Source: Psococerastis gibbosa
Lineage: Eukaryota; Arthropoda; Insecta; Psocodea; Psocidae
Assembly (NCBI GenBank): GCA_963971405.1
Contig: OZ020490.1
Span: 4,497,897 to 4,561,896 of the forward strand
Length of the DNA stretch: 64,000 nucleotides
Reading direction: 5' to 3'
Translations under genes and position numbers: made by a program
Part shown: positions 1 through 64,000 of the stretch, piece by piece
How the letters are laid out: each line of letters begins with the position of its first letter
How positions within the stretch are numbered: position 1 is the stretch's first letter
Notes under the pieces: model-generated
What the model was told of the DNA's origin: nothing
Database searches by the model: none
Seen by the model: the letters and a program-made list of their open reading frames with translations, nothing else

Positions 1-788
1 TAGGTAAGTGTTTCTTGTTTACGCGTGTCGCGTGGTATCATGTTTGTTTACAAATGGCGCTTGGTTAATTTTTAAAGGCCCAAATTGGTGTTTTTTTATT
101 TTCTTGCGAAAAATATCTTTGTGTTAAATTTAAATTTAGCTTCCTCCCCTAATACTCTGCCCTTCCCAATGCCCCAGTGACTGGTGAGTGCTTTCCGACC
201 CCGTTGGGCTGACTTAAATACAAAGTACAAATCCTCTATACAGACGCCGTGGGTAGCTTTTGTGAACAATTACCTTACCTAGCTACATACTGTATAAAGT
301 ATAACTTATGGTAAGTAAATTTGAGCAGTAGGCTACATATAGTATATGTATTTATTTATGTATGTAGCTATGCTATTGCATATTTCAGTGAAGGAAGGGT
401 AGCGCGTTTGCCTTGTACACTACAATAGCTAATTTATTTACTGTAAGTATTTAGGCATTCATTGCCATGGTTGCCGGTTTCCATTGGCTAGTATCTGTAC
501 TGTATGTGTGGGTGTGCATGCACTATGCACGTAGAGCTAAAGCCTAAACTAATGGATGGATTTTGATCAAACTTCACACATATATTAAGGGACACGAGCA
601 CAAAACAGAAGGATTGCAAATTTCACTGCCCCCAAAAATCAGGTTTTCAATTTTTTTTCCTAAAAAACGGCTCTAACGATTTTGATTAAATTTTAAGAGA
701 TGTTAGTCATAAAAATCAATAAAAATACCAAAGTCACTTCCTCCAGAAAATTTGTGTAATTCAGAAAATAATTTATTTCAGTGCAAGC

Positions 789-3233
789 ATGTCAGAAAAA
801 CGTGGAAAATTGTCCGGATATCAGAACAAGCTAAAACGACAGAAGAGAGAAGAAGAAAATATAAAGTTGAGTAAAGCTATGAAGGCCTTCACCAGCAACA
901 ATAATTCAACCGAAGAATCGCCTGTGATATTGAATTGTCACGCATCCGAGCCGATAAATGATGATACACCATCGGGACCATCCAGTTCTAACGAAGTCTC
1001 TGAATTAAGTTCTGACCCAGCCTTATGGGGATTTTCAATTACTTCGGCAATTCGTCAAATATTGGTAGAAAGGGGCCCGCAACAAGTACGACAATTCCAA
1101 TTTCCAGCCAACAGCTCAAAACGTAGATTTGTAGCATCAAATTATGAGATGGTTTTGCAAAATGGCGAAGTTGTACAAAGAAATTGGCTCATTTATTCTG
1201 TTTCAAACGACTCCGTGTTTTGTTTCTGTTGCAAACTTTTTGATCAGTCAGACGTCTCTCAATGGCCAAAAGCAGGCTTTTCCGATTGGCAGAATATTGG
1301 CAGAACCCTCAAGTCTCATGAAAAATCGAAATACCACAGGGATGCCTTTCGAAAATGGAAAGAATTTAACTCAAGATTGCGGATGAAAAGAACCATAGAC
1401 GATGAGTACCAACGACTTACTGAAATGGAGATTCAGCACTGGAGAGGAGTCATTAAAAGAATAATTTCTTTAATTAGGGCGTTGGCAACGCAATGTTTAG
1501 CTCTGCGAGGATCAAATGAACATTTGTTTGCCGAAAATAACGGAAACTTTCTTAAATTTATAGAATTTCTTGCAGAGTTTGATCCTGTTATGGAGGAACA
1601 CATTAGAAGAGTTCAAAGGGCATCAGACAAACCGTCTGTTACTTATTTAAGCAACCGTATACAAGATGAATTGATTCAATTAATGGGGCAAACTGTTTTA
1701 GAAAAAATTTTGGAATTAACAAATACAGCTAAGTATTTTTCAGTGATAGCAGATTGTACGCCTGATGTAAGCCATACTGAGCAACTGTCCTTAACAGTAA
1801 GAATTGTTACCCTCAACAAAAAAATTAAAAAGTATGAAATTCATGAATTTTTCGTTGGGTTTTTTGAGGCTACCAATTCGACTGGTGAAGCTTTGGCTGA
1901 GCTTATTCTGGCGCATTTAAAGAAATTGGGATTCACGTTGAAGTGGTTAAGAGGTCAGGGATACGACAATGGCGCCAACATGAAAGGAGTGAGAAAAGGT
2001 GTACAAAGTCGCATCCTTAAAAATTATCCTCGAGCTTTTTATGTGCCATGTGCAAATCATACTTTAAACCTTGTTGTAAATGATGCGGCTTCATGTACCT
2101 TGGAAACCACATCATTCTTTTCTACCGTACAAGAACTATATAACTTTTTATCCGCTTCTACAAAGCGTTGGGAGGCCTTAAAAAAACATGTCACTCAGTT
2201 GACTATCAAACCCTTGAGTGCTACTAGATGGTCTAGTAGAATCGATGCATTGAAACCACTGAGGTATCAACTAGGCGATGTGTATGACACATTGATAGAT
2301 ATCATGGAAGATGAAAGGACTGACGAAGAGGCTAAAGTAAGAGCTAGAGGGTTGGCTAGAAGCATTAATAATTACAAATTTATCTGTGGGTTAGTTCTGT
2401 GGTATAATATTTTATTTGAAGTGAATGTGGTTTCCAAGTTACTTCAATCAATTACAATAAATCTTTCGGACTGCGTAACACTTTTATCAGAGACAATTAA
2501 CAGGATTCAAGCATTTAGAGAAGCAGGGCTGGAGCATATAAAAATTACAGCCAACGAAATCGCAGACGAAATGGAATGCAATAAGGAATTCCCTAAAGAA
2601 ATGGAGGTAAGGGCCAGAAAAAAAAAGCGACAATTTGATGAAAAAGCAGAAGATGAACCTTTAAATGAAGAAAAAAAATTTGCTGTAAATTTTTTTTATT
2701 ATATTTTAGACAAAACCATTACTTCATTGTGTGAGCGATTCCAACTTCTACAAAATCATAGTAAGAATTTCCAATTTTTATATGATATCTATAAAATTAG
2801 AGATATTGATGACGAAACTCTTGAAACTTTTTGTAAAGAACTTGGAAATATTTTAACAGCTGACAATGAATCTGATATAAATGGAATTGATTTACAAGAT
2901 GAGTTGCGTGATGTGGCCCGTTTATTGCCTAAATCCATGAAGCCTTTAGACACTCTCAATTATTTAGTGGAAAACGAGTTGGAACCGTTGTACGCCAACC
3001 TAATTGTGGCCTTACGAATACTCCTCACCCTGCCCGTATCTGTTGCGAGTGGGGAGAGGAGCTTTTCAAAACTGAAAATAATTAAAAATTATTTAAGAAA
3101 TTCTATTAGTCAACTGAAACTGTCCAACTTAGCTGTAATATCGATTGAGTCTGGCTTGGCCGCCACTCTCGACTATACTGATTTGATTGACGAATTTGCC
3201 AAATTGAAAGTAAGGAAAGTAAAATTGAAGTAG
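789..3233 (+). CDS. hAT-superfamily transposase, ZMYM1/DUF4371-like
   Basis: Uninterrupted 814-residue frame. An N-terminal TTF/BED-like zinc finger lies at about residues 130-190 (a Cys-x-Cys-Cys group followed by two His near GRTLKSHEKSKYHRDAF). The RNase H-like hAT core follows: a first acidic motif around ADCTPDVSHTEQLS, then GYDNGANMKG and the family hallmark CANHTLNLVVNDA. The C-terminal hAT dimerisation region (VASGERSFSKLKIIKNYLR) ends the protein. The family cuts and pastes DNA in the nucleus; relatives have been domesticated as ZMYM proteins. The ATG is preceded by an acceptor-like ttatttcag at 773-781, and the window opens with a donor-like GTAAGT at 3-8, so a 5' non-coding exon may lie to the left. 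I could not identify convincing terminal inverted repeats, so mobile copy versus host gene is unresolved. Confidence 0.88.
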   Translation: MSEKRGKLSGYQNKLKRQKREEENIKLSKAMKAFTSNNNSTEESPVILNCHASEPINDDTPSGPSSSNEVSELSSDPALWGFSITSAIRQILVERGPQQVRQFQFPANSSKRRFVASNYEMVLQNGEVVQRNWLIYSVSNDSVFCFCCKLFDQSDVSQWPKAGFSDWQNIGRTLKSHEKSKYHRDAFRKWKEFNSRLRMKRTIDDEYQRLTEMEIQHWRGVIKRIISLIRALATQCLALRGSNEHLFAENNGNFLKFIEFLAEFDPVMEEHIRRVQRASDKPSVTYLSNRIQDELIQLMGQTVLEKILELTNTAKYFSVIADCTPDVSHTEQLSLTVRIVTLNKKIKKYEIHEFFVGFFEATNSTGEALAELILAHLKKLGFTLKWLRGQGYDNGANMKGVRKGVQSRILKNYPRAFYVPCANHTLNLVVNDAASCTLETTSFFSTVQELYNFLSASTKRWEALKKHVTQLTIKPLSATRWSSRIDALKPLRYQLGDVYDTLIDIMEDERTDEEAKVRARGLARSINNYKFICGLVLWYNILFEVNVVSKLLQSITINLSDCVTLLSETINRIQAFREAGLEHIKITANEIADEMECNKEFPKEMEVRARKKKRQFDEKAEDEPLNEEKKFAVNFFYYILDKTITSLCERFQLLQNHSKNFQFLYDIYKIRDIDDETLETFCKELGNILTADNESDINGIDLQDELRDVARLLPKSMKPLDTLNYLVENELEPLYANLIVALRILLTLPVSVASGERSFSKLKIIKNYLRNSISQLKLSNLAVISIESGLAATLDYTDLIDEFAKLKVRKVKLK

Positions 3234-3335
3234 CCTAATATTGTTAAAATGTACCATTATGCCAGTAATTACTTTCCATTTTATGAGGAGTTTCATGAAG
3301 AACTAGGAAAATTCTTTTTTATAACTTCAATGCGT

Positions 3336-3348
3336 AATAAATAATAAA
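3336..3348 (+). promoter_or_regulatory. Polyadenylation signals after the hAT transposase
   Basis: Two AATAAA hexamers (3336-3341 and 3343-3348) lie about 100 nt after the transposase stop codon, the usual position for a cleavage/polyadenylation signal. Confidence 0.55.
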
Positions 3349-3525
3349 TTTTTCTCGATGAAGATGGTTTTGTTTTTATTTGGGAAATATATTATGTACC
3401 TATGGTGCTATACATATATTATATATAGGGCCTATACACTATATACGTATATATAATATATGCATACAAGAGGGCGCCATTTTCGAACCTTGCTTCATGC
3501 TTGAAAAATCCACGGCACGGCACTG

Positions 3526-3809
3526 GGTTGTGCTCTGAAATTTATACTAAGATGCGGGGTGGTGGGGGGTGGAGGCGGAGTCATCCTCGCTCCTGATTGG
3601 CTCCCTACTACCTCAACCTGATTTCCGGATGATGACCCCAGTTTCTTTGCTGTAGTCTTCTTTAAGGCTGGATACCAAATTCTATTGACCTTTAATCCTT
3701 CTTCTTTCCTATTGAAGTTATGCGGGTGCTTGTGGATCTCTATAGCCTCTCTGTGTAACCGAGGGTGGTATGAAGAAGTTGTAGAAAGTACTGTAGCATC
3801 TTGAAATTG
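3526..3809 (-). repeat. Inverted arm of the Penelope-like fragment
   Basis: This 284-bp stretch is a near-perfect reverse complement of 4264-4547. On the minus strand it encodes the same C-terminal residues of the GIY-YIG protein (IEIHKHPHNFNRKEEG and onwards). Both arms have the same length. Inverted partial copies flanking one another are a known habit of Penelope-like elements. Confidence 0.9.
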
Positions 3810-4635
3810 GGAAAAACGAGAAAAACGGGAACTCAAGCACTTAGACACGGCACTGCAATCGAATGGATACAGCGCACGAGAAATAGCCCGCGCCATCCGA
3901 CCCCGCATGAATAGATCCGCTCGGCAAGACGCACCCCCAAGTACTACTGGCCTACTCTGCCTTCCATTCATCAAGGGAGTCTCAGACCGTATAGGTAAAC
4001 TCTTCTTACGGCACAATGTGAAGACTATTTACAAGCCTACGAGTAAATTAAATAGTTTGTACAGATCAGCCAAAGATAGCCGGGACCCGATGACGTTAGC
4101 AGGTGTTTACAGGATTCCGTGTTCGTGTGGAGAAGTATATATAGGTACTACGAAACGAAGCTTAAAAACCAGGATTGATGAACATAAACGAAACTGCCGT
4201 CTTCTACAGTCGGAGAAGTCTGCAATCGCTGAGCATGTTCTAACACAAACCGGTCACATAATACAATTTCAAGATGCTACAGTACTTTCTACAACTTCTT
4301 CATACCACCCTCGGTTACACAGAGAGGCTATAGAGATCCACAAGCACCCGCATAACTTCAATAGGAAAGAAGAAGGATTAAAGGTCAATAGAATTTGGTA
4401 TCCAGCCTTAAAGAAGACTACAGCAAAGAAACTGGGGTCATCATCCGGAAATCAGGTTGAGGTAGTAGGGAGCCAATCAGGAGCGAGGATGACTCCGCCT
4501 CCACCCCCCACCACCCCGCATCTTAGTATAAATTTCAGAGCACAACCTCCTGCCCTCACAGTCGCTGCTGAGCCTCCGAGATACAATCTTAGAAGTCTAC
4601 GCAGTTCCACTGAAGATGTCGACCGCAGATGTTGA
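3805..4635 (+). pseudogene. Penelope-like element, C-terminal GIY-YIG endonuclease fragment
   Basis: The frame is open from 3805; the first ATG is at 3907. It encodes the linker after the Penelope reverse transcriptase (HLDTALQSNGYS, then GVSDRIGKLFLRHNVKTIYKP) and the GIY-YIG nuclease. In the nuclease, GVYRIPCSCGEVYIG carries the GVY and YIG strands with the Penelope-specific CxC, followed by the catalytic-type Arg of SLKTRIDEHKR and KSAIAEHVLTQTGH with the CCHH-type zinc ligands. The reverse transcriptase itself is absent, so this is a 5'-truncated, non-autonomous remnant. Its 5' boundary is exactly the junction with the inverted arm. A Pro-rich, low-complexity C-terminus follows the nuclease. 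Confidence 0.85.
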
Positions 4636-4664
4636 CGAAACGTTTGGAAGTTCTCTTTCACTTC
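4592..4664 (+). ncRNA. Type I hammerhead ribozyme of a Penelope-like element
   Basis: All core elements are present in order. CUGAAGA (4610-4616) is the CUGANGA box. After one extra U, stem II is GUCGAC (4618-4623) paired with GUUGAC (4631-4636) around a 7-nt loop. GAAA is at 4637-4640. Stem III is the minimal self-complementary ACGU (4640-4643), and U4644 is the H17 cleavage base. Stem I is UUCCA (4605-4609) with UGGAA (4645-4649), continued after an internal loop by GAAGU (4592-4596) with ACUUC (4660-4664). Penelope-like elements are known to carry such ribozymes; the tiny stem III suggests dimeric action. Activity is inferred only. Confidence 0.8.
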
Positions 4665-4984
4665 GACCACGGCCCATCAGCCCGGATTCTACTGGTTCCT
4701 CATTGAAGTATAATGTTTCTGTAAATTAGTCATTTTAACCCTTGCTTTCATATTTGGTATGATTAATTCTTCTTTTTTTGACATATCGTAGAATTTTACG
4801 CCTTGCTGGTTATTAAACCTTGCAGAGTTCTTAAATCTGGGCTTTCAAGCCATTATGAACGAAGCCAAGGTTTGCAGAACTTGTACGGTATTTAATTTTG
4901 GCCCCATAGCTTGTGACAAAGTCCATCTCACCCATAGCGGGATATAGAACGATTGGGAACACATGAGTCATAACATATTTTCAC

Positions 4985-5225
4985 CATTCGCTATCTAAGG
5001 TCCAAATGTAGATTCCGACACTGAAGTACTTTCTGCATTTTGATGAAGACATTGCGAGCTTGTTCGCGAATTTTCTGCCTTACCTCCCACTCACTGTTTA
5101 CAATGCATCCGAGATACCGATACTGTTTATATTGTATTACAGGCGCACTGTCCAGAATAATAGTCTGATGTATTTTTGCCCGCGTAGTTACGGCCATCTC
5201 CTTCTTCGTCCGCAAGTTAATGAAG
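4985..5225 (-). pseudogene. LINE reverse-transcriptase fragment (thumb region)
   Basis: Minus-strand frame containing YRYLGCIVNSEWEVRQKIR and ARNVFIKMQKVLQCRNLHL, the typical segment just after the catalytic domain of RTE/Jockey-like reverse transcriptases. No complete domain survives on either side, so it is a dead fragment. Confidence 0.65.
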
Positions 5226-5250
5226 ACAACCGCAACCCACTAATAATAAT

Positions 5251-5396
5251 ATAAAACCCTGAGCGCTTTTAACGAGAACTACCACCTACTGCAGGCCTAA
5301 ACATCACATTTGCCACTTCTCTTCGGTTGAGCAAGTCTCAAATCGTTGACTCGGTGTAACTGTGCTAGAGGATTTCGAAAGCGCTCAGGGTTTTAT
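5251..5396. mobile_element. MITE-like element with 19-bp terminal inverted repeats
   Basis: The 146-bp segment begins ATAAAACCCTGAGCGCTTT and ends with its reverse complement. It has no coding capacity. The TSD is not clear, so the superfamily is unassigned. Confidence 0.6.
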
Positions 5397-7054
5397 GCCT
5401 ACTAACATTAGTGGCTTTCTTAGAGTGTTATTTTATTAACGCTTATTTGGGTTTGATTAACTCTTGTTATTATAACAAGTTTTTAAAACAATATTTTATT
5501 GTTTATTCAATAAAATTAAATAGGCTACCTACCACTAAGTTACGAGTAGGTAGCCTAATCCAATTTCTTTTACTGCATACAGGCGCGGATGTAAAATGAG
5601 ACCAAGACCTAAGATTAAAATAAGAATAAAAAAGATGAATTTTGCAAAAAATTGCTAATATAATCAGACCTCTTAAAAGGGGGAGGCACTTGTCAGTGGC
5701 GTAACGATAGGTTTTCGAAGGGGGCGGTGTATAATTTGGCGGCTCCAACCATTTTCATAAAAGTTTATAAAATGGGGAAAGCCGTTCTCATGGACGTACC
5801 TACGCAGCTTTTAAATTAATGACCTTAGGGTCATTTGCGCATGAACCAGAGGGTTCGGAAATATGAAAAGGGGCCCGGGGGTCTTCCCCGGTTAAAAATA
5901 TAGCCCCCCCCCCCCCCCCCCCGTAGATCCGCGCCTGACTGTATGGATACGGCGAATATATTTTATTTAGTTTTTTGAACTCTTTCAGACCTAGAATTAC
6001 TTCAAGAGACAACTTTTTGTCAATTGTTGCTTACTCTGATGCAGTAGAATTCGGAAAGTGTTGGGTATAGGTAGTTGATTTAAAGGATAGGGGATTTTAG
6101 GGGATGAACAGGATATCCAATCCTGTGGCCACCTACCACATATTTTTTCGGCCAATCAGAGCACACCTTCAACACTTCCCAACAACAACAAATCCCGTCG
6201 TGGCTACAAGGCGTCTTCTAATTGGTAAAAAAAAGTGTCCAGAAGACGTCACAGGTGGCAATCAGATTGTAAAAAATATCCCAGGTGGTTGCAATAAGTC
6301 CCGTCTCTCCTAAAGAGAACTCAAGTTTGCTATACCACACTAAATAGGCTACTGGTAATAAATAAAAACACTTGTTTGCTAACTAAACTTTTTAATACAG
6401 GCCAATGACATTTTTCATTTGGAAAAGTTTCCTCTAGAACTCACGAATATACTGTGTAGGTACTGCACAGTATGGTAGCAACAATATAGAATTAATTAAT
6501 ACAAATAACATAAAGCTTATAAATTAATAGTTGTAGGGAGTCAGTCGGAACAGCCCAGGCCGAGACTTGCCTTTACTATAAGGTAAGGGACCAGATACAA
6601 TATAGGAGGGAGCCCTACATTAAAATTTTTCAAATCACATTTTATTGGGAATATTGATGAAATGATTCATACCAATATTAATGAGCCGACGAAAGGTAAA
6701 GAAAGAGTCACTCTGAATTGGAACTTGGAATTTCAGTGTTACATAACACCAAATACTTACTATTATAAGTAGGGCACTATATTAGACAGGTATTGTCATC
6801 CGCCATTTTGAATCTGCTCTATAAGCAAAGCATTGGGTGTTTACCTATTTATTTTTAGAAATTTATCGTTATTTATTTATTATCATTTAAAAAACGTTCT
6901 ACCAATTAAGGAAGTGTTTAATAAAAAAAATACTAAACCGGGCTTTCGTTTTTTTCAATCTTTTACTTTCATAACTTAATACTTCAATACGTACCATATA
7001 GGAATTATAGGATACAAAATGGCGGATGACAATACCCGGGTTTATAGTGCCTTA
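5397..7054. other. Repeat-rich intergenic DNA without a recognised gene
   Basis: AT-rich DNA with a short hairpin at about 5520-5558 (arms GGCTACCTAC / GTAGGTAGCC), a C-run near 5907-5922 and only short random frames. Nothing protein-coding is recognisable. Confidence 0.5.
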
Positions 7055-7189
7055 GGCGGGGTTTCCACATACGTCAATGGTAAATATGGTTTTGACGTGG
7101 TAGCAGACATTTTTAGTATGTCTTTAATGTCTGCTAAAACGTCAATTTCATATTTCTCATTGATCATTGACGTATGTGGAAACCCCGCC
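7055..7189. mobile_element. Harbinger-like MITE, 135 bp
   Basis: Near-perfect palindrome with terminal GGCGGGGTTTCCACATACGT and its reverse complement, flanked by TTA (7052-7054) and TAA (7190-7192). Three-bp TWA targets are typical of PIF/Harbinger elements. The interior has the GGTAGCAGAC block shared with the other MITEs of this window. Confidence 0.7.
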
Positions 7190-7716
7190 TAAATTATAAG
7201 CATACACAGCAATTAAAAACAAGGCCCAATTCATAATGAAATTTTCTTTAACTTGCGTCGAGATTACGTCATCGATTGAAGACTACGATATCAATATTTC
7301 CTGAGAAATTTGATTTTAGCAGATAAAATGGATAGGTAGCGATTTGCTCATATTTTAACACAAAGAAATTCCAGTTTCCCACCTCATTGTAGTTTGGTTT
7401 GAAAGCCAGGCCGCAGAATCTGCCCTTAACTTTTAAAAAATTATGCCTTAGATATATACTACGATTAATTAATTATAATTAAAAAAATATGGAAAATATA
7501 AAATTGACTGTTAGGTAGGTATCGTTAAAACTGTCATGGCCGGCCAAGTATAGCCGCAATAATTAAGTAACGACCCTCACAAAAATAAAAAAATGGAGGG
7601 GAAAGACCAGATCGCCTCTGCTAATGTTTTGCCGCGGGTAGAGGTCCGAGACAACGTTGAATTCTACGAACCAAACCGTTTACTGCTCACTGTTGGCAAG
7701 AACATTTATTAGAACA

Positions 7717-7893
7717 GCAGCAGCCTGATCGAGGCGATTATAATACCGGTATTTATTTAATCCCCTGGTATTAAAAATGCAAACAAGATAATTTTATAAT
7801 GGAAAGTGCTATTCAAAATTTGTTTGTTTGCATTTTTAATACCAGGGGATTAAATAAATACCGGTATTATAATCGCCATGATCAGGCTGCTGG
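7717..7893. mobile_element. Palindromic MITE, family B
   Basis: Long hairpin with arms of about 75 nt that meet near 7810. The inner arms read TTAATCCCCTGGTATTAAAA and its complement. Related copies lie at about 35655, 44405, 46365 and 47820. No coding potential. Confidence 0.6.
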
Positions 7894-8426
7894 GAAATGA
7901 TTCATAACAACAACTCATAATAGTCATAGAAATATATTAACTAGAGCGGCGGGAGCCATAATATGCCTTACGAGGCACCCGTTAACCATAAGCCAACTAT
8001 CAGATATAAGTACCAACGCAAAAAATATCAAAGTCTTACACATTGCAGCAGCATAACAGAACGGATACCTGGACCCGGTCAAAAACTCTGTACTAAGATT
8101 GTGCAGGCTGTTTTCCCCGCCAAATTGCGTACTTATCTTGTGCAGGTTACACTAGCAGCCATATTGATAAAGGTCTCCAGCTACGGGATGATAATAGTTA
8201 ATTTCATCGTCAATTTTTCTCATTTCGGGGAGGGGGCGAGGGGCTGGCCCCCTCTTATATACGCCAATGACCTCACTAATACTAATGCAGCCAAATCCTT
8301 AGCAGAAAACTAAAATGTAGAACTAGCAGAAATTTTCATTAAATAGAAACTGACCATACATAAATAGGATATAGACTAAAATCGGTTTATTGCTTTCCAA
8401 TTTATACGTAGTATAAGGAAAGCTTT
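7894..8426. other. Unassigned intergenic DNA
   Basis: A 116-codon frame (7963-8313) has no recognisable motif. I see no other structure. Confidence 0.4.
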
Positions 8427-8800
8427 GTGATGGTCGAAATTTTCGATTCCGAGATTTCAACGGATTTACACGTTTTGAGGTCCCAGGAACCCAAAAAAGT
8501 GGTTTTTACAAAAATGTCTGTCTGTCGGTCGGTCTGTCGGTCGGTCTGTCTGTTCGTCGATTTCCGGGCAAACTACTCGGTGGATTTGAGTGAAATTTGG
8601 CATGTAGGTTCACAAAAATCATACCTCGGGACCATTTTTTTTTTTGGCTAACTCAATTTGGGGGGGGGTTTTATTTTCAAAAAACTCCAAAAAAACGTCT
8701 AAAAAAATTATTTCTCAAAAACGGCTCCAACGATTTCTTTTAAATTCTCGTAGATTGTAGTCGTTATTAATGTTGACAAAATGCGGGGGGTCGCTTGCCC
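8427..8800 (+). repeat. Dispersed repeat with GTCTGTCGGTCG microsatellite
   Basis: Contains an imperfect (GTCTGTCG)n run at about 8515-8550, then a block with CAAAAACGGCTCCAACGATT. The latter block also occurs at about 650-690, in the putative intron of the hAT gene, so this is a dispersed family. Class unknown. Confidence 0.5.
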
Positions 8801-11021
8801 CTTGATAGTTTGCTTCTGGGGGTAAAAAAATAAAAATAACTAAATTTTAATGAAAAAATGACTAAAAAATGCGAAACCTTTCTATCGATGATTTCTACCT
8901 TCAAGCATGTTTTAGGTGTTAAATTGAGTAACGAAACCGGATAGGTTGCTTTCCCAAAAAAAATATTTGGTTTTGCCCAAAAAATTATTTTTTGAAAAAA
9001 ATGATTGAAAATTCGCGCTCAAATGCATTGCATGCCCTGCCATTATTGCTGTGTGGTAATTAATGTGTTTGTTTGACCTATCGAGAATTTACCTCACTTC
9101 CAGTGACGTCAGGTGGACAACCCCCCCCCCCCCCCCCCCCCCCCCGAGATATCGGAAATTTAACCATAGGAAAAATATTTGCCATAAAATTACTAATTTT
9201 CTCTATCTAATAATTTTGATAAATTGGAAAGCATGTTCGAGTGAACTCGGACCGGTTCTTTAATTTACAACTATTTCGTAAATAGTACGGTACAGTACTA
9301 CGATATATAAAACCACTGCTGAACAATTAACTTAAATTAAATATAGTAAATTCCATAGTTTTCTGGCCATATTCACAACAAAAGAGAGCACTTAACCGTA
9401 TGTAAGCAAACGGCGCCTTATGATTCTACTGCTGATCAATTCATATACAGCTTCTAACCAGTTTAGGCCTACCATGCAGCACGGTACATTTTATTAAGTA
9501 ACGTAAAAATTCCATTGATCCAACGATAAAGCCATAACGTAGCTAAGCATTGACTCAGCTTACAAAGTCCTAAATTACTGTAGGTAGGTAAACTACCTGC
9601 TCTTACTTTCTAATGTGGAATGTCCGAAATTTGAGTTTCTTTTTCTTGAAAAGAAGAATCTTCGGCAGGCGGGGGTTTAGAATGTTTTTAACGGAAAACG
9701 GAAATATTTGCTTTTAAGGGGTGGTTAAAACCACCCTGCCCCCCCCCCTCGCCTGTTTATTATTATAAGTTTGGGATATTATTGTATGACACAGTTCTCA
9801 AAAAACAGACAGAGCTACAAAATCGCATCATAAACATCGTAAGCAGCTGTAATTTTTTTTTTTTTTCGTTTACCATCATACTCGTATGTAGGTTTACCCT
9901 AAGGGAAAGTAGGAAAGTGAGGGAAAATAGAAAAATAGAACTCCAGTTTTTCTAAGTAGAAAAATAATGCCATAAGGAAACGTGTTTCTCTATTATTCCC
10001 ACTTTATCTAACCGGTAGGTTGGGGAATTGCACTTGGGGAACCGAAAACGGCCATATTTGTTTTTTATTAGCTTTTAAATTTAGCTTTTTATTTTTATTT
10101 AATTGAAAAAAAATTAGCTCTACGATAGAAATTAATAAAAAAAAAAAAACATGTTGCAAGAGGTGGCCTACAGCAGAGGTTCATAAGTTAATAGCCAAAG
10201 GTAAAGAAACTTTAGAGGTAAGTTAGATTAGGTTTTTCTACTCCTAGGGGCGGAGGTATCATCACGCTGAGCTTTGTATTTTTTTTATTTTATTTTAGTT
10301 TTAGGGCAGGGTAAATTGTTATCTAGGTCTACTAGTGCGGCCTTACAATTACTGTGTATACATTTTTTTTCGTGTGTTCAATACACGTTCATTCATTCAA
10401 TCAGCTATTTCTCTATTTTCCCTTTTCAACTAACACAGTTAATACCCCTTATGAGCTTTCATCCACAAATGTAAAAATAATTAAGAAAAATACACGAATT
10501 ATTAAATTATTATGATCATACAATATAATGCTATCACCCTGGCACTTTTCAAATTTCTTCCGCTGACACACAAAAAAACATGCAGTAATAGTCTCAAAAA
10601 CATTTTCTCAACTAAAACAAAACTAATTGCCTTTATCAACTCAGTTAAGAGCAAATCACCCAAAACCACTACCTACACGTTTTTTGTACACGTGAAATTT
10701 CTCCTACAATATCGATCATATGCTAATAGAAATTCTTCTACTATTCTTCCACTTCTTACTCATTTACAACTCTATGATCAATATATTATAGGCAATTTAT
10801 AAGACTGCACAAAAAAGTCTAGTAGGGTGTAGGTACTATTGTTTCATAAAACATCAACCAATCTTCAATAGTTTTCCCAATCATATTAATGCCAATACCT
10901 TCAAGTCTACCGCAGACTAAGGAGTAGGTATACGTATAGTTCAGTAAAATGATTAAAAACTGTAAAAAGTAGGCAGTTTTACACAGCAACCAACCAGACT
11001 ATGTCGTCGTATTTATCTTCT
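8801..11021. other. AT-rich intergenic DNA, no gene seen
   Basis: Holds a C-run of about 25 (9121-9145), another near 9740, A-runs near 10140, and no frame with recognisable content. Part of 10130-10260 resembles 28255-28390 (ATGTTGCAAGAGGTGGCCTA-like), indicating another dispersed repeat. Confidence 0.45.
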
Positions 11022-11430
11022 TATTTATTTACCTTGTTAGCACCCCCTTAAGGTGTCATGGGACTCTCACTTTATTACATAACACAATCTCTGTCGTTTG
11101 CACGATTTTTGCGTTGGGCACGTATTCAACTCTTGGAACTTGTATATGTAAACCATGTAAACATAGCGCCAAGCTTCCATGTTTGAACTTGCTACGATAT
11201 GAATAAGGCAACCTCCTGATTATCGAGGATTCCGAGCAACTTGGCTGCAGCCCCTCACATGAATAATTATTTCTAATTGGACAGAAGTGAATAGTTGGCG
11301 GAACGGGACCCGGAACTTTCTTTACTGAAGTCCAGATCGTTATCCACTACGGCTTTCACCAGCAACACAATAACCGTTACACACAATTACCAAATCCCAT
11401 TAGATCAGCAAGTATGACAAGTCTGATAGG
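11022..11430 (+). repeat. Dispersed repeat, family F
   Basis: About 400 bp that is repeated at 33035-33425. Shared landmarks include CATAACACAATCTC, CTCCTGATTA..GAGGATTCCGAG and CCAGATCGTTATCCACTAC. No coding frame is conserved. Confidence 0.6.
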
Positions 11431-11742
11431 TTACTGGCAATATATATCATGTAAACGGTCATTGAGACCATCGAACATAGCAGTATATTGGATGCATAAT
11501 GTTATCAGATTGGTCGGACTGCAAATTGCTGCAAGTCAAGTACCAATATGAAACCCTGTGTTTCCACAAGCTATGGCCAATGGCAATCATCAAATTCATC
11601 AACTCTGTCAATAAACAACCAATCAACCAGTCTCAAATAGTTTTTTCAACCAATACGCCATCGTCGAGTCTATCGCAGACTACTACAACAGAACACGAAA
11701 TAGTTCATTAAAATGTTTAAAAACTGTAAAAATTAGGGAGCT

Positions 11743-11862
11743 CTACACAGCTGCCTCCTTTTTGCCCTCGGGGGTCGTCGTGACGTCAGGATCAGGGTCA
11801 TTTAGTGCCTCCCTGGAACCAGCCAAATTTTCCCGGCTTTTCTTCAAATTTTCAGCAGCTTT
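11743..11862 (-). CDS. Fas3: Fas3-like terminal exon of the short tail
   Basis: Begins in phase 0 after the acceptor tatttttcag and encodes 39 residues ([16 protein letters not shown] to GKKEAAV) followed by TAG at 11743. It is charged and probably helical. It joins exon 13625-13458 in frame (..HPRSTK / KAAENL..). No AATAAA was seen close downstream; the first minus-strand one I noticed is near 11071-11076, inside a repeat. Confidence 0.85.
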   Translation of the reverse strand, partial: KAAENLKKSRENLAGSREALNDPDPDVTTTPEGKKEAAV

Positions 11863-14800
11863 CTGAAAAATAGAAAAAGAAAGTCTATGAAGGTCTCAGT
11901 TGGAAAATTTTCCCCGCAGAGAAGAAAGAAAGTACCCTCAACAAATGTAAGAGTGCTGCGGCCAAAATCACTCTTCATAATCTGTTAACGGATCACATAA
12001 CGAGAAAACGTGCTGAGGCTAGGGGTTGGGAAACTGGCCCTGAAGGCGAAGGAACTCATTGAAATGTCAACGGCATAAGGATAAAAGTAAAGTAAATTCG
12101 TGTCGGGGTGGTACTACCCGTGGTACAGGAGTTTTCAGGTTGCATCAACAGCCTCCTGTTTAACCTATCGACAGTCAGGGAAGACTGCCGGGACCGCCGG
12201 CTTTACATGCCCTCCGAAACATGGTAGTCAGAAGATAAATAATTGTACCACTAGAAAATTTTGGCATTCGGGTGGGACTCGAACCAGTCACCTTCTGGAT
12301 GATAGTCCGAGTCGTTACCTCTACGCCATTCTGACTACAATAGGGATGCAATAAGGATGCACATGCAATAAGGATGCACAAGGCAACGGGAAACCACTAC
12401 ATTGCAATTCCCTAGTAAGATCATCATCATAATTGTATAGTATTGCATTGCATTGTACTGTGTGTTTCAATATAATTATTCATTCATTCATTGCCATGAT
12501 AATCGCCAATCATCGATAAAAGAGGCATGCGAAGAAGATAATATTTATTTGTAGGTTGTTTTTTATAAACTTCACGAGTTTCCGGAGAGTATCTGTGTAA
12601 CTTATTATTTGTTTTCGTTCTTGTTAGTTTAATGTGATATATTGCTGTGCCAGCAGTTAGGCCCTACAGCTGTTGCCACACCTTAAGGAAGTAGTTTTTG
12701 TTGTTTCTAACGCCTGCTTTCAGCATTTCTGCTTTAAGCAACCCTGTCAGCCTGGCGGGTGGAGTGAGTCTGTTTGTTAACTTGAGGCACCCTAAGGGCA
12801 GACTCTTTCACCTCGGGGAGAAGGGGAGTTGGCTAACAGGGTGGACCTCCTGATTATAGTGGATTCCGAACCACTTGGGGAACATGGTAAAGTCACACGA
12901 TTAAATCGGAGGTGACCAGGACTCGACTTATTCTGCCTAAGCGCGTTATCATGTCCCACCATGTTCCCCTGCCAACGCTGTGCACACTACCAAGTTTGCC
13001 GCAGTTTGAAACATGCTCTGCTCTAATGGAATCAACATGGTAAGGCCGTTGGCACCCTTAAGGAAGGTTAATAGCTGTTGCCGCCTATTGATAGTAATGA
13101 AAGAGGCGACGCTCTAACAATTACCTTAGAACAGCGAATTTGGCAGTTCCTCTGACGCAAAATAGTGCGAAGCAGCAGCGCAGGACAGCCGTGGGAAACT
13201 TTGGTGAAAAATCCTTCACCGCATGACCTACCAAGAGCTGCTTTTGTCACCCGTTTTCGCTACACTACAGGCCACGACTACCTGCAACCTGCAGGCTCAC
13301 CGCCTAGGCCTGGCTGTTTCAGACCAATGCCCACTCTGCCTCGGCGAACGCATGGATGCTGCCCACCTTCTAACGTGTCAATCGATTCAGAGCCCAAACA
13401 ATGACATTACATCACTGTACTAGCAGCCCGGATAAAGTAAAGCACAATAATTATTACCTTAGTTGAGCGAGGATGAATAATTTCGGCGTATTCAGTCTTT
13501 TCAGGTTCAGGCTGTGCCCGGGGGGCGGCCTCAGCTGCTGCGCTGCGTACAATGTCCAATTCAGCATAAACCACCCCGTCAGCATTGGTCCTGCCGTGAG
13601 CGTCCAATGCGGCTAACTCGTTGTCCTGCAACAGATTCGCCAAATTTTAAAGACTTTGTAGCGAAAGATATAAAGACGGCAAGAAGGGCTAAGATCAGGA
13701 ATGAGGTGATTAGAAGCAGCTAGGCTAGCAAGATGGCTATCCACAGCTCAGCCAATTAACGATGCCGCAGTTGTGACCAAGCGTAAGCTGAAGGTTCTCG
13801 CTATGAGTTCAATATACTTTAAATCAGCTATTAATATGACCAGAGGACCAAGGTCAAGTGCGTATATTTTAGTCAGCCCTACCTGTTTAATTGTTAATTA
13901 GTTTTTCATTTTCCAATATTTTCTTTTTTTATGTTTGCAACCCTACAACTTGGTAACATTTCCTTTGACCTCCCTAACCATTTTTTTTTTTTTTTTTTTT
14001 TTTTTTTGGCATTGTGGGTTCACATACAGCCATGGTGGGTAGGTGGGGTTAAAATTCAACGTGGACTTCCCTTAGAAAGTCATATATAGCCTGGTAGGAG
14101 TCACTTTTAGAGATCATGTGGGCATAATTAAAAGGGAGGACTGTCATTAAGGGGAAGATGCGGTCTAGTAATTTGTTTCTAGCTATGGTGAATTCAGGGC
14201 ATTCCAATATAACATGCTGCATTGTGCCTTCACTTTCCAGGCAATGGCTACAGAGAGGAGAGTATGAGCCCCGTAGGGTATGATAGACATATGCCTCAGA
14301 GAGTCCATGGTTTGTCCTCAGACGTGAGATGGTAGATAAATACATGCGGTGAGTTGGGCCAGACACATTAGCAGACCATTCGTTTTTAAGCGGTCGAGGT
14401 AAAATAGACCTATAGAAGGAGCCAGAAGTATTGGAATTGAAGTCATTTACCCAGAACTGGAAATAGTGTTGTTTTATGGTCTTGTAAAATTCCTCTTTCG
14501 GGAGCAAAATAGCACTGTACTCGCCAGTATTTGCTCCTTCTTTAGCCAGTGCATCTACCTGTTCATTCCCCTTAAGTCCGACGTGGGCCTTCACCCACAC
14601 AAAACGAACATTGATGCCTCTTGATCGTAAATCAGCAAGAAGCACAAGAATTTTTACGATGAATGGGTTTTTTGCTCTATTTTCCATACTTTCGAGAAGC
14701 TGCAAGCAGCTCATAGAGTCTGAGAAAATAGCGACATTCCTACAGTCTGAAATTATCATGGTTTCTTTGCAATGTACCAGTGCTCTATATATCGCTTCTA

Positions 14801-17800
14801 CCTCAGCAGCGAAGCTGCTACAATGAGGTGGAAGCTTAAAGGCTTTACTGTAATTTGTCGTGGCCACATAAAAGGCGCAGCCTGTGGCGGAAAGGGTGTG
14901 GGGGTGAGTATTTTGTCCTTTTGAGCCATCTGTGTAAACATGCAGGTAATTGTTATAATTAGTTTGGGACCATTCGGTAAATGTTTTACAGTATTCCCTA
15001 TCAGATATGTTATCTTGTCGCCGAAAATAGGTTACCGACACCTCCATTGCATACTCATCATACGGCAAGGAGTATTGGGGAAGATTTCTGTGGGTCCACA
15101 GCAACTTCCAATCGACATGTTCCATTGTAAAGCTGTCAACCAACATGGGGCTGTTTCGCCCGGTGGGAGAGGTTAGTACAAAACCGGTTAATTCTGCCAA
15201 TTCGGGCAGCAAGCTGCTTTGTCGCGCTCTTTGTTTCAGAAGGAACTTGTCAGACATAATAGCTCTGCGGTATCGGAGGGGTAGTTCTCCGGCTTCAGAC
15301 AGTAGGGCTACAATAGGGGTTGATTGTAACAGACCGAGACATGCACGGAGGCACCGGTTATGCAACCGGTCAACTTTGACTAAATGTACTTCACTCGCCT
15401 GGCCATAGAAAAAACCAGCGTAATCAATGATTGCCCGTATAGTGAGCCTGTAATACATTAGACATGTTGAGGGGTGAGCGCCCCAACGACAACTAGTTAT
15501 CATTTTAAGTATATTGTAATATTTTTCGCTTTTTGAAAGAACTAAGTCAATATGCTTCTTCCACGTCAGCGTCTTATCTAAGGTGAGACCCAAGAACTTT
15601 GCATCACTTTTAACGGAAAAAGTCAAGCCAGATATCGATACACTGTCTCCTATGTTTTGGTTTCTCTTCCGGGTGAAGGGGACAACAAATGATTTCTCCA
15701 GGGACAGCGCAAGACCCATGGTTATGAGCCAAATTTTGAGATCCGCTACAAACTGACTAAGGGCTGTCACACATTCATCTAGGCTGTTAGTTTCTACATA
15801 CGCGCACACGTCGTCGGCGTATTCTATAATCCGGACGTTTCCGGGGGCAAGTTCGCTTAAATTTGCTACATAGATGGCGTACAGGCTAGGGCTTAAAATT
15901 CCTCCCTGGGCCAAACCCTTCCACATGGGTCTTGGACCAAACATTTGTTGACCTACTCGCACAGAGACTTGTCGATAAAGGAGTGGTACTAGTCTACTAA
16001 TAAATGGTTCAGGGAAACCCACGGTACGTAATCGCTGGATCAGCATAGTCCAAGGGACCTCATCATAGGCACCCTTAAAATCAAGAAATAATGCTAACGT
16101 GATTTTACGCCGTTCTAGGGTACGGTGAATACCGCACACTAGTTTGCCCATGTTATCATAAACAGACCGACCTGAGCGGAAGCCACATTGGGAATCAGGT
16201 AGGATGTTATTGTGTTCTATCCACCATTGCATTCGGTTTTTTATTAGGCGCTCAAAGGTCTTGAGAACGCAGGATGTTAATGAGATGGGTCTGTAAGAGG
16301 ACGCAATATTGCTTTTTTTCCCAGGTTTTAAGATGGGTATTACCGTGACCCTAGACCATTCAACTGGATAGTCAGCATTATTCCAAAATGTGTTAAAAAG
16401 TTTTAGGAGATGTAGCTTAAAAATGAGTGGCAGGTGAAATAGAATAGGGTATGTGATGAGGTCGGGGCCGGGGGCAGACCCCCCTTTATTCCGTAGAACA
16501 CTATTGAACTCGGCTTGAGTAAAGGGTCTACTCAATGAATCATAGCCTATATTTGGGGGTGGCCCACCCGACAGTAAGAACTCTGTTGAATAAGAAACGG
16601 ATGGAGAGGCATAATTATCTAAAAAATCCTCAACCCAGTCTCCAGGTACAACAACGGGGTTTGGGTCATTCATATTTTTATTTATGCTTTTTAATCTATT
16701 CCAAATATCACGGACAGGCGTGGACCTATTAAGCTTCGCACAGTAATTTTTCCAAGACAGAGCCTTTGCGTCCTTAACAATGCGACGGAACTCATCATTT
16801 CGTTTGTGGTATAGATTATAGTATTCCTGATTGGGTACAAGTCTATATTTTTTGAAGGCCTGTTTCCGTAACAGAAACGCCCGTTCACAACAAGAGTTCC
16901 ACCACACTGTACTTTTTGGATTCGGAGAAAAGGGTTTTGAGATAGGGAAAGTCGCATCGCAAGAGTCAGTGATTTTTTGTAGAAATGCCTGATAAGAGTC
17001 AGAGGCTTGCACCAGATTATTCTCCAACAGGTGTTGCTGAAAGCTTTGCCAGTTAGCAGCATCTGTTTTCCATCGGCGGGATGGGTAGATGGTGTAGGGT
17101 TCATATTGAATGTAATTTGATGTAAATTTAATAAGGAAATGATCTGACCCGAGACTCTCATCTAGCACTTGCCAGGAAAATAATGGAGCAAGTTCTGCAG
17201 AAAGTAATGTCAGGTCAATGGCCGAAAACGAAGTGGAATTTCGACGATTAACTAATGTTGGGCTACCGTTGTTCAGAAAGGCTAAATTATTTTTATCTAG
17301 GGCATGAACAAAGTTAACTCCTTTACTTGTGGTCACAGTTGAACCAAAACACGCATGATGTAAATTGTAATCCCCAGCATGAATGACTGGTCCTGCGGGT
17401 ACTGAGGAGAAGAATTTCTCCCACTCTTGTCTGCTTACATTATTCCTATCACAATTATATATACAAACAAGATTTAGCGTTGTACTAGTACCAGGCAGCG
17501 ATATTTGAGCACCCACCACTTGACTGTTGGCAGGTTTATGGATAGAATGTGTTATGTTCATGTATGGTATGGTTTTGCGAATAATCAGGGCCGATCCTCC
17601 AAAGCCGTCTGCCCTGTCATCCCGCAGGATGTCATATTGTCTATAAGAGATATTACGTTTTGGGCTAAGCCAAGTCTCACTGATAAACGCTATGTCAATG
17701 TGCTGGTCCACCAAAACTTGCTCAACTTCATCCTTTCTGTTCCATAGGGAACGTGCATTAAATTGCAGGCAAGTCAGTGGGAATTTAGTCATAAGAATTA

Positions 17801-20800
17801 GTTAAAAATACCAAAAATACCTCCTGACTGTTACCAGGCACACGTACACATACGTGCATAGGCCTATATGCACACAAACAGACACCCATATATGCACATG
17901 CACAGGCACATGCATACACATGCATGCCGCATACATACAAGGATATGCAAAGGGCATAAATGTATATATGTAGTAATTATACGCAGTTAACGTAATTTAT
18001 TTAAAATAGCAGTACGTATGGTACAAACAGATTCTAATTACCAAACCTGAGAGAGCCATTGCTGATACTATCAGCGACGGCTGCACGTATTGTCTCATCA
18101 TTTAATTCACAAGCCATATCCAATTTTTCTATAAAATTAATGACTTTCATGGCGAATTCGCAAATTTTTTCTTTGTCAGTCCCAGACTGGCTGAGAGTAT
18201 TCTCAGCGCCTCTAGTAATCCCCTCCCTTTCAGCGTGATTAGCTGAGTTGCTTAAATTTATGTAGCCACCAGGGACCTGGCGTTCTTTATAGTTATAAAA
18301 AACCTCTTGGGGAATCTTCATGCCAGGTGAAATTGGGGAGGTAGGCTTCCTTTTCTTTGGCCTAATATCCCTATTAGGCCTAGGCGACGGTTCAGGTTGG
18401 CCCTGAGGTCTCATTCTAGCTTGGGCTGAGGGAGTCCTTAAATAGCTGGGGTTAGCTCTTGTCAGGGGCGGAAACTGAGTGATATTGGCACTGTTAGTGT
18501 TTGACGAAAAATTTACTACTTTTTGCGCGTAAGACTGTGCCCCAATGGCCTGTTTGGCTTCCCAATAACTGACGTTTGATTGCGCCATCAATTCTTTAAT
18601 TTTTTTTTCACTATCAAACTTCTTGCAAAGTGTCTTATCATTTGGTTTGTGAGCTTGTTTACAATTAATACAATGGGGTGGCTCAGAGTCACATTTACCC
18701 TTATCATGATCTTCATTCAAAGCCCCCGAACACCGCTCACAGATTTGCTTCCCTTTGCAATTGCTTATTATATGCCCAAAACGGAAACAGCCCCTACATT
18801 GGACGGTATTCTGGATGAAGGGTTGCACTTTGCACACCACGTACATAATACGAACTTTGTCAGGTAGGTGTTGTCCCCTTATAGTAAACATAACTGAGGT
18901 TGTTGGGACTCGGCTAACTGTCCCATCCTTCTGTACTTCACGTCGAGTCATTCTATCTAACTGTAGTATTTCGGGTTTACCATACATTCCTATACATTCC
19001 ATATTTTCCATAATTTCCTCTTTTGTGAGGGACGGATCTACCCCTCTAATAACTCCTTTCCTTCGAGTTAAATGTATAGGGATGTATGCACGAAATTTGC
19101 AAGCAATTAATTTAGTACTGTTAATTAAATTGTTAGCATTGGTTAAGTTAACCAGGGTAACTATAACCCTATTCCTTCCGGTTTTCTGAATACCAATCAC
19201 CCCAGGTGCAACTGGAAGGTCTAAATTATTAAGAAGCTTACCTACTGTCATGGGGTGAAGGCGCCCCACTCCACGGGATTCACTGTCCCAGCTCTCAACA
19301 ACTCCCTAACCATTTCCTTTGACATTTCCCCACTGTCGGCAATACTTAGCATATTGTTAGAAACTATCTTATTATTTCTATTATTATTACGATTGTATTA
19401 TTGTTGGTTAGAAGAGAGTTCGGGGTTGAGGAGAAAAGCGAGTACTGCCCTTTTGGTTTATTTATTTACATTCTATTTCGAACTTAATTTTATATCCCAC
19501 TTTACAATGGAATATGGAGGTCAGGAACAGTCCAGTAGGTAGAGAAATAGACTATGAAGCGGAAGGCCGAAGTTCGAGAGTCGACAAAAAAAGAAACATT
19601 TTCCACCTGGTGTTGAGCTCGTTTTAAGAACATAACTAAATAGATATTGACTTTTTTTGTTTTATTACTAAGCCAACCTAGCAGAGTTAGGGCTATAAAG
19701 CCCTCTCTTACACTCAACTAGGAAGAATCGGGACCGCCTGCTTTACGTGACCTCCGAAGCATGGTCAGAAAATGTAGCAAGTGTGGGACTAGAACCAACC
19801 ACCTTTCGGGTGGAAGTCGGAGTCTGTACCACTACTCTACATGTCCTGACGTTTTCAGTTCCTTAAAATATACAGTACCGTAAATAAATAAATAAATAAA
19901 TAATTAATTCTTGTGACTACATCTCAAATAGAGCAGTGGTCAAGAGAGAGAATCCTCAATTAGTCCTCAGGCCCTCATTGGGATGTTCTATTATGGAACA
20001 TGTGAATACCCCCATTGTAATATACAAAATTAGAAAATATGGAAAAAACTGGGCTTGGCGGGATTCGAACCCACGATCTACGCCTAACCGGGGCGTCGTC
20101 TTAACCGCTGGACTAATACTACAATGTATTGAATAACCCATTGCAATATAATTATAGCAAAGTCGGTCTTATAATTCCTACCTTAGCTTCAGCAACAGCC
20201 TTAAGGTCTTCAATGTCCATCACCTTATCTTTGGGCCTCTTCAAAAGATCCAAAAATCCGAACTTGGGCTTACTGGAACGGTTCTGCGTCAGCTTCGAAA
20301 CGGAAGACTTGTCAGTGGAGCCGTGGTCCGCGCTCTCTGTATCGCTCCTGAAATCGAACAGAACTTTTAGAATTTGACTGAGGTGTATGATCAATTCTAG
20401 GGGCAGTAAATTTTATTATATGGCAATCATTAATATACGACCGCAATGATTTTTTGAGCGGGTATACTTTTATTTGTACATATTCGGACTGTATTCTTGA
20501 CCAAATACTCAACAGGGAAGACATAGTCCGGTTCATAAAAGCGCAAGGCATAACATGGCTGGGGCACGTCGTAAGAATATCAGACGACCACATGCCGAAA
20601 AATATGTACAATGCAAGCATTACAGGAAGACGACTGGCCGGACGTGCTTGAAAACGCTGGAAGGATGAGTTGGAAACTGACCTTCGCGAGTTGGGAATCC
20701 GTAGATGGTGGAGCTTTGCACAAAAGCGAGATGACTGGAGAAGTGTTGTCGAGCAGGCCAAAGGCCACTAAGGGCTGTAGGGCCAAAAGAAGAAGAAGAA

Positions 20801-23800
20801 GAGGATATACTTTCAATTGTGTCATCTCTTCTGATTACTGCGGTTGTAATGGGTTAACGAGCCCCAAATTCACCCAGGGGAAACATAACAGGTAATAGAT
20901 AATTTTTTTAAATCTTAAAATAATGATATTAGGCTACTTTTTTCTAATATTTTTTCATAACAAGCAAAAAAACCAAACGCCCTGTATTGTTGCGTTATAA
21001 CTAGCTTCGTTAACCACTATAAAAAGTACAATAAAAGCATACATAAACCCTACAGTATATAAACGTATCCCAAGGATATTTAGGTCAACATCGAAATCTT
21101 CATTACATGTACTAGTCGTAGCCTGCAGGCTCCTTCTAGTCTAAGGATTGTACTATGATATCTGAGACCGGTCGTCTAAACGGGCACGGTGGCAGACAGA
21201 CACCAGGTCCTCCAAGAAAGCGGTGGCTAGACGGCGTGGAAGTGGAGCGAGGTTGGCAGCGGAGGGTGCAAGACAAGGACGGATGGAAGGCGCTTGTGGA
21301 AGAGGTCAAGACTCAACAAGGGTGGTAGCGCCGATGGCTAAGTTAGAGAAAGAAAGTCATGGAAAAATGGAAGAATTGATCCCGAGTCTCAGCCATGCCG
21401 GGGTGGTATGCTTACCCCTTCACCAAATCCGTCTACAGTGGTGCCCACTTTTAGGATTGATTTTCTGCAACACCATCTACACAGGTCGACAACCGAATGG
21501 GCCCTCTACTAGCTGGAGGATGGTACTCCAATCCATCCACTGGTCTACCCTAGAGGAGCACTGCGCGCACCCAACGAACATCTAGCACGTGAGGCACGGT
21601 GTCAAATGGCTGAACAGTCAAGGACGGGCGTTGGCTGAAGTAAGAAGTAGTACTTCTTACAATAGGATAAGAAAGGGGGGGGGCGTCACGCGAACCTGGG
21701 TAGGTGGGGGCTGGCAGAGGACCAGATCAGCGAATGTTGGCAACTACAAGACGACAACCCGAGGCTTGAAGAAGCGAATATTTTCGAAGCCAATGACTAG
21801 GGCTAGGCCATCCAGGCCGCAGAATTTGACAGCAACGTGTCCCGGGCCCGGACATGTTAAGTACAATAATGACCAAGTTAACCAAAATATCTTCGGAAAA
21901 AAGGTTTGGAGACAGCACACTTGGTAATAACCACAGCCAAGGTTACAACAACAGAGCTCACATAAATACTTCACCCGGACATCACAAACACAGGCTGACT
22001 TTGACACATTATGACGCATTTATTGACACTTACAATCTTGTCATCTGAACATCATATAAAGATAACGGCCGACTTTTTTTCTTATCTACAGTGTGCATCT
22101 GCTTGTCAATCTTGGGGATCAGCAATGAGGAAGGCCTCTGCTTCTCTAGACGTGAATCCTTCACCTCGCAACCCTCATCATCCAACTGCTTCCAAGCTTT
22201 CAAAACAACTGGCTCGTTCTCTTCATCAAACTCCCAAGACTTCCCTCTCGGTGCCTCCTCATTTCTTTTCGGACCCCAAACACCCACAGCTGGTCTTGCA
22301 ATAATCAAATCTTCATTAGCTTCTTCACTAGACGATGCAGAAGATGAAGAATTTGCGCCATCTTCGATTGTGTCACTTTTAGGTAGAAAATATGGGGCAA
22401 ACGTATCCTTTTTCTGCGGTTTTGGCTCAACGTAATCATCGGCCATTGTAAAGTCGTAGAAGCCTTTTCTATTATTCTTTTTATTGGCTTTCTTGATATT
22501 TTCATCGTAGAACCCCTTACTGTTCCTCTTTGCACCACTATCTTTGTTTCCATTTCGCAAAAATGAAAGTATGCCACCCTTATTTCCTGGTTCTTTCTTA
22601 CCACTTCCTATGTTTTCAAGCTCTTCACTTGTAGAAACGGACTCCTCTGAATCACTTTGATCTACTCCATCAACCCCATCTACTCCTATTTCCCCCTTTA
22701 ACTCGTCTAAAGATACCCTTTTATCTTGCGATTCTTTAGATCCAAAAACCAACCTAAGCAATGATTCTTTTGAGGGCTTTCCATTGGAATTCCTTGCTGT
22801 AGATTTCTCAATCTGATCTTCAGAGTCTTGCAAGTCTCTATTAGGCAACACTCCTATGCTTTCGTTTTTCTTGACCGAAGCCCCATTCTCTTTAGACCCG
22901 AAGATTTGCCTAAGTTGGCCAATAGTAGTCTGCTTATTGCTCAGAATTTTTTTGTCCTGCTCTGAAAGCTCTTTTATTTTCCTACTCCCGGTTACTCTTT
23001 CTCTTTCATCGCTCGAAGAGGATGAACTTTCTTCACTTCGAAAACCAAACGCTGAAGTAGGATGGTTCTTTCTTTTTTTGCCTCTAATGGCAGACTTGTC
23101 CTGTCCCCTGTTGGTCGAATTTATTTCTGATACATCTGATAGTCTTGAACCTTCATTCTGTTTTACAATCTTCATGGACACCTCAAATTTACTCGGTTTC
23201 AAATCATTAATTTGAGTATGTCCAACAGATTTGATGCCTTCATCGTCAGATATTGATGCAACAGAGTCAATCCGGTTCTGTGACTTAAACAAACTCATTA
23301 TTCCCTTTTTTGAGCTTTTGTGACTCTTTTCTTCCTTTTCACGTTTGCCTTCTAGAGGGCTATTTTCCTTACCCTCTTTCAATTTAGCATTATCTTTAGT
23401 TTTAGGAACCAAGTTTGATAGAAAGCTTTTCTTAGGCGTTTCGTTTGTTTCATTCACTCTTGTTTTTTCATTGTCCAGGGAACTTAATGAAGGCACTGAT
23501 CGTTTTTTGTCCCCTTTGGAACTATGTTTTACTTTCTTATCTTTCAAGTCGCCACCAGAACCAAAGATAGATGAATGACTTTTCTTATGCGTTTCGTTTG
23601 TTTCATCAACCCTTATTTCTTCATTATCCAGGGAACTTAATGAAGCCGCTGATGGTTTTTTGTCTTGTTTGGTCCCTTTTTTCGCTTTCTTCCCTTTTAA
23701 GTCGCGACCAGAACCAAATATGGATAAAAGACTTTTCTTAGAAGTTTCGTTCGTCGCATCAACCCTAATTTCTTCATCGTCCAGGGAACTTAATGAAGCC

Positions 23801-26800
23801 ACTGATGGTTTTTTGTCCCCTTTAGGCCTATCTTTTACTTTCTTATCTTTCAAGTGGCCACCAGAAACAAAGATAGATGAAATACTTTTCTTTTGCGTTT
23901 CGTTTGTTTGATCAACCATTATTTCTTCATTATCCAGGGAACTTAATGAAGCCGCTGATGGTTTTTCATCTTCTTTGGTCCCTTCTTTCGCTTTCTTCCC
24001 TTTTAAGTCACGACCAGAGCCAAATATGGATAAAAGACTTTTCTTAGAAGTTTCGTTCGTCGCATTAACCCTAATTTCTTCATCGTCCAGGGAACTTAAT
24101 GAAGCAACTGATGGTTTTTTGTCCCCTTTGGTGCCTTCTTTTGTTTTTTTCCCTTTCAAGTCAGAACCAGAACCAAAGATAGATAAAATACTTCTCTTAG
24201 GCGTTTCGTTCGCCTCATTAACCGTTATGACCCCATCGTCCAAGGAACTTAATGAAGGCACTGATGGTCTTTTATTATTTTTCGGCCCTTGTTTCACCTT
24301 TTTCCCCCCTAAGTCACGACCAGATCCAAATATTGATAAAATACTGGTCTTAGGCTTGCCTTCTGGGTTTTCCGGGGCAGTTTCAGTTTCCAAATCTTCA
24401 CTTTTTCTGTATGTTCCTTTGACCCCAAACAAAACCTTTAAAGGCTTTTTACGTCCCTCTCTATCGTTACGAGCCTCTTTCTTGACCTTTTCATCATCAG
24501 AATCTTCATCAGAAGTATCTTCTTGGAAACTCCTCTCCTGCCTTAGCCTCCTTTTGGGAAAAATTTCTTTTTTATCGCTCTCGTCACTACTGCTTCCAAT
24601 ATTGGATTTAGATACCACATAAGTCTGTGCTGACTTCTTTTTAGGCTTCACTACTGATTTTCCAACCTTCTTCTTTTTCTTCTTTTCTTTGTTCAGGGAA
24701 TCTTCACTATTCGACCTAAATATCTCGCCAACAATATCTCTCATTTTATCATGCTCACTATCAGCTGATTGACTATTAACGTTATCATGGTGCAATTCTG
24801 CTGCAGATAAGACTAGCACCGGCTCATCTTTTGATTTAAATCCTAGAATTTCTTTCACAATGTCACCAATAGATTTGGACTTTTCGGGAATATCTTCTTG
24901 TAAAATTTTCTCAGAGCCGCTTTGCTCTGCTACATTAGCCTCTTCACAACTATTAGTTTCGACCTTTTCCGCCACCAAATCATTTACCTCCGTGTCTACA
25001 ACATCAGGAACTTTCCTGTAGTAATCACCATCTTCACCTTTGTTCCCTTTTGGAGACTTGCTCTTCACTGGTGTAAATACTGATAGAAAAGACGCCAAGT
25101 ATGGTCTTTCTATTATTTCTTCTTCTTCATCATCATTTTCTTCTTTCCTATTTCGAATATTGATATTATCTACAACTATGACGGGTTCACCACTATCTAA
25201 TCGAACAGCTTCAATACCTTTGTTTTCATTATTTTCTGTCTTGTCGGTTTCAAAGAGCTTTGAATTCTTTTTATTTTTTCCCTTTGGCTTCCATAATGAT
25301 GGAAACGAAAACCTTCTCTTCATTTTTTTAGCTTGCCTCACCTCTGCGATATCACCCTCGCCATCGCTCTTGGGAAATTGTTCTCCTTTCAACGACTGAT
25401 CGTCACTCGATGACGACGACATACTTTTAGAACGTTTCTTACTTTTTCCTGGAAGTTCTTCACTCCTGTCTTCAATGACGAATGTCATAGGACTAAGTTC
25501 TGCATCAACATAAATGGTTTTCTTTGGTCCCTTTGCAAGCTCACTATCGCTTAAGCCTACGCCTGTTTCATCCTCAGCGTTAACAGACATCTTCTTATCC
25601 TTAAGCTGGTCAGAACTTTTAGACTTTAACAGAGGAAAAATGAAGCCAGACTTCTTTTCATCGGTTACTTTCTCACCTTTTGTCGTCCCTTTCTTAATTT
25701 TACCAGCATTTTCAACTTCATTGTCATGTTTTGGGCTCATTGAAAGAACATCGTCACCAACTGTAAAACTGTCTTTGACTCGTTTGTTTGCATTCGGCTC
25801 CGATAATGATCTTTCAAGAGTAACCCTTTTTCTCTCTCGCTTACTTCCAAACAAGTTCCCCAATAATGTCTTACGAGGCTTTCTATCTGCTCTATCGTTT
25901 TTATTGACTTTGGGCTTATCATTCTTTGCATTTGTTTCAGAGTCTGAACTTTCAGAGTCAGCATCCGAACCATCCTTATTTTTAGCAAATTCAACATCCA
26001 ACTTCGAAACCCTCTTCGTCTTCCTACCAGATGCAAACATACTACCAAACAAACTTCTCTTTTTCCCCGCTGACCCCTCTGACCAGCCACGCTTGAAGTT
26101 ACCTTTTGCCTCTCTACTATCACTAACTGCATCACTAATATTAATATCACTCAGCCCCTGATTTGACAGTATTGTTTCAACCTTTTTTACTTCTTGAGGA
26201 GACGACAAAGGAACAGTCACCAAAGATTTTTTCAATTCCATAGGTGACGGAACCGGAGGAGGTGGCCCCAAGTCACTTGGTATCCACGGCAAATCCCGAA
26301 CGTCTTTAATTTCTTTTACAGGCGAGGGCATAACTAAATCCCCAGCTTCTCTATGTTCTTTCAACCAATCCGAAACCTTGACATCTTTGGAAACCTTTGG
26401 TATCCCAGCCAACGATAACTCATTAGAAGTTGCAGTCGTTTTACCAGCATCTACAGTGTCTTCCTCGGAATCTTTAACAGTAGCAGCCACTGTATCTAAA
26501 GTACAATCTACCGACGACTCAATAAGTGACTCGTAATTTGTCGTCCCACTGGAGCGTATAAAGCTTTTAAACGAATCGCTGTCCAATGTGGACACTTTAG
26601 GAGGAGGTGGTGGGGGAGCTAGAGGAGCCTTTCTCAGTATTCCTTTTGGAACATCCGACACATCTTGCTTCTTTCTCTCCTCAGCTTCTTCCAACGTCAC
26701 ATACTCTTTTCTCCCATCTGCATTAACTATCTGAACATAATCAACAGATGTTGAAGCTTGAATTGGCCTAGTGGTGGTTTCTTTCGAAGGCCCAGCAAAT

Positions 26801-29800
26801 GCAGCAACGGTCCGTTTGGCCTGTAATTGCGCTGCTTCTTCTTGCGAGACATATTTCTTCTTTCCGTCCTCATCTAAGACCAGCTTATAGTCAACATATG
26901 TCAAAGATTTTGGTGCTTTCGCGTCATTTTTCTTCTTGCGAGTTCTGTGTTATTGATGGTTAGTCATGCGAAAAAAATGAAAATGATATGTTAAACAATA
27001 AAATTAATATAAAAGGAAAACTATGGTTTATTTCATTGCCTAATCTATAAATGAAAACGTTACTTACGATTCTGTTGTTTGATGAGGGGCTGCACCACCT
27101 ATAACGAAATAAAAACATAAAGTAAGACGAATTCATAATTGTCATTCATAAGTCTAGGGTTGCCAGGTGTCTGGTTGTTCACCGGACAGTCCGGTTTTTC
27201 GTACCTCTGTCCGGTGAAAAAATAAATGTTTGACCGGACAATGCTTTGTCCGGTTTTTTCGCTCGAGTGTGCCAAAAAATTTTTTCTTAATATTTAAAAT
27301 AAATTTAATAATTACATTTACAGAAATTAAATATGTCTACTTCCTCATCGAAAATAGGCCTTTTCCGGCCGCGCTTTTGGGGGTGTTAATATCAATTTGA
27401 ACTTCAAGCTACTTTAGTTCATTTCCACTTTTCTTACTCTTTCCATACATATATTTAGTTTTACTCGTTCAGGGTCAGGTGAGTGTATAAGCAATCCGTG
27501 TTTCGGCGGAAAACAGGTTCAAAGGGTACTTTTCAATTTATATGCATAGAGTAAAAATATTCCACAGCCTGCAATTTTCAACCGAAATGAATTTTTAATG
27601 TCTTAGTAGCTAAGCATTCAATAATAAGGTATAATAAATAAATAAAATAAAAAATATATAATAAATAATAAAATAGGCTAATAAAAAATAATAAATAAAT
27701 AAAATAAAAAATAAAAATAATAAATAAGGTTTCAAACGAGTATAAATACATAGTTTCAAATTTACCCCTTCACCCCTTAAACACGAGTGGAACACAAAAT
27801 TAGTAAACTGAGACGCATTTCCAGCAATCCCATTTGAATTGCATGGGCGGGTTTGAACCAATTTTTTGGGCAGATGTGGAAGGCCTATCTTAATTCAAAT
27901 TATACCCACGTCTTCGTCAAATGAACCACCACCCCATTCAAAAACCTATCGTAAGCGGGCAAAATTTATAAAAGCTGGACCCCACCAAAAAAAAAAAATT
28001 CTGGCTACGCCACTGCTTTGGGGGTGTGAAACGTCAGGGGGTGCGCACGATTTTCAACAAAAATCGGTCTCTTTCGGACGCGCTATTATCTATTCAAAAA
28101 ATTCAAACTACTTAAGAGCTTTTCCACATTTATTTCTCTTTCCAGCCATATATTATTTGTGTAGCCTAAGATTTAGTAATTTAGGCGTTGTCACGTTAAA
28201 CTACCCACTTACAGACAACCAATTTTTATTTAATTTAAAAAATGAGCTCTGCGACAGAAATTAATTAAAAAAAAAAAACACATGTGTCAAGAGGTGGACT
28301 ACAACAGACGCTCAAGTGAATAGCAAAAGGCAAAGAAACATAGGAGGTAAGTTAGGTTAGGTTTTTCTATTTCTATGTTTGGCGGAGGTATCCTCACGCT
28401 GGGCTATTTCCCTTTACTAACAACACAGTGAATGCCCCTATTAAATTATTAGACATTAGATTTTAAATTATAGGCCTGTCTCTAAGTTATTCTTGATTTT
28501 TTTTATGACGACGTCGAAAACCTACTTGGTAAAATGACTAATTTAAGTATTGTATAGTAATTACCCCTACTATAAAACATACACCAACCTATTTTGGGGT
28601 GATCTAGGGGTGACCAAGGTCAACGGTATGCTTCCTCTTAAAAATCATAACCCCAAAGAAGCTCCCATAGGAGCAGAGGCCTTCTTAATTACCCATTAAT
28701 TAACACTGTCATTAGATACAATAAATCAAGTGCTTTACCCATTAATTATCACTGTCATTAGATACAATAAATCAAGTGCTTTACCCATTAATTATCACTG
28801 TCATTAGATACAATAAATCAAGTGCTTTACCCATTAATTATCACTGTCATTAGATACAATAAATCAAGTGCTTTACCCATTAATTATCACTGTCATTAGA
28901 TACAATAAATCAAGTGCTAACGTACACACTGGCTAACTCAAGACTTGCTTAAGAGTGGCATACTGTACGTGATATCAATGATAGGTCTGTTACATTGTGT
29001 ATTAATGGTTAAAAAAAACGTCTGTTTTGTCCATTGTGGCATACCGGTCTATATAGACTGATATTAGGTCAATGTGCCAGTTCGCCAAATTTACTATTCA
29101 ATCAATCAATCAATATATTCAAAATTAAGAATACAATACAAAATATACATATTAGAAAATGAACCCTATAGGCCATGTGGCCCGTGATGGGTTCTGTCTT
29201 AGTTGCTAGGTTAGTATTATAAGATGTTAATATTAATTATAGAATAATAATTAAATAATAAAACTAGGTATGCGGTACATTATACATTATTTGGCAAATT
29301 GGCATTCTCTTCGTTAAGCTATTCTCCCGGATATATTATGTTTATAAACTGTGGATTACTATGCAGAAATTGCTTAATTGTTTTACGGCACTTCTTATCT
29401 GGCATTAATGTTTTAAGATCAGTTGGTAGTGCGTTAAAAGCTAAAATTAAGTCAAGACATGTAAAGTAGTGGTACAGACTCCGACTTTCACCCGAAAGGT
29501 TGTTGGTTCGAGTCCCACACTTGCTGCATTTTCCGGCCATGCTTCGGAGGGCATTGTAAAGCAGGCGGTCCTGGGTCTTCCTAGTTGAGTGTAAGATAGG
29601 GCTTTGTAGCCCGCTCCGCTAGGTTGTCTTAGTAATAGAACAAAAAGTCATTGGAACTGGGGGTGCTACCTTAATTCCTAACAATAAACCTGGTAAAGAA
29701 TTCAGAATTCAGTTATACAGTAAGACGGCATCCCCAATCTAATGAATCCATAGCGGTCGGTCAGTATTCCTCGCGAAAACACTTCTAAGCGTGGTGTGGG

Positions 29801-32800
29801 GCCTAAAAACATACAGTACGATAGTTGGTGACGTACCTTTTTTGCTAAAATTAAATACCATTTTGGCATGCTACATAGTGCACTGGACAGGTGTGTAACA
29901 CTGCCATCTTATCTGGTAGAGTGTGCTATCTTTCACTTTATCTCTAATCAAAATGTCAACATCCCATATACCTACTCGTAGGATCCATCAAAATTAAAGC
30001 AATGGAAAATTGGTCCGTATGGTAGTCGGTAGGAACTGTCGTTTGTTGTTTTTAACGCCTGCTTTCAGCATTTCTGCTTTAAGCAACCCTGTCAGCCTTC
30101 CGGGGGGAGTGAGTCTGTTTGTTAACTTGAGGCACTCTAAGGGCAGACTCTTTCACCTCGGGGAGAAGGGGAGTTGACTGACAGAGTGGACCTCCTACCT
30201 GAATATAGTGGATTCCGAACCACTTGGGGAATATAGTAAAGTCACGCGATTAATTCGGAGGTGACCAGGACTCGACAAGCACGTAGACTGACTGGTATAG
30301 TCTGAGCGCGTTATTATGTCCCACCATGTTCCCCTGCCAACGCTGTGCACACTACCAAGTTTGCCGCAGTTTGAAACATGCTCTGCTCTCATGGATTCAA
30401 TATGGTAAGGCCGTTGCCAGGAACTGCCAGGTGTGGTTGAAACGTATTTTTTAATGACTAGGTAGGTACTATTAAGATCACTTATATATTGGTAAAAGCT
30501 AATAACAATGGTGTAATATTCTTTAACAAAGGACTTAGATTAATCGTTAATACTACTTAATTAATAGATGACTGCCTCTATAATGACTATTAACACAACA
30601 GGCAATGTAAGTCCAACTAACCCTTTGTTAAGAAACCATCATCGCTTGATTACATGTCTGTAAGGAATACTGCGCCGTCTAATATTGTTGGTTCGAGTCC
30701 CACACATGCTACGTTTTCTGTCCATGCTTCGGAGGGCATGTAAAGCCGGCGGTCCCGGGCCTTACTAGTTGAGTGTAAGAGAGGGCTTTATAGCCCTAAC
30801 TCCGCTAAGTTGGCTTAGTAATAGAACAAAGTCATTATTTAAGAACGAGAAATATCGCCTTCCGCATGTTATAATCCAAGCGAAGCCAGAAGGACTGTGG
30901 ACTCCGGCAGAAGAACACCCTGGTAGAAGAACCTGTGACAGTAGGGTTGCCAGATTTACAAAAGATAAAAACCGGACATGGAGTCAATGGGACATTCTAT
31001 CTAGTGTACATTTTTCTAAAAAAGGCCTTTTATTTAGTCTTAAATTTAGTGAATTTTGATTTCTATTATAGTAGCTAGCAAGTTAGCCGTAGCCTACCGT
31101 AACTTAAATAAAATTGTAAAATGACAGTAGATATTTTTAATTTCTGTAACTGTAATTTTTGACATTATTTCCAGAAAAAAATTTTTTGCACACTATAAAG
31201 AAAAACCGGACAAAGCATTGTCCCGTCAAACATTTTTGTTTCACCGGACAGAGGTACGAAAAACCGGACACATGGCAACCCTACGTGACAGTGGTTTGCC
31301 AAGAGTACGACTTGCAGCAATAGTCTCCAAGGACCAAACAGCCATCACGATCACCAATCTTCAATAGAAGAGGCATATAATGAAGAATGCTAAATGTATC
31401 CACTGGATTTAGAATGAAAAATAAAATACTCCAAACATTCAAACATGTTTATTTGTATTCCCACGCATGCAGTGTCACATTCGGCATTTAAATGTTTGCA
31501 TCATAAGTTAAAGGCAAAAACTTGCTTGCATAAATACATATTGAAACTAGGAGGAAAAGGAAGGCTACTTCTAGCTGTCCAATACAATACATTATATTGA
31601 TAAAGCCTATAAAGGCTAAAATCATATACCGCAAGGCTTCAGTCAGCCCGTGTGCGGTTTCGCTTTTGGATATACAGTACAGTTCAATCGCAATACAATA
31701 CAGTAGTTAAATAATTAATTTTTTGTTAGTAGTTCGTTTACTTTTAATATTTTACTGTTCAACTTCAAATTTTTTTAAAGACGAGCTCGAGTAACACTGC
31801 TCGCTGAATGCAAAACGCGTGGAAAACACATTTTACCCTCAGTGCCCGCAGCCTTGCTGCTCGGGAAACTGGCCGCAGTTACAAGCCACCTTTGGATCAC
31901 ACCAAAATCATTTGGTTTATAATATTTATTTAATGCGATAAGTAAGTTATTAAGGTTTGGCCTATGCAAGTAGTATAATAGTATAATGTAAGTTATTGAG
32001 GCTTGGTCTAATCACATTAATGTAATATTAATGTAATATTTATTATTAATGTAATATTATTGTGATAGTCATTTTTTTTGTACTTCAATTTTTGACGATG
32101 TGAATCCAGCTATGTCCTGGCACTTAAACTGATTATACTGATCATAGTAGAGGACTATACACAGCATATGAGGACATGCAGACGGCTTTAACTAGAAAGG
32201 TTGTGCGCTCGAGAGATGGAATTCCTTAATTGAAAAAGTGGATTAAACATAAACTGTTCGTTAAATAAAAAAATATAAATAAACATATTTTTGTATGATC
32301 CAGGGGTGGCCAATATATTAGTCAGCTTTCTCATCAGTTAAAGCAAATTACAGAGCCATCAATATTGCTTTAAATTTTTTGGGTAGCCTCCAGAATTTCT
32401 CCTAGCCCCAACACCAAACTATAACTATGTACAATGGTCCAACTATAAATATTTACATGTCTTAAATGTAATCTTATGGAAATATTAATTATAATATTCA
32501 ATCCGTTCACATGTTTTTTTTTTTAACATCTGTTTATCTAGTTCACAAACTATTTCACAGATACACAAAGCATGGGACCTTAATGTTCCTTAGCTTAAAA
32601 GAGGTACATTTTTACATGACATTCTATATTTGTTTAAAAATAAGGAGAGTGGCGCCAAAAAATTAAGTTAACTGATTATTACCAGTGGCACCAGTTGGGC
32701 TTGTGGTAGGAGGGGGGGGGGGGGGGCTGCGTATTTTGGAAAATATGTACTAGACTAATGCTTTTATACTTTTTATCAATATTATTAATTATCTTTGCAA

Positions 32801-35800
32801 CAGTTTGCCCAGTTGCCCCCTACTTGCTCCCCCCATGAAAATCTGAAAACTTGTAAATTTCGGGCGCTAATATTTGACTAGGCTACTTTAAATGCTCTGT
32901 ATTTTTTCTTTGCAACAATACTATAGTTGGCTCACTCGCCATAATCTACCAGATACAAAGTAGCCTACTGTTATGAAAAACAAGCATTGATTGCCCCTGC
33001 CGACTGGCTTCATAGAGTTCCGGAAATAACTCTTTTTCTTTATCGACCTTATCAGTACCCCCTTGTTCAGGGTTTCAAAGGACTCTCAATTCATACATAA
33101 CACAATCTCCGTCATTCGCACGATTTTTGTTTGGACTTGGACTCAGCCATGGAACTTACATAGCGCCAAACACCTTCGTGTTTGAACTTGCTATGATATG
33201 AATGAGGGGACCTCCTGATTACGGAGGATTCCGAGCCACTTGACTTCAGCCTCTTAAATTAATAATTATTTCTAATTAGACAGAGGTGAGTAGGTGGCGC
33301 AACGGGACCTGCAACTTCCTTTACAGAAGTCCAGATCGTTATCCACTACACTGCGGGTTTCACCAGCAGCTCAATAACCGCCCCACACAATTACCAAATC
33401 CCATCAGACCAGCAAGTCAGGTTGAACATGGTAATAAAAATGGCTATATTTTGCAACCTATGAAGCCAGTCTCTCTTCTAAAACACCATAGTTATTCCCA
33501 GTTAAAAACCAATTTAAATGCACATGGTTTTCACAAATACTAGGTTAACGGAATTACACTTAACAACTAAAATCAAAGAAGTTACACATAATTAATCATG
33601 TCATAAGAGGTACAAAAACAAAATATCATCATGTCTTGTTAATGAGGAACATTTTAAAGAAAAACGAAAGGCAGTGCTTCGAGAATCTTAAATTTTTACA
33701 AGACAAAAATATTGGTCATGCAGTCTAAAACGTGAACTGCAGTTCATGAATAAAAGTTAATATACTGTATAATGAAATGGCAATAATCGCACGTGGGAAA
33801 TAAGTCTCTGAGTAAATTACTTCCTTGAAGTGGTCAAGGCGCACTTATAACATCCCAGGATAAGAGAGAAGAACTTACGGATCAAGAATGAAGTATAAGC
33901 GAGTTCCGGGTTGGGGAACCATTGGGGGAGAAGATAGGGAAGAAGACTGCAATGGTTCGGTCACAATAGGAGAATTAGTAACAGTCGGTGCTCGAAGGGG
34001 AGATGAATCGGTGCATAAAAGAGAGGAAGAACATGGAAAGGGTTCAGAAACCAGACATGTCAAGGAGGTAAGGAATGGAACAGAAGGAAGTGCTTTGTGG
34101 TTAGAAACGGAGGGACAGCAAGGGGAGGAGGCTCATAAAGCGTCTCTAGGTGACTGGAGTCTATTTCAGAAGACGATAGCGTTGGTGATGAATATGGGTA
34201 ATCCGTTAATGCCGTTAAAAGAAGTTCTAGACGTTTTATTAAGTAGGCCTACACCAATTCCGAAAGGAAGCTCTTGAGAAGACGTCATACTAAAATACCT
34301 ACAAGTTACCTCGTAAAAAGAGGCGCCAATCCTGTTAAAACACCGTTATGTAAAGATGCCGCCTCTTCTTAAAAGTTAACAAATCGCACTGTTACAATAA
34401 CTATCTGTAACATAATTACAAAAAAACATGCTGAAGAGTACAATACAAATTTTTAACGTAATTAATTAATTCGATATTAATTTGACCCGTTGAGAGAAAA
34501 TTACAGTCGAAACTAGGCATCTAAGATGCACAACCTTACTGGCGACAGAATTTTCAGGCTGCTATGTTGGTCAATTGTAAGGCTAATGGCGTTGGATGAA
34601 GAAGAAGAATTGTAAAGCTAGGCTCCGAAGGCGAGTGGCTCGCCGAGTCTCGTCCGAAGAGCGACAAATCTCGCTCGCGGCGTTGAAACACAAAAGTTTG
34701 TGGTGCGGCGAGCAGCCTCGTGCAGGCTTGTGAGGGCGCGCATAGGCTCGTTCGTTCCCTCAATTTCTCGGTCAGATCAAAGGCCTGTGCGGGTCACGAG
34801 CCACAGATCAATAGTATACCAACGGTTTGTATGAGATACACGAACAATTCGTGAACACGTTCGCGGTTTGTCAAGCCAAGGCGAGCCTGTACAGACCACC
34901 AGTGGCGCGAAGTTCGGTACGAGACTCGGCGAGCGACATGCCATGGGAACAAGGCTTAAGAAGTTAGAAAACAAGCGGCCATGTTTTTTTTAAACAATTT
35001 TTGAAAATGAACTTACATATTTGTAGAGGTACCATAATTGCAGCATACAATAGTAGGCTACTCATGAACATATTCTCGGTTTATTTTAATACTAAAAGCA
35101 GTCGAATTTATGAACTAATTTACAGGAAATCGTTGATGAGCTCGAAGTTAGTATGCCGTACCCAATTTTAAATTTAAACTAATTCCACAGAAGCAGCCTG
35201 AAAAATTCGCCCCCACAATCAGATCCATATGAGACACTATATTACGCAATATCCACAAAGAACACTAAAAACCGGGAAATACCACAAGTTAAATCAAGTA
35301 AAATCTTTGAATAGCCCAACTGTCATGGCGTCGCTACATTAAAACATGCCATCTACATTATCTCTTTCTTTAAATATCTTCTCTTCTATCTAATGTCAAC
35401 GAACACAGCTTGAAGCTTGTACCAGTACGGTGCTTGCATAAGGCAACTCTCCAACGCATTCATACGAAAAAATGAAAAAATATGGGGTGAGGCGTGAGCT
35501 ATTTTAATAATATTAGGTTGAATTATATATATATTATAATATATATCTACATATATATCACGATAATATTAGGTTGAATTTCTGGAGTTTTGGGGCACAA
35601 TTTTAGCACAGACGTTTCTAGACTACTGGGCAACATCGGCAAGCCGGTTATTATTAACTTAATTCGGGGGTTAAAAATGTAAACAAACTATTTTTAATAG
35701 CACTTTCCATTGGAAAATGTCAATTTTAATTCCAGGTTAAGTTACTACTAAACGGCATAGTAGGCCCCCAGGTGTTAGAAGCTTGAATGGTTTGCAGAAT

Positions 35801-38800
35801 GTATAATGTTAGCTCATACAGTACATTAGAAGAATTGGCTTGATAGGTAGATATTAGTTACCGGCCACAACGGAAAAGATGATTTTCTTCGAATTTCAAA
35901 ACAATTAAAACAATAAAAAATGCGAAAACAAGTAATTTTTAAAGTTTATGAACGAAAATGTTGTTGGTGAATAAAAAATACGGATCATTTGTGATCCATT
36001 TGGGAGAATAAAGACATTTTCTTTTAATCTGTGCTAAAATATGTATTAAGACGGATATTTCCACCGATTTTGTAAACAAAGCAGGCCTTGATTTTTTTGT
36101 TGACAAAATTACTCAATTCCTCATTTCACAGCTGGGAAGATATGAACATGGTCTATTTAGTTTATTAAACAGATTTTGTAGAATAGTCTTAAATCAGACG
36201 GGTACAACAGTCGGCTCTTATATGTTGTTGTTTTTTTTAACGAATATAGCCTACGTTACATATTTCTGCGGCTGTAAAAAGAGGAATTAACCAACCACTA
36301 ATTCAAAAATGCTACTAAATGACAAAATATTTGGAAATCTCCTCAACTGTCAACTAGACAAAAGACTCACTAATAACCGATTTCAGATAACTACCTCCCC
36401 TATTGAACCAAAGTTTCACACGGTCTGTATTTAGTGTAATATGAACACGCCAAGCAAATCACGACAATACAATTCACATAAATTACACAGTAGCCTACAA
36501 ATTTTAACTCTTCAAACGCATATCAGGAATGTGGCGACAATAACGGTCTAAGGGGACCAGAAGTAGAGGAAATGAAATGGAATGTTTGATGGTTTTTTTT
36601 TTCACAGCCAGTCAAACAAGTTGCCAGTGGTAACCAGTGCCGGGTTTGGCCAGGAGAGCCACCCCCCCCCCAAAAAAAAACACAAAATTACAATAGAAAT
36701 TACATAGAAAAAAAAGAAAGAAAAAAGCACAGAAACTTGTCGAAATAATTGGCCGGAAATTGGGACGTGACGAGGCATTAATGATTAATTACTGTGTCTC
36801 CATTTTAAAATTGATATTCGGACAAACGTTTCTGCCCGAGAAAGGGCACCCACACAATTCCGACCCACGGGCCCCCACAAGGCCACACCCGGCACTGTTG
36901 GTACAGCTAATTCAAGTACCCTGCTATAAATGTCAGGTATTGACCCAGACAGTAAAAATGCTGTATCTAGCCTACATTTTTTTTCTTCAATAAAGACTTT
37001 ATTATTATTAGACAATTTGTTTAAATTTTTATGCCTAGCAGATGCGACAATTTTGTGCATTTTTAGGCGATATTAAAATTTCATTATAAGTTTAGATTTG
37101 TGCTTAGGACAATGTTGGAATTTAATTAAACAATTAAACATTAATGACAAAAATGATAAATAACCAGGCACCCATTCAGAGACATGGTTGCTGCATGGCG
37201 GCATTTGACCCCCTTTTAAAAGTTTGTGACTGTGCAACAAGGGATGAATTAACTTCGCCAAAAATACACCCCCATTTATAGTTTACAAAAATGTTTGAAA
37301 TCAATGGATTACACCTGTAAAAATTCACCCAACCCACTGTTAGCTGAGCAACTTATTTTACGAATAGTTTGGCTAATTTACGAGAGATGATTTGAATTGG
37401 GTTGACCCACTATTTTAACAAAGAGTAAAAAAAAAATGACAATCAGGAAAGAGTAAAAAAATTAGAATCAGCAATCACCTGCCACTGTTGCCAGCTGACA
37501 CACACGGATCACACATCGAATCACTATCAATCTTCACAGATAAATGCAACTTAAGCTAACTAGGATTAACGCGACCAAAACAATTCTTGCAGGACCACAA
37601 ATTCATTAAGCAAATAAGCCAAAATATTATAGCTTTCCCCGGTTTTGAGAACGAGTCCTAAAAATTCTACGTCACTAACTTCTTTTTTTTCCTTATTTCA
37701 AAGAGATTGGCGGTCTGGTCCCTCAAGCCGAGGAAGTAATGCTACAAAAACGAGCTAAATTTGAGCTTTTTTTTTTGTGCAGGACGCTATGAGGAATAAT
37801 AGTAGAAAAAAGCGTCTTAATGTAAAAAAATGGGATTAAAAAATAGATTAGAAGTAGGTACTCAATAGTATAAGGAAGAAATAAACTGGAGTATTTCCAT
37901 CCCTTGGAGTCAACTCAGCCTAAAAAAACTGGGGGACACATTAAGGAAGTTTTGTCCGATTTGTCAGTCCAAAAGAGAAAATATGTGGATGACCTCATTG
38001 TCTTCAAAAATAATAGTTTCAACTCCAACTATTAAGCTACGCCAAAAAATAAATTATCCTATATTATGAAACTACGCAGTTGGGCCACACGTCGCAGCAG
38101 GAATATAACTGTAATCCGACTACGGTATACAGTGCAAGTGCTACGCGATCAACAGTCATCTTACAAATCATATACACGAAAGCAAAATAACTATTGTTCG
38201 CGTAATATTGCACAGTATGCCTCAGCCCACTTACAGTGGTGTTTCTGCTGTGACGTATGGCTTAACTCAGGGTAGTTTACCTATAGTAAAAGTTTTGTTT
38301 ACTGGATCTACCATCATTTGCTTATGAAACCATAAGAAGACAGGACTTTGGTTGTTCCTGGCTGTGGAAGTGGGATTCTACAGTTCTTATTGGACACGGT
38401 ACAAATTCGTAGAAGAAGCTCCGTTCCATAACGAGGGGCAACCAAAGCTCAGTCTTCTTATCGATTTACGATGTAAGCAAAGCCATAGTTTTTCTCTTAA
38501 GACAATGTTTACACACACATATTTAAATATCGCTACTAAGAAAAAAGACACAACTCAAAAATTGTCGATTTCGACTTAATAACGCTAAAATACTATTAAA
38601 AAATCTGTATTTTGCCAGAAAAACGGGGTTAATGTGTGTATATTTAGTTGTATTTGGCGGGAACTGTCAGGTAATTCATTATTAAACAAAAATTTAACTT
38701 CAATTCCTGTAAATTGATAGATTTTGAGTTGTGTCCTTTTTCTTCCGAAATAGCGATAAGTCATGGTCTGAACTTGTTCAATATTCATATAACTCTGTTG

Positions 38801-41800
38801 ACGTGAATTTTATTGTCTCTACCTCTAAATTCAATAAAAGGCAGTATTGATAATATCACGCCTAGCGGGTGGCAAAAAACTTCAAGTTTAGGATAGGATT
38901 GTTGCAGTTTTCCCGAAACTATTGACATTTTCAGCTGGTTTCAATCTTTTAATTGGCGTTCTACGTGGTGGGGTTGAAAATTCAATTTATTTCCATAACC
39001 AAAAAGGAAATTCAAGAAAAAGCAGGTTAGAGCAGGATTTGAACTCAGGATTTTCCTCTACCAGCAGAAACACGTCAGTATTTGCTTCTGACGTACAGTT
39101 ACTCATTAATTCCACAAGTGCTCACACCAACAGGCTTCCTCGAATTGAATTACAGAATTATAACAAGATCACGTCTTGTATAGCCAATAAATACGGCAGT
39201 AGCAGAAACTTACGATCTGTAAATTACCATCGGTTAGTCTCTCACATAGTACAATGACCATCCCAAACATGACGTTTTTAACAACCTCAGGCAATAAGGC
39301 ATTCACCACTTCAACGAATTTTACAAAAACTTGACTACAATACAAGCGAAGCATCAGGGAATCTTTGTGCTGTTTACTTTTAATCAGTCAATACATAAGA
39401 TGCTTCGCCTATATTATAATTAAATTCTTCACAGCTAACTTATAACGTTAAAGTGGCTTCCGCTAGCTATCCCTTTTCGGCAGACATAAAGACCACTTCA
39501 ACGAATTTTATACAAAAACTCAACTACAATATAAGCGAAGCATCCGGGAATCACTGTGCTGTTTACTTTTAATCAGTCAATACTTAAGATGCTTCCCCTA
39601 TATTACAATTAAATTGTTCACAGCTAACTTATAAAGTTAAAGTGGTTTCCACTAGCTATGCCTTTTCGGCGCTAATCGGATATAACTAATCGTCAAAAAA
39701 AAAACACTTTCGAGTCCATCGTCACAGGCTCCACAACACAAAAATATCCCTTTTTAAACATACTCTCATGGTAAATGTTCTAAGTTTTAGACCGGGGTGT
39801 TAATTTTGTCAGTACTGGATTTCTTTTTGTCATTGCCATTGATGTATTCCGAGCTGGCGTATACGCCATCCTTGCCTTGCACGGACGGCGGACGTTTGTC
39901 GTCTGCCTCGCCACCTATCGCCGTCTCGGACGACGTTTTGATTTCGTTGGTACCGGCTGAAACAGACGAGAACAGGTCCCTTATTTTTCCTCTCACTCTT
40001 TTCCTTTAGACAACCCGAGGGAAATTAAATTGCAAGTTTGGTTTGGTTTTTCTAAAAGGTTAAGGCGCCCATTCCACCGACCGGCTAGGACTATTTACAA
40101 AACGGTGACGTGGTAGCAGACTATCAAGACTTAGGTGGCGTTTCCACCGACCTCGCATTGCAGAATGCAAATGACATTGACGGAAATTAGAATTTTTTTT
40201 TATAGAAATCTGTTAAAATGTTTGTATTTAACATATCCCATGACGCCATTTTTTAATTTTTGTTTGCTTGTTTGTGATTTTACTGTATGATCATTGATCA
40301 ATTTTAACTATGGCATAGAAAAAAATAAACATTTCTGTCAATTCTGCAATGCGAGGTCGGTGGAAACCCAGCCTAAGTCTTGAATGTCTGCCAGCACGTC
40401 ACTGTTTTTGTAAATAGCCCTAGCCGGTCGGTGGAATGGGCGCCTAATCGCGTACAAACAATTTAATGAATGTATCCGATTAATCTCTTCAATCGTCTCA
40501 CTAAGGCGTGTATTCCACTGGTCAGTATTCCGTCATTTGTGTTTTAAAAAAAAGTTGCGATTTTGTTCTAAGGAGACTATTATGTATATACTTAACTTAT
40601 CTATTATAAATTAAGTTATAATATGGTAGCAGACTTTTTTTAATCACAAATGACAGAATATTGACCAGTGGAATACACGCCTAAGTAGTCTAATAGGTAC
40701 TTGTGGCGAGTTACGACTCGTCTCCGATCGCATGGATTGTTGAGACTCGAACAAGTACAAGCACGCTACCACCTTGCCAACGAAGTTGTTTAAAAAGTAG
40801 GTTAGTGTTGCGTATTAGATTGCCCAGAATAGCAGTAGATGTAAATATGTATATATATACAGCAGATGGCCCAGAATTCGGAACTCACTCAACGGCATAA
40901 GGATGCAGAAGGCAGCGCAAAACCACTGTATAACAATTTTGGTGTTTTACAAAAAGGTTAATCGCATACAAACAATTTAATAAATGTATCCGATTGACCT
41001 CTTTAGTCGCCTCTGTAGGTTAGTACCCGTGTTGAGTTACGACACGTCTCCGATCGCATGGCTTGTAGAGATTCGCACAAGTACAACCACGCTATCACCT
41101 TGCCATCGAAGTCGATTCCCCCTACTAAAGTTATCATAACTACAACTGCCATGATGATCGCCAATCTTCGATAGAAGAGGCATTACAAAATGAAGAAGAA
41201 GCCACCGGCGTAGAATGTGGTAGCCCAGTGCTTTTGATGGGTAATCTTGACTTGCAGAAACCTTTTTGCGACCAGTCTTTAACACTCTGCACCCAATATC
41301 CTCCTATATTCGATGGCCTCAATGGCCGTGTACATGATAGCTAATTGTGTAATTCTGTGAGGCAGATGTTGAGTGTCCCGCTATAGTAGTAATACCCGAA
41401 CCACAGCGAAGAAAAAATTGGAAGCACTTAATTGAGCATACCTAAACTATCGAAAGTGGAATTGGAGAAAAAATGGACGAATCCTCTGTGATGGTTAATT
41501 GCAAGAGTGGGCCGAAAGGCCTGAAATTCGTCCATAAGGAAAAAAGACAAGGTTCTTTCTTAGGAATAATAGTAATCCTCTAATAAGAACCGGTACGAGT
41601 GAACCCGTACATGCTTTCCTATTTTATTTATCAATTAGTACATAAATAAATACTCGCTTTTTTGTTCTATTACTAAACCAACCTAGCGGAGTTAGGGCTA
41701 TAAAGCCCTTTCTTAAACTAAACCGCCTGCTTTACATACCCTGGATTTGTTTAACCCAGGGGGCCACCTGTTTTTTCAATGGCTGGTCATAGGAGGCGTA

Positions 41801-44800
41801 GCGAGAAGTTGAAAAATACATTTTTGCCGGGAAGTGAGTGTCCCATCTCTCTTACTAAGCCAACCTAGCGGAGTTGGGGGCTATAAAGCCCTCTCTTACA
41901 CTCAACTAGGAAAGCCCGGGACCAGCTGCTTTACATGCCCTCCGAAGCATGGCCAGAAAATGTAGCAAGTATGGGACTCGAACCAACAACCTTTAGAGTG
42001 AAAGTCGGAGTCTGTACCACTACTCTACATGTCCAGAAATAAAAATTATATTAAATAAAGAAATAATGACTTTGGTTTCATTACTAAACCAGCCTACCGG
42101 AGTTAGAGCTATAAAGCCCTCTTATACTCAACTAGAAAGACTTGGACTGCCTGCTTTACATGCCATCCGAAGCACAGCCAGGTTCGGTTCTCGGATTCGA
42201 ACCAACAGTATTTAGGGTGAAAGTTGGAATCCGTACCACTACTCTACATGTATTGAACATGTGAATTTATCATGGAGCTAATAAAACTATGGAGCCACCA
42301 TGTCGTATTTCGGCTGTGCTGGAGGACTGAAGCCAAGACCACGCCCCCTCATAGGTGCATTTTGGCGGGAAATTCAAATTTAATAGTTTTATTATATGTT
42401 TTCTTTATAGTTTTCTTTGATGTTTCATATATAATTATATTTATTATTTACATTTACTATATATATTGTTTAAAATTTAAATTAAAAGTACTGAAAGATC
42501 TGCATTAAAAAATTTTATTTTTATCTAAAAGTAGGGAAAACTTTGCTTAAAATATTGTTTAAAATGTAAATTGAAAGTACTCCAAGTTCTGCATAAAAAT
42601 ATTGCTGGTTAGCTGGCATGATTTTCCGTTCTAAATAATCTTTAAATAATCAAATAAAAAATAAAATGTTAACATGGTATCAAATGGCAAAAGGCTCAAT
42701 CTGGTCCTATACTACGGAAATAGCCGAAGTCAAGCGGCTTCAACCCGAATGTTTACGATGAGTCTATAGTTTTACTATGTCTATGGAATTTATTATTATT
42801 TCGTTTTATCGAATTACTCTATACGTACACCATATTATGCAGATGTAGGCTACTCCATTGTACACGTAAAACGTTCATGTTGTCCATATTAAATTCTATC
42901 CATGCTTAACTACCTACTTCATTATGTTATGCATTATTTTTGCTTTTGCTTAGGCGACCATTCCATTGACCGGCTAGGGCTATTTCCAACAACGGTGACG
43001 TGGTAGCAGACATTCAAAACTTAGGTAGCGTCCACCGATCTCGCATTGCAGAATGCAAATGACATTGACGGAAATTAGAATTTTTCTTTTTATAGAAATC
43101 GATTAAAATGTTTGTACTTAACATATCCCATGACGCCATTTTTTACTATTATTTTGTTTGTTTGTGATTTTACTGTATGATCATTGATAAATTTTAACTA
43201 TGGCATAGAGGAAAATAAACATTTCCGTCAATTCTGCAATGCGAGGTCGGTGGAAACGCCATCTAAGTCTTGAATGTCTGCTACCACGTCACCGTTGTTG
43301 GAAATAGCCCTAGCCGGTCAATGGAATGGGCACCTTAAAACTGCATCCTGACGTTTGGCATTGAAAACCAGTAGAAGTTACCCTATTCCTTAGCAGCGGA
43401 TAATTTCAATTGACCACCTGATTTTCATTTATTAATGCAACAATCTAACATTAAAGCAGTCAGGCAACAAGGACTACAAATGACATGCAAAAAAGCTAAC
43501 TAAAAATGAACCTACAAATATAGGCTACCGCTACATGCACAAATAGGAAACCTACTATAAATACCTAGTAAGAGAAATCGGAGTACCCCCACTACGCGTT
43601 TTTTTGTACAAATTCGATTTTCACAGTAAATATCTATTGTAGAGCCGTCAAAAATAGCTATAAAAGTAGAAGAAATGCTCTTCCACATTTCGTTTTATGA
43701 CATCGCTCCAAGATTTAGCAACTGTTCTAACTGCAAAATGCTAACCTTTCGGGAGAGCGTCCCAAAGGGTTTTTTTCCGGTGGTTTTAACCAATCTCTTC
43801 AATCAATACTCTTCAGTCAAGAAATATTCATTTTTTTTTTATTTTTATACAAGCTTGCAGATACGACGATTGGACGTAAAAAAAGAAGAGAAAAAAAAAA
43901 GAAATGTTGGGATATAATAGAAAAAATTGATTTTTTGCAGTTAAAACAGTTAGCAAATCAAGGAGCGACATGTGTCCTTCACTTAGGCGCCCATTCCACA
44001 TACAGTACGTCAATCGTCAATGAAAAATTACGTCAAAATGACGTGAATTGACGTGGTAGCAGAATTTTTAGTATGTCTTTAATGTCTGCTAAAACGTCAT
44101 TTTTCAATTTTTCATTGACGATTGACCTATGTGGAATGGCGCCTAACACCAATTTACCACAGTTCTTGAGGACTACCACACCAATTCTTTTTTCTAGAAA
44201 TCAAATATAATAATTGTGGCGAATCTGTGTTAGAAGAAGGTACATTTCATACATAAAAATGTTCAGACATTTCTTCTGTTGTCCTGAGAGCCTACTATAT
44301 CTTTACCTGGGATTAAAAATGTAAAAAATTTAATTTTAGAATGGAAAGTCCGATTCAAAATGGTTTTGTTTACAACCCCCAGCAGGCCTACAATGGCGAT
44401 TATTTTTAATCTTAGCCTGGTATTAAAAATGCAAACAAGATAATTTTACAATGGAAAGTACTATTGAAAATTGTTTTGTTTACATTTTTGACCCCAGGAA
44501 TAAGTTAATACTAAACGCCATAAGGCGTATTTTGTTACACGAATTCGAATTTGGATTACTGGATTTGGTGCATTTTGCTACCAAAGGGGGCGGAGCGTAT
44601 TAAATGTTCGATTCTTAACCCGGATTAGAGAACAGGATTAGTATTATGTATTCAATAATATTTAATCTTGGTCGGGAGGTAGATCAGATATTCATTTCTT
44701 TTTTTTCTGATAAGTTTTTTTTAGTTTTGCCACGATTTTGGCTTACAAAAATTTGTTTACGCTAGGCTGACATCTTGGATTTGTGATGACTATCGTGTTA

Positions 44801-47800
44801 ATGGTTAATATTATGCTGTTGGTGTGACTTTTTATAGGGTTTATTTTTTAAAATGTAACTGCAAAGGCTTTCGCGGCCAGAGTCATACATCATAAGAATC
44901 AGTAGAAAATGGGCTGATGGTCCATAGTCGATATGAAAGTCAACTTCCATAATCAACTTTCAAATCAACCACAGCCCATCAGCCCAATTTCCACTGGTTC
45001 TTTATGTTTTTCAGTTAGTTGTTTTAAGTTATTTTTTATAATGGGTGATGTTGATATCATTTATTTTCTTCAAATTTTGGATTGGCGCCTTTAATTTGAA
45101 TTCATGTCTACTGCTTAGAATATAATATTTGAATATCACAATACGCTCATTTTGTTGCATTTTTTTGCTTCTTTTCCTCCTGTTCCCTGATTGGTCCAAC
45201 TTCTAATACGGATTTGTGTTCAAATGTAAAATATTCGTGTAACAAAATACGCCTATAGTAGGTTCGCAGAATTATTTAATACCGTACTAAACGGCTAAGT
45301 TGGGCCTCTGATATTTTTGACATTTCTACGCTTGATATTTCATTAGATATTCGATTTTTACACCCATAAGGCTTTCCCCCCTCCGATTATCTCTTGGGAG
45401 AAAAGAAAACACTACAAAAACCTTGAGTAATGAGAAATAAAAACTGTTTAGGCCACTATTTTCATCCGCTTAGAACCCTACCCAAAAATATTTTACGATA
45501 CTGGACTATCGAAATCAGCAAAAGTACGCATTTTTTTTCAAATAAAATCCAATTTCACAGGAGATAAATAAGAGCCATAAATGATATGTCATGATGTAGA
45601 AATGTTCCTCATCATAGGCGCCCATTCCACCGACCGGCTAGGGCTATTTACAAAAACGGTGACGTGGTAGCAGACATTCAAGACTTAGGTGGCGTTTCCA
45701 TCGACCTCGCATTGCAGAATGCAAATGACATTGACGGAAATTAGAATTTTTCTTTTTATAGAAATCTATTAAAATGTGTGTACGTAACATATCCCATGAC
45801 GCCATTTTTTAATTTTAGTTTGTTTGTGATTTTACTGTACGATCATTGATCAATTTTAACTATGGCATAGAGGAAAATAAACATTTCCGTCAATTCTGCA
45901 ATGCGAGGTCGGTGGAAACCCCGCCTAAGTCTTGAATGTCTGCTACCACGTCACCGTTTTTGTAAATAGCCCTAGCCGGTCGGTGGAATGGGCGCCATAT
46001 TGATAAATAGTATAACGCCGTTACACCAACTGGTCACAGTTTTGGAACTCCTTCGTCCTGGCTGTATTATTCAAAAATAACTGTGGCCTATCCGTGCTAG
46101 TGACGGCCACATGATGTACGTTAAAATGTAGAGGAACATGTATTCTACTCTATGACATTTTAATTTTAGCTCCACAATCGATATTTCCTGTGGAATTTGA
46201 TATGTAAAGTGCAACCCCGTCTTATAATGGTAAAGTAAACTTGCGCCTTTTTTTACCATAAAGATAGAAGAAAGAAAATAATTTTTATTTTCAGATAGGG
46301 GCGGAATTTAATCTTACACTTAACCCAAAAGCGGGCCTCCTTTATTAATATTAACTTATTCTTGGGGCTAAAAATGTAAACAAAACAATTTAATACCATA
46401 AGCAATGTAAACAAGATAATTTTAGAATGGAAAGTACTATTCAAAATAGTTACTCGTTTACATTATTAACCCCAGGAATACGTTAATAACAAACGTAGTA
46501 GGCCCGCTGAGGCCTAAATCAATAATAGGTACACTCGTTATTCAAGATTTGCCGAAACACAAAGGCTCCCTTCGAATAAAATCTATTAATGTGTCTGTTA
46601 GATATTTCTCTGTTAAGATAGGGGTATAGGTGTTTTACTCCAGCGTGTCATATTGAATGCCCCCTCTACCTGCAACTGGAAGGAAACGCCTATTACCGAC
46701 TGAGCTGCAGTGGCCTGGAAGCAGCAGAAACCCTACCTACCACGCTGGAGAGAAAGACACTGCTCTATTATGTGGCACGGCGTCTAATGGCCGATCAGCC
46801 AATGACGGGCGTTGGCCGAAGTAAAAAGAAGATGGAATACCGCTAGCCGCAGCAGAATACTGTATGTTAGTTGGTTGTTCTTGGATCGAGTCCCAAATTA
46901 CTATTAGGTTCAGTCCGTACTTCGGAGGGCATGTAAAGCAGACGGTTCCGAGATTGCCCACTTGAGTGTAAGAGAGGGCCCCATAGCCCTTAGCCCTATC
47001 TCTGCTAGGTACAGAGTAATAAAGCGAGCAAATCAGCCTAATTCATAAAAAAGAAGTATTTACTTCAGGTAAAAGTAATAGATAATGGTATGACCAATGA
47101 GCATGCACTTTTTCATATTCAAAACCAATTACTTTTACTTATTAGCCTTTCCCGGACAATGAGCCAAAGCTCTAGTAACGTAGGTGAAATTATGAATACA
47201 GGCCGACCATTTACTCATGAAGATAATTTTTTCTTCAAATGCTCTTGCTCAATTTTATGAATAGAAACACAAACATATGCTCCAATTATGTAAATCCGAC
47301 TGGTGACATGCTTGATCTACACCCATTATAGCAGGCAAGTTTCTAATAGACGCATTACCAGACTTTATTCGAAGGTACCTTAAATTCATGGGGGTTAGTC
47401 TAATTTTGGGCTGTATAACCAGGAGTGAGGACTTGCCTATGCGGGACTAGTTCTTGTCTGTCTCGGCTTGCAACAAATAGTACAAATACATATACAACAC
47501 CACAAATTTACAAGGTACAATTTTGGGCCAAAACATCAACTTACCAGTGAAGTGACTAAAGATATTTTGTCAGATTTAGGTTTTATATAGAAAGCCCAAA
47601 ATAAATTAGGTCCCATTTTTTTGTTGTTGCTTTGGCCTTAAGTCAGAGATTTGCAAATAATTTGTAAAGTAAGGAGCCATCGGTATTTTAGCCGAAATTA
47701 ATGAATTCCTCGCGCCATAACAGCAAATATATGAAAATGGTCTTGTGAAAAATTAAAAGAAAAAAAACCGTATACTTTCGTAGTAAATTTGCATTTTCGT

Positions 47801-50800
47801 ACCTGCGGGCCTACTATGCCGTTTAATATTAACTTAATCTGGGGGGGGGGGGGGGTTAAAAATGTAAACAAAACAATTTTGAATAGCACTTTCCATTCAT
47901 AAATTATCTTGTTTACATTTTAATCCCAGGTTAGTAGTAGTATGGTTTGACACAGTCCCAGGCCACGGTGTGGGCCCATAGGACTCCAGTGGACCTCCTG
48001 ATTATAGTGGATTCCGAACCACTTGGGAAACACAGTCAAGTCACACGATTAGTTCGGAGGTGACCAGGACAAGTCCTACCATGTTTCCCTACCGGCACTG
48101 TGCACACGACCAAGTTGTCTGCAGCTTTGAACCTGCTCTGGTCCGCTGGATTCAACTTGGTATGGCGGCCGGCTAATAATCCCAGGTTAAGATTAATACA
48201 AAACGACGTAGTAGGCCCGCAGATTGGTAAAAGTGCATTAAATATTATATATTATTTATTATTATTATTATATTATAGAATAGCCGTACCTTAGTTGGCT
48301 AAATAGTCTGCCTTTTTTAAAAATAGTATTACTGTATTAACGAATCTTTCCTAAGTAGTATGGTTGGAGACAGTCCCAGGCCACGGTGTGGGCCCATAGG
48401 ACAGGGGACCTCCTGATTATAGTGGATTCCGAACCACTTGGGAAACACAGTGAAGTCACACGATTAGTTCGGAGGTGACCAGGACAAGTCCTACCATGTT
48501 TCCCTACCGGCACTGTGCACACTACCAAGTTATCTGCATCTTTGAACCTGCTCTGGTCCGCTGGATTCAACTTGGTAAGGCGGCCGGCTAATCTTTCCTA
48601 AGACATTAATCATATTTTTGCGTCTGTGGTACGAGGAATTAATTATTAACGCTACAAATACCGGGGAATCCTCTGTTTTCAAAACATTTGGAAACTAGTC
48701 TTAAGAGGATGCTGGCCGTTCAGCCATATACATATCCTACCTCAGGAGCACACCTTAATCTGTCAGTTTTCATTCATTATTCAAAGCAATAACTACATCA
48801 GTACAAGTTATTTAATTTTAAGTCTATCCTAATTGTAGAAGATTTTTTCTAATTTTAAGTGTTGTAATTTCTTTATGTTTTTTAAATTCTGCAAATTTTT
48901 GTCCGCACATCAGCTAACGAAACCAAAACAAATAAAAACATATATTAGTATTGCACTATGTATGAATTATAGTAATCTACGACTTGGATAGACTAAATCT
49001 TGAGAGCAAATTGGAGTACCCCCACTACGCGTTTTTTGCACAAAGTCAACTTTCACAGGGCAGTCAAAAATATCCGTTAAATTAGCAAAAATGTTTCTCT
49101 ACATTTCGATTAATGTGGCCTTCACTAACACCAATTGGCCCCAGTTCTGTAATTCCCTCCTCAGGAATAACCTACCTGCCAATCGTTTCTGGTACAAATA
49201 AAACTAAATTCTGGCCAATCTGTGTTAGAAAGAAGTACATGTCATGTATCAAAAATCTCAGAAAAATTGCTTCTGCTTGTTCTGCTATTTTTGACAACTC
49301 TATGACTGGTTTGAGATTTTTTATTTTTACATTAAGAACGATTTTCCTCCTCCGATTGTCTCTTAATAATCTGATTAATAACTTTAATATAAATAAATAA
49401 AAACCGGCAGATTTTTGAGTGATATAAGGGTGGCCAAATTTCGGTCAGCATTCTCTTAATTTACGAAAAACTAAACTAAAAATCAACAGACAACGAAAAA
49501 CCCGGCTAAAAAAAAATACGTAAAAAGTACATAGTAATATCAGTTGAAAACAATAGCTATATACTAGGGCAACCCACACCAAGTACCTGGCAGTTCAAAC
49601 ACATTTTTAGAACACTTTTTTTATCCATCACGTTTTGCCCAGTTTCAAAGTACGGGCAATACTGGGATTTCCAACACATGGCGGAAGCCACGCTCAGAAA
49701 TATTATAGAATATATTGTAGTAGGCCTATACAAAGTTTCTGTGTGTAATTACGTTTTTTTTTTTTTTAATAAAGTTGAAGGGTCATTTTAAAGCTTGCAG
49801 TTTGTCGCGCGGTAAAAACTAAATATTTTCTTCTAGTTCTGTGCTTACACAATAAGGCGCCCATTCCATTGACCGGCTAGGGCTATTTCCAAAAACAGTG
49901 GTAGCAGACATTCAAGACTTAGGTTGCGTTTCCACCGATCTCGCATTGCAGAATGCAAATGACATTGACGGAAATTAGAGTTTTTGTTTTTATAGAAATC
50001 TATTAAAATGTTTGTACTTAACATATCCCATGACGCCATTTTTTAATTTTAGTTTGTTTGTAATTTTACTGTATGATCATTGATCAATTTTAACTATGGC
50101 ATAGAGGAAAATAAACATTTCCGTCAATTCTGCAATGCGAGGTCGATGGAAACGCCACCTAAGTCTTGAATGTCTGCTACCACGTCACCGTTGTTGGAAA
50201 TAGCCCTAGCAGGTCAATGGAATGGGCACCTAAGGCCCAATCCGACGACTTATACTTATCGTCTAAGTGGCGCTTATCTTGTTATGATTGAATCCGCTGA
50301 GGTAGTTAGCCTATGTGAGCCTATTCAATATTAATAATAATCGAAATTAGAGGATATAACGAATATAACCTCTTAAACCAAAGTTAATTTAATGTCAGTG
50401 TTATATATACCATATAATACTACAATGTAATTAATAATAATAACCTTTCTTTCTTTCTTTCTTTTCCTTGTCCAGGATTCCCTGGACAAGGAGCATATAT
50501 TTACATAAATAAACAATACCATCCCGCATCCCCAAGCTAGCGCTTGATTGGGACAAAGGGCTTTATGTAATAGCAAAGGCTTTCACGGCCGGAGTCAAAT
50601 GAGGAATTAGTAGAATCAGGGCTGATGGGCCGTGGTCCAAACGTTTGGAAATTCGCTTTCGTTTCGACCACGGCCCATCAGCCCGGATTCTACTGATTCT
50701 TCAAAGGGCTTTTTCACTTCGCTCTACTTTTTTCCTTGACCAGTAACCCCGGACAAGGTGTATATATTGAAGAAAAAAATGGTTATAAGGATAATTATCA

Positions 50801-51245
50801 CGCTCAAGCTTATAATAATAATAATAACAATATAAGCGTCACTTAAATGATACGTATCAAGCCGTCGGGTAGGGCCTAAGTCCCTGTTTTCTTCTTATGA
50901 ATTAGAAATTCTTCTTTTTTTTTTTTTTGTAAATGTCTGCCGCCAGTGGAACTCCCTAGATAAGGAAATTAGATCGCAGCCAAAGATTCGTGGGTTCAAA
51001 AGCCAGTTGCTGAAAAAATTACTAGGAACAGAATAGGTTTAGAATAAGAATACTGTCTAGATATTTACTGTATGTGTTTTTTTTTTTTTACGTCACGTCA
51101 CTTTAGAATAAGTTCTTTTTATGCATTGTTAGAATAAGATTGTTTACGTTAAGCGTATGTATTTTGTAAATTGTATTGTTTTTGGACGTGGGTTAGGCAG
51201 AGAAAGACTTTCTAGTCTTAAGTCTCGCCCCGTAAATATAAGACG

Positions 51246-51283
<38 letters not shown>

Positions 51284-51766
51284 AAAGACACTTTATCCTA
51301 TTTAAATAAACAAATAGCAAGCTTAACTTATACATTGCTTTAGCCGCACGGCAAACCGCATGCTACAAAAGATTATTTAGGTACCGACTACATGAACTTG
51401 AATAAACCCCCCCCCCCCTGAACCCATCCACTTAGAAGCGAGTTTCAATTAAAAAGAAGCATAAATGGAGGTAAAGAAGGGAGGGGGGAGCTTTAAGCAA
51501 CAGCGTCAGCGAAATAAGCTGACCTACAGCTGTCAAGTGTCGTGTAAAATGACTTGAGGGAAATTGCTTTTCACTCTACGCTGTGCTCCTACGCCACCCT
51601 ACACTGACTATTTAAGAGTGAACGTCCCATAGGAAATATATACCCCCCAAAATCGGTTGTTTTTTACTGACTTCTTATTTTTTTATTTAATTAGCAACGC
51701 AAGATATTAAAGAGAGGCAACAGGCCACAAGCCGTAATTGCATATGCAAGAAAGTAACCCAAACTA

Positions 51767-51810
<44 letters not shown>

Positions 51811-54800
51811 GTGGAACGGCATCTTTTACACTACATATCGTACGTATGTATATTATGTACTTCACTAAATTCGTCCGTCCGTCGGCCCCCAGAACAACTG
51901 GAGCATAAGTTCAACATGAGCGTCCGTAATCTACCTACTTATAGAGAACCTGTGACAGTCTAAGTAATGACGGTGAGGGTTAAACCTGTGAGCTACCACC
52001 TCCGGCATGGCGGGACTGATGCCTTGTTAATAATTTTGGTATATAATGTATATTGTTTGTACCTATTTTGTTTGTATTTTTATGCAGCTTATGTAAGAAT
52101 CTTTCAACAGCGATGTGTTTAAGATCAAGGAGACCGGATTCTAATATTTTATTAAACCTCCTACAAAATTTATCTTACATGTAAAAAAATAAGGTGGGAT
52201 CTCAAAATATATGAGACATAGAGTTGGATTTTTTCAAGTGTATAAATTGGGAGAGTGATAAAGAAAGCCTATGAGAAAGTATCCTACTTTACAAAACAAA
52301 ACGAAACATAAAAAGTAACAGAGCGTTCTATATAGAGATATGTCAGTTAATGAAAATATTGTACAATCCTAAAACATTCTTGACTTGCTCATAGTAGAAC
52401 TAAACAAAATATGGACCACTTACTGCGATCCACATTGTCTAATCAGTAGCGGCAGATTCCAGATTTCAGCAGCGGGCTCGGAGTCAGACAGGCAGAAGCC
52501 ACGAACCTGGGCTTCCCGGGGGAACAACAAAGACACCAAGAATGTGTTAGGAGCGACTGTATCAAAGACAGATAATTGGGAAACATACCTGCAAAACACC
52601 ATCGGCCAGTGGCCCTCGCGAAGATGATCATGAAGAGAAGCAGTACGATGACCAGCACTGCGATGATGATGCCCACAATGGCTCCCGTCGTTATCTCCTC
52701 TGCAACAGCAAGGGTAGGACATTGCAGTCAGCTAAATAGAACTACTACACTGCACAATTACAATGGGAATAAGGGTGATCTTATAATAAAGCCATTGGCC
52801 AGAACATGATGACCAGCACTGCAATAATGATGCCCACAATCGCTCCCATCGTTATCTCTTCTGCAACAGCAAGGGTAGGACATTGCAGTCAGCTAAATAC
52901 AACTACTACACTGTACAATTACAAATTAAATAACGGTAATCTTATATTAAAGCCATTGGCCAGAACACGATGACCAGCACTGCGGTGATGATGCCCACAA
53001 TGGCTCCCGTCGTGATCTCCTCTGCAAAGCAAGGGTAGGACATTGCAGTCAGCTGTGTAGAACTAATACACTGTACAATTACAAGGTAAGTAAGGCTAGT
53101 GGCCTAACTACCCAGGAATATTTGCCATAAACTTCCAGAATCTAGGTGAGGGGCCATCCCGACCTCCCCAAGAAATATATTCACATCATGAATGCGCTCA
53201 CCGTAGCTGCAACCTCTGGATCCCTCCGAGCCTGGTCTCGTCCCCCTGCTTCCGGCTCCCGCTATACAATGCTACTCCTCTCGCTCATTGTCAGCGGTCG
53301 TCAGCAGGTCCAACACACCAGGCCCGAAGTAGGTCAAGCTATCCAGAGGCGTACCACTGCCATCGGCGTACACGTCATGCCAATATGGATATCAAATTTT
53401 TTACATATTTATTCATACTACACAACCTTATCGTTTTCAGGGGGCCATGCACATAACAAAATTGCAGAAACTAATGTATAAAGGATAGAAATAACTTTGA
53501 ACAGAGCAACTATTGCATATATGTATGTATGAAACTGCAAGCGTAGCGGCTAAGAAGAAATCATAACTAAATTAGCACTATCTAAAAAAATAAGCAATTT
53601 TTTTTTAAAGATTATTCGCCTACAAACAATTCAATGAATGTATTCGAATAACCTCTTCAGTCGCCTCAGTAGGTTAGTACCCGTGTTAAGTTACGACAGG
53701 TCACCGATCGCATGATGTGTAGAGACTCGCTCAAGTACGAACTACCTATCACTATGCCATCGAAGTCCTTTTTAAATTGAAACATAACTTTTAAAATACT
53801 TACTGGGTGGCGCAGGGCTCGTCGATATGGCAACATTGTACGTCTCCTGGCCAAGCTCGTTCTTGGCAATGAGAATGTACCTCTTGTCCACCTCTTCATC
53901 TGTTACTTTGCTGACGTGCAGAATAGCTTCCCACTGTCTCTCATTTTGCTGCAACAAAAAATAAACCAATGTTGGTCAATCTCCAAAATAATTATTTTTG
54001 CATCACTTTCTAGGTCTGTCTTCCTCTTTGTAACTACTTTTTCCTCGGGTCCGATGAGCGGCAAAGACGGGACGTCATCTCCAGCAGTCGACAAGCAGTA
54101 CGCCCTGCTGCTGGTAAGCTGACGGGACACGGCTCTTTCTGGGTTCACCTTCCTCGCTTCGGTGTGCAGGTTCCCTCCAGGATTGCTGCTTCTGAGAGAT
54201 TGGCGCTGAGACTGGGACGTGCTGATGGACTACCCGGCCGTCTAGCGAGAACGTCTTTCCTCGGTTGGTTTTGCTATGGAAGGACTACAGACAGGGAAAC
54301 AGCTTTGCCCATAGCCGCTATGGGGCAGTCCGAGTGAGCAAGATGGGGCAAGTTCTGTGGGCCCTCACCGTGACCTGCGACTTGCCAAATTTACTACTAC
54401 TACTACTTTATCCTCAATTTTCTCACAAGGTGGGGTCTTTTCCACTCTATCTTCTTTTTGTCCGATTTTCATGAAACTTGGCATATTGACTCATTGTGGC
54501 AATAGCCATTGACAGAATCGGCAGAGCACCACCCAAAGCTACTCGTTCAGAACAGAGCTGTACTTACCCGGTACGAGTGGTCGGCCGTCAGCCTGCCCGA
54601 GCTGTCAATGTTAGAATCCCTGAGGAACTCGTTGCCCACTTGCCAGACGAATTCGGGACGGGGGTTAGCGTGGACGACGACCTTGATGTCACCGGGGCTG
54701 CCTATGATGAACCCGAACCGTTCATATTCCTGTGAAGAGGGCTTCGGTGGAACTGCAAGAGAAAAAAGCCAAATGTGAGCAAAGACAAATAGTATACCTG

Positions 54801-57800
54801 CCATCACGACGCAACTTAAAGAAAATGAGTAAAGGGTGCGCAAAGCAGTGACAAGAAGAGGAAATAGAGAGTATGGAGGAGTGGAAGATCAAGAAAGAGA
54901 CACTGAAACCAAGTCTCAGAAGAGTGAGAACCGGGGGAAGCTGAATACAATACAATATATAATATTTCCTTTAAATTATACAATACATGTAAAGTATAAA
55001 ATCGTCAGAGTATCGTCAAAATCAGGTAGTTCTGTCATTGTCATAGTGCCTCAGTGACAGTGTAGAAAGCTTTCTCTAAGAGATGGTTTCTAAGCAATTT
55101 AGGGATGTTAGAAGCATTTCTCGCCGCTCTCAGTTCAATCGGGAGTTTTCTAAGGCAGGCGAAACCTTGTAGTATAGGATCCAGTGGCTCACACTTGGCT
55201 GTGCGTGGCGCTGGCCTTACAAGGTCTCCCCGATGCCTCGTGTTGTAGGTGTGAGTGTCCCCGTTTTGTTTAAATGTCCCCCACACCTCAGGCTTTAAGA
55301 TATGTAAGATGCAGCTAAATATGTACAGACTTGGGGCTGTCATGATTTTTAATGATTTGAAGTGAGAGTGACAACTGTCACGAGGCCCCAGTTTTAGCAT
55401 GTAGCGCAGTGGGACTGGTACCAGAGGAAGTGCTGAAGATGCCAACCGCAGATGTTGACGAAATGTTTGGAAGTACGACCATCGCGGATGCTACTGCTTC
55501 ATCAAAGTCTAACACTCTAGGTACTTACATACGACGCCTATTTTGTAGAGAGTCTGATTGATGGAGCCAGGTCCCTGTGCAATATGGCCGGCAACACACC
55601 TCAGGTTCTTGCCATTGTCCGTATACCTGAGACGCAGACTCAGGTTTTGCATTGTTGTCTTCAGGTCGTTAAGGTCGTCAATATACTGCGCAGTAGTAAG
55701 TCCACTTGTGATCTTTTCATCATCTGAAACAAGACAGAAGTAACTAAATTATGACTGTTGTTCTATTACTAAGCCAAGCTGGCGGAATTAGGGCTACAAA
55801 GTCCACTCAACTTGGAAGGCACAACGTTTGATAATTTTTCACATCAGCTGGAGGGACCACGTGGCAAATGAAAGAGTGCTAGATGGTATTGAAGAAAGGA
55901 AACAGCTGCTGCCTCACATAAAAAGTCGAAATGGGTAAGGCATTATACTACTAGTAGTATATGGAAGGAGCCTCCCCGAAGATTGCGCTTATGAGCGATC
56001 GGGCGTCCCTGGTAACGGCGGGAATCACCCCGTTGGCCAATCCTTTCACCACCGGGCCAAGCGACAACAACGTGTCCTAGGCCCGGACACGTTAAGTAAG
56101 TAAGTAATTAGTACATATATTATAAGACAGGAAAACCTGGTTCACAACACACGCCTTCAGCAAGCGAAAGTGGCCTTCAATAATGCATCTAAGATCCTAA
56201 AATCGTTCAATATAAGATCATAAGCAAACAGTTCCATAAAACCTGCGTATGGAGTGCGTTATTGCACGGATGTGAAATCTGGACTATAGCAGATAAGGCT
56301 TTGAAATGAAGTGTAGAAGAAAGATGCTTCCCAACAGCTGGAAGGACCAATTGACGTATGAAAGAGAGCTCGAGGCTTTTGAAGAAGAGAGACAGCTGCT
56401 ACCTCATGTAAAAAATAAAAGAGTCAACGGCATAAGGATGCAGAAGGCAACGGGAAACCACTGAATTACAATGTCTTATAATAATCATCATGACTACTCG
56501 TACCACTGCCATGCCCGCCACCATACCAAGTTGAATCCAGCGGATCAGAGCAGGTTCAAAGCTGCAGATAACTTGGTCGTGTGTACAGTGCCGATAGGCA
56601 AACATGGTAGGACTTGTCCCGGTCACCTCCGAACTAATCGTGTGACTTGACTGTGTTTCCCAAGTGGTTCGGAATCCACTATAATCAGGAGGTCCACTGT
56701 CCTATGGGCTGGCATAGGACAGTCAAGTCGGAGTCGCTATATGGGCCCAAATATGAGGCCTAAGCCGTTATTAACCCGACGAACACTACTACTACTACTA
56801 CCATTGCCATGATGATCGTTGGTCTTCGATAGAAGAGGCATTGCAAGAAGAAGATGAGAGCTGAATTATTGGAGGAAGACCTGATTTCCAATTGGTTTAC
56901 AATATATAAGTGACAATTTCAAACGTCTGATGACGGCCAATGTATTATACAGTTTACTGAACTCCAAACATCCAGGAAGAAATTGCACCCGTGGCTTAAC
57001 TACCGAACCCCACATGGCGGAGCCTCTATAGGCTAAGAACGGGAGTAACAAGATGCCGCGCGAACCTGTGGGCTTGCGAATGCGGAAAATAACAAGACGA
57101 CGGCCACCTTCTGGTTTGCCCGAGACTAGGAGAAGCTGTGTCTCAGACAGATCGTTCAGCCGCCAATGACAAGGCCATCCACGTCGCAATGTTTTGGACC
57201 GACGTGTCCTAGGCCCGTTGTTGTTTCCAACGCCTACTTTCAGCATTTATGATTTTAGCAACCCTGTCAGCCTGGTGGGGGGAGTGAGTCTTCTGTTAAC
57301 TTGAGGCACCCTAAGGGCAGACTCCTTCACCTCGGGGGAGTAGTAGTAGTATTTGTAGTAGTAGTCGGGACCCAGGCCGCGATTTGGGCCCATAGGTCCC
57401 CCAGTCGTACTAGTCGAGACCCACTGCTTCAGCAAATCTCGCCATGGCCACGGGTCGGACTTCAGGAGCCCAGCCGTCAGTAGCAATTGTACATACCAGA
57501 TGTTCCAGTGTTGGGCGCCAGATCTTATGGCACTCGGCGAGAATGTGCCATCCACTCTCGGTCTCCATCGCACAATGTCGGCACATGTCATTGTCCACTT
57601 GCACACCAATCCGGGCGAGGTGGTGCTTGAAGTTCCCGTGACCAGTGAGCAGGGATATCACCCGACGCACGCGCACGCGCGCCACACCCAACGGGGGAAA
57701 GGGGAGTTGACTGACAAGGTGGACCTTCTGATTATAGTGGATTCCGAACCACTTGGGGAACATGGTAAAGTCACACGATTAAATCGGATGTGACCAGGAC

Positions 57801-60494: not shown

Positions 60495-60705
60495 CTGCAA
60501 ATAAAAGAAAACCTAGAATTAGATTACATGTACCTGAAACAAGGGAAGTTTGTGAGAACAGAGTCTGATGGCAACCAAAGATCGTTCCGAAGATCAGTAA
60601 CTTAATTACAAGCAGCAGAAATGAAGAATATGCTTAGATAATAACATCCTTTTTGGCACCGGTTTGTAATATATGATTTGTAAATAAATAAATAAATAAA
60701 TAAAT

Positions 60706-60906
60706 ATTGACTTTCTGTTCTATTACTAAGCCAACCTAGTGGAGTTAGGGCTATAAAGCCCTCTCTTACACTCAACTAGGAAGGCCCGGGACCGCCTGCT
60801 TTACATGCCCTCTGAAGCATGGCCAGAAAATATAGCAAGTGTAGGACTTGAACCAACAACCTTTCGGGTGAAAGTCAGAGTCCGTACCACCACTCTCCAT
60901 GTCCCG
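60706..60906 (-). mobile_element. tRNA-derived SINE, full-length type
   Basis: Complete head, body and 3' end; among the best-preserved copies. Confidence 0.8.
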
Positions 60907-61314
60907 GCTAACCTAACCTAACATTTGTAATGTTTTTCTAATAAATACACGCATAAAAAAAATGTATTTTTTTTTCAAGTAGGTATACACTTACAATTTA
61001 ATTACATTTGGAAGGGGAGCCCAAAGGACAAGTCCCGTGTTGGGCCCCCCTTTTACAAAAGGTAAAGTGAAATATAATAAAGCTACAATTTAATCTTTAA
61101 AACAATAAATTCGATGTAAAGACTCTGAAAAAATAAATAAAAATAAATCAAACAAGATAATAAAATAACAAACAATAAACCCGTTCATTCAATCGTTCAG
61201 ACATACAAAGAACAGATATAATAGCAGGATCGAGATGAGACAATAGAGTACATTATAATCAGTCATTTTTTTTATCGTCAAGAAGCTACATGTGTTTTAT
61301 TTATTTATATTTTA

Positions 61315-61640
61315 ATTTTTAATTTTGAGTGATAATGTGCGTTGATTCTCTTTCAGCTATGTAGCTGTTGTGGCTACTGCTGATCTGTGTATTGTAAAAT
61401 TGTTTTCAATACACATATTATTATTATTAGTAACTGAGAAATGTAGACACATTGAGACAAAATATTCCTATAACACATAATAAGTACGGCAGACGCCTCA
61501 ATGAAACAGTTTTACCAGAGATATTTAACAAATTGCCACTTAAACTAAAAGAATTGAACAAAATAGGGAAAATAAAAAAAGAATTAAAAAAAATACTTAA
61601 TTTTAAATACAGACTATTAGCCATTTCATTATACATATAA
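61315..61640 (+). pseudogene. LINE 3' ends
   Basis: 61315-61430 is a 3' UTR ending in (ATT)n. 61452-61640 encodes ITHNKYGRRLNETVLPEIFN and LPLKLKELNKIGKIKKELKK, resembling the C-terminus of CR1/RTE-like proteins. Confidence 0.5.
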
Positions 61641-61876
61641 TTTTACATCAATATATAATAATATATAATAGTATAAATAATAAATATATATAAATACATC
61701 CTTCAGAGTTCAGAAGGATCTCACTCATTGCAGAAAGCTGGAGTGAGTACTATACAATGGTTTATTATTATTAATTATATTTATATCTTGCAGTACCACT
61801 GCACTATGATCGCTCGATAAGCGGAAGCTTGAGCGTGATAATGCTGATTAATAACAAATTGTTGTTCTCAATATAT

Positions 61877-62045
61877 GCACCTTGTCCGGGGTTACCGGTC
61901 AAGGAAAAAAGTGAAAAAAAGTGAAGTGATGAGTCTTTTGTCCCAAATAAGCGCTAGCTTGGGGATGCGGGATGGTATTATTATGTATTGTATTTTTGTA
62001 ATATATGCTCCTTGTCCAGGGAATACTGGACAAGGAAAAGAAAGA
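61877..62045 (+). repeat. Dispersed repeat, family J
   Basis: Uninterrupted copy of the unit at 50445-50775 (CACCTTGTCCGGGGTTACCG ... TGTCCAGGGAATACTGGACA). Confidence 0.65.
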
Positions 62046-63510
62046 AAAAAAATATATATATATACGGTTTTCGACGACGTCGTCGTAAAAAAAAGAATAC
62101 ACATAGAAACAGCCCGTCCAAGGTAATTTAAAATCTAATATCTAATTATAACTTAATAGAACCCATCTACGACGAGTCACCGATCAATTATTGCGAGGGC
62201 CGCTCGACAAATGTAATATAATATAATTTACTGAACTGCTGCTAACTTCAGAATTGGTAAAATTTGTAAGCAGGGAGGGAGGCTTGTCGAAGGGGAAGTA
62301 TTGTTGAGGGGACACGAAAGAGAGAAAGACCAAGGAAGAAGTAGAAAGAACAGAATGAGGGCTGCTCGGCGAAACAACAGCGCCAAAAATATAGGCTACA
62401 TACTGTAGATGTACAAGATATGGGTCCAGGGCGACCGCACATCGCGCAAGCGGCACTAGAAAGAAAGAAAGAAAAGAAAGAAAAATTTAATTCAATTAAA
62501 ACAAAACGAAAAATCAAAATCTAACTCAGTATCCCACAAATTAGTGATAAGAATACAAAATCACATACAATACATAGGTAGGTAATGAGATGGTGGGCTT
62601 CCCCTAATAAAACCATTTGGTTGAGCATTAGGGGAGTGACGTGAACAAACATGTGTAACAGGAGGATTAATGAGCAGTATAGTTAAAATAACACTCTTGC
62701 TTATATTGTTATGTATATTAATAGCTTTTTCTAGATAAAAAGTAACAATAGAAAGTAGGAAATCGAAATTTAATTATTTTAATTATTGTAACATTTTTTG
62801 TTTTAACATAAGCCTAAATTAAGGTAATGGATTAATGAAGGGATCTTAGCCATGACTTGATGGATTTCTTAAATTTCTTTTCATGATTGATTTGTGACTT
62901 AATTTCACTAAGAGGGAAGATGAAGAAGAGAAGAACGTATTCAAGATTTAAAAAAAATTACCAATAGTGTTTAATTTGTTTACGGGAATACCTGTTGTAT
63001 TACGGCATTTCCATTATTTCTAACACACGTATTACACATGGAATTGAAATGGAAACAGGTGTGGGTTTCACTTGTAAATTAACTAATTAAGATAGCACAA
63101 ACAACAGATTTGCCTAGTAATTTAATACAATCCATGTTTACTCAGAAAAGTAAAATAAACCATGGACGGACACAGCCTAGTAAAACTTAGATTCTGATAC
63201 TGATTCGGGGTGAGAGACTTCAACCTTTGGCAAATGAAAGGTCACCAAGATCTCTCAGTGCAAGCCAACTAAAACAGTACACGCAGGAATAGTCTTTAGG
63301 TATAAAACGACAGAGTTTTGGAAAATGACAGAAATTAGGTCTTTTGAACAGGAAGACTTGATATCACGACTTATAGCGACGCCAAATTGCCACTGAAGGG
63401 TGTAATTTTAATAACATTCAAAAACAGTTATGGCCTTAAGAGGACATGCTACGTAGAAAATTAGCATCCCAAAATTTGTTGTTTTTATTGACTTTTTATT
63501 TTTATAATTA
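62046..63510. other. AT-rich DNA, no gene recognised
   Basis: Short frames only. No signal-peptide exon with a compatible donor was found on the minus strand. Confidence 0.45.
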
Positions 63511-63514
63511 ACAA

Positions 63515-63642
63515 GCGGAGCTTGGGACCGCTTCGCGGCCCCGCCCCCCTTGCGCCTGCCGCGGGCGGCAGCTCGCCCCTGCGGGGCCTCGCATTAACGT
63601 GGTTCCATTTGGCATTACGCAGCTCGCCCCTTCGGGGCTCGC
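63515..63642. repeat. GC-rich cluster of short hairpins
   Basis: Abrupt GC-rich patch with CCGCTTCGCGG, and a unit CAGCTCGCCCCT(G/T)CGGGGC present twice about 55 bp apart (near 63569 and 63619). Very unlike its surroundings. Confidence 0.6.
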
Positions 63643-64000
63643 ATGACTTATGTGAATGCCCCCAAACCCAAACGAAGCAGTTAACAACTATGAAAATTGG
63701 TTAATTTATACTGCTTCTAATGAGACATTAACAAATCATTTTGGTGGAAGAGGTCAGGCTGTGGAATCCTGTTACTCTATGCATGTAATTTCAAAGGTAC
63801 ACTTTAGACCTGTATTCCGTCAAAACGCTGATGGCTATGGCTTACCAAATCACTTGAGCCCGAACGAAGAGGCGGATAGTTAAACTGAATATATCTCTGG
63901 AAAGAGTAAGACAGGAGGAAGAGAACTAAAGTAGTTTAAAGTTTTCAAAATGATATCAAGACCTCCGAAAACGCGGCCGAAAAAGCCTATTTTCGCTGAA

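Follow-up and report, generated by a model that had tools for sequence, protein, structure and literature searches.

The window analysed, a stretch of 64,000 nt of the Psococerastis gibbosa genome (contig OZ020490.1), carries a Fas3 gene on its minus strand. The identity of this gene, which the original prediction had assumed, was borne out by homology, by Ig domains and by conserved tail motifs. The protein joined from the modelled exons gave 132 matches at E 1e-3 or better among 7,992 proteins scored; most of the named rows among the 120 matches listed are fasciclin-3, and the best match reached E 5.6e-101 at 99% coverage and 39% identity. In a Pfam search of the modelled protein, C2-set_2 (E 1.6e-9), Ig_3 and I-set scored above the cut-offs, while the first Ig domain gave a weak V-set match only (E 0.039). 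One weak Syndecan match was found outside the exon described below, the other matches being of Ig type. The tail motifs CFAGG, SDTESAD, VVYAELD and TEYAEI are all present, and VYAEL and TEYA form invariant columns in the Fas3 tail alignment.

The exons of the ectodomain were placed by the joined model and by homology. The mature ectodomain starts in e2 (60295..60494), which has AG/GT borders, an open frame and a fasciclin-3 match; together with e3 (59144..59264) it encodes Ig1. Ig2 is encoded by e4 (57980..58114, the C2-set_2 match) and e5 (55529..55723, also supported by Pfam), and Ig3 by e6 (54568..54752, the I-set match) and e7 (53804..53948, the end of the domain). The transmembrane segment lies in e8 (52589..52699), which was placed by conserved columns. 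An exon at 39787..39956, with an acceptor and a frame that continues from e8, probably serves as an alternative terminal exon encoding a short tail that ends in KINTPV and a stop. About 25 kb beyond e8 lies a 31-nt microexon (27068..27098, phase 1 to phase 2), which was aligned with the matching stretch of other Fas3 tails, and further on are the SDTESAD exon (20182..20347), placed by the joined model and the alignment, and a tail exon with VVYAELDI and TEYAEII (13458..13625, provided that its donor AAG/GTAATA is used; here and below the slash marks a splice border). A further 3' exon after the latter was not located.

The microexon and the SDTESAD exon flank a single open exon of 4,911 nt, that is 1,637 codons, which lies at 26944-22034 of the minus strand and has phase 2 at both ends. 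Its length, its place in the joined Fas3 model, its identical split-codon phase at both ends and the addition of 1,637 residues all agree with the original prediction. The stop-to-stop frame spans 1,639 codons, whereas 200 shuffles that preserved the composition of the exon, each read in three frames, had no stop-free run longer than 146. The reading frame is kept across the junction with the microexon (TC/A) and with the SDTESAD exon (TT/G), and it is equally kept when the microexon is joined straight to the SDTESAD exon, so that by its ends the exon is a symmetric cassette, as had been proposed. The claim of an acceptor and a perfect donor held in part: both sites exist, but the donor at 22034 (AAGATT/GTAAGT) is perfect on the intron side only, with TT on the exon side, and the acceptor at 26944 (ATAACACAG/AACT) is weak, its 9 pyrimidines out of 20 being the joint lowest count among the 12 exons listed. 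Because the acceptor is weak, the sequence suggests that inclusion of the exon is regulated rather than constitutive. No internal GTRAGT donor occurs in the exon, against 3.7 expected by composition and 2.3 under synonymous shuffling; the latter fraction (0.09) is not significant and selection against internal donors is therefore not claimed. Shorter donor patterns within the exon are at chance level. U12-type donors were represented by three exact matches to GTATCCTT or ATATCCTT against 5.5 expected, none of them at modelled Fas3 exon borders, and branch-point-like sites were near chance (28 versus 25).

We favour, and consider somewhat probable, the reading that the 4.9-kb stretch belongs to the coding sequence of Fas3 as a genuine exon, a cassette that leaves the frame unchanged and whose neighbours are the microexon and the SDTESAD exon. 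A TAA and an AATAAA directly past the donor allow another reading, in which the microexon splices in, the donor at 22034 stays unused and the exon ends the transcript as an alternative terminal exon, giving a giant tail in which SDTESAD and the tyrosine motifs are missing. The TAA at 22032-22030 is the first full codon beyond the donor border, and cleavage would follow the candidate poly(A) signal AATAAA at 22024-22019, which starts 10 nt downstream of the exon end and is succeeded by a GU-rich stretch (about 0.055 such hexamers are expected per 40 nt of the minus strand). The gene also has the comparable exon at 39956-39787, which resembles a terminal tail exon, and Drosophila Fas3 is described in PMC7644725 as choosing exon 6 or 6a from one donor. 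However, AATAAA is frequent in AT-rich DNA, with six copies inside the giant exon itself, the donor reads GTAAGT, without a mismatch, on its intron side and its phase is in frame with SDTESAD, and a related predicted protein, described below, proceeds from its insert to SDTES and the tyrosine motifs. We regard a terminal exon as unlikely.

Third-position GC is 0.35 in the giant exon and 0.62 in the ectodomain exons; this difference in third codon positions and the roughly 25-kb distance from e8 to the microexon would fit a separate gene or transcript nested within a Fas3 intron and driven by a promoter of its own. Yet the exon has a splice site at either end, and both sites are in frame and share the phase of the Fas3 tail. 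The first Met of the frame is residue 205, beyond a conserved block at exon residues 13-39, which argues against a separate gene, and the same block is found between the transmembrane segment and SDTES of a single predicted protein in another species. A nested gene appears very improbable.

The protein in question is the predicted Fas3 of the chicken louse Menopon gallinae (P0119, PYX00_002218), which has 655 residues and with which the Fas3 studied here pairs (87/87); the pairing makes a psocodean source probable. The distance from CF to SDTES is 414 residues in Menopon, compared with 11-72 in the other 115 of the 116 Fas3 proteins measured. It is occupied by a charged, Ser-rich insert of 412 residues at the same position of the predicted protein, which continues from the insert into SDTES and then the tyrosine motifs. 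This record was predicted automatically, and its name starts with UNVERIFIED_CONTAM. The insert begins with the same block as the giant exon, SLTYxDYKL...DGKKxYVS (BLASTP E 1e-5 for the opening block). The first copy of the block in the giant exon (26827..26907, residues 13-39) scored 79 against the Menopon insert, while 3,000 shuffles gave at most 42. The block is duplicated inside the exon, the second copy lying at 26677..26757 (residues 63-89); the two copies scored 64 against each other, and no score above 40 arose in 1,000 shuffles. The other 119 of the 120 Fas3 matches listed gave no match to a profile built from the block. Past the first block no significant alignment between the giant exon and the Menopon sequence was obtained, and the closing stretches of the two inserts show no likeness (ungapped score -10, equalled by 40% of random pairs). 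Menopon Fas3 thus resembles the present one in having a long, charged, Ser-rich insert at the same place with the same opening block, and differs in that the insert is one quarter as long, carries a single copy of the block and is not significantly enriched in the core motif described below. Judged by sequence, the chicken louse Fas3 seems to hold a shorter relative of the giant exon at the same place.

Two database searches with the exon gave negative results within defined length ranges. With the giant exon alone as the query, nothing was found at E 1e-3 among 7,981 candidates of about 901 residues and up; the words were taken from the first 500 residues and competed with low-complexity proteins, and the 655-residue Menopon protein fell below the length filter. 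With a query running from the transmembrane segment into the exon, there was no match at E 10 or better among 1,259 word-sharing candidates of 673-2,140 residues, a result that covers annotated proteins of this length range only, the Menopon protein being shorter. Scored with the same query region, Menopon Fas3 reached 107 bits and all of the 120 Fas3 matches listed reached E 0.0039 or better at the same database size. The negative result of this second search indicates that no word-sharing Fas3 of 673-2,140 residues is among the 1,259 candidates.

The composition of the giant exon matches what had been predicted from its translation. It is rich in Lys (14.4%) and Ser (13.0%), contains polyproline runs (6 overlapping PPP versus 0.1 in shuffles) and has repeated short motifs, both as tandem 51-residue units and as dispersed copies of a five-residue core. 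Its product looks mostly disordered, and a Pfam search of the exon gave no match at E 1. The broad pattern [RK]xx[ST] showed no excess (52 versus 54.6). The tandem array (23406..24353) consists of six units of 153 nt, or 51 residues, with a 306-nt higher-order period, similarity between the units alternating along the array. Pooled over the six units, pN/pS was 0.47 in frame; the shifted frames gave 0.92 and 0.64.

The core, PhixxPhi[F/W], occurs 15 times in the giant exon, whereas the mean in 2,000 shuffles was 2.18 and the maximum 9, and the reversed sequence contained 3. Outside the array there are 10 cores (shuffle mean 2.0, maximum 8; reversed 3). The cores are mostly flanked by Lys and Arg; the charge of the flanks averaged +4.1 over the 15 cores, compared with +0.3 at random places, and none of 5,000 draws was as high. 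Of 116 ordinary Fas3 tails, 75 contain a single copy of this core, proteins without DTES having been left out of the count; the gene's own SDTESAD exon has FLDLL, which is not an exact core. The p-value of the excess is optimistic, because the five-residue core was picked once the array, as well as the ordinary tails, had been viewed. In the rest of the exon, a profile derived from the array showed only weak enrichment (fractions of 0.008 to 0.196, depending on the threshold). In the Menopon insert there were 2 cores against 0.64 in shuffles (fraction 0.13, not significant). We also considered whether the full 15-column motif of ordinary tails had been copied into the exon, and rejected this, as the profile (77 proteins with 41 distinct windows; 42 were dropped for lack of DTES or of the anchor pattern) was not enriched: it found 5 windows at threshold 2, while shuffles gave 7.9 and the exon read in reverse 18. 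The duplicated conserved block that opens the exon, and the excess of a core that ordinary tails also contain, go beyond the original prediction.

Low-complexity composition, an array whose units alternate in similarity, the failure of everything after the first block to align significantly with Menopon and the lack of any relative in the length ranges searched would all be expected of a real but neutral exon, grown by repeats as a disordered linker, open by chance and without any function gained. The in-frame constraint between array units, the persistence of the core excess outside the array, the basic flanks of the cores and the preservation of the duplicated block speak against neutral expansion, which we consider quite improbable.

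For the favoured coding cassette, a mechanism can be sketched. We infer that inclusion in the mRNA would add 1,637 mostly disordered residues to the cytoplasmic tail while the ordinary tail motifs are retained. With the exon the modelled protein comes to about 2,120 residues, for which a mass near 230 kDa would be expected ahead of glycosylation. Many copies of the core per chain could raise the avidity for whatever partner a single copy has, candidates being an inner-leaflet lipid or a cortical adaptor. Through this raised avidity, adhesion sites might be drawn into clusters and held in place by the receptor itself, and CK2-type and basophilic serine sites might tune the process. A regulated giant cassette would in this way make Fas3 a multivalent cytoplasmic scaffold. 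Coding cassette and scaffold mechanism taken together form a combination that we hold to be doubtful.

In the open literature searched, no description of a giant-exon Fas3 form was found. The novelty assumed by the original prediction stands to that extent, but the predicted Menopon protein with its shorter relative was already public. Drosophila Fas3 is described in PMC12173457 as five proteins (isoforms A, B/F, C, D/E and G) with a common ectodomain and different intracellular domains; the intracellular parts that differ between isoforms are disordered, and the intracellular variants are reported to behave differently. According to PMC7644725, whether exon 6 or exon 6a is chosen depends in a sensitive way on the minor spliceosome. 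The present gene would resemble the Drosophila isoforms in varying a disordered intracellular part behind a common ectodomain. It also shares with ordinary Fas3 the Ig ectodomain, a transmembrane segment with RWCFAGG, and SDTESAD, VVYAELD and TEYAEI, and differs from it in that one exon would lengthen the tail by 1,637 residues. Fas3 is a textbook adhesion molecule, and to our knowledge the partners of its tail are poorly defined. With many copies in the exon and one in most insect Fas3 tails, the core stands out as a candidate functional unit.

Two other systems invite comparison. The effector domain of MARCKS is basic and has aromatic residues and serines set at intervals. The giant exon contains a stretch that may be likened to it; the exon differs in that its motifs are many and lie scattered along a transmembrane receptor. 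The giant ankyrins (vertebrate AnkG and AnkB, and Drosophila Ank2) also owe the giant form of a membrane-linked protein to one very long, fast-evolving and compositionally biased exon; the six residues compared sum to 53.9% in the Fas3 giant exon. Ankyrin repeats, ZU5 and the death domain were absent from the Pfam matches of the giant exon (E 1) and of the modelled rest of the protein; unlike the giant ankyrins, the Fas3 exon contains no Pfam domain and belongs to an adhesion receptor rather than to an adaptor. The likeness would be one of analogy, not homology. As a tentative proposal that may well prove wrong, Psocodea could have built a giant-ankyrin-like scaffold into Fas3 itself, one regulated cassette multiplying the core to at least 15 copies and yielding a self-scaffolding organiser of junctions or synapses. 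If true, this would add to the ankyrins another case in which a giant disordered exon produces a giant protein linking membrane and cortex.

The window contains a Fasciclin-3 (Fas3) gene on its minus strand. From splice borders and reading frame, we placed seven exons encoding the ectodomain and transmembrane segment between 60494 and 52589, a 31-nt microexon at 27098-27068, the exon with the conserved SDTESAD motif at 20347-20182 and a further tail exon 3' of the latter, starting at 13625 (all minus strand). The joined short form, a 485-residue model that lacks the signal-peptide exon and perhaps a final one, matched insect fasciclin-3 proteins end to end (best E 5.6e-101, 39% identity) and contained Ig domains above the Pfam cut-offs, which bears out the original prediction that the gene is Fas3. 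Identity to 18 aligned Fas3 proteins was low (31-44%). In a 16-row tree, resolved only in parts, the protein grouped with that of Menopon gallinae, a psocodean chewing louse (support 87/87; 49% identity, the highest), at a fork outside the three starred of the 13 inner branches. This placement suggests that the window comes from a psocodean insect, though probably one not closely related to Menopon. By all features tested, the gene belongs to Fas3.

Several further features were observed. Two extra copies of the transmembrane exon's 5' half and acceptor lie upstream of it (starts 53021 and 52860, minus strand, within 52645-53084) with a period of 161 nt, each in frame over 25 residues before a stop. 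As alternative terminal exons, these could yield a tail-less Fas3 with a hydrophobic C terminus, perhaps a putative GPI-type signal. A likely alternative terminal exon at 39787-39956 (minus strand) encodes a short tail with YASSEYING followed by a stop. The intron upstream of the microexon contains a 46-nt tandem repeat (28689-28918, five copies, 99% alike). One Fas3 intron contains the long open frames of a non-LTR retrotransposon, at 14052-17801 and 18037-19305 (minus strand); the 1,250-codon frame combines endonuclease, reverse transcriptase and RNase H, and the upstream 423-codon frame, with no Pfam match, looks zinc-knuckle-like by eye. A tRNA-like intronic sequence at 20058-20115 (minus strand; 32.5 bits vs the Rfam cut-off of 29), not called as a tRNA by ARAGORN, is perhaps a tRNA-derived SINE. 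An 836-codon hAT-type transposase frame with DUF4371 and Dimer_Tnp_hAT lies at 723-3230 (plus strand).

The microexon and the SDTESAD exon flank a single open exon of 4,911 nt (26944-22034, minus strand), with phase 2 at both ends. Its frame spans 1,639 codons, well outside what chance would give: no run in 200 shuffles exceeded 146 codons. The giant exon has the position, openness and equal end phases that had been noted from the sequence. Searches of Pfam and of solved structures gave no matches at E 1. The encoded chain falls on the disordered side by charge and hydropathy (0.385 vs the boundary of 0.420), and third-position GC is 0.35, compared with 0.62 for the gene's ectodomain exons. 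CK2-type sites (74 vs 49.5) and [RK][RK]x[ST] sites (19 vs 10.3) are in excess, and [RK]xx[ST] sites showed no excess. We regard it as very probable that this is a coding Fas3 exon, whether cassette or terminal.

Both inclusion and skipping of the giant exon keep the frame. Its acceptor is weak, which fits regulated inclusion. The main rival to a cassette is a terminal exon whose product would lack the tyrosine motifs, because TAA is the first full codon beyond the donor border and an AATAAA starts 10 nt beyond the exon end; however, the donor is strong on its intron side. On balance, we moderately favor the cassette.

Among the Fas3 proteins measured, a long insertion at this place was found only in Menopon, in a predicted protein of 655 residues that starts inside Ig3. 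The distance from CF to SDTES is 414 residues in this protein and 11 to 72 in the other 115 of 116 measurable Fas3 proteins. Close to its start, the Menopon insert carries SLTYKDYKLIETNDGKKVYVSPEDEKK, with a counterpart at residues 13-39 of the giant exon (BLASTP E 1e-5; ungapped score 79 vs a maximum of 42 in 3,000 shuffles). A second copy of this conserved block occupies residues 63-89 of the giant exon (score 64 vs a maximum of 40 in 1,000 shuffles), and a profile of the three copies matched none of 119 other Fas3 proteins (of 131 remaining matches). Since the block precedes the first Met of the giant-exon frame, a separate nested gene is unlikely. Outside the block, the two sequences are alike in character (Lys/Ser/Glu-rich), but no significant alignment was found and their last 19 residues, when compared, did not match. 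The simplest explanation is that the giant exon predates the split of the two lineages and has mostly turned over since. Searched alone, the giant exon gave no match at E 1e-3 among 7,981 candidates of about 901 residues or more, and a search combining the transmembrane region with the exon start, in which an ordinary Fas3 would score, matched none of 1,259 candidates of 673 to 2,140 residues. The three longest Fas3 among the 120 matches listed have 670, 655 and 637 residues, and in the first and last of these the extra length is mostly N-terminal.

The giant exon contains a tandem array with six units of 51 residues. Pooled pN/pS among the units, from non-independent pairs, was 0.47 in frame, compared with 0.92 and 0.64 when the frame was shifted, and third positions held more of the differences than either other position (214 vs 143 and 131). 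Every unit has some form of SILSIFGSG, and ordinary Fas3 tails often have an LSRLFKRNKDK-like stretch after SDTESAD. We scanned for a five-residue hydrophobic core, [ILMVF]xx[ILMVFY][FW], taking 50 residues after SDTESA in ordinary tails. A single copy was present in 75 of 116 tails and none in 41; the frequency among 84 distinct tails was 69% vs 2.9% of shuffles. The SDTESAD exon of the window itself carries FLDLL instead of an exact core. The giant exon has 15 cores (shuffle mean 2.18, maximum 9 in 2,000 shuffles; 3 in the reversed sequence), 10 of them outside the array. A basic residue follows within four positions in 13 of the 15, and mean flank charge over 20 residues is +4.1 vs +0.3 at random places. 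A 15-column profile of the ordinary tail motif showed no enrichment in the giant exon, an array-derived profile was only weakly enriched in its remainder, and the Menopon insert has just two cores, a non-significant number. The profile results and Menopon's two cores tell against the idea, in its strong version, that an ordinary tail motif was multiplied.

Drosophila Fas3 is described as having seven splice forms and five proteins, with a common ectodomain and differing intracellular low-complexity sequence (PMC12173457). In that gene, one donor can be joined to exon 6 or to exon 6a, a choice for which the minor spliceosome is needed (PMC7644725); these exons presumably encode the tail. Since the Drosophila isoforms differ inside the cell, a variable tail is already known for Fas3, whereas variation on the scale seen here is not. 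Such a form was not found in searches of open-access papers on Fas3 isoforms, tail and introns, giant exons and Psocodea or barklice.

The mechanism we favor is a multivalent scaffold, with chances of about even if the exon is included. A receptor-tethered disordered chain with many short basic-hydrophobic motifs would cluster and anchor Fas3 at contacts, and phosphorylation could switch this clustering. Hydrophobic residues spaced at positions 1, 4 and 5 and flanked by basic ones would be compatible with a short amphipathic helix that docks on a membrane or into a groove. Giant ankyrins have long exons that are described as evolving rapidly and as compositionally biased (PMC5135030). The giant Fas3 exon is likewise fast-evolving and composition-biased and is proposed to work similarly, although its protein is no ankyrin.
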